From Leptospirales bacterium (GTDB taxonomy: Bacteria > Spirochaetota > Leptospiria > Leptospirales > Leptospiraceae), in the NCBI GenBank assembly GCA_013297885.1, contig JAAFIR010000028.1, positions 1-64,000 of the forward strand: 64,000 bases of DNA, written 5' to 3'. The position numbers and the translations under genes were made by a program. Shown piece after piece: positions 1 to 64,000 of the stretch; within the stretch, counting starts at the first letter, position 1, and each line of letters opens with the position of its first letter. The notes under the pieces are model-generated. The model was not told the origin of the DNA, ran no database searches, and saw only the letters and a list, made by a program, of their open reading frames with translations.

Positions 1-85
1 TAAATTTACCTCGCCTGATTTCTTCCACCACTTTTTTCTGAAACGATTCACTGTATCTTATATACGTAGGACTTACTTTTTCCAT
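1..85 (-). CDS. IS3-like transposase OrfA, N-terminal fragment (runs off window)
   Basis: On the minus strand an ATG at 85-83 is preceded by a strong ribosome binding site (AGGAGGGATAAAA) and opens a frame that leaves the window after about 28 codons. It begins MEKVSPTYIRYSESFQKK and continues VVEEIRRGKF, which resembles the helix-turn-helix start of IS3-type OrfA proteins. Only the N-terminus is visible, so the exact IS family is an inference. Its position next to a 5'-truncated DUF1566 gene supports an insertion sequence. Confidence 0.6.
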   Translation of the reverse strand, partial: MEKVSPTYIRYSESFQKKVVEEIRRGKF

Positions 86-124
86 TTTTATCCCTCCTAT
101 ATTGTCAACTATTTCAGGACAAGA
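1..124 (-). mobile_element. left portion of an insertion sequence
   Basis: The stretch from the OrfA start codon to about 124 lies between the transposase and the point where DUF1566 homology begins. Read inward from the host side it starts TGTCTTGTCCTGAAATAGTT, which has the TG start and position expected of an IS terminal inverted repeat. The other end lies outside the window, so neither the inverted repeat nor a target duplication can be confirmed. Confidence 0.45.
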
Positions 125-399
125 CATCAATTACCTACTGCTCAGGGCTAGCTTTAGCTGGCAGAACATGGAGGTTACCTACAGTCAATGAATTAATAGG
201 AATAGTGGATTATTCCATTGCAACCTAACCTACAATCAATACTTCTATTTTCCCTTCAACAGTTGCTGGCGCTTATTGGAGTTCTACTACCTTCGAAGCT
301 AATACAGCCAATGCGCGGGTTGTCCTTTTCAGTGATGGTCAAGTTGACGCATACCTTAAGACCATTAACAATTATGTACGTTGTATATCCGGACCCTAA
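124..399 (+). pseudogene. DUF1566 (Lcl C-terminal) protein, 3' fragment cut by IS and carrying an in-frame stop
   Basis: The plus-strand frame reads ITYCSGLALAGRTWRLPTVN, then ELIGIVDYSIAT, a TAA at 226-228, and continues in the same frame as PTINTSIFPSTVAGAYWSST up to NYVRCISGP and a stop at 397-399. This is the conserved C-terminal part of DUF1566 (Lcl C-terminal domain) proteins, which are abundant surface or secreted proteins in Leptospira. The N-terminus is replaced by the IS-like sequence, and the internal stop sits where homologues continue without a break. The gene is therefore dead by two independent lesions. Confidence 0.8.
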
Positions 400-403
400 T
401 TCA

Positions 404-449
404 ACACAACACCCCCTCTCCATTGCTGACCAAACAAGGGGGGTTGTGT
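404..449. terminator. G+C-rich hairpin after the DUF1566 remnant
   Basis: ACACAA plus a C5 run at 404-416 pairs with GGGGGG-TTGTGT at 438-449, just after the DUF1566 stop codon. The position suits a transcription terminator, but no T-tract follows the stem on the plus strand. Confidence 0.45.
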
Positions 450-494
450 CGATTGGTCATTTTGGAATAAAAAATTCACCTCATAAAGATTAAT

Positions 495-531
495 CCCCCG
501 ACCCCCTTTGTGATAGGGGGTTGATTTTTGT
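495..531. terminator. second short hairpin with a T-rich tail
   Basis: CCCCCT at 502-507 pairs with AGGGGG at 515-520 and is followed by TTGATTTTTG. It looks like a small rho-independent terminator reading rightward, between the DUF1566 remnant and the RelE remnant. Confidence 0.4.
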
Positions 532-542
532 TGAATTGTTTC

Positions 543-700
543 TTAAATGTTTAGTTCTTTTTGCCGTTTTTTATGCCAAATGGCTAAAACATAAATTTTA
601 TTATTTTGATAAATATAATAAATATCAAATGGGAATCTTTTTAAACTAGTCTTTCTTACTTCTTTAAAAACTTTTGAATAAAAATTTTTCTCAAAACTAC
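543..700 (-). pseudogene. RelE/ParE-family toxin, C-terminal remnant
   Basis: On the minus strand the frame ending at 543-545 reads SFEKNFYSKVFKEVRKTSLK, then RFPFDIYYIYQNNKIYVLAI and WHKKRQKELNI. This matches the C-terminal beta-hairpin region of RelE/ParE toxins (RRFPY...IYY...VLAIxHxxR). There is no N-terminus. The homology stops where the palindromic element at 701-810 begins, and no antitoxin gene is present. This is a truncated, presumably dead toxin gene. Confidence 0.7.
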
Positions 701-810
701 GCGATAGGGATTGAAGCGTTTCCGCATTTGCGGAAGTAGCATAGCTTGGCTCAATGCTGCGAATAACAGCAGGGGGGTAATAGCCCGGTCGCTGCTTGCA
801 ATGAATCGCC
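701..810 (-). repeat. modular palindromic element, copy 1
   Basis: Read on the minus strand it starts GGCGATTCATTG and carries a long variable hairpin region. It then has CTACTTCCGC-AAAT-GCGGAAACGCTTCAATC and ends CCCTATCGC. These are the fixed blocks shared with the copies near 2.6, 11.4, 24.5, 33.6, 35.6, 53.2 and 54.4 kb. It abuts the truncated RelE remnant. Confidence 0.8.
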
Positions 811-817
811 TAAAGTT

Positions 818-2494
818 TTAATTCTTATAAATATCTGTAAACCATTCTGAATAATTTCCAGCATAATCGTGAGCTCGAATTGAAATTAAAATATAACCTA
901 GTTCAGGTTTTAATTTTTTTGGAATTTCTAGTTTTATAAAATTTCGATCTCTATCAAATTGATAAGGATATTTTTCTCCATCTAAGAAAACTTCAAAATT
1001 GGATGAAACTCCTGAGCCTCGATCACTAACTGCATAAAATCTTTCAATCAAGTTTGGATTAGAAATTTCAGGAAGATTATAATAACGATAAATTAAATAA
1101 GGATAATAAATTTCTGGGGGAGAATTATCTTCTAAAATGGAAATGATGCCGAGACGTGAAAATTGAAATCGAATTGGAGATTTTGATTGAACACTTAGTG
1201 GTGACCAACGATTTAAAACAGAATCATAAATATAAAGAGATTGATTTTTGGAATTAAGTTTCGATTTGAACTCTCCAAAAACTTCTCCTTTCCAAGAATA
1301 ATCTGAGGCTGAAATATGATAAGCATCACCAACTGGTTTTAAATTTGGATGAATAATATTTTCTGGCAAAGAAACTTTTTCAATTTGAACAGAACCCTCA
1401 CCAGTAATTTTTGATTTTGAAAAATCTAAACTTAAATTAGAATCATCAGAAATAAATTTTTTTGATATAGAAGAGTTTGCTTTTTTTGAAGTTTCCATTT
1501 TTTTTATATTAAAATTTAGAAACGAAGAATTACTTGAAGCATCTTTTAATTCTATTTTAACAGAAATTTTTTCGCCAGTTTTAAATTCATCCAAATCAAG
1601 TGAATAGGATTCTTTTTTGGAAAATAAATTATAAACATAATATGCAGGACTAAGAGATGATTTATTTGAATCATAAATATCTTCTTTTTCTCTAGATTCA
1701 GAAAAACTCATTTTTTCAAATTTTTTTTCAAAAACTAATTTTTGATTTATATACAATGAATAAGAAAAAATATTATTTTGGTTTTTAGAACTAATTCTAT
1801 CAAAAGCTGCAATTTTTAATTTTAGTTTTCCTGATAATTCAAATTCTTCTTTCTCTTTAAACTCAAAATTCGAAAGTTCAGTTGAAATTAAATTTATTTT
1901 TTTAAAATATCCAGAATCAGATTCCAAAAACAAAGAAAGAAGAGTAGGGGGATTATTATCTTTTTGTTTATAATCTTTGAATATTAGAGGATTGTAATAT
2001 TCTTTTGAGTCGAATAGTTCCAAATGTAAATGAGAAACACCAGAACCAGTTTCACCACTCCTAGCAATATTTTGACCTTTTTTTAAATTAAATTTATCTT
2101 TTGGAAGTTTTACCGAAAAAGAATTATCATTTAACAATAGTAATGCGAGTTTTAAATTTTCTAAATCTTTTACATCAGAAACAAAATCATTTAGATGAGC
2201 ATACTTTGCAGTTAAATTTAATTTTGGTGAATAAATATTTACACTCAATCCATAACCTTTATCTGAATAAGAGATTGAAGAAATATGTCCGTCAAAAACG
2301 GAAAGAATTGGATAACCATTTATTCCATAAGTTTTAAAATCACATCCCATATGCAAATGTGAATTTCTATATTCAGCAAATGTTCCTGAGATTGGAAGTT
2401 TTAATTTCATTGGCCAAATTACATCATCAGTTTTTAATTTATCATCAGAAAATATACTTTGGCTAAATATAATTATAAAAAAGAAATATTTCAT
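818..2494 (-). CDS. secreted M23 family metallopeptidase, 558 aa
   Basis: This is a probable peptidoglycan endopeptidase or LytM-like protein. A signal peptide (MKYFFFIIIFSQSIFS) leads into an M23 domain at about residues 30-165. The zinc motif HxxxD is at H48-D52 (HLHMGCD), a further His is in YAHLND (H100), and the HxH motif is at H155-H157 (SHLHLEL), so the metal site looks complete. About 390 residues follow that I cannot assign; the C-terminus (HDYAGNYSEWF) resembles a beta-sandwich domain. The gene stands alone between two palindromic elements and acts in the periplasm. Whether it cleaves wall or only regulates another hydrolase cannot be told. Confidence 0.85.
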   Translation of the reverse strand: MKYFFFIIIFSQSIFSDDKLKTDDVIWPMKLKLPISGTFAEYRNSHLHMGCDFKTYGINGYPILSVFDGHISSISYSDKGYGLSVNIYSPKLNLTAKYAHLNDFVSDVKDLENLKLALLLLNDNSFSVKLPKDKFNLKKGQNIARSGETGSGVSHLHLELFDSKEYYNPLIFKDYKQKDNNPPTLLSLFLESDSGYFKKINLISTELSNFEFKEKEEFELSGKLKLKIAAFDRISSKNQNNIFSYSLYINQKLVFEKKFEKMSFSESREKEDIYDSNKSSLSPAYYVYNLFSKKESYSLDLDEFKTGEKISVKIELKDASSNSSFLNFNIKKMETSKKANSSISKKFISDDSNLSLDFSKSKITGEGSVQIEKVSLPENIIHPNLKPVGDAYHISASDYSWKGEVFGEFKSKLNSKNQSLYIYDSVLNRWSPLSVQSKSPIRFQFSRLGIISILEDNSPPEIYYPYLIYRYYNLPEISNPNLIERFYAVSDRGSGVSSNFEVFLDGEKYPYQFDRDRNFIKLEIPKKLKPELGYILISIRAHDYAGNYSEWFTDIYKN

Positions 2495-2552
2495 TATACT
2501 AGTTTAAAATTATATTATTTTGAATCAAGTTGGAAAAATTATTATTCAAAGT

Positions 2553-2651
2553 TTGGGCGATTCGAGACAAGTCTCGACCACGCTTTACGCTACTTCTGAA
2601 TCCTCGTGTTAAAACACGTGAATTCAGAAACGCTACAATCGTTATCGCTGA
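2553..2651 (+). repeat. modular palindromic element, copy 2
   Basis: It reads GGGCGATTCGAGAC-AA-GTCTCGA, CCACGCTTTACGCTACTTC, then a second hairpin built on ACACG/CGTGT, then AGAAACGCTACAATCG and TTATCGCTG. It has the same block order as the other copies, with two private hairpin inserts. It lies in the divergent region upstream of both the M23 gene and the GGDEF gene. Confidence 0.8.
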
Positions 2652-2791
2652 TAATCTGAAATTCAAGATATTTTTGTATCTATAAAAATTTTTTAATTTT
2701 TTTGAATCAATTTTTTTTTGAAATAATTTGATTTATAATTATGTAAATTAATTTTTTGTGTAAACAGAATTAATAACATTTAAAACAATCA

Positions 2792-2986
2792 TTAGTTCTT
2801 AAGTTTTTTAAATTTTAATAAATCAAGGTTAGAATTTTCTGAATAAATTTCTTTAGGTCTGATACCAATTAAATTTTTAGAATCTATTTTTCAGTCTTTC
2901 TTATTTAATTCGTTAAATAATTTACCAATTTCTTCAATTGAAGAAAGTTGAATTAATTTCTTCTTGCTTGGAGGATTAAAAAAAAA
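2792..2986 (-). pseudogene. decayed small ORF, family not recognised
   Basis: A minus-strand frame ending at 2792-2794 reads NPPSKKKLIQLSSIEEIGKL, FNELNKKD, a TGA at 2893-2891, then KIDSKNLIGIRPKEIYSENS and NLDLLKFKKLKN. The stop falls inside an otherwise coherent protein-like sequence and no start codon precedes it. It loosely recalls a helix-hairpin-helix pathogenicity-locus type domain, but I do not recognise it firmly. It is probably the tail of a lost gene. Confidence 0.4.
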
Positions 2987-3027
2987 TTAATAGAGCCAAG
3001 AACATTAATTTACTTGATTTGTGATAA

Positions 3028-4047
3028 ATGACTGAATTAGATAAAGAAAATGAGATTATATATCTCAGAAAATTATTAAAAGCTTATGAAAAAATTTCAA
3101 AGCTAAGTAAATATGAATTATCAGAAGCACAAAAAAAGATTTCAGCTTATGAACTAGTTAGTAATTTATCAGAGGATGAAATTTTAAAATTTAACAACTC
3201 CATGGAAAGCATAAAAAATAAATCCAACTCGATAACAGAAGAAATTATTAAAATTTTAGATGAAGATATAAATTCAGGTGTTGAAATTTGGATTAGAATT
3301 GAAGAGCTAGCAAAAAAAAATTCAGATAATTTTTACTCAGATTTATTTTACATAATAACAAATTTGGACTTAAGCGAAGATGAAGCTAAAATTATGTGGG
3401 AAGATATTTACAAACATACCCAAGAAATTTCTTCCAAACTCGGACGTTTAATTAGTTTTAGAGTTGGTCTCTTGGATTATATTTTAGAAAAAAATCGAGT
3501 TATAAAAAATCCAAAAATTATTGAGTTGCATTTTTTTGATTCAATGATTAAAAATTCAATTGTAGATGAATTGACTGATGTTTATAATAAAAGATATTTT
3601 AATTTATCTTATAGGAAAGAAATTAAAAGAGCTAAAAGATACAACCGCCCAATTTCCATTTTTGTTTTTGATATTGATAATTTTAAAAAACTAAATGATA
3701 CTTTTGGTCATCTTAAAGGAGATCAAGTTTTAAAACTTGTTGGTGATGTTTTAAAATCATGTTTTAGAGTTGAGGATACGATTTGTAGAGTTGGAGGTGA
3801 AGAATTTGCTGTAATTCTTCCTGAAATTAGTCTAGAAAATTCAATCACTCCTTGTAAAAGATTTGCTATAAAGCTTTCAGAACTTTCTAAAGAAATTGAA
3901 AATATTGAAGTAACCATTAGTGGAGGTATCAGTGAATATCCGAGACATGGAGAAAATCTAGAAGAGCTTTATGCAAAAGCAGATACTGCATTATATAAAG
4001 TTAAAAATGCAGGAAAAAATAATATTCTTTGCTTTGAAACAATCTAA
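3028..4047 (+). CDS. diguanylate cyclase (GGDEF domain), 339 aa
   Basis: It makes cyclic di-GMP from two GTP. Residues 1-165 are helical with predicted coiled coil and no transmembrane segment, so the enzyme is cytosolic. The GGDEF domain spans about 172-339, with ELTDVYNKRYF at its start, FDIDNFKKLND carrying the metal Asp, and the active-site signature GGEEF at 256-260. RVED at 247-250 lies five residues before the signature and forms an intact inhibitory I-site, so product feedback is expected. The N-terminal half is probably the sensor or dimerisation part, of unknown ligand. It meets the next gene tail to tail with a 4-base overlap. Confidence 0.92.
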   Translation: MTELDKENEIIYLRKLLKAYEKISKLSKYELSEAQKKISAYELVSNLSEDEILKFNNSMESIKNKSNSITEEIIKILDEDINSGVEIWIRIEELAKKNSDNFYSDLFYIITNLDLSEDEAKIMWEDIYKHTQEISSKLGRLISFRVGLLDYILEKNRVIKNPKIIELHFFDSMIKNSIVDELTDVYNKRYFNLSYRKEIKRAKRYNRPISIFVFDIDNFKKLNDTFGHLKGDQVLKLVGDVLKSCFRVEDTICRVGGEEFAVILPEISLENSITPCKRFAIKLSELSKEIENIEVTISGGISEYPRHGENLEELYAKADTALYKVKNAGKNNILCFETI

Positions 4048-4541
4048 GGAGAATTAGGGACAATTTGTTTATTTGTTTGTGACGGGGCTTGTGGATTTGA
4101 ATATTCATTATAAGGTAAATCGTTTACTCTGGTATTGCAACCAAGTGTGATGCTTGTATCTCTACATTTATCATAACATGCATTCCTTCTAGCATCAACA
4201 AAACTAGAAGTAAAAAAATAAAATGTTGTTGAATAAGGATTTTCTTCTCTACATTTTTCTACACAATTATCCAAATTTTGATTACATGCTTCAAGAGTTG
4301 CTACAAAATTTTTTTGAAAAGTGTAAGAGTTTGAATTTGAATCAGAAGAATTTTGTTTTGTAGATTTAATTATTTCTGCTTTAGATAAATTTCCATTATG
4401 AGCAGTTTTATAGTCTTCAACTTCAGATTTTTTTGGATTAGCTGAAAGAATTTGATTCCAATCAACTGCTAAAGTACAATTTGAAATTAGTGAAAGAACT
4501 AAACAGACTCTGTATTTAAAGTTTGTTCTATAAATTTTAAT
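4044..4541 (-). CDS. cysteine-rich lipoprotein, apparent ATT start, 165 aa
   Basis: The open frame extends well upstream of any ATG, GTG or TTG and gives a good lipoprotein signal: basic n-region (KIYRTNFKYR), hydrophobic VCLVLSLISN, then lipobox Cys. The only plausible initiator is ATT at 4541-4539, preceded at 6-base spacing by a perfect AGGAGG. A shorter TTG start at 4274 would discard the signal peptide. The mature protein is polar, with a cysteine-rich C-terminal half (ACNQNLDNCVEKCREE, ACYDKCRD, LGCNT) that suggests disulfides. The gene overlaps the end of the upstream FHA gene by 43 bases. Function is unknown. Confidence 0.6.
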   Translation of the reverse strand: MKIYRTNFKYRVCLVLSLISNCTLAVDWNQILSANPKKSEVEDYKTAHNGNLSKAEIIKSTKQNSSDSNSNSYTFQKNFVATLEACNQNLDNCVEKCREENPYSTTFYFFTSSFVDARRNACYDKCRDTSITLGCNTRVNDLPYNEYSNPQAPSQTNKQIVPNSP

Positions 4542-4933
4542 GGAACTCCTCCTATTAAAATCACATCATTATTTTCTAATTTATACATTACTGATGTATT
4601 TAATTTTGAACCATTTAAATAAGTTCCATTTAAAGAATTGTTATCAATAACGTAAAATTTTCCATTTCGTTTTTTGATAAAAGCATGTGAACGGCTAACT
4701 TTTTTAGAATTGAGTAATATTTTTTTTGAATTATCATCTCGACCAAGTTCATATTTATTTGCAACCAAAGCCACAAGTTCTTCATCTACTGTGCCTTCTG
4801 CAATTGAAAGATTTGCCATGGCTTTTTTATTTTTTAAATATTGCCAAATACATATTCCCAACCCAATTAATATTAATCCAATTAGTAAGTATAAAATATC
4901 GTATTTAGGAAAAATAATTTGTTCGGGTTTCAT
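4499..4933 (-). CDS. membrane-anchored FHA domain protein, 144 aa
   Basis: An N-terminal transmembrane helix (YLLIGLILIGLGICIW, about residues 15-33) is followed by a forkhead-associated domain at about 58-135. The domain carries the expected GRDD, SRSHA and NGTYLNG motifs that contact phosphothreonine. FHA domains read Ser/Thr phosphorylation, so this is likely a membrane-tethered phospho-dependent adaptor. No Ser/Thr kinase gene is seen nearby. Its last codons contain the ribosome binding site and start of the next lipoprotein gene, which suggests coupled expression. Confidence 0.88.
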   Translation of the reverse strand: MKPEQIIFPKYDILYLLIGLILIGLGICIWQYLKNKKAMANLSIAEGTVDEELVALVANKYELGRDDNSKKILLNSKKVSRSHAFIKKRNGKFYVIDNNSLNGTYLNGSKLNTSVMYKLENNDVILIGGVPLKFIEQTLNTESV

Positions 4934-5102
4934 TTTTTGGTATTATAGAAAATGTTACAATTTAATCAAGTAGTTTTTTTCACTATCAAAGTTTTTAGAA
5001 TCTCTTCAAAAAGATATTAAACAATAAAATTTTTAGCTTGCAAATTATTCAATTTAAAATTATTTTATAATATATGTTTAATTTTTGTGTTCTGGTAACT
5101 AT

Positions 5103-5438
5103 ATGGAAATGATTGAAAGAGAAGTTGGTATTGTTCAAATAATTGATGTAATTGGTGAAGTTGATCTATACAACACTAAAGAAATTAAAGATTTGATAGA
5201 TGAAAAAATCAAACAAGGTAAATATAATATTCTTCTAAATTTAGCAAAAGTTCCATTTATGGATTCATCTGGAATTGGTACTTTAGTAACAGGAATGTAC
5301 CGTTTAAAAAAATACCAAGGCTCTCTTAAAATTGTAAACATTGTTGGTTCAGTTGCGAAAGTTTTTAAAATGACAGGTATGGACACACACCTGGAAATAT
5401 TTGATATTGAGGATGATGCAATCAAATCATTCAGCTAA
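5103..5438 (+). CDS. STAS-domain anti-sigma factor antagonist, 111 aa
   Basis: A single STAS domain covers the whole protein. The signature VPFMDSSGIGTL holds the Ser pair at residues 55-56; the second Ser corresponds to the site that anti-sigma kinases phosphorylate in SpoIIAA/RsbV proteins. I chose the ATG at 5103 over an upstream TTG at 5085 because homologues begin just before the first strand. The stop codon TAA is directly followed by the ATG of the next gene, so the two are co-translated. It probably takes part in a partner-switching cascade, but the partner kinase is not in this window. Confidence 0.9.
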   Translation: MEMIEREVGIVQIIDVIGEVDLYNTKEIKDLIDEKIKQGKYNILLNLAKVPFMDSSGIGTLVTGMYRLKKYQGSLKIVNIVGSVAKVFKMTGMDTHLEIFDIEDDAIKSFS

Positions 5439-6476
5439 ATGAAATTTTTTTTATTAATACTAGCTTTCATTCTTTTTAATTGCTCAAATAAAACTGGTGA
5501 AAAAGAAAAGCAATTAAAACAAACTCTTATTTATCAAATTTTATTTAGAACAAATCCTCCTTCAACTGCAGATTTTATGGCTAGGATTTATTATTTAAAT
5601 CCATTAATAAAAGCTGGAACTAATCTCAATTTAGATTTTGTAAATATTGCTACCGTGAATTCCAATCCAACAAAAAAAAAAATTATTTTTGTTCATGGTT
5701 GGGATATCACTGACAGAGATACAAAACTATTACCCTCTGAGTCAGATTTAAAAAATAGAATTATCAATGATAATTGGTCTAATTTTATTCGCACAACTCT
5801 TTTTGATAATATTTTAACTATTAAGTCTTATGATATTTATCTTTTTGATTATCTCACTTCAAATGGTGTTGATCAAAATGGAAAAAGATTTAGACAACGA
5901 ATGGATGAAATTTTTTCTAAAGAAACAAATACAGTTGTGATTCATGGTCATTCTATGGGTGGACTAATCACCAGATTTGCATTATATGAAGGTGAACGTC
6001 CAGCTTACTTAAATCGAATCATTACAACTGGCACACCTTATCATGGCTCACCTTGGGCGAGTAAAGAATTTACAGGAGATAAAAATGTAATTGGAAGTAT
6101 CTCTGGATTTTTAACTGATACAAATGGTGGTAGAGATTTGGCTTATGATAATTTTGATAATAAATTATTAGGCTCAAGTAATTCAAAATTAACTACAATT
6201 AATCAAAAAAAAGATAGAGATAATTTAATTTACACATATCATTCTTCTATGACAAGTTCCACCACAGATGCAGGTGCATCTTCACCTGGGCTAAGTCTTG
6301 GTTGTCCAATTCTTGGGGTAAATTTTTCTCCATCAGATTGTATAGTGACACGTGACTCTGCAATTCTATCAGGAAATACAATGGGATTAACACGTGATAT
6401 GGGTAGATATGATCATTTAGATATTAAGTTAGTTATTCCAAGTATTAGAGATTTATTTTATAATGATTTACCTTGA
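5439..6476 (+). CDS. lipase/esterase-like lipoprotein (alpha/beta hydrolase), 345 aa
   Basis: The N-terminus (MKFFLLILAFILFNC) is a lipoprotein signal with Cys15 as the lipidated residue. The alpha/beta-hydrolase fold is shown by the oxyanion strand KKIIFVHGWD and the nucleophile elbow GHSMGG at 170-175 with Ser172. A late His in GRYDHLDIKLV is a good candidate for the catalytic His. PYHGSPWAS after the elbow is typical of triacylglycerol-lipase-like proteins. Substrate is unknown; it would act at the membrane surface or periplasm. It starts immediately after the STAS stop codon and overlaps the next gene by 4 bases. Confidence 0.82.
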   Translation: MKFFLLILAFILFNCSNKTGEKEKQLKQTLIYQILFRTNPPSTADFMARIYYLNPLIKAGTNLNLDFVNIATVNSNPTKKKIIFVHGWDITDRDTKLLPSESDLKNRIINDNWSNFIRTTLFDNILTIKSYDIYLFDYLTSNGVDQNGKRFRQRMDEIFSKETNTVVIHGHSMGGLITRFALYEGERPAYLNRIITTGTPYHGSPWASKEFTGDKNVIGSISGFLTDTNGGRDLAYDNFDNKLLGSSNSKLTTINQKKDRDNLIYTYHSSMTSSTTDAGASSPGLSLGCPILGVNFSPSDCIVTRDSAILSGNTMGLTRDMGRYDHLDIKLVIPSIRDLFYNDLP

Positions 6477-7453
6477 AAAAATTCAGACATATTTATATTG
6501 AAGAAGAAATTTTAAATCACCCTAAAACAATTTCTATTTTAGAAAAAAATCCAAATTCACAAAAGATCATCATAAAAAACTATAAAACTTTTTTTAACAG
6601 AGCAAATCAAAATTTTCAAATTCAAAAACAAGATATGAAATTAATTTTAGCAAAAAAAAAAGATAATTTTTTATATGATGGTTCAGATTTTTCAAATAAT
6701 TTTGGGAATAAAAATTTTTATTATAATACATTGATTTTGAATTGTGTGTACAATTGTGAATATTGTTACTTACAAGGAATGTTTAATTCTGGAAATATTG
6801 TTATTTTTGTGAACATAGAAGATTTTTTTTCTAGCACAAAATTAAAGTTAAACGATGATATGTTTTTATGTATTTCTTATGAAACAGATCTATTGGCTTT
6901 TGAAGAATTAACAGGATTTGTAAGAGAATGGATTTTATTTAGCTATGATTTTTCCAATTTGAAAATTGAACTAAGAACTAAATCAAATTTATTTAACCAA
7001 ATTTCCGATTTAAAACCTAACCCAAATTTTATACTCGCATGGACTTTGTCTCCAGAAATTGTAATTAAATTACATGAAGAAAAAACTCCCACTCTAAATC
7101 GTAGAATAGAATCTATTCAAGAAGCAATTAAACTTGGTTGGTCAGTGCGTATTTGTCTAGACCCAATTTTACATTTTGAAAATTGGAAATTCGAATATAC
7201 AAATTTAATTAAAATCATTTTTGAAAAAATTGAAATAGACAAACTTCTAGATATCAGTATTGGAACTTTTAGAATAAACAAAGATTTTTTAAAAAAGATG
7301 AAAAAATTAAGACCAGATTCCAAAATTTTACATTACCCATTTCAGTTAGAAAATGAAGCTACATATAAAAAAACAAAAAAAGATGAAATTTTATTTGAGC
7401 TAAAACAGATTTTGATTCAAAAATTTAGTGAGGAAAAAATTTATTTATCTTAA
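6473..7453 (+). CDS. radical SAM protein of the spore-photoproduct-lyase family, 326 aa
   Basis: A CxxxCxxC iron-sulfur motif at C91, C95 and C98 (CVYNCEYCYLQG), the order and the length match the SPL-like radical SAM family. Members cleave S-adenosylmethionine; true SPL repairs a thymine photodimer. The region that in SPL carries the hydrogen-donating Cys reads SYETDLLAFEELT here, and a Tyr appears to take the Cys position, so DNA-repair activity is doubtful. The start is a TTG inside the TTGA overlap with the lipase stop codon. It shares its operon with the STAS and lipase genes. Confidence 0.72.
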   Translation: MKKFRHIYIEEEILNHPKTISILEKNPNSQKIIIKNYKTFFNRANQNFQIQKQDMKLILAKKKDNFLYDGSDFSNNFGNKNFYYNTLILNCVYNCEYCYLQGMFNSGNIVIFVNIEDFFSSTKLKLNDDMFLCISYETDLLAFEELTGFVREWILFSYDFSNLKIELRTKSNLFNQISDLKPNPNFILAWTLSPEIVIKLHEEKTPTLNRRIESIQEAIKLGWSVRICLDPILHFENWKFEYTNLIKIIFEKIEIDKLLDISIGTFRINKDFLKKMKKLRPDSKILHYPFQLENEATYKKTKKDEILFELKQILIQKFSEEKIYLS

Positions 7454-7532
7454 AGATATATGCAGCTGTTTAACTTCTTTTTTTTTACCACAAAGAATTA
7501 TAATATTTGGTTTATTTATCATTTAGGTTATA

Positions 7533-9605
7533 TTAATTGGTAAAAGATTTACCCAATTTTTCTAAATAAATTTTAGCAACTTGATCATTTGGATTAATTT
7601 GTAAGACTTTTTCAAAATAATTTTTTGAATCTTCATTGCTTTGGTTTAAAAAACTTTCAATTCCAAGTTCAAAATCTTTTTTAGTTTTGTTTTTAAGTTC
7701 AATTAAAGATTCATTTTCAAAATCAAAAATTTCATAAATAGTAGTATAAATTGTTTTACCTTTCATTTTAACCTTATCAATTAGTCGATATTGAAATTTA
7801 GATTTGTCAATCTTACCAAGAACTGTGTCAGAAATTATGATATTCAAATTATAAATCTTATTCATTCCTTCAATTCTAGAAGCTAAATTTACAGAATCTG
7901 CAATTACTGTTCCTTCCATTCTATCAGCAGCTCCAATAATTCCTAACATCAAATTTCCTGTATGAATTCCGGAACCAACTTGAATTGGAGAATAATTTCT
8001 ATTTTCTCTATGTTTATTGTACAAAACAATTTCTTTTTGCATTTCAATTGCAGCATTCACTCCATCTGCTGCTTGGTTTGGGAATAAGCCAAGTATTGCA
8101 TCCCCAATGTATTTATCAATAAAGCCGCTATTTTTTTGAATAATTGGATTCATTCTACTTAAATAAGAATTTAAAAAATTAAAATTTTCTTTTGGTGTAA
8201 GTTTTTCACTAAGTAAAGTAAACGATCTCATATCAGAAAATAAAATTGTCATTTCTTTTTGAACTTGGTCACCAAGTTTAATTTCCATAATAGAGTCTTT
8301 ATTTAAATAATTTAAAAATTCTATTGGCACAAATTTGCTATAAGCCTCATTTGTTTTACTTAGATCAGAAGATAAAACTTTTACAGATTTAAATGCATTT
8401 GAAAATAATTGGGATAAAATAAAGGATTGTGAAAATATAAAAATAAATACACCAAATGGAAGTAAATTATCAAAACCAGTTATATAAATTTCATTATTAT
8501 AAAGTAAATCGTTTATGATTGTCAAAACTATAAAAATTAAACCAATTAAAGCAGGAATTGCTTCTGAATTTTTTTCTCTAGCAGATAAAAACATGATTAC
8601 TAAAATATAAATTGAATTGATGCTCATTATTACTTGAAAAAAAATCAAAGTATTTGAAAAAAATATAGGTTTTGTTACTAAAACTAAAATTGAATGAGTT
8701 AGATAAAAAAATATAAAAACTTTTAAAATTATTTTATGAAAATTTTTAGCAAAAATAAAATAACTAAATAAAGTAAATGAGCCAGAAGTTAAAAATAAAG
8801 AGATATAATCAATTTTATATAAAAGATTCCAATTAAAATTTGGAAGTATAGATGTAATCCAAATATCTCCAACTAAAGTCATTCGAATTGCAATTAAAGA
8901 ACAAAATATTCCAAATACTAATGCAGTAATATCTTCTCTTCTAAGAAAAAATAATCCAAAATGATAAAAAGACATCACAACTAAACTACCTAATAAAAAA
9001 AACATATAAAATTTTGAATCAGAATTAAATTTATCTATTGCAGAAACATTTCCTAAATATATTGAATCAAATCGGAAACCTCCTTTTCTATGATAAAAAT
9101 TAGAAACATGAATTGTGATATAAACTTCTTCTGAAGAAATAACAAAACTTCCCATTTTTAAAATATAATTTGGTTCAGATTCTTCTTTGCTTGTTCCAAT
9201 TTTTCCATTTTCAGAAATTAGTTTTTCATTTACATAAAGTTTATACGATGTACCAAAATGTGGAATTCTTAGAATTAAAACTTCACCAATTTGTTCTTTA
9301 GAAAATTTTAATTTTAACAAATAAGTTCCAAACCCAAGACCACCCACTTTTTTTCCATCCTGTTCAAATTGGTTCCATGAAGAAGGAACTTTCATAAAAG
9401 AATTAAATTTGGAATATTCCGTTTGGATTTTGACTGGGTCTAGAAAATCATTCCAAATAAATTTCCATTCTCCATCTAATTTAATTTCTTTTGATTGGTT
9501 TAAATTTATTTCTGATAAATCAAAATTTGCAGATTTAATTTTTGAAGAATCTGATTTATGAATACAAGAACAAAAAAAGAATACAATAAGAAAAAAAAAC
9601 TTCAT
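7533..9605 (-). CDS. 7TM-receptor-like class III adenylate/guanylate cyclase with TPR tail, 690 aa
   Basis: An N-terminal signal (MKFFFLIVFFFCSC) is followed by an extracytoplasmic 7TMR-DISMED2-like beta domain (about 25-185, with LDGEWKF near the start). Seven or so transmembrane helices (about 195-400) come next, then a class III cyclase domain (about 440-610) and a TPR-like tail (SFLNQSNEDSKNYFEKVLQI). The metal Asp residues are visible in ILFSDMRSFT and YIGDAILG, and DKYIGD carries the Lys typical of cyclases. It should sense a periplasmic ligand and make cAMP or cGMP. The domain order is common in Leptospira, which has many such receptors. Confidence 0.88.
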   Translation of the reverse strand: MKFFFLIVFFFCSCIHKSDSSKIKSANFDLSEINLNQSKEIKLDGEWKFIWNDFLDPVKIQTEYSKFNSFMKVPSSWNQFEQDGKKVGGLGFGTYLLKLKFSKEQIGEVLILRIPHFGTSYKLYVNEKLISENGKIGTSKEESEPNYILKMGSFVISSEEVYITIHVSNFYHRKGGFRFDSIYLGNVSAIDKFNSDSKFYMFFLLGSLVVMSFYHFGLFFLRREDITALVFGIFCSLIAIRMTLVGDIWITSILPNFNWNLLYKIDYISLFLTSGSFTLFSYFIFAKNFHKIILKVFIFFYLTHSILVLVTKPIFFSNTLIFFQVIMSINSIYILVIMFLSAREKNSEAIPALIGLIFIVLTIINDLLYNNEIYITGFDNLLPFGVFIFIFSQSFILSQLFSNAFKSVKVLSSDLSKTNEAYSKFVPIEFLNYLNKDSIMEIKLGDQVQKEMTILFSDMRSFTLLSEKLTPKENFNFLNSYLSRMNPIIQKNSGFIDKYIGDAILGLFPNQAADGVNAAIEMQKEIVLYNKHRENRNYSPIQVGSGIHTGNLMLGIIGAADRMEGTVIADSVNLASRIEGMNKIYNLNIIISDTVLGKIDKSKFQYRLIDKVKMKGKTIYTTIYEIFDFENESLIELKNKTKKDFELGIESFLNQSNEDSKNYFEKVLQINPNDQVAKIYLEKLGKSFTN

Positions 9606-9705
9606 GAAAATTCATTTTTTTTATTCCTTTAATTTACTAAATTCATTTTTATAATTTTGATTTTTCTTGCAAAAAAATATTAAATTTTAAATTTATTTTA
9701 CGAAA

Positions 9706-9927
9706 GTTATAAATCAATTTATTACAATTAATCCAGAAATAAAGTTTGGTGAACCTGTAATTATAGGCAGCAGAATACCTGTAGAATTGATTTTAAAAAA
9801 ATTAGCAAACGTTGTAATTAAGGATCTTTTAAAATCTTATCCTAAAATTTCCAAAAAAGCAATTTATTCTTGTCTCATGTAGGCAGCTTCTATAATTAAA
9901 AACGATTCTATCCTTAGTGTTGCTTGA
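9706..9927 (+). pseudogene. DUF433 antitoxin remnant
   Basis: The plus frame reads VINQFITINPEIKFGEPVII, GSRIPVELILKKLANVVIKD and LLKSYPKISKKAIYSCLM, then TAG at 9880-9882, then AASIIKNDSI. This is the DUF433 VapB-type antitoxin pattern (ITINPEI-GxPVI-GTRIPVELIL). No good start codon is present, the conserved glycine turn near ANG is degraded, and the stop interrupts the last helix. It sits directly before a decayed DUF5615 toxin, the usual partner order. Confidence 0.7.
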
Positions 9928-9945
9928 ATCTTTTTGCAGATTAAA

Positions 9946-10163
9946 GTGTAGATTTTTTAATTACTGAAGCCATAGATTTTTTGTGAACTTGTGATTAGAT
10001 TTAAATAAGGAACAAAGGACTCGTTTTAATCAGATCAATTAGTGTCAGTTTAGAAATGAAAATCGAGATCGTTGAAGAATTTTTTTAAGAAAATTCTGTA
10101 AAAACAAAAAATAATTTTGTGGCAATTCGTAAAAACAACATCAGATTCAGAATTACAAAATAA
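9946..10163 (+). pseudogene. DUF5615 PIN-like toxin remnant
   Basis: Fragments in one neighbourhood resemble a DUF5615 toxin: VDFLITEAIDFL before a TGA, then NKGLVLIRSISVSLEMKIEI, a TAA, and ENSVKTKNNFVAIRKNNIRF followed by RITK. The C-terminal motif NNFVxIxxNxIRxR is characteristic of the family. The N-terminal DEN motif is missing and several stops are present, so it cannot make a toxin. Pairing with the preceding DUF433 remnant supports the call. Confidence 0.6.
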
Positions 10164-10204
10164 ATTTTAATTGAATAAGCCTAGAAACTGATAAATTTGG
10201 TTTT

Positions 10205-10666
10205 ATGAGTTTTGAAGAGAAATTAAAAGAGTTAAATTTAACATTACCAGACCCACCTAAAGCAATAGCTAGTTATATCCCAGCAAATAAGATAGGCAAT
10301 TTAATTTTTACTTCTGGTCAACTTCCTTTAAAAGATGGAAAACTAATTTCTATAGGTAGAGTAGGTGAAACTGTTACAATTGAACAAGCAAAACTTGCAA
10401 TGAAACAATCTTGTTTAAATGCTCTTTCAGCAACTAAAGCTTTAATAGAAGATTTAGATAAAATAAAATCTATAATAAAACTCACTGCTTTTGTATCTTC
10501 TTCAAATGAATTTTTTGAACAACATTTGGTTGCAAATGAAGCTAGTGAATTATTGTTTCAATTATTTGGTGAAAAAGGAAGGCATGCACGTTCAGCTGTT
10601 GGATTAAATGCTTTACCATTAAATGCATCAGTTGAGCTAGAAATGATTTTGGAAATAAATGATTAA
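10205..10666 (+). CDS. RidA/YjgF/YER057c family protein, 153 aa
   Basis: The whole protein matches the long RidA subfamily. It starts with a short helix, has IFTSGQLPLKDG early and ends with GRHARSAVGLNALPLNASVE, which contains the conserved Arg that binds a carboxylate in active members. RidA enzymes hydrolyse reactive enamine/imine intermediates released by PLP enzymes; this subfamily is less well characterised. It is cytosolic. The gene overlaps the next one by 8 bases, indicating an operon. Confidence 0.85.
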   Translation: MSFEEKLKELNLTLPDPPKAIASYIPANKIGNLIFTSGQLPLKDGKLISIGRVGETVTIEQAKLAMKQSCLNALSATKALIEDLDKIKSIIKLTAFVSSSNEFFEQHLVANEASELLFQLFGEKGRHARSAVGLNALPLNASVELEMILEIND

Positions 10667-11132
10667 TTTTTTAAATTACATTCCAATAATTTTAAAAGGT
10701 TGGTTTGTTGTATTTTTAAGAATTGTAAATTCTTTTTTACAATTTTATTTAGAAAAAAAAAATATTACAAAAATTTTATTTATTACAATTCTTATGCAGT
10801 TTGTTTTTGCTAGCAAAACTTGGTTTTATTATTCCATTCAATTGACAGAAATAAAAGAAATTATTTATGTAAGCTCAAAATCAAATTTATATTTTATATT
10901 TGGAAGTTTATTTTGTTTTATTTCTTGTTTTTTTGAAAATAAAAAATTAATTTTACTTAGTTTAGCAGTTCAAATTTTAGTTGGAATATTTTTTATATTT
11001 GGAGATACAAATCCAAATTTAGTTCATATCGATTTTTTATTAAAGTCAGATTATTTTAACTCAAATAGTTATTTAATTTATCCAGTATTATTAATCATTA
11101 ATTCAATTTTATTATTATTTTCATTTATTTGA
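10659..11132 (+). CDS. hypothetical membrane protein, 157 aa
   Basis: I do not recognise the family. The protein has an N-terminal amphipathic stretch and about four hydrophobic helices (LFITILMQFVFASK, LYFIFGSLFCFISCFF, LILLSLAVQILVGIFFIF and a C-terminal LLIINSILLLFSFI). It is probably an inner-membrane protein. Start and stop are consistent with translational coupling to the RidA gene, but nothing indicates its role. Confidence 0.6.
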   Translation: MINFLNYIPIILKGWFVVFLRIVNSFLQFYLEKKNITKILFITILMQFVFASKTWFYYSIQLTEIKEIIYVSSKSNLYFIFGSLFCFISCFFENKKLILLSLAVQILVGIFFIFGDTNPNLVHIDFLLKSDYFNSNSYLIYPVLLIINSILLLFSFI

Positions 11133-11153
11133 AAAAATAATCTAATTTAAAAT

Positions 11154-11280
11154 TTGGGCGATGTCAGTTTTAAAGGAAAAAACTAAATATCCTTTAAAAC
11201 TGACCCGAGCTACAAAATGCAATGGTCACAACTAATTCTAGTTGTGACTCCTAAAGGACATTTTGTATCTCTATCGCTAG
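11154..11280 (+). repeat. palindromic element, variant type (copy 3)
   Basis: It begins TTGGGCGATGTCAGTTTTAA and closes that arm with CCTTTAAAACTGAC. It then has CCGAGCTACAAAATG, a hairpin on GTCACAACTA/TAGTTGTGAC, and CATTTTGTATCTCTATCGCTAG split over two short blocks. The end blocks match the main family, but the inner CTACTTC/GAAACGCTACAATC pair is replaced by a CAAAATG/CATTTTG pair, as in the copy near 50.3 kb. Confidence 0.75.
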
Positions 11281-11338
11281 TATTTTCAAAATTTACAGTT
11301 ATTCAAAATACAATTGTTTAACGATAGTATTTTGAAAT

Positions 11339-11560
11339 CCTAGTGAAAGGGATTGTAGCGTTTCTTTAGACAGTGGGAAATTAGATAGCTTTGACAGCGG
11401 GTAGCTACCCTCTGTCCAGTGGGCTGCAGCCCACTGTCTAATAATTGCCAACTGTCTAAAGAAGTAGCGAAAAGCCCGTTTTTTTTTGAAGGCTAACTTT
11501 AAAAATTATATTTTAAATTTTGTTTCGTTAGAGAGAATTGCCTTCAAAAAAAATTCACCG
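11339..11560 (-). repeat. modular palindromic element, copy 4 (large)
   Basis: On the minus strand it reads GTGAATTTTTTTTGAAGGC, with a 60-base arm returning to GCCTTC. It continues AACGGGCTTTTCGCTACTTC, then a long hairpin region made of CAGTGGG/CCCACTG and GGTAGCTACC modules, and ends GAAACGCTACAATCCCTTTC plus ACTAG. The hairpin inside the second loop is closely similar to the one in the first loop of the copy near 33.7 kb. Confidence 0.8.
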
Positions 11561-11623
11561 AAATAATCTCTTTACAAAATTATTAAATCTAATTTTTTAA
11601 AAATAAGATTATACGGAGAAAAT

Positions 11624-12955
11624 ATGATTCCCAAAATTACAGGTATTGAAGCATTTAAAGGTGTATTTAAATTACAAAAAAATCCCCTAAAATATTTTAT
11701 GGAAGTTTATGATAAATTTGGAGATTCCATTCTAATGAAACTTCTAGGACAAGAATTTTTACTCATTCGCGACCCAGCACATGTAAAATACGTTCTTCAA
11801 GAAAATTCATCTAATTATACTAAAAGTATCATGTACAACGAATTACAGAAATTAGTTGGAAAAGGTTTGCTCACTTCTGAAGGTGCTGAGTGGAAAAAAA
11901 ATAGAAGAATAGCTCAGGCATCATTTAAAAAAAGTTCAGTGGAGGGTTTTAGTAAAATTTTCTATGAAGAAACTAAATCTGTTATTGATGAATGGAAAAA
12001 TAAAACAGAATTAGATTTATCCAAAGAATTTATGAGAATCACTTTTCGAATTGTTGGGAAAGCTTTATTCAGTACTTCTGTTGATGAAGACTCTCAAAAA
12101 ATTGATGATGCATTAAGTATTGCTCAAGTTAGAATTTTAGATAGAGCACAAGGACTTTTTAAGATGCCTTATTCATTACCTACTCCCAAAAACTTAAAAT
12201 TAAAAAAAGCAATTAATGATATTAACGAAGTAGTTGATAATATCATTAGAACAAGGATTGAATCCAAAGAAAGAAAACAAGATTTACTAGATGCTTTAAT
12301 TTATACAGAAGATGAAGAAACAAAAGAAAGACTTTCTCCAAAACAAATTCGTGATGAAGCAATTACATTTTTACTTGCTGGACACGAAACTACTTCAAAT
12401 GCTATGACTTGGTTTTTTTATTTAATGACTGAAAACAAAGGTCATTATAAAAGATTAGAAAATGAAATTAGAACTTCTGTTCCAAAGCTAGGAGAGATTG
12501 GAACTAAAGATTTATTGGAATTAAAATTAGCTGATATATTTTTAAAAGAGTCAATGAGAATTTATCCACCAGCCTGGATGATAGAAAGAGCAAGTATAAA
12601 AAAAGATAAAATTGGCGAAATAGATATTGAAGCTAAAACGATGGTTTCCATTTGTGTTTATGCAATTCATAGAAATCCTAAATATTGGACTGAAGTAGAA
12701 AAATTTATTCCTGAAAGATTTTTACCTGAGAATGAAAAAAATAGACCTCATTACGCATACATACCGTTTGGTGGTGGACCAAGAATCTGCATTGGACAAA
12801 ATTTTGCTTTTACTGAAAGTCTAATGATATTAGCAACTATTATTAGAGAATATACTTTTGAACTTACACCAAATCAAATTATTGAAAAAGAATCTTTGCT
12901 TACTCTTAGACCTAAATATGGAATGAGAATGAAGTTAATCAAAAATGAAAATTAA
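11624..12955 (+). CDS. cytochrome P450, 443 aa
   Basis: A complete P450: I-helix AGHETTS (about 252-258), K-helix ExxR as ESMR (about 309-312), and the heme-binding loop FGGGPRICIG with the thiolate Cys near residue 389. There is no membrane anchor, so it is a soluble class needing separate redox partners, none of which lie nearby. Overall sequence resembles the bacterial CYP102/CYP4-like fatty-acid hydroxylase group, but the substrate is not determinable. The ATG follows a GGAGAAAAT ribosome binding site. Its 3' end overlaps the pseudopilin gene by 11 bases. Confidence 0.93.
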   Translation: MIPKITGIEAFKGVFKLQKNPLKYFMEVYDKFGDSILMKLLGQEFLLIRDPAHVKYVLQENSSNYTKSIMYNELQKLVGKGLLTSEGAEWKKNRRIAQASFKKSSVEGFSKIFYEETKSVIDEWKNKTELDLSKEFMRITFRIVGKALFSTSVDEDSQKIDDALSIAQVRILDRAQGLFKMPYSLPTPKNLKLKKAINDINEVVDNIIRTRIESKERKQDLLDALIYTEDEETKERLSPKQIRDEAITFLLAGHETTSNAMTWFFYLMTENKGHYKRLENEIRTSVPKLGEIGTKDLLELKLADIFLKESMRIYPPAWMIERASIKKDKIGEIDIEAKTMVSICVYAIHRNPKYWTEVEKFIPERFLPENEKNRPHYAYIPFGGGPRICIGQNFAFTESLMILATIIREYTFELTPNQIIEKESLLTLRPKYGMRMKLIKNEN

Positions 12956-13502
12956 AAAATTAAGATCTGGTTTAACGCTAATTGAAATGACTGTTGTTGT
13001 TGCAATTGTGAGTATTTTACTAGTGATTGTTGGAACAAGTTTGTTAAGTTTTATTAGACCAAGCTCTACAACAATTGCTGATAAACTAAAAGCAGGATTA
13101 GTTTTTTCATATCGAACTGCACAAATTTCTAACTGTACTGTAATGTTTGAAATTGATATGGAAAACAATACTTACCAAGCGTTTAAAATTTTAAGAGATG
13201 AATCAGGAGTAAAAGAAAAAAAAATTTTAAAAGGAAAACTTCCAAATAATAATCGGGTTGTTGATATAACGGATATAAGAGGAATTAAATTTGAAAATAT
13301 AAAATTCAGAATTCCATTTACACATAATGGGGTTTCAGAAGATTATAATATTCATATTGGATCAGATTCCACTTCAATAAAAAAAACTGTTCTGCTTTAT
13401 AGATACAATGGAAAAGTATTTGTAAAAAATGGTGAAGCGAATAGAAAAATAACTGTTAACCAAGCAAAAGAAACAAGCGAGATAAAAGATGATAATGAAT
13501 AA
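12945..13502 (+). CDS. GspH-like pseudopilin, 185 aa
   Basis: It has a type IV prepilin-like N-terminus: short basic leader MKIKKLRSG, cleavage after Gly, then LTLIEMTVVVAIVSILLVIV with the conserved Glu at mature position 5. The C-terminal part is beta-rich and fits a minor pseudopilin of a type II secretion system. It assembles into the periplasmic pseudopilus after processing by a prepilin peptidase. It overlaps the P450 end and the following GspI-like gene by 14 bases; no other gsp gene is in the window. Confidence 0.75.
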   Translation: MKIKKLRSGLTLIEMTVVVAIVSILLVIVGTSLLSFIRPSSTTIADKLKAGLVFSYRTAQISNCTVMFEIDMENNTYQAFKILRDESGVKEKKILKGKLPNNNRVVDITDIRGIKFENIKFRIPFTHNGVSEDYNIHIGSDSTSIKKTVLLYRYNGKVFVKNGEANRKITVNQAKETSEIKDDNE

Positions 13503-14016
13503 AAAGAAAAAAAAAGGTTTTACTTTGATAGAAGTTTCTATTGCTTTAGCAATAGCAGGAGCTTCAATGATATATACATATCAGTTAATTGCTGAAGGTA
13601 TGAATATGCAAAGAAAATCTATTTTACTAACAAATGCAGTTTTACTGGCAAAAGTTAAAATGGCTCAAATTGATTCTTCACCAAAATTGGAAGATGCAAC
13701 TTCTAAAGGAGAAATTCCTGGATATACAGGTTATAGTTTTGAAACAAGTATAAAAGAAGAAGAAATGGATCTGCTAAAACTAGCAGAACAGGGGGGAGTA
13801 AAAAAAGATAAACAAAAAACAAATCCAGATGATTTACTTGGAACAAATCCAAATGCAAAAATGGATGAGTATATGAAAAAAAGAGGAAGAGCACAAGGAT
13901 CTAAAACTGCTGGTATCATCAAAGTTTATAGAATCAAAGTTAAGATTATTTATCCTGATGGTGCTAGTGAAAAAGAGTACATTGCTGAAACTATTAAATC
14001 AACTCAATACAATTAA
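13489..14016 (+). CDS. GspI/PilV-like pseudopilin, 175 aa
   Basis: The N-terminus MIMNKKKKKGFTLIEVSIAL is a classic prepilin leader, with Phe1 and Glu5 after the Gly cleavage site. The following segment (AIAGASMIYTYQLIAEGMNMQ, then LLTNAVLLAKVKMAQID) matches the GspI minor pseudopilin. A lysine-rich linker of about 60 residues is longer than usual. It should partner with the preceding GspH-like protein at the pseudopilus tip. The stop codon TAA overlaps the likely start of the next gene. Confidence 0.75.
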   Translation: MIMNKKKKKGFTLIEVSIALAIAGASMIYTYQLIAEGMNMQRKSILLTNAVLLAKVKMAQIDSSPKLEDATSKGEIPGYTGYSFETSIKEEEMDLLKLAEQGGVKKDKQKTNPDDLLGTNPNAKMDEYMKKRGRAQGSKTAGIIKVYRIKVKIIYPDGASEKEYIAETIKSTQYN

Positions 14017-14587
14017 GTTTTTAATTTTTTTTACTTCATCTCTGCTTTTTAGTTTTGATAAAATAGAGGGTGATAAAATAATAAACGGTTTTGAACCACC
14101 TAAAGAATATTGGGAAGTGGATGGTGGAAGTTGTGGAGAATCAGTTTTACAAATTATTTTTCAACATTTTGATAAAAATTATTCTCAAGCTGAAATAAAT
14201 AAATTAGCAGGTGATCCCAAAAGAGGAATTTATTCAAATGAAGTTTTGGATTTATTAAAAAAATTAAAAATTCCAAATAAAAATATTTCTGAAAGAACAA
14301 TTGAACCAAAAAAAATTTTAGAAGAAAAAATAATTAATACATTAAAAAAAAATCACCCCATTTTTTTTGGTGTAAAAATTTATCCTGACGAGTCACCAAA
14401 ATGGGCTGTTGATCATTTTATTTTATTAATTGGATATAATGAAATAAGAAATGAATTAATTTATAACTCATTTAATGAAAGAAAAAGAATTAATATTTCA
14501 AAATTATTAAATAAAAAAAAAGGTTATTCATTGATAAGCAAACATAATTATATTTTTGCTATTGAATTTCTGACTTTAACAAATTAA
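14012..14587 (+). CDS. exported C39-like (papain-fold) cysteine peptidase, about 191 aa
   Basis: The catalytic set of the C39/papain-like fold is visible: the Cys in GGSCGESVLQ, the His in AVDHFILLIGYN, and the Asn in IYNSFNE. The likely N-terminus is the signal peptide KFLIFFTSSLLFSF starting at an ATT at 14012 that overlaps the GspI stop (ATTAA). Upstream in-frame ATG (13958) and TTG (13982) starts are possible but would overlap GspI by 35-59 bases and lengthen the n-region. It probably acts in the periplasm or is secreted. Its 3' end overlaps the convergent reductase gene by 29 bases. Confidence 0.6.
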   Translation: MKFLIFFTSSLLFSFDKIEGDKIINGFEPPKEYWEVDGGSCGESVLQIIFQHFDKNYSQAEINKLAGDPKRGIYSNEVLDLLKKLKIPNKNISERTIEPKKILEEKIINTLKKNHPIFFGVKIYPDESPKWAVDHFILLIGYNEIRNELIYNSFNERKRINISKLLNKKKGYSLISKHNYIFAIEFLTLTN

Positions 14588-17156
14588 AATAATAAAACAA
14601 GGTTTTTTTTAAATTTATAAAATTGGAATTTGAAACTTGAAATTCAAAACCTGTAGCAAGGAATAAATTTAAATGTTGAAGTTTAGATTTTTCTACTAAA
14701 AGATATGTTTCAAGATTAGTTGAATTAAATTCTTTTTCAGAAACTAATTTTAAACTGGAATCAAATTCTTTTAAATGATCTGCTAAATTTTTGAAAGTTA
14801 AATTAGGTAAATTTGCTAAATGAATAATTCTTTTTTTTGGACTAAATAATTTTTTTATAATCTCATCTGCAATCAAATTTACAGGACTAATATTAATTTC
14901 TAGTTTTGGATTTAGATTTGGAATTTTTTTTGTAATAAAAATTTTTTTTAAGAAATTTATAAAAAAACTATTCTGTAAAATTTTTGAGTTTAATGAATTA
15001 GTTAATAATCCAAGTCTATAAATAAAATAATTGGAATTTGATTTTTCTAAAATTTTTTCACTCAAAAATTTAGAACTTGCATACCCACCATAAATTTCAG
15101 AAATTTGAAATTCAGAAATAGATTTTTCTTTTAAATATTTTTCTTTTATATTAGTACTTAATAAAACTGATAAAGTGGAAATATGATGGATTTCAGAATT
15201 ATTTTGTTTCGCTAATTCTAATATTTCATAAATTGAATTTGAATTTTCTTTTTCAAGTTCGTAAAAGTTTTTTGATAAATTTAAGTTAGAAGCAATATTT
15301 AAAATTATATCTGGTTTTAATGATTTCCAAATAGTATTTGGAATCCCTAAATTTTTTTCTTTTAAGTTGCCTTTTATAAAACTTAAATTTGGATGAAAAT
15401 ATTTGTTATCTTGATTTAATTCTCTTTTTAAAATATAAATTTTATATTTTTCATAATCTAATTTATTAAAAATTTCCGAACCTAAAAAACCACTTGAACC
15501 TGTAATAAAAATTCTTTTGCGTAATTTGAAATTCTTAGAAAAACTAAAATTTAGTTCAGAAAAATTAATTTTAAATTCTAAATCTTTTACTAAATAAGTC
15601 TTATTTTCTTGAAACTTAAAAATTTCATTTAAAGTTGAATCCATACCAAATTCATTTAAGTTAATATTAAATTTTTGATTAGTTAAAAAAGAAATCAACT
15701 CTAAAAATTTTAATGAATCCCCACCATTTTCAAAAAAACTTTTTTTAAAATTAATTTTTTTAATTTGTAAAATTTCTTTTAAAAATTCTTCTATATTGTC
15801 TTCTTTTTTTAAAATCAATTTTTGATTTTGATTCCAATTTAGGTTTTTTTGTTTTATAAATTTATTTGGAATCATCCAAGATGGAAAATTTTCTCTTAGT
15901 TCATTAATTATTTTAAATTTATTTATTTCAGAAAAATAATATAATACTAAATATTCTCTTTTATTCAAAAATTCTTTTTCAAGTTTTACAAATTCTAAAT
16001 TTAATTTATTTAAAAGAAAATATTCAATTTCTTCTGGTGCGATTAATTTACCATTAAATTTAATTTGCCTATCTATTCTGCCTATAAATTCAAAATTCTC
16101 ACCAACTTTACTAACTTTATCACCAGTTTTAAAAAAATTTTGATTTTTTATTTTTACAAATTTAATTTTATTTAATTCAGGATTTTTATAATAACCAACA
16201 GCAAGTCCAATCCCAGAAATATAAAGTTCACCTGAGTCTGCTTCATTTCCATTTTCATCTAAAATTTTGTAATTCATATTTTGAATAGGTTTTCCAATTA
16301 AATTTTTTTCCCAATAAGAGTGCATTTTTTCAAAACTTGTACAGACAGTTGCTTCTGTTGGACCATAAACATTTATTAAATCAAATTTTTCAGAAAACTT
16401 CCTCGCTACTTCAATTTTACAAGTTTCACCTCCGAGAATCATTTTTTTTAAAGTATTAGGAAATTCAGAAATTGATTCAGTAGACAATATTGAAGGAGAA
16501 ATACAAATATGGGAAATTTTTTCATCTAGGATTATTTTTTTATAATCATTATTTGTAGGAATTACCAATTTTGCCCCACTAAGTAAACTAATACCTATTT
16601 CAGAGATCGATGCATCAAAGCCTATTGATAAATTTTCAAGTAATATTGAATCTTTATTTATTTCAAAAAAAATAATTTGTGATTCTAAAAAATTTAAAAT
16701 ACCTTTATTTGAAACTAATACGCCTTTTGGTTTGCCACTTGAACCAGATGTAAAAATGATATAAGCAAGTTGTCTTTGAATTTCTTTAATTTTTTTTTGT
16801 GAATAAAACAAACTTTTACTATGAAAAATAAAATCTTCTCTATAAAAAAAATTACTCAATTTAATTGAATTACTTAATTGATTAATGATTTCATCTAATC
16901 TATTCTCAGGAATTGAATCATCAATTGGAATAAAAATTTTTCCAACTCGAAAGCAAGCAAGAAATGCAATAATATATTCAATAGATTTTTTATAATATAG
17001 AACAACTAATCTTTCTTTTTTTAATGTCAAAAAGCTCGAAAACTTTTCAACTTCAAATTTTAATTCTCTGAAAGACAATTTGTCACTTCCAAATTGAAGA
17101 GCAATATTATTCGGAAATCTATTTTCTATTTCAACAAATTTTTTCCAGAGATTCAT
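14559..17156 (-). CDS. NRPS-like adenylation-carrier-thioester reductase (A-T-R), 865 aa
   Basis: Domain order: adenylation (about 10-455), peptidyl carrier (about 460-530, phosphopantetheine Ser481 in ENGGDSLKF) and thioester reductase (about 548-865). The A domain has the ATP loop FTSGSSGKPKGV (135-146), the substrate-binding FDAS core motif with Asp181, and the catalytic Lys region NQKLILK. The R domain has the nucleotide-binding GSSGFLG (553-559) and YASSK. This enzyme class loads an acid on its carrier and releases it reductively as an aldehyde or alcohol, as in Lys2. Asp181 suggests an alpha-amino acid substrate. It overlaps the catalase gene by 26 bases and needs a Sfp-type transferase, not seen here. 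Confidence 0.85.
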   Translation of the reverse strand: MNLWKKFVEIENRFPNNIALQFGSDKLSFRELKFEVEKFSSFLTLKKERLVVLYYKKSIEYIIAFLACFRVGKIFIPIDDSIPENRLDEIINQLSNSIKLSNFFYREDFIFHSKSLFYSQKKIKEIQRQLAYIIFTSGSSGKPKGVLVSNKGILNFLESQIIFFEINKDSILLENLSIGFDASISEIGISLLSGAKLVIPTNNDYKKIILDEKISHICISPSILSTESISEFPNTLKKMILGGETCKIEVARKFSEKFDLINVYGPTEATVCTSFEKMHSYWEKNLIGKPIQNMNYKILDENGNEADSGELYISGIGLAVGYYKNPELNKIKFVKIKNQNFFKTGDKVSKVGENFEFIGRIDRQIKFNGKLIAPEEIEYFLLNKLNLEFVKLEKEFLNKREYLVLYYFSEINKFKIINELRENFPSWMIPNKFIKQKNLNWNQNQKLILKKEDNIEEFLKEILQIKKINFKKSFFENGGDSLKFLELISFLTNQKFNINLNEFGMDSTLNEIFKFQENKTYLVKDLEFKINFSELNFSFSKNFKLRKRIFITGSSGFLGSEIFNKLDYEKYKIYILKRELNQDNKYFHPNLSFIKGNLKEKNLGIPNTIWKSLKPDIILNIASNLNLSKNFYELEKENSNSIYEILELAKQNNSEIHHISTLSVLLSTNIKEKYLKEKSISEFQISEIYGGYASSKFLSEKILEKSNSNYFIYRLGLLTNSLNSKILQNSFFINFLKKIFITKKIPNLNPKLEINISPVNLIADEIIKKLFSPKKRIIHLANLPNLTFKNLADHLKEFDSSLKLVSEKEFNSTNLETYLLVEKSKLQHLNLFLATGFEFQVSNSNFINLKKTLFYYFNLLKSEIQ

Positions 17157-18501
17157 TCTTTGATTTTAGATATAGCTCCAACTGATCTGAATTTAAATTG
17201 ATAGTTTTTTGTATATTATTTAATTCAATTCCAATAGCTTCAGAAATATGATTAGCTAAAACTGGGTTAACTTTATAAAAAATTTGAATTTGTTTGTATT
17301 TAATTCTTATCGAAACATTTTTTAATGAATCAATTAAATTTTTATATAGAATTTCTTTTTTTTCTTCACTTAAAATATTAAAAAATTCTTTTGCATTTGA
17401 AAAGTTATCTTCTTTAAAAAAGAAATTTTTTTGTTCTGTAAAAAAAGGAATATCAAAATTAAATTCTTTTTTTTCTATTTTTGGAAAATGATTTTGATTC
17501 ACTTCAATTTTTGAATAATCTTTACCTAGTCTATATCTTTGAGCATCTGAATAAGCAAATAATCTTGCTTTTAGTAATTTATCAGGTGAAAATGACATAC
17601 CATCTAAAATATTTTTAGGAGAAAAAGCAGCAGATTCAATTTCTTCAAAATAGTTTTTAATATTTTGATTTAATACAAGCTCTCCAATTTTTATTTCAGG
17701 AAAATTTCTTTTTGACCAAACTTTAGTAGAATCAAATGGATTAAAGTTGAATTTTAGTAAATCTTTTTTAGATAAAATCTGAATAAATAATTCCCATTTA
17801 GGAAATTTATTACATTCAATTGATTCAACTAAATCTTTAGAATAATAATCTGGTTGAATACCTGAAATTTTTTCTGCTTCTTCTGAAGACAAATTTTGAA
17901 TTCCTTGAAGTGTTTTAAAGTGAAACTTCACATAATAAGTTTCAGCAATTGAGTTAATAAATGAATAAGCATTAGTTGAAAAGCCGTCCATAAATCTAAA
18001 TGATTTTGGAATTCCTCTTTCAGAATAAAGCATCAAAACCAAGTGAACACTTTCTTCATGGGATGAGTAAAAATTCCACAATGACTCATCGGAGTATAAA
18101 TTTGTTTTGGGATTTTTTTTATGTGAACTAGCTAAATCTATAAAGTGTATTGGATCGTTAATAAAAAAAACAGGTAGATGATTTCCAGTAAAATCCCAAA
18201 TCCCTTCATCAGTATAGAATTTAGCGGCAAACCCTTTCAAATCTCTTATTGTATCAGGACTACCTTTTTCAGTTTTATAATTTGAAAACCGCACAAGAAC
18301 TTTAGTTCTTTTTCCGACTTCAGAGAAAAATTTTGAAGTTGTATACTCTTTTAAATTTTGAGTTAATAAGAACTCTCCAAAAGCACCTGTCCCTTTAGAG
18401 TGAGTTACCCTTTCAGGAATATTGATTCTATTAAAATCTGAAATTTTTTCGCTGAGTTCAATTCGATTATTTAATTCGGATTTTGTTAAATTACTTTCCA
18501 T
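17131..18501 (-). CDS. heme catalase family protein with altered distal pocket, 456 aa
   Basis: It has the catalase fold: RVTHSKGTGAFG with distal His34, the PVFFIND strand, and ARLFAYSDAQRYRLG carrying the proximal Arg and heme-ligand Tyr. Where catalases have GNN before the PVFF strand, this reads GNHLPVFF, so the distal Asn is replaced by His108. The length suits small-subunit (clade 3) catalases. Catalase disproportionates hydrogen peroxide, but the substitution and the tight overlap with the A-T-R gene leave open a peroxidase-like biosynthetic role. No signal peptide is present. Confidence 0.82.
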   Translation of the reverse strand: MESNLTKSELNNRIELSEKISDFNRINIPERVTHSKGTGAFGEFLLTQNLKEYTTSKFFSEVGKRTKVLVRFSNYKTEKGSPDTIRDLKGFAAKFYTDEGIWDFTGNHLPVFFINDPIHFIDLASSHKKNPKTNLYSDESLWNFYSSHEESVHLVLMLYSERGIPKSFRFMDGFSTNAYSFINSIAETYYVKFHFKTLQGIQNLSSEEAEKISGIQPDYYSKDLVESIECNKFPKWELFIQILSKKDLLKFNFNPFDSTKVWSKRNFPEIKIGELVLNQNIKNYFEEIESAAFSPKNILDGMSFSPDKLLKARLFAYSDAQRYRLGKDYSKIEVNQNHFPKIEKKEFNFDIPFFTEQKNFFFKEDNFSNAKEFFNILSEEKKEILYKNLIDSLKNVSIRIKYKQIQIFYKVNPVLANHISEAIGIELNNIQKTINLNSDQLELYLKSKNESLEKIC

Positions 18502-18531
18502 AAGAGATTTATTTTTACTAAACTTTTGGAG

Positions 18532-18831
18532 TCAAGTAGGAAAATAATGGTTTATTTTAGTTTCAATTTCACGTGATAAAATCCTTTCTTCCCAGGGTGT
18601 TTTTCGACCAAGGCCAGGTTTAAATCGAACTATATTACTAACAAATTTTTCGAATTCAGTTTTTGAAAATTTTCCATCTTTACCAAGAAAAGGTACAACT
18701 TCTTTTTCTAAAATTTGAATATAAACATCATACAACATGATATGATTAATCACAGCATGAAGAATATACATTCTTTTTCTAAGATCGAAGTAAAATTTTT
18801 TTTCTGGTTCATGGAGTAATCTTATAATCAC
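18532..18831 (-). CDS. small hypothetical protein, 99 aa
   Basis: I do not recognise the family. The protein is soluble, mostly helical and mixed-charge, with no signal peptide (MIIRLLHEPEKKFYFDLRKR at the start; FKPGLGRKTPWEERILSREI near the end). It lies 30 bases upstream of the catalase start in the same orientation, so it could head that operon. Coding character is reasonable (long frame, in-frame start, no overlap with other genes). Confidence 0.55.
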   Translation of the reverse strand: MIIRLLHEPEKKFYFDLRKRMYILHAVINHIMLYDVYIQILEKEVVPFLGKDGKFSKTEFEKFVSNIVRFKPGLGRKTPWEERILSREIETKINHYFPT

Positions 18832-18888
18832 TTAATTTAGACAGAATTGTATTATAATAAATTGAATTATTTTTTTTATTTTTTTAAA

Positions 18889-19581
18889 TTAATTCTCAGA
18901 AATTCTATCAAAAAAAAATGAAAATTGTTTTAAATGTTTAATATAGGCTTCATTTTTAAAAGCATTTCGAATTGGAGAGGATTTTGAATTCTCCAACTCT
19001 TTAAAAGGAATAAACTTTTTTTCTTGGATTTCTTCAAACTGAAAACTAGGAGTTTTAGTTGGTGAAACAAATCGAATAAATAAATTTTCATTAATATTAG
19101 AATTTAGAGGATCATTTTGAATTAATTCAAGAATTTTTTTTTCTTTAGTTTGAAATTGATCCGAATAGATTCTTGAAGCAATTTGTTTTAACTCACCTGA
19201 GTCATTAAAAAATAATATAATAATTTTTCTAAAATCTAGAGTCAGTTCTAGTTTAGAATTCAACTCAGCATGATGTTGTTCTAATTTAATACAATTTGAT
19301 TTTTGACTTTCTTTTAAATCTACACAATCGTTTGAATCAGTAAAACCTTTTTTTAAAAAACTACCACTTGGTAGAATTATTTTTTTTTGATGAAATAAAT
19401 TTTTAAAAGTAGAAAGTTTTTGGTTTAGATACAGTATTTGAATGTCTAGATTTTCTTCCTGTTTTAAAATTCGATTTTCTGGTTCTTTATCAAATAGAAT
19501 TTTTGATTCTGAAAATAAATTTTCAGATTTCAGTTGGAGGAGAAGAATTAGAAGTAGACTCAGATTCTTGTTTAGGTGCAT
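18889..19581 (-). CDS. hypothetical secreted protein, 230 aa
   Basis: I chose the ATG at 19581 because it starts a good signal peptide ([20 protein letters not shown]); a longer frame to 19686 would add an unlikely highly basic stretch inside the pcnB gene. The mature part is lysine- and glutamate-rich with no recognised domain; a Cys pair ([14 protein letters not shown]) could form a disulfide. It overlaps the end of pcnB by 59 bases, which suggests co-transcription. Function unknown. Confidence 0.55.
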
Positions 19582-21190
19582 TTGGGTCTTTAAAATTTTT
19601 CTTAAACTTTCTAAAACGATTTCGATTTTTCTTAAAAAATTTCTTTTGTTGAAAATCTTTTTTTTGAAGAGCATCAGGATTTTCAATTTTTACTTCCGGT
19701 TTTTGAATTTCTTTAGGTATAAATTTCTTTTTTTCAGTTTCAAAATCAAGAGCAGTTTCACTTTTTTTTTCAGAAATTTGATCCAGAGTGATATCTTCTT
19801 TTTTATTATCTTCTTTAGGATGTTTGAATTTCTTTTTAAATTTTTTATCGTGTTTCTTAAATTTTTCTTTAGATTCTGGATCTGAATTCTCTAAGTGAAC
19901 CATTTTTTGGGAAGCTTTAGGTCTATTTCTAGTTGAAATTTCCCAGAAAAATGCTGATTGAATAGCTTTATCATCATTGGCAACAATTGCATTGATTTTA
20001 AAAATCATAAATGCTTCATAAAAAAAATCTTTCTTTCTAAAAATTTCATTATGAACTTGGTTTGATTCATCAATATTTAAAAATCTGCTTTGGCTAGCAA
20101 AAATTTTTATCATTCTTTCTTTGTCTTTTTTTGGAATTTCTAATCTAATACAAATTGGCTCTAAAGCTTCTTTAATACTATGAACAAGATGATTTTTATT
20201 TTTCTCTTTAGAAATAGATTGATTCACAACATCAGAATAAATTAAAGAGAAAAAAATAATTGAAGTTAGTTCTTCTCTTTCTTGCATCATTTTATCAGCT
20301 TGGAAAATTCTTTTACCAATTGGTGTATTTAAAAAATCTTCTTGCCAGTTAGGAATAGATTTTAAAGTTTCTGCAGCTTCTTTAAATAATACTTCAAATA
20401 AATAGTTTTCAGCTAGTCCTCTAAAAATTTTTGATGAATTCCATGTTCTAAAAATTTTATTATATTCTTCTAACATTCTTGATGTTGAAGCTTTTTCTAA
20501 TTCAAAACGATTTTTTTTAATAGCAAATTTAGTATTTTTTTCAATTTCTAAAGAGTGCAAACTTTGAAACTTTACAGCACGTAACATTCTAACTGGATCT
20601 TCTTTAAAAGATACATCTGGATCACCTATAACTCTCAAAATTTTATTTTGAATATCTTCATAACCTCCAACAAAATCAATTATGGATTCGTTTCTAGTAT
20701 CAAAATAAAGTGAGTTAATCGTAAAATCTCTTCTAGCAGAATCTTCTTTTGCTGTTCCGTAATTATTATCTCTTTTTAAAAGTAGCTCTTTATCTTCTAC
20801 TTTTTTTTGAAGTCTATGTTCTGGTAAAGATCTAAAAGTAGATACTTCAATAATTTTACCTTTAAAAATAACATGAACAATTTTAAATCTTTTACCAATT
20901 ATTCTGGCATTATTAAAAATAGATTTAACTTGATTTGGAGTGGCACTTGTAGCTATATCAAAATCTTTTGGTTTTTTTCCCATTAACAAATCTCGAATAC
21001 TTCCACCAACTAAAAACGCTTTGTGATTAAACTTATTTAATCGATAAATGATTTTGAGAGCATCTTCATCAATTTGATTTTTTCGAATTGGATGAAAATC
21101 CTTATAGTATCTTTTCCCTTCGGGATATAAGAGAATGTTCTCAACTGAGTGAGATTTTTTTTTAAAAAGACTTGAAATAAATTTGAACAT
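19523..21190 (-). CDS. pcnB: poly(A) polymerase / tRNA nucleotidyltransferase family (PcnB-like), 555 aa
   Basis: The class II nucleotidyltransferase head is clear: GGSIRD at 62-67 and the metal Asp pair in [10 protein letters not shown] (77, 79), followed by [12 protein letters not shown] and the RNA-binding RMLRAVKFQ motif. It adds A (or CCA) to RNA 3' ends in the cytosol. The last 140 residues are a lysine-rich disordered tail (many KKKF repeats), longer than usual and probably RNA-binding. The overall form resembles PcnB more than CCA-adding enzymes, but sequence alone cannot settle it. Confidence 0.83.
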
Positions 21191-21262
21191 GGACTGTTTA
21201 CCAAAGTATAGGAATAAATGCTTTAAATCAAGTCAAAAACTAAATTTAAACCAAGAACTATA

Positions 21263-22264
21263 ATGGATATATCGGAAAAAAACCTCAATTTTATTGAAAA
21301 ACTAATTTTAAAGTTCTTCTTTTTAAGAAAAAAAGCAAAAAAACTTCATGAAACTGGAAAATCAGATATTTCTTTTTTATTTATTCCCCACAACGAAGAA
21401 AAAGTTTTCAAAATTACAATTAGCTATTATTTATTATCATTTCTTGCTTCCATATTTATTTTAACTTTATTAAGTTTTTTTGGTTTTAGTATTACATTCT
21501 TTTTAAAAACAAAAGAGAATAGTATTTTAAGAAATTTAGGTAATAAGCAAAAAATATTTTTTTTGCAGCATGAAAAAGTAGCAAATGAACTTCATGAAGC
21601 ATTAGATTCTCTTGAAAAAGTTTCAAAAGAATTAGATCAAATTATTTGGGGTAAATCAAATAAATTAGATAAATTAAATTTTGGAAATCTGAATAAATTA
21701 TTTTATCAAAAAAAAACTGACTTAAAAACTAATTTGAATTTATATCAGAACACAGTAATAAACACTAATAAATTAGTTTTAAAAATCCAAAGTTTAAAAT
21801 CTAGTTTTCAAAATTCAATTGATTATTTAGAAACTAGAGAAAGTATTTTTGAATCCATGCCAAGAGGAAGACCCCTTGGTCCTGGGGTTGGTTTAATTAC
21901 TTCAACTTTTGGAAATAGAGAAGATCCTTTTTTTGTAGGAGTAGGGGAGTTTCATAATGGAATCGATTTTGCTTCAGCTAGTGGAACTCCGATATATGCA
22001 ACTGCTGATGGAATCATAAAAGACTCTTCAGCCTCTGAAGGTGGACTAGGACTACATGTGATCATTGAACATGAAAATGGTTTTAAAACAACTTATGGTC
22101 ACTGCTCAGAATTATTTGTAAAACAAGGTGATATCGTTAAACGTGGTGATATTATTGCTGCTGTTGGTTCAAGTGGAAAAGCTACTGGTTCACATCTCCA
22201 CTATGAACTTAGAATTGGAGATGATAAAGCCATGAACCCGCAGCCATTTATAAATATTGATTAG
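21263..22264 (+). CDS. membrane-anchored M23 family peptidase, 333 aa
   Basis: It has a cytosolic N-terminus, one transmembrane helix (about 53-78, YYLLSFLASIFILTLLSFFG), a helical coiled-coil segment (about 85-195) and a C-terminal M23 domain. The zinc ligands are present in HNGIDF (about 231-235) and in SHLHYEL near 311, with TYGHCSEL between. This is the layout of cell-wall endopeptidases of the MepM/EnvC type acting in the periplasm. Its stop overlaps the convergent SH3 lipoprotein gene by 4 bases. Confidence 0.88.
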   Translation: MDISEKNLNFIEKLILKFFFLRKKAKKLHETGKSDISFLFIPHNEEKVFKITISYYLLSFLASIFILTLLSFFGFSITFFLKTKENSILRNLGNKQKIFFLQHEKVANELHEALDSLEKVSKELDQIIWGKSNKLDKLNFGNLNKLFYQKKTDLKTNLNLYQNTVINTNKLVLKIQSLKSSFQNSIDYLETRESIFESMPRGRPLGPGVGLITSTFGNREDPFFVGVGEFHNGIDFASASGTPIYATADGIIKDSSASEGGLGLHVIIEHENGFKTTYGHCSELFVKQGDIVKRGDIIAAVGSSGKATGSHLHYELRIGDDKAMNPQPFINID

Positions 22265-23631
22265 AGTTTTACAAAACTATTATTTTTAAAAATATACTTA
22301 GTAATAGTTTCTTTTTTTGTATCATAATTTTCTTCTTTATAAATGATATGGTTGTCTTTAATTTCAAAACTACCCATACTTCCAGTATCGTTTGCATTTT
22401 CAGAATAAACTTCTCCTGATGTTAATTCTAAAACTTTTTCAAGTTTATTATTATTTATTACATAGATTACAGTTTCAGAGCTCATTCGTCCATATGATTC
22501 AAAAATAAGTTCGTTAATTCCATCTGAATTAAAGTCATGTAACTTCACTGAATTTTGAGAAGAATTTCCAGAATGAATTTCTAAATAAGAATCTTTTGAC
22601 TTCATAAAAATTTTTGTTAAATAATTGGAACTAGACTTTACCCAATCAGTATCAAAATTAATTTCTGTTAAAAAAAATTCATCTCCAGATTTTACTTTTC
22701 CTAGTTTAGTTATTTTAATATTTCTAACATCAAAATCAGAATTTGTTTTTTTAATTAAACCAAGCATTTCTTTATCTTTAAATCCAAACTTTTCTTCTGT
22801 TAATTCAGAAAGAGTTTTTTTATGATGTTCAACATCTTTTTCAAGAATCCAAAAATCTATTTCTGAATTGGAATAACATTCAAACTGTTCACAAGAAAAA
22901 AATTTTTCTTTTATATGAAAGAATTTTTTTCCATTTACAATAGCTGTTGATTTGACTGGATAAATTCCATCATCTTTGATTTGATTATTAGTTTCTTCAG
23001 AAATAATTTCCCCTTTTGGATGAATGAGTAAATTTAATTTGGATTTGATTAACACTAAACCAAAACCAATTTCTTCTCCGATCGATTTATCCAATCCATC
23101 ATTTAAAAATCCTTTAAAACAAAATCCAATTTTCCCATCTTGCAGTTTAACTTTTACCCAAATATCATTTTTGTTATCTATAAACTCTGGATTTTTTCCA
23201 TGAGCGATGACTTGAATTGGAGTATTTTCAGAAACAGAAGCTAAAATTCCTGAATTGAGACTTGGTGATTTTCTAATTCTTAAACTACTTGCATTTACAA
23301 TTGACTCATAAGGTGTTACATCTTCTAAAACTACAATTTCTTTTTTTTCAAGACTAAGCTCAGATAAATATCCAAGTTGTTCTCCAAGACTCACTTTAAA
23401 CCATTTTATTTTTTCAAATGCTTTGTTGATAATTCCGTGTTCTAAAAGTTTTAATTCTGAATCTATACTTTTTGAAACTAAAATTTTACTTTTAAAATCT
23501 GGCTCAGAATAAATTGGTATGGCTTTATCTGAAATCACATAAGACAAAATTGGACTTGTATAAACAATCCCAGATTTTTTTTTACAAGTAAACATTGTTA
23601 CTATGACTAAGAAAATTAAAATTATTTTCAT
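22261..23631 (-). CDS. SH3-domain lipoprotein, 456 aa
   Basis: Lipoprotein signal MKIILIFLVIVTMFTC with Cys16 at the lipobox. Two bacterial SH3 (SH3_3) segments follow: one at about 30-90 and one at about 108-175 (NASSLRIRKSPSLNSGILAS), the type that often binds peptidoglycan peptides. The C-terminal half is unassigned but beta-rich, with FNSDGINEL resembling an FG-GAP-like calcium loop. It probably sits on the outer or inner membrane facing the periplasm. A related shorter lipoprotein is at 53365-54294. Confidence 0.75.
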   Translation of the reverse strand: MKIILIFLVIVTMFTCKKKSGIVYTSPILSYVISDKAIPIYSEPDFKSKILVSKSIDSELKLLEHGIINKAFEKIKWFKVSLGEQLGYLSELSLEKKEIVVLEDVTPYESIVNASSLRIRKSPSLNSGILASVSENTPIQVIAHGKNPEFIDNKNDIWVKVKLQDGKIGFCFKGFLNDGLDKSIGEEIGFGLVLIKSKLNLLIHPKGEIISEETNNQIKDDGIYPVKSTAIVNGKKFFHIKEKFFSCEQFECYSNSEIDFWILEKDVEHHKKTLSELTEEKFGFKDKEMLGLIKKTNSDFDVRNIKITKLGKVKSGDEFFLTEINFDTDWVKSSSNYLTKIFMKSKDSYLEIHSGNSSQNSVKLHDFNSDGINELIFESYGRMSSETVIYVINNNKLEKVLELTSGEVYSENANDTGSMGSFEIKDNHIIYKEENYDTKKETITKYIFKNNSFVKL

Positions 23632-23729
23632 AAAAATTCCTCTAACTTAATTTCAAATTTGTTCAAAATAAATCAATTTTATTTTTTTATTTTGGAGAAT
23701 TTTCATCAGTCGAAACATTTGATAGAATT

Positions 23730-23846
23730 CAAGCTCTCAGCTTCGGTCAATTTTTTAAGACAAAAAGCGGTTTCAAATCCTTTTGAAGATTTGAAACCGC
23801 TTAAAAAATTGACCCCGCTTCGATCTGCTTTTTTGTAGAGAGCTTT
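23730..23846. repeat. long nested palindrome, divergent family member
   Basis: Three nested arms: AGCTCTC/GAGAGCT at the ends (23732-23738 and 23838-23844), GGTCAATTTTTTAAG/CTTAAAAAATTGACC inside, and AAGCGGTTTCAAATC/GATTTGAAACCGCTT at the core. CCGCTTCGATC after the middle arm echoes the CGCTTCAATC block of the other elements, but the GGGCGA and TCGCTAG ends are not evident. Confidence 0.65.
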
Positions 23847-23912
23847 TGAGAATTGAAAAATTTGATTTGCAATAAATGAGTTTAAAAACAATTTCTATTC
23901 AAAGGAAATAAA

Positions 23913-24456
23913 ATGTATTTACTCGCTCTATTATTAAAAGATGCAAAATATAGTTTAAAAGAAAAAGAATCTTTATTACCTGAAATTGTAAGAATCATTT
24001 CTTTTGCAAACAAATCAAGAGAAGTTGATTCCAAAAATTAAAAAATTATTTCCAGAACAAAATCCTTATAGAATTTTTCCTGCTCCTATAACATCTGAAA
24101 GTATTTCTGTCATAAAAAATTGGATTTCAAAACAAAAAATTACTAAATTTGAAAAAGATGGATTTATTGAATCATTTATTGAACATTCAAATCCATTTAG
24201 TTTTAATAAATTGATTAGTCGTTATACTTCACATCTAAATTTTATTTATACACTTCCAGTTTTAGAATCAAAATTAATTGATAAAATTTTATACAATTTA
24301 ACTGATGGTGTATTAAATGATTTAGTAGAATTTATTCAAAGTAAAACGATTAAACCAGTTAAAACAGATATAGCTTATTCAAAATTATCTGAAAATTGGA
24401 AAAAGTCGAGGGATGTAATTCCATTTGGTCTTCAAGTTAAATACAATATCAGATAA
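23913..24456 (+). pseudogene. hypothetical protein split by a frameshift
   Basis: An ATG at 23913 with a good AAAGGAAATAAA ribosome site opens 43 codons (MYLLALLLKDAKYSLKEKES, then LLPEIVRIISFANKSREVD) ending at 24042-24044. A second frame runs from about 24004 to 24456 with protein-like sequence (KLIPKIKKLFPEQNPYRIFP and on to SKLSENWKKSRDVIPFGLQV) and has no ATG of its own. Together they read as one gene of about 180 residues with a +1 shift near 24010-24040. The family is not recognised. A sequencing error is an alternative explanation. Confidence 0.5.
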
Positions 24457-24489
24457 ATTTTAATTCTACACTTAAAAAAATTATTAAAC

Positions 24490-24597
24490 ACTAGCGAGAA
24501 GGATTGAAACGTTATCAAAAAATTTTGAATAAAATTTTTTGATAGAAGTTGAAAGCCTGATTTTTTATTAGCGAAGCGAAATAAAAAACTCGCCAAA
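24490..24597 (-). repeat. modular palindromic element, copy 6
   Basis: Minus strand: TTTGGCGAGTTTTTTATTTC, the first hairpin on TTCGCTTCGC, then AATCAGGCTTTCAACTTC, the second hairpin on TATCAAAAAATTTT and its complement, then ACGTTTCAATCCTTCTCGC and TAG. The block order is the same as in the other copies. Confidence 0.75.
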
Positions 24598-24836
24598 TTA
24601 ATTTTGCTCTCTATTCTGAAAAAAAAGTATGAATTTCTTAAAGTATTTATATAATATTTCGCTATTAGGTAAAAATGAACAAATACTAATTTTACAATTT
24701 CTAATTTCTTAAGGTTCTGGTTCTTCAGGTGTATCAAGCCAACAGAATGTTCACGTAGATGGGATGAAAATGGCTTTGTTTAAAAAAAATCCTAAAAAAG
24801 AGTTGAATTAATTAATTATTTTTTTAGAATCAAAAA
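24598..24836. other. intergenic region with a possible gene tail
   Basis: No complete gene. A plus frame GSGSSGVSSQQNVHVDGMKM plus ALFKKNPKKELN ends at about 24811 and could be the C-terminus of a lost gene, but it is too short to identify. The rest is A+T-rich with no clear signal. Confidence 0.3.
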
Positions 24837-24968
24837 ATGAGTAATCTTGAAATATTTATTATTTATATAGTTTTTTTCTTTAGCTTGGTAATTTTATATT
24901 TAGCTGCTTTAAAAATTATTAAAGATGAAATGAAAAAAATGGTGAATAAAAAACTAAATGTTAAATAA
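24837..24968 (+). CDS. small single-pass membrane protein, 43 aa
   Basis: The frame reads MSNLEIFIIYIVFFFSLVIL, YLAALKIIKDEMKKMVNKKL and NVK: one transmembrane helix (about 6-26) with a basic amphipathic tail. It overlaps the start of the following lipoprotein gene by 11 bases, which suggests coupling. No strong ribosome binding site is visible. The layout is that of a small membrane peptide of unknown role; it could be spurious. Confidence 0.4.
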   Translation: MSNLEIFIIYIVFFFSLVILYLAALKIIKDEMKKMVNKKLNVK

Positions 24969-25641
24969 AATTCAATTTTGGTGTTCACTTTTTTTAATCT
25001 CAAGCTGTGCTTCTATTTTTAATTATACTTCTAACCGTGTTGATGATCTAACAGATATTCCAATTATTGGAATCGAACAAAATGTTTATGGGGCTGGTTT
25101 TCATTTTTGGTGTGTAGGTGGTGGAATTCAGTCTAGTGTGGATGCAAGTGGAGTTGGTTTGAGAAATGGAAATTTTGGAATATATAATTTAAGTAGCCAA
25201 AAAAAAATTTCTTTTTCAAAATTGAGACTTCCATCAGGGCTTAGCACAATTTTATTTAATTCTTATGGTCATCACACTAAAAATTCGAATCCTAGATCTA
25301 AAAATAAAAATTTTCGATTTGCAAGTTATGTTTTTTTTGTTCCAAATATAGATGAGTGTAATGCACCAGTTGGTTTTGAATTTTCAATGGGATTGTATGT
25401 TGGATTTCGTTTTGGAATTAATTTTTCAGAGATCGGAGATTTTTTTCTTGGAATTGTTGGAGCAGACTATAAACGTGATGATCATGTTTTAAAAAACAAA
25501 GAAGATATTTCTGACCAGGAATATAATAATTTTGAAAACAGAGAATTAGACCAAGTTGAAAAAAAAGAATTAGAAGAGTTAAGAAGACTTTCTGGCGAAC
25601 CTAGAAAAAAAGACAAAATGAAATCAGATGAAGATGAATGA
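24958..25641 (+). CDS. hypothetical lipoprotein, 227 aa
   Basis: Signal MLNKIQFWCSLFLISSC with the lipobox Cys at 17. The mature N-terminus NYTSNRVDDLTDIPIIGIEQ contains the NRxxDLxDI pattern common to a set of spirochaetal lipoproteins of unknown function. This is followed by glycine-rich beta segments (VYGAGFHFWCVGGG, GFRFGINFSEIGDFFLGIVG) that look like membrane-associated strands, and a highly charged tail from about 185. It is probably anchored in the outer membrane. Function unknown. Confidence 0.7.
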   Translation: MLNKIQFWCSLFLISSCASIFNYTSNRVDDLTDIPIIGIEQNVYGAGFHFWCVGGGIQSSVDASGVGLRNGNFGIYNLSSQKKISFSKLRLPSGLSTILFNSYGHHTKNSNPRSKNKNFRFASYVFFVPNIDECNAPVGFEFSMGLYVGFRFGINFSEIGDFFLGIVGADYKRDDHVLKNKEDISDQEYNNFENRELDQVEKKELEELRRLSGEPRKKDKMKSDEDE

Positions 25642-25642
25642 A

Positions 25643-25825
25643 CCTCACCCAATTTTATATAAGTCGTTAAGTGAGATAGTTGAACACCCTCTCCATTTTA
25701 ACGAAACGGAGAAGGTAATTATTTTCCCTTCTCTGTTGTCAAACACATTCGAAAAGCTCAGTGCAATGCTTGGAGAGGGGTTCTTAATATAAAATACCTC
25801 AACTTGGATAACTTTCGGGTGAGGT
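25643..25825. repeat. large nested inverted repeat between two lipoprotein genes
   Basis: The outer arms are CCTCACCC (25643-25650) and GGGTGAGG (25817-25824). Inside are CCCTCTCC/GGAGAGGGG and GAGAAGG/CCTTCTC pairs. It fills the convergent gap between two genes and could terminate both. The sequence is different from the GGGCGA family, although the AGTCGTTAAGT string also occurs at the end of the element near 50.4 kb. Confidence 0.65.
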
Positions 25826-25826
25826 C

Positions 25827-26534
25827 TCAGAGATTATTTTGATCTGGTTTTTTTTCTGGATTTAATTCTGAAATAAATCTTTGAACTTGGTTTAATTTTG
25901 GAGCATCACTAAAACTTATCACAAGTGCAGAGCTTCCTTTTAACATTTGGCTAATTGGAACTTCAATTAAAAATTGATTTCCCATTTTCAAAATTTCAAT
26001 TGACTGTTTTTCATTTTGTTGAACTAGATTTGCAGAAACTGGTTTTAAATCTCCACCAAGTAAAACTCTATAAAGCGGACCAGACAAAATTGCTTCAGCC
26101 ATCATATTGGCTTCGATTCCTTGTCCACTGTTTTGGTTTAATTGGTTTTGTTTATTGTAAAATAAAATGATGTATTGGCCATTTTCATCTTTGTATGGAA
26201 CAACTGGAAATACATCGTTTGCTTTTCTTTTTTGGAAAGATACTTCTTCTCCATCATATTTAAAATGAAATGTTAGTGCTTGGTCTGTTTCTTTTTTTTC
26301 ACCAGTAAATTTTCCATTAGGAAAGAGTGTTTCAAGTTTTTTTAAAACATCTTCTAAGTTAAATTCTCCAAGTGGTGTAGAACCACTTTGGGCTTGAGCC
26401 ATTGAATACATTGATTTAGAAAACCTGATTCTATATTCTGAATGAAATTTTTTATCTTTTAATTCTAAATAATGGATAATGTCAAAACAGGAAAAAAAGA
26501 GACTTGTAACTAAAATTAAAAAAATTTTTTTCAT
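25827..26534 (-). CDS. hypothetical lipoprotein, 235 aa
   Basis: Signal MKKIFLILVTSLFFSC with Cys16. The mature part alternates charged strands (HSEYRIRFSKSM, ALTFHFKYDGEEVSFQKRK), consistent with a beta-rich periplasmic domain, and ends in a Gln/Asn-rich tail. I do not recognise the family. It is directly downstream of rlpA, 0 bases apart (next start at 26534, stop of RlpA at 26535), so the two probably work on the envelope together. Confidence 0.65.
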   Translation of the reverse strand: MKKIFLILVTSLFFSCFDIIHYLELKDKKFHSEYRIRFSKSMYSMAQAQSGSTPLGEFNLEDVLKKLETLFPNGKFTGEKKETDQALTFHFKYDGEEVSFQKRKANDVFPVVPYKDENGQYIILFYNKQNQLNQNSGQGIEANMMAEAILSGPLYRVLLGGDLKPVSANLVQQNEKQSIEILKMGNQFLIEVPISQMLKGSSALVISFSDAPKLNQVQRFISELNPEKKPDQNNL

Positions 26535-27440
26535 TTAATTTAACTTTTTTTCAGGATATTTTTTTAAAAGATATTCCATATTTTTTTCTTTTACTTTAGA
26601 GATATCTGGAACTGCTTCAAGTTCATTTTCATATTCACCCAAAAAAACTCTGTATGTATTGGAAGAGTTTTCTTTATCAGAGATTATATAAATTTTTGTA
26701 AAACCTTGTTCATTTAATTCTTTAGTAAATTTCATTGCATTAAATATATGAGAAAAAAATCCAAGTTGTAAACCAAAACCTTTTGGAGTTAAAATCATTC
26801 CTTCTGGGTTATAAATATAACCAGAACGGAAATTTTCAGAAGTTGCATCTTTTAAATCGATTTCTAAATTTGAGACTAAATCTTTTTTTGTTTCTTTTAT
26901 TCTACCAATTTCTTTAGAAGCTTCGTCTTTTAAATTATCCAATTCTTTTTTTGTTTCAATTTTTACTGTTGTTTCTTTTTTTGGATCTTTTTTTGGAGTT
27001 TCATCTTTTGGTTCAGATTTATTTGGTTTTATAATTGAAGTAGTTTTGGAACTGGGATCAGGTAGTATAGTTTTAGATTCTTTTGCTTCTTCTTTATCTT
27101 CAACTACTTCTAACCTAACATTGATTACCCCATCTTCAATCATTCCAATTTCTTTAGCTGCAACTTTTGATAAGTCAACTATTCTAGAATGCGAAAAAGG
27201 TCCACGATCATTTATTCTAACAATAACAGATTTATTATTTTTTAAATTAGTAACTTTGATCTTAGTTTGAAATGAAAGCTCTCTATGTGCAGCACTATAT
27301 AAATTCATATCATATTTTTCACCTGATGCAGTTTTGGCACCTTGAAAGCGATCATGATAAAACGAAGCTTTACCGTTTTGAATTAAACCTATTTGAGAAA
27401 AAATTGAAAAACTAGATAAGAAAAAAAATAATTTTATCAT
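26535..27440 (-). CDS. rlpA: RlpA-like septal ring lytic transglycosylase/SPOR protein, 301 aa
   Basis: A signal peptide is followed by a double-psi beta-barrel domain (about 20-112) with the family motifs GKASFYHDRFQGAKTASGE, NLYSAAHRELSF and VRINDRGPFSHSRIVDLS, which include the catalytic Asp of RlpA. A lysine-rich linker (about 118-205) leads to a C-terminal SPOR-like domain (about 220-298, LQLGFFSHIFNAMKFTKEL). RlpA cuts glycan strands lacking stem peptides at the division site. The signal peptide ends without a clear lipobox Cys. Confidence 0.88.
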   Translation of the reverse strand: MIKLFFFLSSFSIFSQIGLIQNGKASFYHDRFQGAKTASGEKYDMNLYSAAHRELSFQTKIKVTNLKNNKSVIVRINDRGPFSHSRIVDLSKVAAKEIGMIEDGVINVRLEVVEDKEEAKESKTILPDPSSKTTSIIKPNKSEPKDETPKKDPKKETTVKIETKKELDNLKDEASKEIGRIKETKKDLVSNLEIDLKDATSENFRSGYIYNPEGMILTPKGFGLQLGFFSHIFNAMKFTKELNEQGFTKIYIISDKENSSNTYRVFLGEYENELEAVPDISKVKEKNMEYLLKKYPEKKLN

Positions 27441-27441
27441 A

Positions 27442-27852
27442 TTAAAAAATTCTTAGTTTAGCTAATTCTTTTAAAACGATTTTAGTCACATCACCAATTA
27501 TAGGAAGATTCCATGGATAAGGAATTGTAAAATCCACAATTACTCCATCTTGTTCATTAATTGGATTTTTTCCTTCTAAAAGATTTTTCCAGTTGATTGC
27601 ATCAATTTTAAATTTAATATGAATCCCTTCACTTGGATTTACTAAAACAAGATCATCCACTTTTTTTAATTGAATAGTTTTGTTTGTGATATTTTTTTCA
27701 ACATTATCAATCATATCAAAAGCTGAATCAACTTTAGTTTTAGAAGTTTTTTTTGCTTTAAGAATTTGTTCTCTAGGAATTTCTTCACTTTCAGTGATAA
27801 TTTTTGCTTCCACTGACTCATCTAATTTTTTACGTTTCTTCGGTATTGCCAT
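27442..27852 (-). CDS. hypothetical protein coupled to ParA-like ATPase, 136 aa
   Basis: No family recognised. A very basic N-terminus (MAIPKKRKKLDE), a helical segment to about residue 70, then a beta-rich part (LVLVNPSEGIHIKFKIDAIN, IVDFTIPYPW) and a hydrophobic C-terminus. It overlaps the ParA-like gene by 23 bases. The position and basic N-terminus would fit a partner or cargo adaptor of the ATPase, possibly binding DNA or membrane; this is inference. Confidence 0.6.
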   Translation of the reverse strand: MAIPKKRKKLDESVEAKIITESEEIPREQILKAKKTSKTKVDSAFDMIDNVEKNITNKTIQLKKVDDLVLVNPSEGIHIKFKIDAINWKNLLEGKNPINEQDGVIVDFTIPYPWNLPIIGDVTKIVLKELAKLRIF

Positions 27853-28570
27853 TTAATTTCTCCGATAATTTTTTATAAATTTCAATTGTGATAGAATCAA
27901 TGTCTGTTAAAGCTCTTTGACCAACTGCAAAAAGGCGTTTATTATTTTGATTTGATTCCACATATTCTAAAAGAGTTGAACCTTCACGATTAAAGTTTTC
28001 ATAAATTCCTCGAAAAGGGTACATTGCATCAAAACAGTTCACATAATCAGGAAGTACTTCTCTGAAATAATTTATGACTTTTTCTTTATTGGATTGAGCA
28101 TTTGTAAAAGAAGGCAGAATATAAAAAATTCCTTTTTTAATAGGATAAGAACGAACTAATTCTTTAATTATAGGAAGTAAATTTTCAGAAAATGCTGATT
28201 CATCATTTGTAGAAGTTCTCATTGGGATTATCACCAAATCAGAAACAGCACAAGCAAATTTTGTGTGTAGTTTCGAAGTACTTTCACCCGGTACATCTAA
28301 AATTACTAAATCATTATGATTCGTAATTGTTTTAACTGAGTCTTGAAGAACTTCTCTTTGTGTGCTAGAAATATGATGAAAAGAAATTTGGTGAAATGCA
28401 AGTGAATGTTCTGTACGTTCTTCCCACCATTTTTTTAATGTTCCTTGGGGATCTAGTTCTACTAAAGCAATGGACTGAAATTTTTCTTTAAAAATTTTTG
28501 AAAATGCAGAATTTAGAGCAAGAGTACTCTTTCCTGTCCCGCCTTTAGTTTGGACAAAGCTAATTATCAT
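27830..28570 (-). CDS. ParA/MinD-family ATPase, 246 aa
   Basis: Deviant Walker A motif KGGTGKST at residues 9-16, the switch region LVELDPQGTLKKW, and DLVILDVPGESTSK as Walker B. This is the ParA family that moves plasmids, chromosomes or protein cargo by ATP-dependent oscillation. It lacks the N-terminal helix-turn-helix of type Ia ParA and has no ParB neighbour, so a cargo-positioning role is as likely as chromosome partitioning. It is followed in the operon by the basic hypothetical protein, RlpA and a lipoprotein. Confidence 0.85.
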   Translation of the reverse strand: MIISFVQTKGGTGKSTLALNSAFSKIFKEKFQSIALVELDPQGTLKKWWEERTEHSLAFHQISFHHISSTQREVLQDSVKTITNHNDLVILDVPGESTSKLHTKFACAVSDLVIIPMRTSTNDESAFSENLLPIIKELVRSYPIKKGIFYILPSFTNAQSNKEKVINYFREVLPDYVNCFDAMYPFRGIYENFNREGSTLLEYVESNQNNKRLFAVGQRALTDIDSITIEIYKKLSEKLNGNTEET

Positions 28571-28872
28571 GACAAATTACATTTATTCGAGTAAATTTTA
28601 GGAGTCAATGAATTTCTAAATTGAACTTAGTCTAGAATTTTTTTAGAACTGATAGAATTGGCTAATTAGAATCTTTTTTCAATTAAAAATATTCGTCATT
28701 TAGGAAAAGGAATAAAACTTCAAAAAATTCTTTAAGAATTAGAAAAAGTAATATAATACTTTTTTAATCATTTTAAAAAAAAATTAAGAATACTGACTCT
28801 TATTATACTATTTCTTGACTTTTATTTAAAAAAAACTTTCATGTTCTTTTGTTTCAAACAAGGGAGAATTTA
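28571..28872. promoter_or_regulatory. divergent intergenic region between ParA-like gene and acs
   Basis: About 300 A+T-rich bases must hold promoters for both genes. A TTGACT at about 28815 and a TATACT at about 28805 are candidate promoter hexamers for acs, not correctly spaced for a confident call. A short frame IRHLGKGIKLQKIL with a following stop near 28700 may be a gene remnant. No palindromic element is present. Confidence 0.3.
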
Positions 28873-30822
28873 ATGGCGAAAGAGAAAATATTTGAAGCCT
28901 CAAAAGAGTTTCAAAAAAATGCAAATCTAAATTTCAAAGAATACCAATCTTTATACAAAGAATCTATTAATAGCCCAGAAAATTTTTGGAAAAAAATGTC
29001 TCTACGTCTAACTTGGTTTCAAAACCCAAAAAAAATTTTAAAAAATAATTTTGTAAACGCTGAAGTAAAATGGTTTGAAGGTGGGAAATTAAATGTGTCT
29101 TATAATTGCCTTGATAGACATTTGAACACTGAATTAAAAAATAAAGCTGCAATAATTTGGGAATCTGATTCTGGTGAAGAATCAAAAACATTTACTTATT
29201 CAGAACTTCATAGAGAAGTTTGTAAATTTGCAAATGTATTAAAAGCAGAAGGAATTAAAAAAGGAGATAGAGTTTTAATTTATCTTCCGATGATTCCAGA
29301 ACTTGCAATTTCTGCATTGGCTTGTACTAGAATTGGTGCAATTCATTCCATTGTATTTGGTGGATTTTCTCCTGAATCATTAATTGGTAGAATAGATGAC
29401 TGTGTTCCAAAACTTGTTGTCACTTCTGATGGTGGATTTAGAGGTGGTAAAATTATTGATATGAAAAAAAATGTGGACTTGGCACTCGAAAAAACTTCCA
29501 CTAAAATTGAGAGTGTAATCGTTGTTAAACGAACAGGTGTGGAAGATAAAAAAAACTGGAAAGACGGAAGAGATAAACATTATTCTGATTTGATGAAATC
29601 AGCCTCCAGATTTTGTGAACCAGTAAAATTAGATTCAGAAGATCCAATGTTTATTTTGTACACCTCAGGTTCAACTGGAAAACCAAAAGGTGTAATGCAC
29701 ACCACAGCAGGATATTTGCTTGGTGCAAATTTAAGTTTTTATTATATTTTTGATTATAAACATTCAGACACATATTGGTGTACTGCTGACCTTGGTTGGA
29801 TTACTGGACATTCTTATATTTTATATGGACCACTTTCCAATGGAGCAACTAGTATTATGTTTGAAGGTGTTCCCACCTTTCCAGATCCATCTAGATTTTG
29901 GCAAGTAGTTGAAAAATACCAAGTAAATGTTTTTTATACAGCACCAACAGCAATTAGAGCTTTGTCAAAAGAAGGTGTTTCGCACACAGAAAAATATTCT
30001 TTGAAGTCTCTAAGACTTCTTGGAACAGTTGGTGAGCCGATTAATCCAGAAGCTTGGATTTGGTATTATACTCATGTCGGTAAAAAAAATTGTCCGATTG
30101 TTGATACCTATTGGCAAACAGAGACTGGCTCAATTATGATTTCACCAATTCCAGGAGCAATTGACACAAAACCCGGTTCAGCTACACTTCCTTTTTTTGG
30201 CGTTAAACCAGTGTTAGTTGATAATGATGGAAAAGAAATTAAAGCTAAAGGTGAAATTTCTGGAAATTTATGTATCTCTTCTCCCTGGCCTTCTATGATG
30301 AGAGGAGTTTATGGTGATAAAAAAAGATTTAAAGAAACATACTTCTCACAGTTTAAAGGTTATTATTTTACAGGTGATGGTGCTAGGCGTGATAAAGATG
30401 GGTACTATTGGATCACAGGGAGAGTTGACGATGTGTTAAATGTTTCAGGTCATAGAATTGGAACTGCTGAGGTTGAATCAGCTCTTGTTGAAAATAAAAA
30501 AGTGGCAGAAGCTGCAGTTGTTGGTTATCCTCATGATATCAAAGGACAAGGAATTTATGCCTATGTAATTTTAAAAAATGGTATTGAATCTTCAGAAGAA
30601 TTAAAAAAAGATTTAATTGCAACTGTAGAAAAAATGATTGGAAAAATTGCAAGACCTGATATAATCCACTTCACATCAGGACTTCCAAAAACTAGGTCTG
30701 GAAAAATTATGAGAAGAATTTTAAGAAAAATTGCGTCAAATGAATTAGATTCACTTGGTGATATTAGTACGCTTGCTGACCCAAGCATTGTGAAGGAAAT
30801 CATTGAAAAAAAACCAGTTTAA
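28873..30822 (+). CDS. acs: acetyl-CoA synthetase, 649 aa
   Basis: Full-length Acs: the ATP loop [19 protein letters not shown], the [16 protein letters not shown] and TYWQTETGS core motifs, and the C-terminal [11 protein letters not shown] with the Lys that is acetylated in regulated homologues. It converts acetate, ATP and CoA to acetyl-CoA in the cytosol. I start at the ATG at 28873 behind AGGGAGAA rather than the TTG 24 bases upstream. It overlaps the following aroD by 20 bases. Leptospira-type organisms live on fatty acids, so acetate activation is expected. Confidence 0.95.
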
Positions 30823-31531
30823 AAAAATTTTAACTCTTTCAGAATCTGATTTAGAAAAGTTTACTTTATCGAATCTCAAACCAGATATTTTAGAAATTCG
30901 ATTGGATTTGTTTTCAAATAGTTTTTTGGATAAAAAAATAATCCCAATTTTAAAAAAAAGAAAAGAAGAAATTTTATTCACTTATCGACTTTCAGAAGAT
31001 TCTAGCATCGAATCTATTGAGCCAATCCAAGAATTAATTTTGGATAAATTGCTACGTGAATTTAATTTTGAAACAAATTATATAGATTTTGAACTAGATA
31101 AAAAAAATATTATTTTAGAAAAATACAAATCTTTTAAATTTAGAAAGATTTATTCTATTCATGATTTTCAAAATAAAATTTCTTCAATTCATATCAAAAG
31201 TTATATTCAAAAAAATTTTAACAAAGAAGCAATTTACAAAGTAGCAAAAAAAATTGATTCAATTGAAGAACTGATGATTTTTCTAAAAGAATTTTCTGAA
31301 TTTGGGGAAGAATACAATTTAATTTTAATCCCGATGGGTGAACTCGGAATTCTCGCTCGGCTTTATCCTGAAAAATTTCAATCGATTGCAACTTACACTT
31401 GTTTTGATTCTCCAAAAGCTCCAGGTCAAATTCAATTATCTAAATTCGATTTTTTAAGAAATAAAATTGAATTTAAAGAAGAATTAAACGAATCCAGTTA
31501 TGTAAAATTAAATAAAGAGATTCTTGTTTGA
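30803..31531 (+). CDS. aroD: type I 3-dehydroquinate dehydratase, 242 aa
   Basis: The barrel landmarks are visible: [13 protein letters not shown] (strand with substrate-binding Glu/Arg), [14 protein letters not shown] with the catalytic His, IYKVAKK with the Schiff-base Lys, and [12 protein letters not shown] near the C-terminus. It forms 3-dehydroshikimate in the shikimate pathway. The start is a TTG inside the end of acs; a downstream start would lose the first strand. The protein is A+T-drifted but keeps the catalytic residues. Confidence 0.82.
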
Positions 31532-31546
31532 AATTTGAGTAATTTA

Positions 31547-31963
31547 ATGTATAAATTTTTATTAAATGAATTAATTGATGTCTTATCAAAATTTAAAGAA
31601 TCAAATAAAAATCTAATCATTTTAACTGGGGCTTGAATTTCTGCTGCGAGTGGAATTACCACTTTTTGAGGTAAAGATGGATATTGGGTAGTGGGATCTA
31701 TAAATTATAAATCAGAAACTGTGCTAAAACTAAAAGATGAGTCTTTGCTTCTAGTTATTGTTGGAACTTTTGGTTCTACAAATCTCCCACTAAAAATCAC
31801 ATCTGATTCAATTAAAAATAATATTCAAATTATAGAAATTAATATTGAAGAAAATTATTTTTCTAGAGTTGTAAATCAATATAAAAATGGATTTTATATA
31901 CAAGGGGAAAGTAGTTTAGTAATAGATGAAATTCTAAATTATTTTGAAAGTTTAATAGAATAG
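31547..31963 (+). pseudogene. sirtuin (Sir2/CobB NAD-dependent deacylase) pseudogene
   Basis: From the ATG at 31547 one frame reads MYKFLLNELIDVLSKFKESN, KNLIILTGA, TGA, ISAASGITTF, TGA, GKDGYWVVGSINYKSETVLK and then LLLVIVGTFGSTNLPLKITS. This is the Sir2 signature GAGISAxSGIxTFRG with the Gly and Arg codons each mutated to TGA. The roughly 100 central residues, including the catalytic His and zinc Cys positions, are deleted, while the NAD-binding GTSxxxxP-like C-terminal part remains. It is dead. Sirtuins normally deacetylate Acs, whose gene lies just upstream. Confidence 0.75.
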
Positions 31964-31977
31964 AAAAGGAAAGTTTT

Positions 31978-33474
31978 TTGAAATTAAAACCAGAAACAAT
32001 AAGTAAACTAAGATATGAATATTTTTATTATTTAATACCCATTTTTATTATGAATTTTATAATTCCAATTTTTTATTTAGGAATAGATTTTTATTTAAAA
32101 AAATATTTTGATATAAATGAATTTTTGGGACAAGTATTAATTCAAACTTCCACTCATTTTATTTATCTTTTTGCAATAATTATAATTTATTATTATGCTG
32201 AAAAAAAATACTTTTCCACTCTAAACTTGAATCAATTTTGTAAAATAATCACAACAACAGTTGTAAAAATCACAGGATTTTTTCAAATTCTACAAACGAC
32301 AATAATCATTTTATTTGCTTTAGGTGAAATTGCAAAAGATAACCTTTACAAAGGAAAAATTGCAATTTATTTTATTGTTGGTGTTTCAGTTGTTTACCAA
32401 TACATTATTATCACAATGTTTTTAACTTATATGGCTACTCAAATTGTAGAAAGAAAATTTAAAACTAGAATTTTTGAAGAAACTAAAATTTTATTTAAAC
32501 ATGGAAATGAAAAAATCAAAACTGAAATTTTAGTTTCTTTTTTTGTAATTGGAATTGTTCCTTTACTGATTTTATTACTTTTTCAAATTCATGGGACAGA
32601 AGGGAATTTTTTCAAAGGAGATAGAATTTACATTATTGGAACTTTTATAGTTGTATTTACTGGAATTGCAGCTTGTTTAGTGTTTCAAAAAGAATTAATT
32701 TCTTTTCCAATTGAAACTTTAGTGTCAGCAATGGATCAAGTGGAACAAGGAAATTTTAAAGTTCGTGTGCCAATTTCCAAATCAAATGAATTAAGTTTGC
32801 TTTCTAGTAAATTTAATGATATGCTTGATGGACTTGAAGAAAAAGAAAAAATAAAAGATGAATTTGGAAAGTATTTATCACCAGAAGTAGCAAAAGAAAT
32901 TTTAAATTCAAAAAAAAATATTTGGGAAGGTGAAGAAAAAGAAATTACGATTTTGTTTACTGATATTGAAGGGTTTACTACACTATCAGAAAAATTAGAA
33001 GCCAAAGAAATTGTAAAACTTTTAAATGAATATTTTACTGAGCTTGTAAATATCATCAAAAAAAATTCTGGGGTGGTAAATAAATTTATCGGGGACTCAA
33101 TACTTGCAATTTATAATGCTCCTTTAAATGATATCAATCACGCTGAGAATGCTTTTCAAACTGCTTTAGAAATTTCTAAATTAAATGAAAATAAAAAATT
33201 TTCAAGTGACTTAATAATTAAAACTAGAATTGGAATTAACACAGGAAAAGTAATTATCGGAAATCTTGGCTCCAAAGAAAGATTGGAATATACTGTAATT
33301 GGGGACGCAGTTAATGTTGCACAAAGACTTGAATCTATGAACAAAGAGCTTAGTACTACAATTTTAATTTCAGAGAGCACAAAAAATTTGATTCAAGAAA
33401 AAATTCAGTTTCAGATTGAAAAAGAAATTTTTGTAAAAGGTCGAAAAGAATCAATTCATGTATTTGGTATTTGA
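31978..33474 (+). CDS. membrane adenylate/guanylate cyclase with HAMP domain, 498 aa
   Basis: About six transmembrane helices in residues 15-240, a HAMP-like linker (about 250-290), and a class III cyclase domain at about 310-498. Metal Asp residues are in ILFTDIEGFT and FIGDSILA, the substrate Lys in VNKFIGD, and EYTVIGDAVNVAQRLE is intact. It makes cAMP or cGMP on the cytosolic side in response to a membrane or lipid cue. The TTG start at 31978 is preceded by AAAGGAAAG. It is unrelated in its membrane part to the 7TM cyclase at 7.5-9.6 kb. Confidence 0.88.
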   Translation: MKLKPETISKLRYEYFYYLIPIFIMNFIIPIFYLGIDFYLKKYFDINEFLGQVLIQTSTHFIYLFAIIIIYYYAEKKYFSTLNLNQFCKIITTTVVKITGFFQILQTTIIILFALGEIAKDNLYKGKIAIYFIVGVSVVYQYIIITMFLTYMATQIVERKFKTRIFEETKILFKHGNEKIKTEILVSFFVIGIVPLLILLLFQIHGTEGNFFKGDRIYIIGTFIVVFTGIAACLVFQKELISFPIETLVSAMDQVEQGNFKVRVPISKSNELSLLSSKFNDMLDGLEEKEKIKDEFGKYLSPEVAKEILNSKKNIWEGEEKEITILFTDIEGFTTLSEKLEAKEIVKLLNEYFTELVNIIKKNSGVVNKFIGDSILAIYNAPLNDINHAENAFQTALEISKLNENKKFSSDLIIKTRIGINTGKVIIGNLGSKERLEYTVIGDAVNVAQRLESMNKELSTTILISESTKNLIQEKIQFQIEKEIFVKGRKESIHVFGI

Positions 33475-33524
33475 GTTTTTATAAAACTCTAATTTATAAA
33501 GTTTTTTTCTAAACTTAAAGGATT

Positions 33525-33767
33525 ATGCGAACGTGATTGAAGCAGAGGTCAAAAAATTTTGCACTTCGAGTTGCTTTTTAAAAACAAGTATGTTACCGAA
33601 ATTTTTTGACCATAGCTTGGCTTGGTGCTTCAATGAAGCAGGGGGGAGAAAGCTCATTTTTTTTGTAGAGAACTGCACTGGGTAATTTAGATAGCTTGTA
33701 GCTACCATCTGATCAGTGTTAAAACCCACTGTTCTATGGATTTTCTACAAAAAAAAATTCGCCCAAA
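33525..33767 (-). repeat. modular palindromic element, copy 7 (largest)
   Basis: Minus strand: TTTTGGGCGAATTTTTTTTT and GTAGA, then an inner module of CAGTGGG, GGTAGCTAC and AGCTATCT hairpins closing with TCTAC, then ATGAGCTTTC. A second inner module has CCCCCCTGCTTC and AGCCAAGCTATG, a GGTCAAAAAATTT hairpin follows, and it ends CTCTGCTTCAATCACGTTCGC over two blocks. The first module also occurs in copy 4 and the second in copy 1. Confidence 0.8.
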
Positions 33768-33840
33768 ATTTGTATAACTCTTAAGATCTAAATCAATGTT
33801 CTTAACTTGACAAGTAAGCTAAACTGCCAAAATTGAAAAC

Positions 33841-34821
33841 ATGTTAGATAGAATTTATATACCAATATTAAGTGATATTGTTGGTTTTTTTATTTCAGAT
33901 TTAAAAGCAGGATTTTCTACTTTTTCGTTTTGTATGTTAGCAGCATTTTTAGTGGGCACAAAATTACTTCCTTTAGAATATAAAAAACGTGGACTCATTC
34001 CAGAAGTTGCTGATAATGTGGTTTTTCTTGGAGTGATTGGAACTTTAGTTGGAGCAAAAGTATTTTATATTTTTGAAATCTGGGATCAAATTTTTGTAAT
34101 TCCCGGAATGAATTCTTATCCACTTTTTCATTGGACTGGATTTAGAGAGCTACTTGAAACTGATCCTTCTTGTGAGCCCTGTAAAACTGCAATGGGACTT
34201 TGGAGTTCTTTTTTTAGTGGTGGGGGTTTAGTTTTTTATGGTGGATTTTTATTTGGAACTTTTTTTATCTATCTTTATTTTCTATACAACAAATATGAAA
34301 TGGGTCATTATTATGATGGAATGGCTCCCACAATGGCAATTGGATATGCAATTGGTCGTCTTGGTTGTTTTGTTTCTGGCGATGGTTGTTATGGCTATCA
34401 CACTGCAAAAGAAATTCCACTTTTGGTATTCACCTATCATGGTGCCCAGCCTTCAGGAGTTCCTGTTTGGAACACACCTGTAATTGAATCCATTGTATCC
34501 TTTTTATTTTTCTTCTATTTTTTTTATTGGGCAAGACATCAAAATTTTAAGAAATGGAGTTTGTTTTTTCAATACTTAACTCTTCATGGAATTGCAAGAC
34601 TTTGTATTGAATTCTTAAGAGTAAACAAAGCAGTGTTTCCAGTTTTAGATCCACCAAAAATTGTAAACATTCCTCACGATGAATTAACTAATGCAGAATT
34701 TTTAAATGAATACTATTGGCATGGATTTTCTCAATCCCAACTGATTTCACTGGCATTTATTTTTGTGTCTCTATTTTTTATTACCAAAATGAAACTCTGG
34801 GAAAAAACTCTTCAGAAATAA
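33841..34821 (+). CDS. lgt: prolipoprotein diacylglyceryl transferase, 326 aa
   Basis: About seven transmembrane helices with Lgt landmarks: GGFLFG after GGGLVFYG, the signature region [17 protein letters not shown], and the C-terminal [15 protein letters not shown] with conserved Arg and Glu. It transfers diacylglycerol to the lipobox Cys of prelipoproteins at the inner membrane, the first step of the pathway whose second enzyme, LspA, is at 50.7 kb. The many lipoproteins in this window are its substrates. An insertion before the signature Cys-Tyr-Gly is typical of the spirochaetal form. Confidence 0.9.
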
Positions 34822-34831
34822 AAAAATATTC

Positions 34832-34860
34832 TTGACAGTATCTCAAATTGAGATTTATTT
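34832..34860 (+). promoter_or_regulatory. higBA promoter with palindromic operator
   Basis: A consensus -35 TTGACA (34832-34837) is followed at 17 bases by a weak -10 (TTATTT, 34855-34860). A 15-base palindrome ATCTCAAATTGAGAT (34840-34854) fills the spacer. This is the usual layout for HigA/HigBA autorepression. The HigB ATG follows six bases later, so the leader is very short. Confidence 0.6.
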
Positions 34861-34866
34861 GTTTTT

Positions 34867-35160
34867 ATGCATGTCATAAGTAGAAGAATCATTTTAGATT
34901 TTTACAGACTTCATCCAACTTCCAAATCTTCACTTGAAAGTTGGTACAAGATTATGTGCAACACTATATTTACAAATTTTAGTCATCTAAGATATATTTT
35001 TCCAAGTGCAGACCAAGTTGAAAATTTAACTGTTTTTAACATTAGTGGAAATCATTCTAGATTAATTGCAGCAATTCATTATAATAGGCAAAAAGTTTAT
35101 ATTAGAAATATTTTAACTCATGCTGAATACGATAAAAATAATTGGAGGAAAAATTCATGA
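34867..35160 (+). CDS. higB: HigB-type mRNA interferase toxin, 97 aa
   Basis: It matches the HigB toxin family of the RelE superfamily: MHVISRRIILDFYRLHPTSK at the start, LESWYKI, the ...VFNISGNHSRLIAAIHYNRQ core, and KVYIRNILTHAEYDK near the end, including the His and Tyr residues used in RNA cleavage. It cleaves ribosome-bound mRNA and is neutralised by HigA encoded next. The order toxin-first is typical for higBA. ATGA overlap with higA. Length is normal and there is no disruption, so the module looks functional. Confidence 0.9.
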   Translation: MHVISRRIILDFYRLHPTSKSSLESWYKIMCNTIFTNFSHLRYIFPSADQVENLTVFNISGNHSRLIAAIHYNRQKVYIRNILTHAEYDKNNWRKNS

Positions 35161-35564
35161 CTTTAACTGCTGAACTTGAACAAGTAAAAATTTCATGGGC
35201 AGAAGCAAAAACTATTTTGTCTGTCCCTCATTCTGAAAAAGAATACAAAAAATTAGTGAAGATTTTAAATTTGCTAATTGATGAAATTGGAGAAAATGAA
35301 AAACACCCAATGACTCCCCTCATGGAGTTAATTGGAAGTTTAGTTGAATCTTATGAAAAAGAAACCACGTTGGAATTTACTTCTGATCCAATTGATACTT
35401 TAAAATTTTTAATGTCTGAACATAACTTAACTCAAAAAAATTTATCTGAGCTTGGTAGCCAAGGGGTTGTGTCTGAAATTTTAAGCGGCAAACGAGAATT
35501 AAACGTGAGACAAATTCATGCTCTTGGAAAAAAATTTAATCTTCCAGCAGCAGTTTTTTTATAA
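35157..35564 (+). CDS. higA: HigA antitoxin, 135 aa
   Basis: The ATG at 35157 overlaps the HigB stop codon and follows a GGAGG site. Residues 1-75 form the helical toxin-binding part; about 82-135 are an HTH domain (DTLKFLMSEHNLTQKNLSEL, then GVVSEILSGKRELNVRQIHA). It binds HigB and represses the promoter at 34832-34860. The HTH is intact, and the gene is followed directly by a palindromic element. Confidence 0.9.
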   Translation: MTLTAELEQVKISWAEAKTILSVPHSEKEYKKLVKILNLLIDEIGENEKHPMTPLMELIGSLVESYEKETTLEFTSDPIDTLKFLMSEHNLTQKNLSELGSQGVVSEILSGKRELNVRQIHALGKKFNLPAAVFL

Positions 35565-35570
35565 AATTTT

Positions 35571-35680
35571 TTGGGCGAGTTTTTTTAATAGTAAGACTTA
35601 ATTAATTAAGTCTTACTATTTAAAAAATCGTGCTTTCAGCTACTTCCGCTAAAGCGGAAACGCTTCAATCACTCTCGCAA
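35571..35680 (+). repeat. modular palindromic element, copy 8 (simplest form)
   Basis: TTGGGCGAGTTTTTTT is followed by the perfect hairpin AATAGTAAGACTTAATT/AATTAAGTCTTACTATT. Next comes AAAAAATCGTGCTTTCAGC, then TACTTCCGCT-AA-AGCGGAA, and ACGCTTCAATCACTCTCGC. This copy has the shortest inserts and shows the block plan most clearly: end block, hairpin 1, middle block, hairpin 2, end block. Confidence 0.85.
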
Positions 35681-35742
35681 GACTTTAAGACTTGAATTAA
35701 TTTTACTTTGCTTGAAGAAATTTACTTCATTTAGAAAATGTG

Positions 35743-36427
35743 ATGATGAGTGATTCAATTGATAAAGTCAAATTTGGTTTAAAACTTGGAGCGAGTGCTG
35801 GTTGAAGCTTTATAAAAATCAACGTTTTAGGTAATTTTTTTACGCTTATTTTTTTTTGTAACTAGTTCTATTTTTTTATTTAATCAAATATATCGAAATG
35901 GAACTGGTCCAGCTCATGCAGCAGGAATTGGTTTTATATTAGTTATTTTTGCTGCTAGACCTATTTCGTCTATTTTAGTTTTGCTACTTGGTATCCTTTC
36001 TCCAATTCTAAATTTTCAGTTTGGTAATAAATATATCATTTCCAAAACAATTCACAAAATTATTTCTGAAAAAGGTGAATCTATTTTATTTCCTTTGGTT
36101 GAAAAAATTATTTCTAAATTAACAGAGCAATAGCCTGATTTTTTTAAACAAACTTTTGATAAAGCAAAACTAAAATTAAAACTTATCAAAGAAATAAAAA
36201 ACTCTAGTGATAATTTTTGGATAAAAAAAGCAATTGAATATGGGCTTAGTAAAATACAATTTGAAGAAATTGATTTTAGCAAAGAAAATTTTAGTTTTAC
36301 TGAAATTATAAACCAAAAATTAGTCCAAAAAATTTCTGAAATTTCAGAACCTTATAGAAAATTTTTCTTAATCATTTTCGGAATTCAATTCTTTGTTTTA
36401 ATTTTGATTTTAATCAAACTAATATAA
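35743..36427 (+). pseudogene. integral membrane protein pseudogene
   Basis: From an ATG at 35743 the frame reads MMSDSIDKVKFGLKLGASAG and then TGA. After a frameshift in a poly-T region it continues NQIYRNGTGPAHAAGIGFIL, VIFAARPISSILVLLLGILS and so on to KLTEQ, TAG, PDFFKQTFDKAKLKLK and a final transmembrane helix ending at 36425-36427. At least two stops and one shift interrupt about 220 codons of otherwise coherent sequence. Function unknown. Confidence 0.6.
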
Positions 36428-36447
36428 GTTAAGGCAAATTTTAAATC

Positions 36448-36645
36448 ATATTTGATAAAGACCGACCACCTAGTAATGAAGAATTAATTTTAAAAGAAAA
36501 ATTTAAATCATTTAAAAAATCTAAACTTCCCGAAGCTTCTTTTACTAGAGATTGATTTGGTCATGTAGTTTTAAAACTCAAAAAAATTCTGTTTGCCTCT
36601 GCCAAAGCAAAGACAATCCCTGAATTTAAAAAAAGCTTGAAGTAG
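36448..36645 (+). pseudogene. 5' fragment duplicate of the gene at 48617
   Basis: The frame reads IFDKDRPPSNEELILKEKFK, SFKKSKLPEASFTRD, TGA, FGHVVLKLKK, then unrelated residues to TAG. This is nearly the same as the first 45 residues of the intact gene at 48617-49000 (MFDKDRPLSKEELILKEKFE). The start codon is ATA instead of ATG, and a Gly codon has become TGA. Nucleotide identity over about 125 bases is high by eye. Confidence 0.75.
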
Positions 36646-36668
36646 ATTTTTGCTTATCTGAGTTTCTT

Positions 36669-37172
36669 CTACCTTTCGGAAAGGGAATTTACAATACTTT
36701 TATAAAGTTCTTTATTAATCCAAAAACCTTTTTCAATAGCTAAATCAATGCTACCAATAACATCATCCAATAAGCCTTTTTGTTTTGCTTTGATAAGTAT
36801 CCCTACAAAACCTATTTTATTTAAACCATGAAATTCTGCTATTCGTCTTGCATCCACTTCATCAATAATCACGAGCGTTGCATTTTCTTCTTTTGCTAAT
36901 GCGATTACTTCTGATTCGCCTATATCCAAATCTTTTTGTAAAGCTCGAACAAAATTTTTATCTTTAATCGTTTTTACTTCTATTACATTATTCTTTATGA
37001 GTGAATTAATTTTCCCAATGTCTTTTGGAAATTCACCTTTTAAGATTAATTCTTCAAATACACCATTCGGAATAATAATTTGACCATACAGCTTTTGCAA
37101 TAAATCCAATCTATCAATCTTTGATAAATTAATGAGTGGAGAAGAGTTACTAACAATTTTATCCAAGTCCAT
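36669..37172 (-). CDS. PIN-domain toxin, DUF3368 family, 167 aa
   Basis: PIN-fold landmarks: VSNSSPLINLSKIDRLDLL at the N-terminus, LDIGESEVIALAKE in the middle and LVIIDEVDARRIAEFHG at the third acidic motif. DUF3368 proteins are VapC-like RNases of type II toxin-antitoxin systems, partnered with UPF0175 antitoxins. The acidic residues (Glu in GESE, Asp in IDEVDAR) are present, so it should be active. It overlaps the upstream antitoxin gene by 14 bases. Confidence 0.87.
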   Translation of the reverse strand: MDLDKIVSNSSPLINLSKIDRLDLLQKLYGQIIIPNGVFEELILKGEFPKDIGKINSLIKNNVIEVKTIKDKNFVRALQKDLDIGESEVIALAKEENATLVIIDEVDARRIAEFHGLNKIGFVGILIKAKQKGLLDDVIGSIDLAIEKGFWINKELYKSIVNSLSER

Positions 37173-37410
37173 ACTGTAAATCTTCTTGGAAGGAAATTAA
37201 ATCATAATGGCGTTCAATTTTTCTTTTTCCTAATTCTTCATGAAATTCCCATTTTGATAAACCTGATAGCTCTCTTGATTTTCCAAAAGATAAAATTTTT
37301 CTTTCATATAAAGAAATGGATAATTCCAAAAGAAGAATTTTCTCAACTGCTTGATCAGGTAATTTAAGTGCTAACCAAACCTCTTGTGGGATTTTTAGGG
37401 TGAGTTCCAT
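37159..37410 (-). CDS. UPF0175-family antitoxin, 83 aa
   Basis: I start at MELTLKIPQEVWLALKLP (37410) rather than six codons upstream because homologues begin with this strand. The UPF0175 pattern is clear: LLLELSISLYERKILSFGKS with a helix-turn-helix-like segment ELSGLSKWEFHEELGKRKI, and the C-terminal HYDLISFQEDLQYGLG that binds the toxin. It precedes and overlaps the DUF3368 PIN toxin gene, a standard module. Type II antitoxin and autoregulator. Confidence 0.85.
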   Translation of the reverse strand: MELTLKIPQEVWLALKLPDQAVEKILLLELSISLYERKILSFGKSRELSGLSKWEFHEELGKRKIERHYDLISFQEDLQYGLG

Positions 37411-37546
37411 AATTCGATTCTTTACCAAATTATAAAGATAGCAAGCCTTTTATTGGATTTTGTAAAATGCCCATGCCAAACACCCACCGAAAGAAAAATC
37501 CCTCGGTGGAGTATATCCATTTTCCCCAAAAAATCACCAATGGACA

Positions 37547-40500
37547 TTACCGCAGTTTATAAGTGCAATTTTTATTACCACCACATTGAGCATAGATAGT
37601 GTTTCCCCCTATTAAAAACATTTCTTGAAGTGTAGTACCACCAAAAGGTGATGTAAGAGAATTTTCTTTAATCATGGACTCCCATTTCCAAGTGGTGCCA
37701 GTCCTTCTATATATATAGATAGCACCATGCATTCCGGAAGTATCAGGTGGTACAGGAACTGAATTATAAATCCCACCACCTGTTCTATCATTCCAAGAAA
37801 GGACTGCAAGAACATCTCCAGAGATACTCACACCAGCACCAAAACCACCACTAGCTAATAAATGAAATGCCTTGATATGAGCTTCTCTTATATAAGCAGA
37901 GCCATTCCAACGATAAACATCAACTCCACCATAAGTGGGAGCAGCAAAAGTACCTGATATAACTCCTCTAGAAGTTCCATTGTTCACTCCTGTCCAAGTG
38001 CTGGTATCTAGTTCACTCCCAATTACAAGCGTATCTCCATCCATGTCAATACTAGGATTACAGCTATAACCTGGTCCACCGTATGCGGATAAAGTAGACT
38101 GCTGACTCCAAGTGGTCCCTGTCCTATGATAAACTGATACGTAACAACCATTTGATTTTGGTACAAACAATCTATCACCAAAAAGTCTTATTGGTCTTTC
38201 GGAAATAAGCATAGAATTTTCTTTAATAAATGCTTCTTGTTCCCAAACGGCACCGTTTTTTCGATAGATGTAAATTGCTCCCCAAGGGGCATATTGATTC
38301 TTGGTAGGAGGTGTTCCTGTTCCATTGATAATTCCACTAAAACTTTCTGACCCTTCTCTTTCTGCAAAAACTGCTATTGTATCACCAGATACAGAAACAT
38401 GCGCTCCAAATCTTTCACCAACAGCAGAATTACTTGCTGTAATTGTAGCTTCCAATTGCCAAACAGTTCCACTTAATCTATATACAGTAGCTTGTCCTGT
38501 ATTAGTATTCTCACATTCTTTACCTGTAACTAAAACATTTCCTGAGATTGCAGCTTTAAAAGATTCATTCGAACAACCAACAGGTGTCTGAGAAAAAGTT
38601 AAATTTGTTCCTGTGCTACTGTCTTGACTTCCGACACCTGGAGGAGTATTCATATCACCTGTAGTGCCACGGATATGTCTGTTTCCTGAAAAAAATACAC
38701 TAGTGAACATTCCATATATTGGACCTGATATGGAATCCCTGTACCATTCATGAGCCACTTGAATCGATAGTGTCGCAGTATTTGAACCAGAAGCGTTAGA
38801 CGCTGTAATGGTATAACTAACAGGGTCTTGTAAGGTTGTGGCTGATCCCGATATGGCGCAGGTTGTGTTGTTTATCGTTAGCCCCGCAGGAAGTGCAGGA
38901 CTAGATGTACAAGACGTGGGTGAGCCTGTCATAGTCGGTGTCTCTGTCTTAGGTCCATTTTTGTAGAACATAAATGGACTTCCCACATAACTCAAACCAT
39001 TTGGTGGTGCAGGTCCGATAGCAATTTGAATGGTTGCTTGCGTACTACCAGATCCATTACTTGCAGTGATTGTGTAACTGATAGAGCCTTGTTGTGAGCT
39101 TGGACTTCCACTAATTGTACAAGTCGTCGCACTGATACTGAGACCTGCTGGTAGCCCTGGACTCGAAGTGCAGTTTGTCAAAGGCGAACCAGAATAACTC
39201 GGTGTTCCAGAGGAAGCGGCAGTGGATTGGAAAAAACTGTATGGAGTTCCCACATAAGTGAGAGCAGAGGGAGCCATCGCTGAAACTGTGATACTAATTA
39301 CAACATTTGTGCTTCCAAATGGATTTGTAGCTGTGATCGTATAGTTATTTGCACCTTGCTGAACAGTTGGGGTTCCTGCAATTGCACAAGTTGTATTATT
39401 AATCGCAAGTCCTGCAGGAAGTGCCGGAGCGGAAGTGCATGTTGTTGCATTTCCTGTGAGACTTGGTGTTGCCACTGTCATTGGTGAATTATGAGTTAAT
39501 ACAAATGGTGTTCCAGAATAAACTAAGTTGGCTGGGGGAATCGCAACTATCGTTATATTGATATTTGCCGAAGTGCTTCCAGATAAATTACTTCCTGTTA
39601 TCGCATAAGCAGTATTACCCTGAGTTGCTGTTGCTGTTCCTGTAATTTCACAATTGGATTGAAGTGTTAATCCGGCTGGAAGTGTTGGTGAAGAAACACA
39701 ACTTGTCAGAACAGATGTATGTGTTGGTTTAATCACTCCCACACTTACTAAAGTTGTAAACGTAAATGGTGTTCCCGCATAAGCCAAATTAGTCGGAACG
39801 GGTGGTTTGTTTTCTACACTAAATGTCATACTAAATTGTGATACACCTGCATAATTTGTTAAAGTCACAATCGCAGGTGAAGGATCTTGTAAATTTGTTG
39901 GTGTTCCTGAAATTACACCCGTGAACATATTGATACTCATTCCATCAGGAAGACCAATTGCTGAAAAAGTATTCGGAGCAGTTCCTGTAAATGTCGGTGT
40001 AAAACTAAAATCAAATCCTTTGCCTAACGGATAATTTGTAGAACCATAACTAAGTGTTGGTGGTGCATAAATTGTTCTATCAGAAATAACTTGGAAGCTT
40101 ACTGAAAAAATTGCAAACCCAGATGGATTGGAAGCTCGAACTATGTATGTAGTTGGTGCTTGCAAATTAGTTGGGTATCCAGAAAAGACTCCGGTCTCTC
40201 TGTCAAATTGAATTCCTTGTGGCAAAGGTCTATCGATCGAATAACGGACATTAGTCCCTTTCGCTGTGCTTGGTGCAATTGTAAATTTCTTTCCTGTTAG
40301 AAGTGTATATCCAGATGCTCCAAACAAAAGTGTTGGTGAAGGAATCACAACTGGCAGGTTTGCTGAAATCAGAAGTTCTGTTTGGACTTGTTTGTAGCCA
40401 TCATTTGCTTCTACAATAATTGTTGAAGCAGGTGACTGAACAATAGGTTTTCCAAAAATAACGCCATGTGAACGAGAAAAGTTTAACCCCGCAGGAAGTT

Positions 40501-42973
40501 TTCCAGATTTGATTGTATAATAAGTTGCCTTACCAAACTCCAAGCTAGGATAGTGAAATGGAGCATCTACCCGAACTGTATAATCATAAGCTTTAGAGGC
40601 ATAGCTTAGTCCTCGTAATTCTTTGTATGGGTTCATCTTAAATACATCCCCACTCAGAATATGAAATCTTTCTCCGATACCGTTTATAGGAATTCTTTCA
40701 CAAACAACTCTTGTGCTTTTCATTGTATATGGCACATTAAACTTAACCCCAGTAACTCTTCCTTCTGGGTTGTAAACAAAACTAGTATTTAAAACTGGAA
40801 TCTTATCCATACTCAAATTAAGCGTGAAGTTTGCTGGATTGATTGGAACTCTAAATCTTACAGTCATTTCAGTTCCAACAGTTCCTTCTTGAGGTTCAAT
40901 GTCCATATAGTTTGGAGAAGGCAAAGTATAACTCCTATTATCCCCTTTGGAACTTTTAATAGTAAATGAATTATCTTCTTGAACGGGCTTCTCCGATGCA
41001 AAATCCGTAAACATATACGCTATGTCATTTGCATACAAAGCCTTCTTCAAACCATATCCATCAAATGAATCCAAATTTGCCTTTATCCCACCATAGTCAG
41101 AAACGCTCGGTGGAGTTTTTGGGTATTTTGGATAAGTTTGGTATGATTTTGTTTTTCCACACATTTGGTTGTGTAAACTTTTGAATCTTGATTCCACTAA
41201 AAATTTTGCAGATTGAGTTGGTGCGAGTGCAAGTTGTAGATTGTAACTGTCCATTTGCAGGCTATAGTTAAAACATTTGTAGTCTTCTCTGTAAGATGCT
41301 AAATCCATATCGAAGTTTTGAAATCCACGACCAATTACATTTAGCTCTACTTTGTTTGGATCTATTGTCCAACGGGCTACATCTATTTGAAATGTGTTGA
41401 TGTAACTAATCAATTCTTCTAAACTACTCATCTGTCCCATTTTGGTTGGTGCAAATGTTTTCATTAGTGCCTCTAAATCTTTACTTTCATCTCTTGCATC
41501 TGCTGCATTTGAATTTACAAATAACATAAAAGTAGAATCTTTAGATACTGCAAGAAATGGAGGTGGAGCTCCCATCACAATTTGAATTTCATACGGAACT
41601 TCAAATGCTGAATAAGTATCGATTAACATTGCATCTACTGTATGTTTTTCTCTTCCTGGTTTTTGTTTAAATCTAACTCCCATTCCTTTCGCGTAAGACC
41701 TTCCATCTATCATTAAACTTTTTGCATTGTTCTTAGTTTCTACTTCAATTGAAATATCCATTGTATCAAATAATGTTCCCCAAGGAACCATTACTTTTAT
41801 TTGTCCGGGAGTAATAGTGTAAGTTCCATCCACGTCATCAAAATATCCTGCGGCTTCACTTTCCACCATCGATACTGGTTTACCAAGTCCAATTGTATTT
41901 ACTTTTGTGATTTGAGGTATGTCTACAAGATCAAGTGTTCCTTTTGTTGTTGTATTTTTACCAGCATAAGATCTTGCTCCTGCACGAAGAACTTCATGAC
42001 TTGCTTTTACTACATAATTTTGTGTACAACCATTTGAACCTTGCACTGTAAATGTTACATTACTTCCATTAAAATTTTGTGTGCTAATTCCAGAAGTTTG
42101 TGTAGTTCCACCAACTCGCATTGTAGTTCCATATATACTAAAACTAGTTTTTAATGCTGACAAATTTGCATCTGGGGGTAGACTTGCTTCATACCAAGTA
42201 TTAGTTGTATCATTTTTTTGTTTTACTGCTGCCATTGGATAATCTGTAAAATAAATTCCAGCAAGCTCACAAGTATATTGAATTCTATTTACCATGACTG
42301 TGTATTCTTTTGTTGTGCCGTCTTTTGCTTTTACTGTAAATACTTGCGGATTAGAGAAGTTAAGCGATGTTCCAGTAGTGATTATTCTTGTGCCAAGTAA
42401 AACAGATCCACCATCATGAGTGAACACAGCTTGTAAATTGGTTACATCTTGGAATGGAACATCAAAATTAATTGTATCTCCGTAAAATACTCCGGTGATA
42501 TCTCCTGCTGCTGGCTCTCTATCAGTTTTTAATGCAAATGATAAAAATGATTTTGTATCTTTTTCATTTCCTGTTCGAGGTTTAACTGTTATAGTTCCCG
42601 AATAACCTCCGTTGGAATCATAAATCTCTACTGCTTTGGCATTTCCATTAAAATTAATTTTTAAATTTTCTTCACCAGCTTTATCGCCACTTCCACCAAC
42701 TGGTGGAACATTGGAATCAGGAGCTGGTTTTGCTGCATCATTTTTTACTTCATCTATTGATTTTGTTGAGGCATTTCCAATACTTAAAGGATTGCCATCT
42801 GGACCTGTGAGAGTTAAACCAAGTGTAATATTCTGATTACTAGAAATAGAATTTGAATTAGAACGAAAAAATGCCAGAATTGACTGCCATTTATTATCTG
42901 ACTTTTTATTCATGATTCCATTGCAAGAAAAAATATTTAAAATTATAAGAATGAATATTACCAAATTTTTCAT
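37547..42973 (-). CDS. giant Ig-like repeat lipoprotein with FG-GAP-like C-terminus, 1808 aa
   Basis: The start at 42973 gives the lipoprotein signal MKNLVIFILIILNIFSC (the ATG 36 bases upstream adds only a poor leader). After a Ser/Asn-rich linker come cadherin-like beta-sandwich units (TFTVKAKDGTTKEYTVMVNR), a large unassigned region, then from about residue 850 a tandem array of seven or more putative Ig (He_PIG) repeats with the unit LPAGLxxxxxTCxIxGTPT and YSGTPFxF. The C-terminal 330 residues are FG-GAP-like (GERFGAHVSVSGDTIAVFAE). It is a probable surface adhesin. Codon use and base composition are richer in G+C than neighbours. Confidence 0.85.
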   Translation of the reverse strand: MKNLVIFILIILNIFSCNGIMNKKSDNKWQSILAFFRSNSNSISSNQNITLGLTLTGPDGNPLSIGNASTKSIDEVKNDAAKPAPDSNVPPVGGSGDKAGEENLKINFNGNAKAVEIYDSNGGYSGTITVKPRTGNEKDTKSFLSFALKTDREPAAGDITGVFYGDTINFDVPFQDVTNLQAVFTHDGGSVLLGTRIITTGTSLNFSNPQVFTVKAKDGTTKEYTVMVNRIQYTCELAGIYFTDYPMAAVKQKNDTTNTWYEASLPPDANLSALKTSFSIYGTTMRVGGTTQTSGISTQNFNGSNVTFTVQGSNGCTQNYVVKASHEVLRAGARSYAGKNTTTKGTLDLVDIPQITKVNTIGLGKPVSMVESEAAGYFDDVDGTYTITPGQIKVMVPWGTLFDTMDISIEVETKNNAKSLMIDGRSYAKGMGVRFKQKPGREKHTVDAMLIDTYSAFEVPYEIQIVMGAPPPFLAVSKDSTFMLFVNSNAADARDESKDLEALMKTFAPTKMGQMSSLEELISYINTFQIDVARWTIDPNKVELNVIGRGFQNFDMDLASYREDYKCFNYSLQMDSYNLQLALAPTQSAKFLVESRFKSLHNQMCGKTKSYQTYPKYPKTPPSVSDYGGIKANLDSFDGYGLKKALYANDIAYMFTDFASEKPVQEDNSFTIKSSKGDNRSYTLPSPNYMDIEPQEGTVGTEMTVRFRVPINPANFTLNLSMDKIPVLNTSFVYNPEGRVTGVKFNVPYTMKSTRVVCERIPINGIGERFHILSGDVFKMNPYKELRGLSYASKAYDYTVRVDAPFHYPSLEFGKATYYTIKSGKLPAGLNFSRSHGVIFGKPIVQSPASTIIVEANDGYKQVQTELLISANLPVVIPSPTLLFGASGYTLLTGKKFTIAPSTAKGTNVRYSIDRPLPQGIQFDRETGVFSGYPTNLQAPTTYIVRASNPSGFAIFSVSFQVISDRTIYAPPTLSYGSTNYPLGKGFDFSFTPTFTGTAPNTFSAIGLPDGMSINMFTGVISGTPTNLQDPSPAIVTLTNYAGVSQFSMTFSVENKPPVPTNLAYAGTPFTFTTLVSVGVIKPTHTSVLTSCVSSPTLPAGLTLQSNCEITGTATATQGNTAYAITGSNLSGSTSANINITIVAIPPANLVYSGTPFVLTHNSPMTVATPSLTGNATTCTSAPALPAGLAINNTTCAIAGTPTVQQGANNYTITATNPFGSTNVVISITVSAMAPSALTYVGTPYSFFQSTAASSGTPSYSGSPLTNCTSSPGLPAGLSISATTCTISGSPSSQQGSISYTITASNGSGSTQATIQIAIGPAPPNGLSYVGSPFMFYKNGPKTETPTMTGSPTSCTSSPALPAGLTINNTTCAISGSATTLQDPVSYTITASNASGSNTATLSIQVAHEWYRDSISGPIYGMFTSVFFSGNRHIRGTTGDMNTPPGVGSQDSSTGTNLTFSQTPVGCSNESFKAAISGNVLVTGKECENTNTGQATVYRLSGTVWQLEATITASNSAVGERFGAHVSVSGDTIAVFAEREGSESFSGIINGTGTPPTKNQYAPWGAIYIYRKNGAVWEQEAFIKENSMLISERPIRLFGDRLFVPKSNGCYVSVYHRTGTTWSQQSTLSAYGGPGYSCNPSIDMDGDTLVIGSELDTSTWTGVNNGTSRGVISGTFAAPTYGGVDVYRWNGSAYIREAHIKAFHLLASGGFGAGVSISGDVLAVLSWNDRTGGGIYNSVPVPPDTSGMHGAIYIYRRTGTTWKWESMIKENSLTSPFGGTTLQEMFLIGGNTIYAQCGGNKNCTYKLR

Positions 42974-43124
42974 TTTTATCTCCTTCTTATTCAATATACC
43001 GTTTAACAATGCTTAAATGGTAAATCAATTTTGCTAATTTAAATTGAGTTTATATTTTTTCATACGAAATTTTATTTCATTATCTGCAACAGGAAATTTT
43101 TAATATTCTAAAAAAGTTGTTCAT

Positions 43125-43142
43125 CTAAGGGATTTCCCTTAG
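43125..43142. promoter_or_regulatory. 18-base palindrome between divergent genes
   Basis: CTAAGGGA-TT-TCCCTTAG is perfect over two 8-base arms, about 150 bases upstream of the giant lipoprotein start and 80 upstream of the next lipoprotein. The two-base spacer makes it a poor RNA hairpin, so a dimeric repressor site is more likely than a terminator. Confidence 0.4.
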
Positions 43143-43224
43143 TTTTGAAAAAATATTTTCTATTATAAACATTTTAGTTTGACTTTTAAAATATTATTCT
43201 CGTCCTATTCTTAAGAGGTCTAAG

Positions 43225-45288
43225 ATGTATTCTAAAAAAATTTTTAAACTAATTACCTATTTTTTATTTATAATTTTATTTCAAAATTGTAATGATACAC
43301 TTACTTATAAAGATAAAGCTAAAAATGTTTTATTTTTGGTCTCATTAATTAAAGACCAAGTTCCATTTGATCCAGACCAATTTGCAATTGATGCAATAGA
43401 CGCAGATATTGTAAATCCTGGACCGCTAAATATGAATGTAAAAACAGTCAATCTCACTTCTTCTCAAACAGCTTTCATCGGAAAAAATTTTAGCTTCTCA
43501 GCTAATATTGAAAGTGATTATGATGCAAAAAATGTTTTAATTCGATTTGTATTTGTAAATAAATCTCAAATAGATTCAGGTGTTACTTCTGGTTTAAAAC
43601 AATTTGAAGTTTTAGATAGAATCAGTTCTGTAAAAAAAGGGACTAACTCTTATAATTTTAATATACCAATTCCAGATGCAGGACCACAACACAGTGGAAA
43701 CTATACAATATTTACCATTTTAGATCCAGAAAATAAGAGAAATAATTTTTTTACAAGATCAGGAATGCTTTCGGGTGTAAAAAAAGATAATAACACTTCA
43801 GTGGCGGTTGATTCTTCATCCTCTGGAACAAGAGATATTTTGCTAAGTAAAATTACTCTTCGTAAGCCTGTACTTGTGATTAAAAATGCACAAACATTCA
43901 CAAAAACACGTATTGGAGTAAGTGGAGAAGCATTTTCTATGGGTCAAGATGCCACAAATGTGGATGTTGAATTTTTCTTTGCAGACATTAATGGTAACAA
44001 ACTCACAGCTCTTGGAAATCTTTTAGTATACAATTCTGTAGCGAACACTACTTCTACTCTTTTTAGAATTCCAACTCTCACTGCAAATGTTAAGAAAAAT
44101 TTTGATGTTTCTTTAATTCCAGGATCAGATTCCCTTTTAGCAAATATCAATTCTTATATTCAATCAAATGGTGTGAATTCTCTTAGAGTATTAGCACATA
44201 TCAATCCATCAGGAGCAGTTTCAGAAGTAAATGCACCAGGAGGTGCTACATCAAATGTTGTGAGTGTACCAGCAGTAATTGCAATTGATACTGCAACTAG
44301 AAGTGTTGATCCAAAAGCTGTGAGTTCTTCATTAAACAATTCACCTCTTAAAGAATTTGGTGTAAAATTTTATTCTGGAATCATAGGAGACAAAGATTTA
44401 TTTGCAGTTGATTTAGATTTTAATGCATATGGAAAAATGTTAAAAAATACAACTGTGATTGGGCATGGAGATGCTAAAAGTAAAATCTTTTTATTTTCTG
44501 TTTTAGAAAGAACTTTATTTGAGGCTTATGCTCATGCTGAGTTAATCCCGATTCGAATGAAAGATTCTTTTGTGGATGCTGAAGTAAAAGTTCTCACAAT
44601 AGATGGTGGTCTTGCAGTTGTTTATAAAAAATATGAAACAGGAGCAAAATCCTATTATTGGTACACCACAAAATACAAAGATAAAGAAATAACAAAAAGA
44701 ATATTTCCTTTTGGTGTGCCTGTTAAACTTACAGGAAAAATTGCTGGCATTCTATTATCACAAAACAAAAGCCAATTATCTGAATGTAATATTTATTCTT
44801 GCAAACCAGAAGAATTTAAAGAAGGTTTTTCTGAAACAAATTACAAAGACTACTCTGTGGCACAGATTCATGTGAGAAATAATTTTGAAGTAAATGTAAA
44901 TCCAAGAATTCTACTTCGTGGATTTGCTCAAGCAAAACCTGACACTGGTATTACTATTGGTCTCGAAGGACAATTAACAATCTTGGATATTTTTCCAGTA
45001 GCAAAAGGAACAGCAACAGTTCGTATGATTAACAACGCATACCAAGTTGAAATCGAATTTAGAGAAACGTTAGATGTATTCTTCGAATCTCTTTACGGTA
45101 AATTGGAATTGTTTTTAGAAATTCCTTATCCAAGTGTTAGCTTCTGGGATGCTTCAATCGAATATTACAGAAAATACTGGGGACTTGTTAGTTGGGATTC
45201 CCTTTTTAGTGAAAAAGAAAGATTGATGGATGAAAGACAATTTCTTAGAATACATTTATACACAGGGCAAGTGGATTTTACTTTTTAA
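43225..45288 (+). CDS. hypothetical lipoprotein, 687 aa
   Basis: Signal MYSKKIFKLITYFLFIILFQ followed by the lipobox Cys at 22 (QNC). The mature protein is beta-rich throughout: an N-terminal Ig-like part (VNLTSSQTAFIGKNFSFSAN), then several domains that resemble large surface lipoproteins of spirochaetes, and a C-terminus with LFLEIPYPSVSFWDASIEYY. No enzyme motif is visible. It begins after an AAGAGG site and lies 45 bases before the HEAT protein gene, so the two form a likely operon on the outer envelope. Confidence 0.7.
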   Translation: MYSKKIFKLITYFLFIILFQNCNDTLTYKDKAKNVLFLVSLIKDQVPFDPDQFAIDAIDADIVNPGPLNMNVKTVNLTSSQTAFIGKNFSFSANIESDYDAKNVLIRFVFVNKSQIDSGVTSGLKQFEVLDRISSVKKGTNSYNFNIPIPDAGPQHSGNYTIFTILDPENKRNNFFTRSGMLSGVKKDNNTSVAVDSSSSGTRDILLSKITLRKPVLVIKNAQTFTKTRIGVSGEAFSMGQDATNVDVEFFFADINGNKLTALGNLLVYNSVANTTSTLFRIPTLTANVKKNFDVSLIPGSDSLLANINSYIQSNGVNSLRVLAHINPSGAVSEVNAPGGATSNVVSVPAVIAIDTATRSVDPKAVSSSLNNSPLKEFGVKFYSGIIGDKDLFAVDLDFNAYGKMLKNTTVIGHGDAKSKIFLFSVLERTLFEAYAHAELIPIRMKDSFVDAEVKVLTIDGGLAVVYKKYETGAKSYYWYTTKYKDKEITKRIFPFGVPVKLTGKIAGILLSQNKSQLSECNIYSCKPEEFKEGFSETNYKDYSVAQIHVRNNFEVNVNPRILLRGFAQAKPDTGITIGLEGQLTILDIFPVAKGTATVRMINNAYQVEIEFRETLDVFFESLYGKLELFLEIPYPSVSFWDASIEYYRKYWGLVSWDSLFSEKERLMDERQFLRIHLYTGQVDFTF

Positions 45289-45333
45289 GGATAATCAGTG
45301 TTATTCGAAAAAATCTATTGAGGCGAAACTGAA

Positions 45334-47193
45334 ATGAATTTTAAGAACACTAAAATTATAAAATATTTGTTAGGTTTTTTAACCATAATTTTTGGCGGAG
45401 TTTTAATTTTGGTGTTCTTTTTTAGTCCCAAAAAAGCAAATCTGAATTGGAAAGAAGCTGATAAAAAAATGTATAAGGTTTTAGTAAAATCTAATCAAGA
45501 TACTTCTTCTGCCCAATTTGGATTATATAATTCAACTTTTACTCAAAGAGTTGAAGCAATATTAAATTTTAGAGTTTTGGAATATTCTAATGGAAAAGTA
45601 AAATTAGCTTTTCAGTTTACTCCACTTGAAATTTCTTTAGATGAAAAAAGGATCCCTGTTTTAGAAAAATTAAATTCACAATTATTTTTAGCAGAATGGA
45701 GTAAAGATGGTTCAGTAATTGAATGGGTTTTTCCTTCTACAATTTCTAAAAAAGATGAGATTGGAATTCTACAAAATCTACTTTATTTTCAAGTAATCAT
45801 TTTAGGTGATAAAAAAAAATGGATTTCTGAAGAATCTGATAGTCTCGGAACTTTTATAGCAAAGTACAATACTAAATCAGATCAAATATTAAAAGCGAAA
45901 GTCAAGTATACACAAATTCATAGCCAAGATGATAATTCAAGTGAAAATCCTGATAAGCCTTTTCAATCAAATATACAATTATCTTATTCTGAAATCTATG
46001 CAGACAAAAAAGAAAGTTGGTTAATCTCTTCTAATCTTCGAGAAAAAGCAGAAATTTCTGGAAGTAGCTTTCATATAAATATTTCTCGTGAAGCAAGTCT
46101 TGAGCAAATTCCATTTGTTCCAGATAATAGTTTAGATATTTGGAAAGAAAATCTAAAATACGAAGATGCAAAATTTCAAATGACAAAAGAGCAAAAAAAA
46201 TCTTTATCTATTTGGGAAGAAGCTGAACAAAATAGAATAGAACAAGAATTTAAAGGAGAAAATTTTCAATCTATTTTCCAAAAACTTTTCAAAAATCCAA
46301 AAGAATTTACTGATCTTGCAAAAATGGAAAAAATGAAAGAATACTTAAAACATTTTCCTGAAGAAGCTTCCAAAGTTCCAGACTTAATTCTAAAAGGAAA
46401 AATTTCAGGAAATCATATACTGGAAATAATACATTTATTAGCTACAACTGGGCACAAAGAATCTCAAACTGCACTTGTAAATATTCTGAGTAATAAAACT
46501 CAATCCGCACATGCACGAATGCAGGCAATTGCTGGATTTCAAGAAGTTAAAAATCCGTTAGAAGAATCTGCAAATGCACTGTGGAAAGTATTTGAATCTA
46601 GAAAAACTGAACAAGATAGAGATTATTCCAACACAGCTTTGCTTGCACTTGGAACTGTTGCTCTTCACACAAAATTACAAGAGATAGCAGGTAAAGATTC
46701 ATTGCCGACAAAAATTAAATCAAGAATTTTGTCCGAGCTTGCAAGAAGTTCAAATGATCCAAATAAACTAGCAGTCTTGCTAGATGCTTCTGGCAATACT
46801 GCAGATAGTTCTTTGTTCCCCAAAATAAAAGATTATGTTAAATCTGAAGATAAAATTACACGCTCTTCTTTATACTCCGCTCTTGGAAATTTTAAAGATA
46901 AAGACTCACTTGATTTTTTAAAAAATAATATTTCAAAAGAAGAATCTCCAGAAGGTAGAATTAAAATCATACAAAGCTTAATTCAAAGAAATGGTGATAA
47001 AGAAGTTACAAAAACAATTCAAGATTCTATCCAAAAAGAATCTGATACAAATGCTAGGCAATACATGTTACAATATTTAATTCAAAATAAACAAGATGTG
47101 AGCGACTATAAAAAGACTCTTGAAAAACTTCTCGAGACAGAAACAAATGAATACAACAGAGAATTAATTTATAATGGAATTTATGCAAGGTAA
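45334..47193 (+). CDS. membrane-anchored beta plus HEAT-repeat protein (vitellogenin-N-like layout), 619 aa
   Basis: One N-terminal transmembrane helix (about 10-30) anchors a beta-rich domain (about 35-275, including KVKLAFQFTPLEIS), followed by an all-helical HEAT-like array (about 300-619; ILEIIHLLATTGHKESQTAL, NTALLALGTVA, ARQYMLQYLIQNK). A beta sheet followed by a helical arch with an ALLALG repeat is the layout of large lipid-transfer proteins (vitellogenin/MTP). I infer a lipid- or hydrophobic-cargo role in the periplasm; it could instead be a scaffold. It follows the 687-aa lipoprotein gene. Confidence 0.65.
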   Translation: MNFKNTKIIKYLLGFLTIIFGGVLILVFFFSPKKANLNWKEADKKMYKVLVKSNQDTSSAQFGLYNSTFTQRVEAILNFRVLEYSNGKVKLAFQFTPLEISLDEKRIPVLEKLNSQLFLAEWSKDGSVIEWVFPSTISKKDEIGILQNLLYFQVIILGDKKKWISEESDSLGTFIAKYNTKSDQILKAKVKYTQIHSQDDNSSENPDKPFQSNIQLSYSEIYADKKESWLISSNLREKAEISGSSFHINISREASLEQIPFVPDNSLDIWKENLKYEDAKFQMTKEQKKSLSIWEEAEQNRIEQEFKGENFQSIFQKLFKNPKEFTDLAKMEKMKEYLKHFPEEASKVPDLILKGKISGNHILEIIHLLATTGHKESQTALVNILSNKTQSAHARMQAIAGFQEVKNPLEESANALWKVFESRKTEQDRDYSNTALLALGTVALHTKLQEIAGKDSLPTKIKSRILSELARSSNDPNKLAVLLDASGNTADSSLFPKIKDYVKSEDKITRSSLYSALGNFKDKDSLDFLKNNISKEESPEGRIKIIQSLIQRNGDKEVTKTIQDSIQKESDTNARQYMLQYLIQNKQDVSDYKKTLEKLLETETNEYNRELIYNGIYAR

Positions 47194-47410
47194 CTTGTTT
47201 ATATCGATGCAAGACATTATCAAATTTTTACAAAACCGTAATTAGGAGCTATCATTTTAAAAAAGAATAATTATTGCTTTTTCTACATTGTCGTTCTGGA
47301 AGTTTTATTTGGCAAAATACTATCGTTATAGAATAGTATTGACTTTCTATAACAAATATAGATAAACCGAATGCTAATTAATAAGGAATTATTTTTAAGA
47401 AATAGAAAAG

Positions 47411-47442
47411 AACCAAAGCAAATCTTTAGTTAAGCTTTGGAT
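47411..47442. terminator. hairpin between convergent genes
   Basis: CCAAAGC (47413-47419) pairs with GCTTTGG (47434-47440), flanked by A- and T-rich sequence, in the 270-base gap between the convergent HEAT-protein and lipoprotein genes. It is probably a bidirectional terminator. The rest of the gap shows nothing else I can support. Confidence 0.45.
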
Positions 47443-47464
47443 TCCTTAATTATACAAAAAAAAA

Positions 47465-47989
47465 TTATTTTGAATTTTCTAAAATAAAATTAGCAATTTT
47501 TTCACTAGCTGCTTCAACTATGTCGTCTGTTACACCAGCAAAGGCTGATCCACCTGAAGAAGTCTCTTCTACATTAAATTTTGAAAGAACTGATTTTGTT
47601 TTTGTATCAATAAACTCTCCGTCTAAGGATAAGTTTGCTCTACCAGCTAATGCTCCGACTTGTTGTCTATCCATTTTCGTAACATCTTTGAAAGCCAAAA
47701 TTTTGAGAGTTAGTTTCAAAAAATCTTTAATTTTTTTATCAGATGGTGCATCCGTAATAAAAATTTCTGACTTTATCTTCGATGCTAATTTTCCTAGCAC
47801 TTTAGTTCGTATGTCATTCCCTAGAGCTGCTCCATTGGTAACTCCACCATCATCAACTGCAATTTGAATTGCAGAATATTTACTAAAAGATGAATCTGAT
47901 TTTTTTGCAACTTTTAATTCACCACTAGCACAGTTTGTAAACATTGAGTTTACAATTAAAAAGAAAAATATTAAATTTAATTTATTCAT
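47465..47989 (-). CDS. DUF4410-like lipoprotein, 174 aa
   Basis: Signal MNKLNLIFFFLIVNSMFTNC with Cys20. The mature part has an alternating strand-helix pattern (YSAIQIAVDDGGVTNGAALG, DKKIKDFLKLTLKILAFKD, ALAGRANLSLDGEFIDTKTK) and ends in an amphipathic helix, as in DUF4410-type lipoproteins that build periplasmic complexes. Assignment is moderate. It is monocistronic, with A+T-rich sequence upstream and no clear promoter. Confidence 0.6.
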   Translation of the reverse strand: MNKLNLIFFFLIVNSMFTNCASGELKVAKKSDSSFSKYSAIQIAVDDGGVTNGAALGNDIRTKVLGKLASKIKSEIFITDAPSDKKIKDFLKLTLKILAFKDVTKMDRQQVGALAGRANLSLDGEFIDTKTKSVLSKFNVEETSSGGSAFAGVTDDIVEAASEKIANFILENSK

Positions 47990-48083
47990 TTTGATATTCC
48001 TAAAGTTTTATATGGTTATTCCTCATTAAAGAAGGCATTAGTCAAGTAATAAATAATTTTGGGAGAATAATACTGACAGCTAA

Positions 48084-48158
48084 CTTGACCCTAATTTATG
48101 TAAACCCCAAACTCTTCAAGCTTTAGAAGATTGGTTAGCTAAAGATTTGAATTCATAG
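48084..48158 (+). pseudogene. short C-terminal gene remnant
   Basis: A 24-codon frame LDPNLCKPQTLQALEDWLAK plus DLNS ends at a TAG at 48156-48158 and has no start. The sequence looks protein-derived (KPQTLQALEDWLA) and could be the end of a RelB-like antitoxin, but it is too short to assign. The surrounding 47990-48190 stretch has no other gene. Confidence 0.3.
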
Positions 48159-48198
48159 ATTCTGTTATTTTCAACTAAATCTAAAAAAGTATTATTTA

Positions 48199-48367
48199 AT
48201 AACTCACCTTTCGCACTCCGTGCTCCATGGTGAGATTTTTGGGTACTCCTCGCGGAGGGCGTGCTACCGCAGGCTTCCTTAATTTATACGTAAATAATGA
48301 CTTTGTAATTCTATTTAATAAACAAAAATATTCTAGAAATTAATTTTTGCGTAAGGTGAGTTAATAA
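48199..48367. mobile_element. MITE-like element with terminal inverted repeats
   Basis: TAACTCACCTTTCGCA at 48200-48215 and its complement TGCGTAAGGTGAGTTA at 48348-48363 form 16-base terminal repeats with one mismatch. They bound about 165 bases without a gene. The interior is locally G+C-rich (CACTCCGTGCTCCATGG, CTCGCGGAGGGCGTG) and unlike the flanks. Size and ends suggest a non-autonomous transposable element; no target duplication is clear. Confidence 0.5.
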
Positions 48368-48616
48368 TAGTAAAACCACTTTTTATTGGGATATTTTTTT
48401 AAGCAAAAAAATAAATGGTTTAAAAACTTGTCCTTCACATACCACTTCAAATATTTTGAGATACACACCAATTGAAGATTTAAAATAAAGGTAAATGGAT
48501 AAAAGGGAATTTCAATTTTTAATCATTTTGATTTTTATTTATTATTACAAATAAGAATATGTTTTTGAAAGAATTTAATAATTTACTCTAAAGCAATTTT
48601 CAAAAATATAAACTAA

Positions 48617-49000
48617 ATGTTTGATAAAGACCGACCACTTAGTAAAGAAGAATTAATTTTAAAAGAAAAATTTGAATCATTTATAAAATCAAAACTTCCC
48701 GAAGCTTCTCTCACTAGAGATGGATTTGGACATGTAGTTTTAAAATACAAAAAAAAATCTTTTTTTTTAATGGGAATTAGTTTTGAAACAGGAATATTAA
48801 ATTTATCTTTAAAAGCAGATAAAATATCTCAATTTGAAATCTTAAAAAATAAAAATTTTAAAGTAGCTCCATACTTAGGTCATCATGGCTGGGTTCAAAT
48901 TCAAGAATTTAATTTAATCAAAAAAGAACTAAATTATATTTTAGAAATTACCCTATCAGAAACAAAAAAACTAATTAAACCAAAAGTGAAGAAAAAATGA
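48617..49000 (+). CDS. hypothetical protein upstream of methyltransferase, 127 aa
   Basis: A small soluble basic protein (MFDKDRPLSKEELILKEKFE at the start, FKVAPYLGHHGWVQIQEFNL later, lysine-rich tail). I do not recognise the family, although the fold could be alpha/beta like DUF1801/TfoX-type domains. It overlaps the next gene by 4 bases (ATGA), so a link to RNA modification is possible. A decayed copy of its first 45 codons lies at 36448-36645. Confidence 0.7.
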   Translation: MFDKDRPLSKEELILKEKFESFIKSKLPEASLTRDGFGHVVLKYKKKSFFLMGISFETGILNLSLKADKISQFEILKNKNFKVAPYLGHHGWVQIQEFNLIKKELNYILEITLSETKKLIKPKVKKK

Positions 49001-50211
49001 AAACTATTGAACTAGATAAAAAATTTGATTTTTTATTTGAAAAAGAACACCCTTGGATTTATAGAAATAAGTTTAACCAATTTGAAAAAGAATTAAAAAA
49101 TGGAGATATTGTAAAAATCATTTCTTCCGATTCCAAAAAATCTTATACTGGAATTTATGCTGAGAAAGGACTAGTTGCAATAAGAATTTTTTTATTTTCC
49201 AAAACAGATTCAATCAAATCCAATTTAATTGATAAAGTTCATTTAAGAAGAAAATTATTTTCTGAAACTAATTCTTTGAGATTAATTCATGGAGAAAATG
49301 ATTTATTTCCAGGAATTACAGTTGATATTCACGATAAACATTTAGTGATTATGAATTATCATTCTTCTTTAGAAAAAATTTCTAGATGGATTTCAAAATT
49401 TATTTATTCTTTTTTAAAGAAAAATTTTCAAATCAATTTGGAATCTATTTCAATTCATTCACCAAATCGAATAGGATTTGAGTCAATAAAAAAAAATAAC
49501 AGAGTTTTAAAAGGATCAATTACAGGACTTATCCAAATTCAATTTAAAAAGATAAAATACCAAATTGATTTAGAATCTCAAAAATCTGGAATTTATAATG
49601 ACATCAGAAATTTAAGAAGATATATTTTTGAAAATAAAAAAGTTTTTCAAAATAAAAAAGTTTTAAATTTATTTTCTTCAAATGGTTTTTTATCTAAAAT
49701 TTTAAGACTTCAGGATGTTTCCAAATTAGTTTCAGTAGAAGATTCAAATAATATGATTTTTATTCACGAAAAAAATGAAAATATAAATCATATTTTACTC
49801 TATGAGCATAAACTAAATTCAACAGATAAAAATATTTTAATTAAAGAAGATATTTTAAAAAACAAAGAAACTCTTTTTTCAAAACTAGAAAATTTTGATA
49901 CAATCATCATTGATCCACCAAATCTCACTAATAATGAAAAAGATATTTCAAAAGCTAAAAATATTTATAAAAGTTTAATCATACTTTCTTTGCAAAAACT
50001 AAATAAAAACGGAAATTTAATTTTAGCATCTTGTTCTAATCGAATTCATCCAAATGAATTTTATAGAATTTGTAAAGAAACAGTTTCAGAAAACTTTGAA
50101 TTTGACACTTGGAAAAAATTAGACTTGGAACCTGATCATCCAATTAATCCTTTTTTTCCAGAAGGAAATTATTTTAAAGTAAATCTATTTTTAGGAGTAA
50201 AAAAAAGTTAA
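48997..50211 (+). CDS. class I SAM-dependent rRNA methyltransferase, RlmI/RlmK-like, 404 aa
   Basis: An N-terminal PUA-like domain (about 1-75, EKEHPWIYRNKF), a linker with the family signature ENDLFPGITVDIHDKHLVIM, and a Rossmann methyltransferase domain (about 190-404). SGIYNDIRNLRRYIF and KVLNLFSSNGFLSK form motif I, and the catalytic DPPN is in TIIIDPPNLTNNEKD. It methylates cytosine C5 in 23S rRNA or a related target. Motif I is less glycine-rich than usual, which is probably A+T drift rather than loss of function. Confidence 0.82.
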   Translation: MKTIELDKKFDFLFEKEHPWIYRNKFNQFEKELKNGDIVKIISSDSKKSYTGIYAEKGLVAIRIFLFSKTDSIKSNLIDKVHLRRKLFSETNSLRLIHGENDLFPGITVDIHDKHLVIMNYHSSLEKISRWISKFIYSFLKKNFQINLESISIHSPNRIGFESIKKNNRVLKGSITGLIQIQFKKIKYQIDLESQKSGIYNDIRNLRRYIFENKKVFQNKKVLNLFSSNGFLSKILRLQDVSKLVSVEDSNNMIFIHEKNENINHILLYEHKLNSTDKNILIKEDILKNKETLFSKLENFDTIIIDPPNLTNNEKDISKAKNIYKSLIILSLQKLNKNGNLILASCSNRIHPNEFYRICKETVSENFEFDTWKKLDLEPDHPINPFFPEGNYFKVNLFLGVKKS

Positions 50212-50271
50212 ACAATTTCTGTTAATTTTTATTTAAATGTGAAAATTTTCACAATGCAAATATGTATCTGA

Positions 50272-50400
50272 GTTAGGGATGCAAAATGCCCTGAAAGGGA
50301 TCTCGAAGAGATGAAACCATTTTGCAGCCCGACCTTTTTTTAATGAAAAATTTTTTTTTCATTCTTTATTTTTCATTAAAAAAAGGGTAACTCCCAAATG
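50272..50400 (-). repeat. palindromic element, variant type (copy 11)
   Basis: Minus strand: TTTGGGAGTTACCCTTTTTT, a hairpin of about 20 bases on TTAATGAAAAAT, then TCGGGCTGCAAAATGG, an inner part with ATCTCTTCGAGAT and CCCTTTCAGGG hairpins, then GCATTTTGCATCCCTAAC. The CAAAATG/CATTTTG middle block pairs it with the copy at 11154-11280. The sequence is richer in G+C than the surroundings. Confidence 0.75.
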
Positions 50401-50436
50401 AGTCGTTAAGTAATATCGTTTAACTATATTATGCCG

Positions 50437-50742
50437 TTATTTGATTTGAAAAATGGGACTAGAATCTGCATCTAAACCTTTAAAATTTAATTCATCATCA
50501 ATTTTATAGTTTTGGTTTTCTAGTTTTGTTAAAATTTTATTTCCTTGTTCAAGTTGAAGAATAGCAAGACTGTAAGGAGGTGAATTTAAAAATTTTCCAA
50601 ATCCAACTTTTACTTCTGTAAAAGAAATAAGTTTAACTTTATCAGAAATGTTTTTTTCTGTGAGAGATAAACTCTCACAATTGGAACAGATTTTGTTTGT
50701 GAATTCTATTTTGCTACAATTTTCACAAACAAAAATTTTCAT
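50437..50742 (-). CDS. zinc-ribbon OB-fold protein (DUF35-like), 101 aa
   Basis: The ATG at 50742 overlaps the lspA stop (ATGA) and starts [20 protein letters not shown], giving two CxxC knuckles (CENC, CSNC) of a rubredoxin-like zinc ribbon. An OB-fold part (about 30-101, [19 protein letters not shown], then [15 protein letters not shown]) follows. This is the DUF35 layout, proteins that bind acyl-CoA-related partners such as thiolases. The upstream extension to 50808 lies inside lspA and lacks any such pattern. Partner unknown. Confidence 0.7.
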
Positions 50743-51302
50743 GAAGATTTTTTTTCTTCGATTGCATTCATTGTGATAATTAAAATCACAAGTCCAACTG
50801 ATACACAAGAATCAGCAAAATTAAATGCAGGCCATCTGTGAAATAATAAAAAATCAGGCCAATCAAAATCTAAAAAGTCAACAACTCCGATGTATTGTCC
50901 ATTTTCAATTGCCGAAAAACCAAATTTAATGCCACGACCTGGTGGCATTTTTATAAAAAATTTATCAATAAAATTTCCAAATGCACCAATCATTACTAAA
51001 TTCCATCCCCAGGGATTTCCAATATCATGATTTTTCCATCTATATCCAATTAAGAATAAAATTGCAAAACCAGTTGAAAACAAAGATACAATTGAATTAT
51101 CAGGAAACAAACCAAACACAAAACCAGTGTTGAATGTGAGAGTCATACAAAAAATTTCTTTATAATAACAAACTGAATTGTGATAAGAATAATTTTGCAC
51201 AACCCAGTATTTGCTAACTAAATCAATAATAACTCCAATGATTATAAAAACTAAATAATTTGGTTTTACAACCTCGAAAAATTTTTTATCAAAAAACTTC
51301 AT
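50739..51302 (-). CDS. lspA: lipoprotein signal peptidase II, 187 aa
   Basis: Four transmembrane helices and the two catalytic Asp motifs: [10 protein letters not shown] and [13 protein letters not shown]. It removes the signal peptide after Lgt has lipidated the Cys. NTGFVFGLF before the second helix is also conserved. A GGAGAGGATAAA ribosome site precedes the ATG. The UbiB-like gene lies 16 bases upstream and the DUF35 gene overlaps downstream, so this is a three-gene operon. Confidence 0.92.
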
Positions 51303-51318
51303 TTTATCCTCTCCAAAT

Positions 51319-53019
51319 TCAAAATCTATTTTTTAAAAAAGATTTCACTAATAAAAATAAACTAAAACTAGAAATGATATAAAAAAAACCTGAAATAAAT
51401 CCTAGACTTTCTTTATAAAAATAATTTCCAAAATAAATTGATGAAATTAAAATAGATGTATAAATAAATTGATGACCAAGTGCATAAAATTTATCGGTTT
51501 GACGTTCAATATCTTTATTAATAACTTCTAGTCTTCCTCTATTAAGTGTGAGTAAAGCTTTATGTAATTCTTTTGGAATTTGAAAACTAGTAGATAAAAT
51601 TTCTGAACCTTCTTCTGAAATTATTTTATCAATTAACCCAACTTCATTTAAAACTAAATCTTTAAAATACTTTTCAGAATAATCAAATATATTTCTTTTC
51701 GGATCTATAACTGCAATATTTCCCATTAATAAACTCATCGTTCTTTCAAGCATGACATAATTTCTTGGTACTTTTGCAATTTTTAAAAGTTCTGATAAGG
51801 AAGAATTGATACCTTTTAAAAATTCAAACGCTTCAGCAGGATTAATTTGTTCGAGAGAAATATTTTTAAAAAATTCCACATTTTTAATAAATCTTTCAAA
51901 TTTATCTAGTGCAAATTTTGCAATTTTTTCTAGTTTTAATTTATCCACATCTGGATCAAAAAAACCCATTTCTTGCATTCCTTCAATTACACCATAATAA
52001 TCTTTTGTATTCGCTGATCCGATGATTTTTCTAAGAGAATTTGCTGTAACTTCCTGAACAAAATTAACAGAACCAAAATCAATAAATGCTAATTTCCCAT
52101 CAGGGGTATAAATTAAATTTCCAGAATGTGGATCAGAATGATAAAACCGAAATTTAAAAATCATGAGTAAATAAGCACGAATAAGTAAATCAAGTGGTCT
52201 AGAAAAATTTTCATTTTGTTCTAAGGATTTTGTTTCAGTAATTTTTACTCCTTCTATAAAAGTTGTAACTAAAACACCTTTAGTTGAATATTCATGAATT
52301 ACATTTGGAAAAACATAATCTTCTTTGAGGTTTGAAAAATGATTTGCCATTTTTTCTAGTGACTTAGCTTCGAGACTTAAATCCATTTCGTTTAAAATAG
52401 TTTCTTTGATTTCAGAATGAACTAGAATATAATCAAATGAAATTAAATAACGATTAATTCTTTTCATCACAAATAAAACTGTATCCAAATCTTTTCTGAC
52501 TAATTTTTCAATCTCAGGATATAAAATTTTTACTACTAAAATTTTTTCAGCTAATCTCACTTTGTAAACTTGTGCAGTTGAAGCAGAAGCTATTGGTCTT
52601 TCAGGAAAATCAGAAAAAACTTCCTCTAAATTTTTGTCTGTTTCATTTTTAAATCTGATTTTAATATCATCTAATTTATGAGGAGGAATTCTATCTTGTA
52701 AATCAATTAATTCTTTTATAAAACTTTCAGGTAAAAAATGAGCCATGTTAGATAAAAACTGACCAAGTTTAATATATACTCCACCAAGTTTTAAAAATAA
52801 TATTTTGCAATCTAGTCCAAGTTTTAAAAATAATTTATCTTCAATTTTTAAAAAAGTATCTTTTGAAAAAATTTTTTTTGAAATTTTATAATGCCATAAT
52901 AATCGAATCGAATTTTTTAGAGTGAAAAAATAAACTATTAAAAATCTTGAAAAATGAGATTTATCTTTATAAGAAAAAATTTCGTTTTTTTCAAGTTTAC
53001 TCTCTACAAATTGATTCAT
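51319..53019 (-). CDS. ABC1/UbiB-family atypical kinase (AarF-like), 566 aa
   Basis: The atypical protein-kinase-like core is clear: [20 protein letters not shown] carries the KxGQ motif of the UbiB N-lobe, [14 protein letters not shown] the Ala-rich nucleotide loop, [11 protein letters not shown] the Lys, and [17 protein letters not shown] with FIDFGSV the catalytic and metal residues. Two C-terminal transmembrane helices (about 515-565) anchor it. UbiB proteins act in quinone synthesis or lipid handling by ATP hydrolysis. No ubi gene is adjacent; context with lspA suggests a membrane housekeeping role. Confidence 0.88.
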
Positions 53020-53112
53020 GGTGGTATTTCCATTTATTCAAAGTATTTCATTAAATCAAGGAACTAATTGCAGGAGAGATTGAATTAAGAATTCAAAATT
53101 AATGATGAAGAA

Positions 53113-53318
53113 TGGGGCGAATTTTTCCCTTCGGGAATTTAGAAATATATTCGAGTTGCGGCGAAGAATTGCTTTTTTATAGAAATAAAAAATTAAAAAT
53201 GCTAAAGCGAAGGGAAAAAACACGCTTTCAGCTCTTGTCAACTTTTTTTATTATTTTCTCTGTCAAAGAATTTTTTAATATCCAAAAAGTTGACACCGCT
53301 TCAATCGTTTTCGCTAGG
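53113..53318 (+). repeat. modular palindromic element, copy 9
   Basis: GGGGCGAATTTTTCCCTTCG opens the first arm and CGAAGGGAAAAA closes it around about 75 bases. It continues ACACGCTTTCAGCTCTTGTC and AACTTTTT, a loop, AAAAAGTTGACACC, GCTTCAATCG and TTTTCGCTAGG. The middle block differs slightly (CAGCTC for CGCTAC) but the order is the same. Confidence 0.75.
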
Positions 53319-53364
53319 GTAGTGTGAAATTTTTTTATTTTGTAAAATAGAATAGAAATTAATT

Positions 53365-54294
53365 CTATCTAGTCTCGCTTATTCCTCTTAAAAAATATTC
53401 TTTTATTTTTGAAGTTGGTTGGATTGGATTATTTTGGGAATCAAAAAAGTTTTCATTTTTGGAAGTTGGTCCCCAATTTTTACATACTTCAACTCCCACG
53501 CTACAGTCTTTTGATAAACAACTTTGACCTCCACCCCATTGATTTTTAACAAAAGTTTTGGAATTAAAAATATAAACAAAAGTTGAACCTCCTGTGAAAC
53601 TGTTACAACCATCTCCTTCACCTCCCAAAAATCCAAATTTTATAATTTCTTCATCGTTATAATTTACCATCCCCATTGATTCGTAATCTAAATCAGTAAA
53701 AATAATTTCATCTTTATCATTCAAAATAACATTTATACAATTTGAATCATTATAAAAACTACATCCTTCTTCTGATTTAGTCGGTATAAAAGTATAAATT
53801 TTATATTTTGAATTAGATTTTTTTTGTCCAAATCTTACATTAGACCATTTCCAGTCTTTACTCCAATAATCTGTGATTCTATAATTTGAAGCAAAATTTT
53901 CATCTTTAATTTTTGATAAAAATTTATTTTTAACAAAAATTAAAGCTTTATCAAAACTTATAAATTCTTTTTTGTCGAGCAAATACCCATCAAATAAAAA
54001 TCCAGTTTTATTTTTCCATTTTGTTTCTACAAAGTCTCCACTTAAATTATTTTCTAGCTTCAAACCAATTCCTGTTTTTCTAATGATTTCAATTTCACTG
54101 CTGTAAGGAATTGTAGCTAAACTTTTTGATTTAATATCTGGAGATTCTCTAAGTCTAAGTCCATCTATGGCAAATACAAATTTAGTTTCATTGGGAATTT
54201 TATCTAATTGGTTTGATTTTGTTTTGCAATTCTCAAAAAAAAGTATAATTGTAAAAAAATAAATAAGTTTTATTAACTTCAATTTTTTCTCCAA
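53365..54294 (-). CDS. SH3-domain lipoprotein, 309 aa
   Basis: Signal MEKKLKLIKLIYFFTIILFF with lipobox ENC (Cys23). A bacterial SH3-like domain (about 38-105; VFAIDGLRLRESPDIKSKSL with the LRxxP motif) follows, then an unassigned beta-rich region with several Cys (EGCSFYNDSNC, GGGQSCLSKDCSVGVEVC). It is similar in plan to the 456-aa lipoprotein at 22.3-23.6 kb. It is probably periplasmic, perhaps binding peptidoglycan. Stand-alone between two palindromic elements. Confidence 0.72.
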   Translation of the reverse strand: MEKKLKLIKLIYFFTIILFFENCKTKSNQLDKIPNETKFVFAIDGLRLRESPDIKSKSLATIPYSSEIEIIRKTGIGLKLENNLSGDFVETKWKNKTGFLFDGYLLDKKEFISFDKALIFVKNKFLSKIKDENFASNYRITDYWSKDWKWSNVRFGQKKSNSKYKIYTFIPTKSEEGCSFYNDSNCINVILNDKDEIIFTDLDYESMGMVNYNDEEIIKFGFLGGEGDGCNSFTGGSTFVYIFNSKTFVKNQWGGGQSCLSKDCSVGVEVCKNWGPTSKNENFFDSQNNPIQPTSKIKEYFLRGISETR

Positions 54295-54384
54295 TTCAAT
54301 TCTATTAATGATATTTTTTTATGTCAAGAATTTCGATAAAAACTCTGTTGAGCAGTTATTTAATTTTTCGTTTTTATCTGAATG

Positions 54385-54501
54385 ACTAGCGTTAGTGATT
54401 GTAGCGTTTCCTGAAAGGAAGTAGCGAAAAGCACGACTTTTTTTACCATAACCAAATGATCAACCAAAGCTAAATGATTTTAAAAAAAGGAACGCCCAAA
54501 A
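54385..54501 (-). repeat. modular palindromic element, copy 10
   Basis: Minus strand: TTTTTGGGCGTTCCTTTTTT, an imperfect hairpin region with ATTTAGCTTTGGTT, then AAAAAAAGTCGTGCTTTTCG, CTACTTCC-TTTCA-GGAAACGCTACAATC (split over a short hairpin), and ACTAACGCTAG. This copy shows the consensus middle and end blocks with almost no insert in the second loop. Confidence 0.8.
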
Positions 54502-54516
54502 ATTATATAATAGAAT

Positions 54517-55089
54517 TTAAGTTGAATAAATAAATTTGTATAAACTTACAAAAAACAATCCCAAAAAAATCACTCCTAAAATTTGATTTAGTTTTTTTAA
54601 TAAAATATTTTTAACTATTTTTTGAACCAAAACAGCAAATAAAAAAATAGAAGTAAATGTTCCAAAACTAATTCCCAAACAAAAAAAAATTATAGGTTCT
54701 AATTTGATTTGCCAATTTTGAATTTGATTTGAAACTAAAACCCAAAAAGGAATGACTTGTGGATTTAAAATTGATAAAAAAAATCCTGATAATACAGAAG
54801 TCTTGATGTTTTTTTCAACTTGTTTTTCTTTACTCGTAAAATTCAAAATAGCTAAAATCAAAAATACAAAAATAGAAATAAAATCTAAAATTTTAAATTC
54901 GGAAATTTTCGATTGTAGAATTATAGCTAAATAAGAATAAAAAAATTCTACAATGGAAGCAATGAGGCAAAATAGTATTAAATGGAGAATATTTTTTTCT
55001 TTATAAATTTTTAAAGCTGTTAGGTTCAAACTCCCAAGTGGAATTGAACCTAAAAAACTAATTAAAAAACTAATAAAAAATAATTTCAG
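54517..55089 (-). CDS. LysE-family exporter, apparent CTG start, 190 aa
   Basis: From a CTG at 55089-55087 the frame reads KLFFISFLISFLGSIPLGSL after the initiator, then NLTALKIY, which restores the conserved first helix and P-x-G motif of LysE/RhtB transporters. The first standard start (TTG at 55029) would delete that helix. Five or six transmembrane helices follow, with SGFFLSILNPQVIPFWV as the family signature. The CTGA overlap with the sbtA stop parallels the ATGA overlaps elsewhere. It probably exports a small amphipathic compound, and is last in the complex I-like operon. Confidence 0.65.
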   Translation of the reverse strand: MKLFFISFLISFLGSIPLGSLNLTALKIYKEKNILHLILFCLIASIVEFFYSYLAIILQSKISEFKILDFISIFVFLILAILNFTSKEKQVEKNIKTSVLSGFFLSILNPQVIPFWVLVSNQIQNWQIKLEPIIFFCLGISFGTFTSIFLFAVLVQKIVKNILLKKLNQILGVIFLGLFFVSLYKFIYST

Positions 55090-56066
55090 AGAAATTGTTT
55101 AATTAAATAAAAATAAAGCGGTATTCCAACAATGATGTTAAACGGAAATGTAATACCTAGTGCAAGTGGTAGATACAAACTTGGATTTGCATTTGGAATA
55201 GCCATTCTAACTGCTGCTGGAACTGCGATATAAGAAGCAGAAGCACATAAAACTGTAAACATAAGTGCATCACCAACTTTTATTCCAATTGTTTTTGCAA
55301 TTAAAATTCCAATTGAGGCATTTAATAAAGGCATCAAAATTCCAAACGCCAATAAAAATAATCCACTCTTTTTTAAATCACCTAATTTTTTTGCAGCATT
55401 TAAACCCATATCTAATAAGAAAAAAGTTAAAAATCCTTTGAACATATCATCCGCAAAAGCTTTTTCTGCTTTCCATCCACTTTCACCTGTTAATGCACCA
55501 ATAATTAATGCACCAACAAGTAAAAAAATTGAACCGCTAAAAAATGCTTCATGAAGAAGTTCTTTCCAAGAAAATTTTTCTTTCTCACCAGAAGCATTTG
55601 TAGTTCTTCCATAAATTCTATCAATCATGACACCAATTACAATTGCAGGAGATTCCATTAATGCCATCCCAGCTACAATAAATCCACTATATTCAAAGTT
55701 TACAGTGTGTAAAAAAGCACCAGCAGTTACAAATGTTACAGCTGAAACAGAACCAAACGAAGCGGCAATTGCTGCAGCGTTGTGAACATCTAATTTTAAT
55801 TTTAAAATATAAAATGAATAAATTGGAACAATGATAGCCATTAAAATACAAGCAGATAATAATAATAAATGTTCTGGATTGATTCCATCTTTTACTAGTT
55901 CCACCCCACCCTTAAATCCAATTGCGAATAAAAGATACATTGAAAAAAATTTAGATAATGCCTCAGGGATTTCTAAATTTGATTTTACAAGAACCGCAGC
56001 GACACCTAAAAAGAAAAATAATACAGGTGGATTTAAAAAATTTTTTAATATGATAGAAATATCCAT
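55086..56066 (-). CDS. sbtA: SbtA-type sodium-dependent bicarbonate transporter, 326 aa
   Basis: About ten transmembrane helices and the family motifs of the DUF897/SbtA superfamily: ALSKFFSMYLLFAIGFKGGV, VHNAAAIAASFGSVSAVTFV, GMALMESPAIVIGVMIDRIY and ASYIAVPAAVRMAIPNANPS. In cyanobacteria SbtA takes up bicarbonate with sodium. No SbtB (PII-like) regulator gene is adjacent. It starts 35 bases after the ferredoxin-NuoB fusion gene of the complex I-like operon, in the same orientation. Substrate is inferred from the family and could be another anion. Confidence 0.82.
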   Translation of the reverse strand: MDISIILKNFLNPPVLFFFLGVAAVLVKSNLEIPEALSKFFSMYLLFAIGFKGGVELVKDGINPEHLLLLSACILMAIIVPIYSFYILKLKLDVHNAAAIAASFGSVSAVTFVTAGAFLHTVNFEYSGFIVAGMALMESPAIVIGVMIDRIYGRTTNASGEKEKFSWKELLHEAFFSGSIFLLVGALIIGALTGESGWKAEKAFADDMFKGFLTFFLLDMGLNAAKKLGDLKKSGLFLLAFGILMPLLNASIGILIAKTIGIKVGDALMFTVLCASASYIAVPAAVRMAIPNANPSLYLPLALGITFPFNIIVGIPLYFYLIKQFL

Positions 56067-56101
56067 TCTAATCTCCTAATTTAATTGTTTTCAAATTTAA
56101 T

Positions 56102-56908
56102 TTAGCTTTTTTTTAAGAATTCTTTTAACGATTTTTGAAATGAAAACTTGTAAACTCCCATCAAATACCTATATGCTTGAAGTATAACATCTGGTCTAGG
56201 TGGGTCACCAGCAATAAATAAATCGGGGTCTTTTGGAGTTTTTCCTTTTTCAAATACACCACCCATTATCGCCTCAGTTCCACATGCAATTAATGCTTTT
56301 GGCTCAGGCATACAATCCCAAGCTATCTCAAGAGGTTTTTGCATATTTTCAGAAACTGGTCCAGAAAATAAAATTGCATCAGCATGTTTTGGGGAGGCTA
56401 CTGAACGAACTTGTAAGCCTTCAGAATCAAACACATTATTAAAACTTGCATTAAGTTCGCACTCAACTGACACATTTCCACCAGCCGCTACTTCCCTATA
56501 ATTAAACCCTTTGTTTTTTGTGAGTTTTTGAAATTTTAAAACATTTTCTGGAATTTCAAAATTTTCTGGTTCAAAATTCCCTTTTCTGTATTTGATTTTT
56601 AATTCCTCTTTTTTAAAACTAAAAGTATAATTAAAATGTGAGTTTTCTAATTTGTCAGAAGGACAAGCATTTACACAAATTCCACATTGTAAACAAGCTC
56701 CATAATCAATATCCATTTCATTTTCAGAGTGAATATAAATTGCATTTGTTGGACAGTGTTCTTCACAACTTCTACAATTTTTACAACCAAGACTTGCCAT
56801 CGATTTAGTGGGAATTGGAATTCCTCGTGCATTTTTTTGAATAGGTGAAAGAGTATCAAAATCAAAAGTTTTATGTTTTTTAAATAAATTTTTTAGTTCT
56901 TCAATCAT
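56102..56908 (-). CDS. fusion of 2[4Fe-4S] ferredoxin and degenerate NuoB-like small subunit, 268 aa
   Basis: Residues 38-85 form a NuoI/HycF-like ferredoxin with two complete CxxCxxCxxxC sets (C42, 45, 48, 52 and C72, 75, 78, 82). Residues 140-252 are the NuoB/HycG-like small subunit, recognised by MPEPKALIACG and GDPPRPD. The four Cys that hold the proximal [4Fe-4S] cluster in group 4 hydrogenases are mostly gone: the first of the CxxC pair is missing (only C150 remains), GTCA is GTEA (210-213) and GCPPRP is GDPPRP (234-239). New Cys occur at 199 and 209. Its ATG overlaps the large-subunit stop. Confidence 0.85.
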   Translation of the reverse strand: MIEELKNLFKKHKTFDFDTLSPIQKNARGIPIPTKSMASLGCKNCRSCEEHCPTNAIYIHSENEMDIDYGACLQCGICVNACPSDKLENSHFNYTFSFKKEELKIKYRKGNFEPENFEIPENVLKFQKLTKNKGFNYREVAAGGNVSVECELNASFNNVFDSEGLQVRSVASPKHADAILFSGPVSENMQKPLEIAWDCMPEPKALIACGTEAIMGGVFEKGKTPKDPDLFIAGDPPRPDVILQAYRYLMGVYKFSFQKSLKEFLKKS

Positions 56909-58350
56909 TATAGATCAAACCCCGCATAACTCAAATTAAACGATTTATTGTTTAAAGGAAAATCACCAATTAACTCACCTTTTACAGCTAACTCAAGTGC
57001 ATGCCAATTTAAAACTGAAGGATCTCGAATATATGCATTTTGAATTTGACCTTTTTGATTTATTTCTAATGCAACTAAAATTGGACCACGCCAACTTTCA
57101 ATTGCTTTATAATAAAACCCTGACTTAAATTTAATTTGAGATAAAATACTTAATTTATTTTTTTTCAAATTAACCAAACTGAGTTCAGGTAAAATTTTTT
57201 CTAACCATTGAATTGAATTTTTGACTTCTAAAAATCTTAAATAAAATCTAGACCAAGCATCACCTTTTAAATTTTCTCTGTCCAATTCCAAATTCATTCC
57301 TGTCTCTAAGTATAATTTTTCTGATAAACGTAAATCCATTTTCATACCACTAGCACGGGCAATTAGACCAACAAAAGAATTTTGTAAAATAATTGATTTG
57401 GAAACAATTCCACAGTCATCTAGTCTTTCTCGGATTGAAGAAGATTTTTCAGCTCTTATAAATTCTTTTTCTAATCTTCTAAACATAGATTTTAAATTTG
57501 CAGATAAACTCATTAAACTAGAAATATCTAATCCTTGGGAAAGTCTCACTTCACCAGGTAATATTGATGCTTTTCCAAATCTAGAACCCGTTAGAGTTTC
57601 CATCAAACCAAGTGGAACACCCCTATCAGTTGCACAAAGCCCGTGTAATGGATAATATCCAATATCTCCGGCAATTGCCCCAATATCCCCAATATGAATT
57701 GCAACTCTCTCAATTTCTAATAATACCATTCTAATTATTTTAATTTCATCAGGAATTTCCATTTGACAAACATCTTCGTAAATATTTGCAAACGCAGTTT
57801 GGTATGCAATAGTTGAATCGGAAGCAATTGATTCTACTATCGCCATTACTTGAAGAGGGGATTTCCCTTTTAGTTGTTGGATAATATTTCTATGTTGAAA
57901 TCCGAGTCTTATTGTCAAATGATCAATGTATTCTCCAGTTACAGAAAAACGAAAATGTCCTGGTTCAATTATTCCTGCATGAATAGGTCCCACAGCATGA
58001 GAATAAGAATTTTCTTTAACAGGAACTTTTAAACCATTATAAAATAAATTTCGAATCGAACTATTTCCTATTAAAGAATGTTTTAACTCAACTCTTCTTC
58101 TTTCAAAAATATCTTCAATTGAATGAATATCAATATCTGAATAATCTTCTTCTGAGCCATTTATACCAAATGAATGTCTTAATAACCAAATTGGAATTTG
58201 AATATCTTTAACTAAATCTTTAAATCGAATATCTTTTAATATTTCTAATCGAATAGAATCTGAATCTCCAATAAACTTGTAGAAATTTTCAGTTTTAAAT
58301 TCTTTATGTATACCAATAACAATTTCAAATGAGTCAAAAATATTATACAT
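56908..58350 (-). CDS. group 4 hydrogenase-like large subunit (HyfG/NuoCD-like) without Ni-Fe ligands, 480 aa
   Basis: An N-terminal NuoC-like part and a C-terminal NuoD/HycE-like part, recognised by GPIHAGIIEPGHFRFSVTGE (121-140), IRLGFQHRNI and HIGDIGAIAGDIGYY. Where hydrogenases have ERVCGICGFAH this has ESIASDSTIAY (173-183), and where they have SLDPCxSCTDR at the C-terminus it ends SFNLSYAGFDL (470-480). All four Ni-binding Cys are thus replaced (Ala176, Ser179, Ser474, Gly477). It cannot bind the Ni-Fe cofactor. It should instead act as a structural or quinone-type module. It overlaps the neighbouring gene by 8 bases. Confidence 0.87.
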   Translation of the reverse strand: MYNIFDSFEIVIGIHKEFKTENFYKFIGDSDSIRLEILKDIRFKDLVKDIQIPIWLLRHSFGINGSEEDYSDIDIHSIEDIFERRRVELKHSLIGNSSIRNLFYNGLKVPVKENSYSHAVGPIHAGIIEPGHFRFSVTGEYIDHLTIRLGFQHRNIIQQLKGKSPLQVMAIVESIASDSTIAYQTAFANIYEDVCQMEIPDEIKIIRMVLLEIERVAIHIGDIGAIAGDIGYYPLHGLCATDRGVPLGLMETLTGSRFGKASILPGEVRLSQGLDISSLMSLSANLKSMFRRLEKEFIRAEKSSSIRERLDDCGIVSKSIILQNSFVGLIARASGMKMDLRLSEKLYLETGMNLELDRENLKGDAWSRFYLRFLEVKNSIQWLEKILPELSLVNLKKNKLSILSQIKFKSGFYYKAIESWRGPILVALEINQKGQIQNAYIRDPSVLNWHALELAVKGELIGDFPLNNKSFNLSYAGFDL

Positions 58351-59563
58351 GAAAATATCCTAATTCATTAAAATAATAAATTCCATAAATTCCAAGTAGA
58401 ATATTAATTAATAATAATAAAAATGAAAAAAATAATCTTATCTTTAAAATTTTTTCTACTTCAGGTTGTAATTTTCGATTTGGTAAATTTAGAATTGGAA
58501 GAATTTTTTTAAATACAATTAAAAAGAAAATTAGTGTAAGCATTGGAATTAAAATTATCCAATAATTTCCGAGTGCATAACTTAATTTTAAAAATAACAT
58601 ATCAGTAATAAAAAACGGTGAAAATGGAATAATTGAGGCAAGTCCCAATGCAATGATATAAACCCAAGCAGTGAGTTTATTTATTCCTGTTTCTATATTT
58701 AAACTACTTAGATCTCTTGTTCCCGAATCAATTCTTAAAACCCCCATACTTGAAAATAATAAAGATTTTATTGTGATATTCGAAGCAAGAGCATAATAAA
58801 AAATTTTATCTTCAGGATTAAATGTCATCAATATTGCAAGTCCAGCTGAATGAAGTAATGCTATTTGTGCAGTTATTCTTCTAAGATCAAAAGTTTGGTA
58901 AACTGTCCAAATAGAATAGAGTAAAGTTATCACACCTAAAACAAATAATGCACTAACTGAACTAAAATGTGCTGTTGTATATGCTTGATCCATTTTAATC
59001 AAAGGTCTGATTGCAATACAAATAGTGGGTGGAAAAAAACTTGCAATGATAGAAGATATTTGACTTGGACTTTCAGAATAAGTATCAGATACCCAAAAAT
59101 GATTTGGAAATAGTCCAAGTTTTGCTGAATAACCAAAAAGCATTAACCAAAGTCCAGTTTCAACAAGTGAATTTTGGTGTGATGAAATTTGTGAAAGTAT
59201 TTCGTTTGAGTCTGTTGTAATTTGAGAATGAATTCCAAAACTTAAAATTACTAAACCTAAAAAACTAAGTCCAAGACCATAAGAATTTAATAATAAATAT
59301 TTCCATGCAACTTCAATTGCTTTTTGTGTGTTACTCATTGAAATTAAAATCGAACCAATTAAAGTTGTGCTTTCAATTAAAACCCATTGTAGTGCCAGAT
59401 CTTTTACATACCAAGATGAAATTAATATTAAAAATAAAACTACAATTAATATTGACCAATAAGAAATTTTTTCCGAACTTTTTGTAAATGCAAATAATAA
59501 AGTGAACAACAAAATTATAAAAACTAGAATTGAAATTATCAATAAGGAATTTAGATGAATCAA
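58343..59563 (-). CDS. HyfF/NuoN-like proton-translocating subunit, 406 aa
   Basis: About eleven or twelve transmembrane helices of the Mrp-antiporter/NuoL-M-N superfamily. The TM5-type Glu is present in VLIESTTLIG (Glu64) and the TM7-type Lys in FGYSAKLGLFPNHFW (Lys148), followed by SESPSQISSI, as in HyfF. These residues carry the ion path in complex I. It is shorter than typical NuoN (about 480), similar to HyfF-like forms. Member of the six-subunit complex I-like module and overlapped on both sides (8 and 4 bases). Confidence 0.85.
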   Translation of the reverse strand: MIHLNSLLIISILVFIILLFTLLFAFTKSSEKISYWSILIVVLFLILISSWYVKDLALQWVLIESTTLIGSILISMSNTQKAIEVAWKYLLLNSYGLGLSFLGLVILSFGIHSQITTDSNEILSQISSHQNSLVETGLWLMLFGYSAKLGLFPNHFWVSDTYSESPSQISSIIASFFPPTICIAIRPLIKMDQAYTTAHFSSVSALFVLGVITLLYSIWTVYQTFDLRRITAQIALLHSAGLAILMTFNPEDKIFYYALASNITIKSLLFSSMGVLRIDSGTRDLSSLNIETGINKLTAWVYIIALGLASIIPFSPFFITDMLFLKLSYALGNYWIILIPMLTLIFFLIVFKKILPILNLPNRKLQPEVEKILKIRLFFSFLLLLINILLGIYGIYYFNELGYFHV

Positions 59564-60186
59564 AATTTCCTCCTTGCAAATTCTTTTATAGAGTCACCTC
59601 TAAGTTGAAGTGCAGTAGAAGCAACTATAATTAATAAAGCATCGATAAAAGCACCAAATTCTATTCCAAAAGGTAATCCACTTTTTAAAACCAAAGTTAA
59701 TAAAAAAACTCCATTTTCAAACATAACAAATCCGGAAATTAAAACTATCCAATGAACCCTAACTACAAATGTTATTAGTCCAAGATAAATTAATAAAAAA
59801 ATATAAATAACTTCTATCTTGTTAATTGATTCAGGAAGTTCACCTAAATTTTTTACTACTAAATTGGATAAAATTAAACCAAGAATAAAAAAGAAAAATG
59901 TTGCTAAATAACCAAATCTAGGCATTGTATGTACTGAAAGTTTTATTTTTCTGACTGACCATTTCAAAATCAATGGAGGTAAAATTGTTTTAAAAACTAA
60001 AATCATAAATACTAAAATAAATGAATGTAATGAAAAAAAATCATGAACTTGAAAAACTGGAAAGATTAATAAAAATCCTTGAACAGCAAGCAAAATTAAA
60101 ATTCTTTCCAAACGATTTTCAATTAAAATAACAATTCCTGATAACAACAAAAGTAAATAAACTAAATCATAAAAATTAATTTTCAT
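59560..60186 (-). CDS. HyfE/NuoK-like membrane subunit, 208 aa
   Basis: Six or seven transmembrane helices. The middle resembles HyfE (LILVFMILVFKTILPPLILK) and the later part NuoK (FVMFENGVFLLTLVLKSGLP, then FGIEFGAFIDALLIIVASTA), including the Glu residues in FENG and GIEFG that lie in the proton channel. It should link the hydrophilic arm region to the pump subunits. ATGA-type overlaps with both neighbours mark one operon. Confidence 0.85.
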   Translation of the reverse strand: MKINFYDLVYLLLLLSGIVILIENRLERILILLAVQGFLLIFPVFQVHDFFSLHSFILVFMILVFKTILPPLILKWSVRKIKLSVHTMPRFGYLATFFFFILGLILSNLVVKNLGELPESINKIEVIYIFLLIYLGLITFVVRVHWIVLISGFVMFENGVFLLTLVLKSGLPFGIEFGAFIDALLIIVASTALQLRGDSIKEFARRKF

Positions 60187-61052
60187 ATTAATTTAACCAA
60201 AGAACCTAGTGCCAAAATAAACAATAAGGTCATTCCTAATAATTCAGGAACCCATACCCATTTTCTTCTAACTGAAACAGATTCCCAAATTCCTAAAAAA
60301 ATTGAAATTAAAATTGCAAATAAAATTGTTAATAAATTTTCTAATAATTTTGGTAAAACTGAATTTGCAAATTTGGAGTGTTCTAATCCAATTCTTGTAA
60401 CTAGAACAAATAGTGTGGCAATTCTTAATTGGTAACCAAGTTCAATAAAAAATAAACTTCTACCAGAAGCCTCTAGAAGCATAGCTTCATGAACCATTGT
60501 TAATTCTAAATGTGTTCTTGGATCATCAAAAGGTGGTCTCGCTAACTCAGCTAAAATCGCAACTAATAACGCTCCCAAAAATAATCCTCCTAATGCTAAA
60601 CCGATCCAATGAAATTGAATTTGTAAACTAGACCCAGAAACTAAAATAGCAATTAAAATAATTGGCTCAGAAGAAATTGAAAGTAAAATTTCTCTAGCTG
60701 AACCAAGTCCACCAAATGAAGTACTGGTTTCCATTCCAAAACCAATTGTGAAAACCCTTTGGATTAATCCAAAAAATGGAATAAATAAAAATGGCAACCA
60801 TTCATAAATCGAAACTGACCACATAAAAATTCCTGAAATAAAAATCAATAAAGGTGAAACTTCAGCAAAAATTCCTGAATTTTCACCATCTACTGGTTTT
60901 TTTTGAGCTAACCGAATCAAGTCATATAGATTCTGAAATAAAGGAGGACCTTTTCTTCCTTGTGCTTTAGCTCTGATTTTTTTTATGAGTCCAATTGCTA
61001 AAAATGGAAATATGAAAAAAAATATAGTTAGTATAATTAAATTAGCAAACAT
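60183..61052 (-). CDS. HyfC/HycD/NuoH-like membrane subunit, 289 aa
   Basis: About eight transmembrane helices with clear NuoH/HycD signatures: GRKGPPLFQNLYDLIRLAQK near the N-terminus, GGLGSAREILLSISSEPIIL, and ARPPFDDPRTHLELTMVHEA. In complex I this subunit forms the quinone or coupling channel under the NuoB/NuoD module. It resembles HycD more than NuoH (no long C-terminal extension). Its conservation contrasts with the degenerate metal sites in the two hydrophilic subunits. Overlaps by 4 bases downstream and 1 base upstream. Confidence 0.88.
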   Translation of the reverse strand: MFANLIILTIFFFIFPFLAIGLIKKIRAKAQGRKGPPLFQNLYDLIRLAQKKPVDGENSGIFAEVSPLLIFISGIFMWSVSIYEWLPFLFIPFFGLIQRVFTIGFGMETSTSFGGLGSAREILLSISSEPIILIAILVSGSSLQIQFHWIGLALGGLFLGALLVAILAELARPPFDDPRTHLELTMVHEAMLLEASGRSLFFIELGYQLRIATLFVLVTRIGLEHSKFANSVLPKLLENLLTILFAILISIFLGIWESVSVRRKWVWVPELLGMTLLFILALGSLVKLI

Positions 61053-62788
61053 TAGAAATAAACCTTTAAAGAGACAATAATAGCTAAACTCAAAATAAAA
61101 GATAATACCGAAAATAAAATATAATAAGAAATTTCACCAGATTCAACTTTATTGATCCAATATTTTCCGAGATTTAAAATAGAATAAGAAAATTTTTTTA
61201 CAAATGAATCCAAATAGGGCTCACCATCTTTTGCAATAAAATATCTTCCAACAGAAGAATACAATGGTTCAGAAAAAATACTTCCTGGAATAGAAAGTTC
61301 ATTTCCTCTATATTCATTTCCACAATCCCAAGTTTTTTGTTTTGAAATTTTATGTCTGAGTTTAAAAAAATAAATCAAAATATAAATTATTGAAAACAAA
61401 AGCGAGATTAATGTTAATTTTGTAAACCAGATTTGTAAATAAAGTGGAAAAGTTTTATATTCAATGTAAAAACTTTGATAAATAGAAATGTCTTTTAGAA
61501 AATTTATATTAAATTGATTATTTAATATAATCACAAAAAAGAATATATTAGGAAAAATTAATATAAAAAATGCTAATGACTTAATTGAAAATTTATAAAG
61601 ATATGAAATTGAGAAAGTATGATTTATGCTAGGAGTTGATAAAAATAAACTAAAATAAACTTTTAAATGTGTACTCATACCAAGAATCATTCCTAAGATT
61701 ATAAAAATAATCCCTAACAAAAAAAATAAACTATCTATTAATTTCATATCAATAATTTTTGAAATTAAAAACAAAACAGTTGATTCTGATAAAAAACCAA
61801 GAGTTCCTGGTAAACTAGCAAAACTAAATGTTCCAATTCCTAAAATCAATTTTGAAATTGGGATTAATTTTCCCACACCTTTTAATTTGTCAATATCAGT
61901 TGTTTTAGCAATTTCTGCAAGTTTTCCAAAAACAAAAAACTGGAATGACTTTGAAAAAGAATGTGTAAAAATTAGTAAATAAACTAAAACTAAAAATGAT
62001 TTGCTAATGTTTTGAATTTCTGTTTCAGATGAAATTTTCCAAATGGAATGTGAGAATAAAAAAAACCAAATTAAGTTAGAAAATTCAATACTTGAATAGG
62101 AAAATGCTTTTTGAATATCTTTTGAAAAAAATGCGGAAATACCGCCTAGAAAAACACCAACACCAGCTAATATTAAAAGATAATTTGAATTTGGAATTTG
62201 TGAAAACCAATTATTTGCATATCTCAAAAAAAGTAAAAAAGATAAATTTAATGACAACCCAGAAAAAGCTGCAGATAAATGAGAACTTGCTCCAATATAA
62301 CTTTCAGGATACCAAATATGTAAAAAAGAAAAGCCTGATTTAATTAATAATGCTATAATAAAAAAAGTATAACTAAAATTTGATTCTGGCAAAAAAACCC
62401 AAATACTTAAAAATAACATAGATAAGCTACTTCCTAGAAAATAAGCAAGCAAACTATTGATTTTATTCATTTTTAACTCTTCATTACTATATATTGAAAA
62501 TATTCCTAACGAAGTTATTTCCCAAAAAAAAATTAACCAAATTGACTTCCCTGAAATATAACTTCCTGTAATTCCAATAAAAAAAATTGTATAAGATAGG
62601 AAATTTTTTATTTTGTTTTTTCTATTTATAGAATAGATAAATAAGTATAAAATTGTTCCAAGAATGGCATTAATTAATAATCCAATAAAAATTGGAAAAT
62701 CGATCCCTAAATAATCACGACCAATTTCTCTCCCAGAAAATAATGGAATATATAATAAAACTAAATTTAAAATAAATATAAAATTCAT
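61052..62788 (-). CDS. HyfB/NuoL-like proton-translocating subunit, 578 aa
   Basis: First gene of the operon. About fourteen transmembrane helices of the NuoL family, with the TM5 Glu in FFWEITSLGIF (Glu90) and the TM7 Lys in LLIKSGFSFLHIWYPES (Lys150). The following Lys-rich turn reads SGLSLNLSFL (Asn181), so one conserved channel Lys may be replaced. The C-terminal QKTWDCGNEYRGNELSIPGS is the TWDCG signature of HycC/HyfB, placing it in the hydrogenase-like branch. It has a short lateral helix region and is slightly shorter than E. coli HyfB. Confidence 0.87.
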   Translation of the reverse strand: MNFIFILNLVLLYIPLFSGREIGRDYLGIDFPIFIGLLINAILGTILYLFIYSINRKNKIKNFLSYTIFFIGITGSYISGKSIWLIFFWEITSLGIFSIYSNEELKMNKINSLLAYFLGSSLSMLFLSIWVFLPESNFSYTFFIIALLIKSGFSFLHIWYPESYIGASSHLSAAFSGLSLNLSFLLFLRYANNWFSQIPNSNYLLILAGVGVFLGGISAFFSKDIQKAFSYSSIEFSNLIWFFLFSHSIWKISSETEIQNISKSFLVLVYLLIFTHSFSKSFQFFVFGKLAEIAKTTDIDKLKGVGKLIPISKLILGIGTFSFASLPGTLGFLSESTVLFLISKIIDMKLIDSLFFLLGIIFIILGMILGMSTHLKVYFSLFLSTPSINHTFSISYLYKFSIKSLAFFILIFPNIFFFVIILNNQFNINFLKDISIYQSFYIEYKTFPLYLQIWFTKLTLISLLFSIIYILIYFFKLRHKISKQKTWDCGNEYRGNELSIPGSIFSEPLYSSVGRYFIAKDGEPYLDSFVKKFSYSILNLGKYWINKVESGEISYYILFSVLSFILSLAIIVSLKVYF

Positions 62789-63386
62789 TTTTTCCTCTTA
62801 AAATAAATTTAGCAAAAAATACTGGGTGGAAAATTAGAATTAATAGTAAACTAAAAAAAATGGTACTTGTTTTAAAAGTTTGGTAAATAGAAAAAAGAAA
62901 TTTAAAAAAAAAATATTTAAGTCAAATTTTAATTCTTTAAAGTAACCATTATGTTCTGATTTAATAAGTAGTAAGTTTTGAAAATTGATTTCAGTAAATT
63001 GACTTGAAATTTGGTTTATAGCTAAATATGAAAGAAAAATCATATAGTATAAGGACTGATTTCTAAATCTTATTTGCATTACTTACAGTTATTAAATGGT
63101 AATTATTTTTTCAAGAAAAAATCCCTAGTTTAGTAAATAGAATTTTTAAAAATTATAAACTAAATGTTCTCAGGTTAATCATTGTTTGACTAAAGTATTA
63201 TTTATAAATTAAATTGTAAAATTCGATAAATTCGAAAAATATTTGACTTATCATCGAATAAAAAACTAAAAATACTTTTAATTGCAAATTTGGTAAACTA
63301 TTCAAAAAAACACTTTACAGATTTATGGAAATGGTAAATACATAAACTTTCAAAGGTAAATTATACCAGAAAATTCTGGATGGAGT
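62789..63386. promoter_or_regulatory. divergent intergenic region upstream of the complex I-like operon
   Basis: About 600 A+T-rich bases between the minus-strand operon start and the second STAS gene. It should contain both promoters. I see no palindromic element of the GGGCGA family. A 79-codon minus-strand frame here (62840-63079) has no ribosome site or family and I do not call it a gene. GGATGGAGT before 63387 is the STAS ribosome site. A TTGACT at about 63187 and a TTGACTTATC at about 63242 are weak -35 candidates. Confidence 0.35.
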
Positions 63387-63728
63387 ATGAAGATTAAAGT
63401 CACACAAAAGAATGATGTTTATATTGTTAAAATTGAAGGTCCAATTAAAGCTGGAAACGAATTTGAATTAGGAGAAAAAATTGAGGAATATATCAAAAAA
63501 GGTAAAGTTCCAAAATTTATCATTGATTTAAAAAAAGTTCCTTTTATTAATTCAGCAGGGCTTGGAGTTTTTTTAAATATTTATAAACACATTGATGGTT
63601 TAAAAGGAAGAATGGTTTTTGCAAACTTAAATTCTGACATTGAAAATTTAATGGAAATAACAAAACTTGCCTCAGTTTTTGAAATTTTTAAAACTGCTGA
63701 TGAGGCTTTGGAGTCCTTTGATTTCTAA
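63387..63728 (+). CDS. STAS-domain protein with Ala at the phosphorylation site, 113 aa
   Basis: A single STAS domain similar to the gene at 5103-5438, but the phosphorylation signature reads VPFINSAGLGVF (residues 51-62). The Asp is Asn55 and the second Ser, the phosphorylated one in SpoIIAA/RsbV, is Ala57. It would therefore be a constitutively unphosphorylated antagonist or a non-regulatory STAS adaptor. GGATGGAGT precedes the ATG. As in the first copy, the TAA stop is followed immediately by the ATG of an envelope-protein gene. Confidence 0.87.
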   Translation: MKIKVTQKNDVYIVKIEGPIKAGNEFELGEKIEEYIKKGKVPKFIIDLKKVPFINSAGLGVFLNIYKHIDGLKGRMVFANLNSDIENLMEITKLASVFEIFKTADEALESFDF

Positions 63729-64000
63729 ATGAAATCTATTTTTGGGCTTATCCAAAATAATAAAAAAAAATTTTGGATAAGCTTAATTCTTTTCCTTTTC
63801 TATTTTTCTATATTTAATAGTTTAACAGCAAATTTTTTAGCAAAAAAAATTACACCAATAAATTTTAAGTTTAAAATTCAAAGTATTTCACTTTTCTTTG
63901 GAATCGAAATTGATAATTTAGAAATTTATTCACTAAATAAATCTAATTTTCCAGAAAAAGTTTTTGGCGCGGATCAATTAAAATTTAAATACAATTTGTG
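63729..64000 (+). CDS. AsmA-like membrane-anchored envelope protein, N-terminal fragment
   Basis: An ATG directly after the STAS stop opens a frame that runs off the window (about 90 codons). It starts MKSIFGLIQNNKKKFWISLI, with a transmembrane helix (about 15-33), then KKITPINFKFKIQSISLFFG and IEIDNLEIYSL. This anchor plus repeating short beta strands resembles AsmA/DUF3971-type inner-membrane proteins, which bridge the periplasm and move lipids. Only the start is seen, so the family is tentative. Confidence 0.5.
   Translation, partial: MKSIFGLIQNNKKKFWISLILFLFYFSIFNSLTANFLAKKITPINFKFKIQSISLFFGIEIDNLEIYSLNKSNFPEKVFGADQLKFKYNL

Follow-up and report, generated by a model that had tools for sequence, protein, structure and literature searches.

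Eight open reading frames on the minus strand occupy positions 54517-62788 of the window, i.e. of the whole stretch of 64,000 nucleotides that was analysed (Table 1). In operon order they encode homologues of HyfB, C, E, F and G, a ferredoxin-NuoB fusion (HyfI), an SbtA-type transporter, and a LysE-type exporter. These identities had been proposed from the sequence and were confirmed by Pfam and NCBIfam profiles: Proton_antipo_M in HyfB and HyfF, NADHdh in HyfC, Complex1_49kDa in HyfG, Oxidored_q6 plus two 4Fe-4S motifs in HyfI, Sbt_1, and LysE. The original prediction had further described eight tightly overlapping genes. All eight reading frames were found in place, but overlaps of a few bases between neighbours are confined to the six Hyf genes, and SbtA follows hyfI after a gap of 35 bp. 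With an ATG, GTG or TTG start the LysE reading frame spans 54517-55029 and begins 56 bp after SbtA; the frame that includes the homologous N-terminus reaches a CTG at 55089 and overlaps the SbtA stop. This exporter probably has an accessory role in the operon. It also follows in two relatives (G176 and G217) and is absent there in the other family members, and neither STAS nor LysE neighbours are conserved in the family. A promoter scan of the locus gave a signal no better than the shuffle level.

Table 1. Genes of the hyf-sbtA operon in the window, with the evidence for their assignment.
Feature	Position	Strand	Evidence
HyfB-like antiporter-type subunit, 578 aa	61052..62788	-	PF00361, E 3e-22
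HyfC/NuoH-like membrane anchor, 289 aa	60183..61052	-	PF00146, E 4e-18; invariant PPFDDPRTHLELTMVHEAM.LEASG loop
HyfE-like membrane subunit, 208 aa	59560..60186	-	NF008556 hydrogenase-4 membrane subunit, E 3e-9; ENG motif kept
HyfF-like antiporter-type subunit, N-terminally short, 406 aa	58343..59563	-	PF00361, E 4e-12
HyfG-like large subunit without Ni ligands, 480 aa	56908..58350	-	PF00346, E 7e-23; alignment; fold match HycE
HyfI-like small subunit, 2x[4Fe-4S] ferredoxin and NuoB/HycG domain, 268 aa	56102..56908	-	Profiles; alignment; fold match HycG/HycF
SbtA-type Na+/bicarbonate transporter, 326 aa	55086..56066	-	PF05982, E 4e-121; PDB match 7cye
LysE-type exporter	54517..55089	-	PF01810, E 1.7e-8

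The large subunit HyfG lacks the two Ni-Fe-binding CxxC motifs of group 4 [NiFe] hydrogenases. In an alignment with E. coli HycE and HyfG, A176, S179, S474, and G477 fall exactly on the four Ni-binding cysteines. This bears out the replacements named in the original prediction as well as its description of the locus as an Ehr-like module without a Ni site. Comparable replacements of the Ni ligands were seen in about 90 Ehr sequences, and PF00374 had no match in the window's genome. HycE was the best fold match of the HyfG model (7z0s_E, E 2.4e-19). Ehr-wide features are kept, namely GPIHAG[IV]IEPGHFRF, D178 within the former CxxC loop, R421 in the pocket, and the C-terminal NKSFNLSY.G.DL. Across four genera of the family HyfG shares 41-64% identity, and only 33-41% with other Ehr sequences. 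A search of viral contigs with HyfG gave no match.

The proximal [4Fe-4S] cluster of the small subunit is bound in HycG by CxxC, GxC, and GCPP motifs and corresponds to the N2 cluster of complex I. Alignment of HyfI with HycG revealed that all four of these cysteines are replaced, by N145, V148, E212, and D235. The same positions carry N, V or G, E, and D in all seven family members with a readable HyfI, so that E212 and D235 represent new carboxylates conserved at the lost-cluster positions. This second loss had been missed in the original prediction. The cysteines C150, C199, and C209 were considered as replacements and rejected, since they are not conserved in the family; nor is any other cysteine of the NuoB domain conserved across it. 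All eight ferredoxin cysteines are retained (C42, 45, 48, 52 and C72, 75, 78, 82). The HyfI model matched the fold of HycG best (7z0s_G, E 7.7e-8), with HycF (7z0s_F) further down. As a control, the ordinary NuoB of the same genomes was inspected and retains CC, GAC, and GCPPRP; in the window's genome the nuo operon lies on another contig (G000:C67). With a nuo operon and a NuoB that has intact N2 cysteines, a redox complex I thus already exists. By established complex I geometry, electrons leaving the ferredoxin clusters would have to pass through the proximal cluster to reach the former active site. Since this cluster has lost its ligands, the electron wire in HyfI appears to be cut.

In the membrane arm, residues conserved throughout the family comprise the TM5 Glu, TM7 Lys, HS.SK, and TM12 Glu of HyfB and the key Glu, two Lys, and Asp of HyfF. 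Neither the charged ion-path residues of both subunits nor the acidic loops of HyfC vary among family members. HyfF measures about 470 aa in other Ehr complexes, and its shortening is common to the whole family.

The gene next to hyfI encodes a transporter in the same direction in all seven genomes with a readable neighbour, which represent four genera. G181 was left out of this count because its contig ends inside hyfG. The slot is occupied by SulP in G095, G176, G004, and G029, by SulP followed by SbtA in G075, by SbtA followed by SulP in G217, and by SbtA alone in the window. Chance adjacency in a single genome, which had been named as a refuting finding, is thereby excluded. Conserved synteny with sbtA had also been named as a supporting finding; what is fixed family-wide (7/7) is a transporter of bicarbonate type, and the partner is usually SulP rather than specifically SbtA, which does not adjoin the complex in four of the family genomes with a readable hyfI neighbour. 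The SulP proteins of G095, G217, G075, G004, and G029 share 43-72% mutual identity, and that of G176 belongs to another subgroup with 36-41% identity to these five. No SulP was found anywhere in the window's genome. The window's SbtA and the one that follows hyfI in G217 share 81% identity. SbtA has taken the place of SulP in the window's genome. Given this replacement and the different SulP type in G176, the slot has been refilled by non-orthologous transporters.

Among 140 Ehr-type loci outside the family only two have an adjacent SulP, one in a Planctomycetaceae and one in a Deltaproteobacteria MAG. In both, SulP is located upstream of hyfB on the same strand, and both loci retain the proximal cluster. 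SulP is part of the operon in each of them. A general link between Ehr and SulP was considered and dropped, as a survey of the phyla of both MAGs, including Planctomycetota, yielded only the two known loci. A strict link between complex and transporter is therefore a trait of the family.

For SbtA the best PDB match was SbtA Slr1512 (7cye, E 7e-25), and the closest solved structure for the SulP of the relatives was BicA (6ki1, E 3e-33). Bicarbonate is a known substrate of both transporter families, and cyanobacterial SbtA and BicA rely on Na+ exporters including Mrp (PMC13249358). Of the BicA Na+/HCO3- site residues that we compared (Thr69, Asp258, Thr262, and Gly300-Thr302), the SulP of the relatives keeps only the Thr262 position in the alignment, with D258 changed to E, A301 to E, T302 to V, and T69 to A. 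Since these residues are not kept, both the substrate and the coupling ion of SulP are predicted, and we treat it as a putative bicarbonate transporter. A bicarbonate theme is supported by pairings with carbonic anhydrase. A second SbtA of the genus, with 43-45% identity to the operon type, is encoded by a gene that overlaps that of a beta-carbonic anhydrase beginning with a signal-peptide-like N-terminus, and in three genomes of the genus SulP and a beta-carbonic anhydrase are encoded in one open frame. DabA was found in one family genome only (G029), away from the complex, and PF10070 is absent from the window's genome.

The complex is present in all eight genomes of the family examined, which span five genera. 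The host family consists of uncultured relatives of Leptospira; the named MAGs carrying the complex are the uncultured Leptospiraceae UBA2033, 336R, RE-18aug17, and MS012. In the genomes sampled from the other family of this order, matches were at NuoD level or absent. In the large-subunit tree the family forms a single clade on a long branch (starred, support 100), separate from the 75 rows that make up the main Ehr clade (starred, support 99), with HycE/HyfG as a third group. The proximal-cluster cysteines number 0/4 in all family members and 4/4 in most Ehr sequences outside a Bacteroidota-type clade. This second cluster-less clade (starred, support 100) comprises 26 sequences, mostly from Bacteroidota including Alistipes; one alphaproteobacterial MAG and two genomes that belong to the window's phylum are also represented. 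Its members have lost the proximal ligands, the first ferredoxin motif, and part of the second, and neighbour clustering revealed no conserved partner gene. On the tree, loss of the proximal cluster amounts to two changes, on starred branches, yet a single clade is compatible by the AU test (p 0.29). Because one origin is not rejected, we do not claim an independent double loss.

Ehr complexes have been described as lacking the CxxC motifs and as having no known function (PMC10284858; PMC6349859). The family complex shares with those of e.g. Nitrospira, Margulisbacteria, and Geobacter the subunit set and order HyfB-C-E-F-G-I, the replaced Ni ligands, and the HyfG signatures, and differs from them in the lost proximal cluster, the short HyfF, and the transporter fixed in the operon. 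By its sequence features it is classed as an Ehr variant without the proximal cluster that most Ehr members have. It is homologous to E. coli hydrogenases 3 and 4 (FHL, Hyc/Hyf) in fold and subunits, with HycE as the counterpart of HyfG and HycG/HycF as that of HyfI; in contrast to these, it has neither Ni site nor proximal cluster, its ferredoxin and NuoB domains are fused, and formate dehydrogenase and maturation genes are absent. Respiratory complex I differs in having N2 ligands and NuoE/F/G, none of which are encoded in the operon, and is specified by the separate nuo genes. With Mrp Na+/H+ antiporters, which exchange H+ and Na+ without redox chemistry, the family complex shares antiporter-type subunits with intact ion-path Lys and Glu, and Na+/H+ exchange activity is a putative further similarity. 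Unlike Mrp, it retains HyfC as an anchor together with a complete peripheral arm of hydrogenase type, and MrpE, MrpF, and MrpG are absent from the operon. Like NDH-1 MS and DAB (DabAB/MpsAB), it would tie proton channel subunits of complex I type to inorganic carbon uptake, although the operon contains no homologue of the zinc subunits CupA or DabA. The transporters resemble the cyanobacterial ones in the homology of SbtA to Slr1512 and of SulP to BicA. They differ from these in the cation-site residues of SulP and in that no SbtB was seen in the operon, and the hosts are not phototrophs. A search of the open-access literature, whose coverage is incomplete, found no description of such a system, in agreement with the earlier statement that no described system joins these parts.

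The original prediction had assumed a ferredoxin- or quinone-linked ion pump. Such a true redox pump would take up electrons at the ferredoxin clusters, pass them by an unusual route to a substrate in the old site, and drive bicarbonate uptake. The two intact 4Fe-4S motifs of HyfI, the conserved Ehr-wide residues of HyfG (D178, R421, and the C-terminal motif), and the intact membrane arm are consistent with this. Nevertheless, we consider it rather unlikely and regard the assumption as not supported, because the wire appears to be cut: every family member lacks the ligands of the N2-equivalent cluster, no conserved cysteine of the NuoB domain could substitute, established complex I geometry places the remaining clusters too far away for electrons to reach the pocket in the normal way, and the operon contains no gene for a partner oxidoreductase. 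Alternatively, the family might have evolved a third inorganic-carbon machine derived from complex I, similar to NDH-1 MS or DAB, in which the emptied HyfG/HyfI arm hydrates CO2 in one direction or handles HCO3-, powered by the ions that pass through HyfB/HyfF, and SbtA and SulP are companions. The linkage to bicarbonate transporters and the conserved carboxylates E212 and D235 point in this direction. Furthermore, NDH-1 MS is deployed together with SbtA and BicA in cyanobacteria (PMC13249358), and DabB2 resembles NuoL and has a partner that hydrates CO2 under proton-motive force (PMC13144422). However, neither a zinc site nor a carbonic-anhydrase-like domain is recognisable, the pocket signature also occurs in Ehr complexes without a transporter link, and SbtA/SulP would be redundant, which makes this improbable. 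The related proposal that redox chemistry is wholly lost and that the emptied arm couples HyfB/HyfF ion flow directly to CO2 hydration or to HCO3- import by SbtA/SulP, which would make it the third machine of this kind to be derived independently, after NDH-1 MS and DAB, is likewise quite doubtful.

The association may also reflect nothing but shared regulation, e.g. under alkaline, low-CO2 or saline conditions, with the complex keeping its own Ehr function and the transporters mechanistically uncoupled. This would fit the 138 of 140 Ehr-type loci elsewhere that stand alone, the varying identity of the transporter, and the lack of conservation of the LysE and STAS neighbours. It is unlikely in view of an adjacency that spans four genera with such divergent HyfG and survives a swap to unrelated transporters, and that arose independently with SulP in the two outside loci. 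An ion- or pH-balancing role of the complex in the transport of another anion by SulP and SbtA, e.g. sulphate, appears very improbable. The deviations of SulP from the Na+/HCO3- site of BicA would allow it, and to our knowledge the Sbt_1 family has been little tested beyond cyanobacteria. Yet the known substrate of both families is bicarbonate, and pairs or fusions of SbtA and SulP with carbonic anhydrase occur in the same genus.

As the likeliest explanation we tentatively propose a redox-silent relative of complex I and energy-converting hydrogenases, predicted to act as an ion translocator that supports bicarbonate uptake by PMF-driven, Mrp-like exchange. The loss of both redox sites, the intact ion paths, and the fixed transporter slot favour this prediction and suggest that a redox pump was re-used for inorganic-carbon uptake. 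In the absence of a redox reaction, HyfB/HyfF would operate as a secondary H+/Na+ exchanger of Mrp type. Ordinary complex I would supply the proton-motive force, and the exchanger would expel Na+ and balance the pH, while SbtA or SulP would import HCO3-, SbtA together with Na+. In cyanobacteria, Mrp is known to provide SbtA and BicA with their Na+ gradient (PMC13249358). The former redox arm HyfG/HyfI with its two remaining ferredoxin clusters may have a gating or sensing role, in which it could respond to the redox state or to an anion in the pocket of the former active site. Against redox-silent ion exchange stand the missing Mrp subunits E, F, and G, the divergent cation site of SulP in the relatives, and the four family genomes in which SbtA is not beside the complex. 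The retained ferredoxin clusters and the Ehr pocket signature point to residual redox or ligand chemistry.

The mechanism by which complex I couples redox energy to ion pumping remains a matter of debate. If our explanation holds, the family would possess a natural complex that retains the whole pumping arm with its coupling loops but offers electrons no route to the coupling site, which would separate pumping from redox chemistry. The fixed partnership with a transporter of bicarbonate type provides an initial clue to the function of at least one branch of Ehr, and it suggests a route by which a heterotroph may concentrate inorganic carbon.

A STAS-domain protein is encoded at the same place in another genome of the family (G095, L031:11831-12172) as in the window, and the two proteins share 93% identity, a conservation far above that of the complex. 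A homologue of DabA was seen in one family member. In the family genome G217, the genes for SbtA, SulP and LysE sit between two convergent copies of the complex (L033, G217:C427). The second HyfG of this locus is 57% identical to that of the window; contamination of the G217 bin is about 7%. Outside the family, SulP genes were located near hyfB in two MAGs (Table), and SulP was absent in a close relative of the Planctomycetaceae MAG.

The ligands of the proximal cluster (N2 equivalent) and most ferredoxin Cys are also gone in a separate Ehr-type clade, mostly of Bacteroidota, and because of these losses its complexes may, judging from sequence, be nearly devoid of redox cofactors. This clade comprises loci L039, L042, L077, L079-L081, L084, L103, L107, L108, L116, L117, L120-L127, L133 and others. 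Many members are Alistipes from animal guts. No conserved neighbour genes were found around the loci of this clade.

Coordinates of features in the window and in compared genomes
Feature	Location	Strand
STAS-domain protein, 113 aa, divergent from hyfB	window 63387-63728	+
Putative Ig domains (He_PIG) in multiple copies + FG-GAP repeat, 1820 aa	window 37547-43009	-
Membrane-sensor class III nucleotide cyclase, 7TMR-DISM + cyclase	window 7533-9605	-
Membrane-sensor class III nucleotide cyclase, HAMP + cyclase	window 31978-33474	+
AMP-binding + NAD_binding_4 protein, 865 aa	window 14559-17156	-
DabA homologue	G029:C35:3899-6319	
SulP gene immediately upstream of hyfB, gap 38 bp (Planctomycetaceae MAG)	L100:1926-5542	
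SulP gene overlapping HTH gene, then hyfB (Deltaproteobacteria MAG)	L129:447-2833	
Second SbtA gene + overlapping beta-carbonic anhydrase gene	L150:5369-7083 (G000:C19), L151:4042-5693, L152:1790-3441	
Single open frame, SulP + beta-carbonic anhydrase domains, 720-745 aa	G176:C168:24184-26310, G095:C126:12460-14586, G075:C33:13293-15431	

Elsewhere in the window, the 1820-aa product is probably a large surface protein, and the 865-aa protein resembles a reductase of the carboxylic acid or fatty acyl type.

The beta-carbonic anhydrase encoded by the gene overlapping the second SbtA gene carries a signal-peptide-like N-terminus at all three loci, and a LysR-like regulator adjoins the pair in the genome of the window. 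This pair is a candidate CO2-capture operon of a heterotroph.
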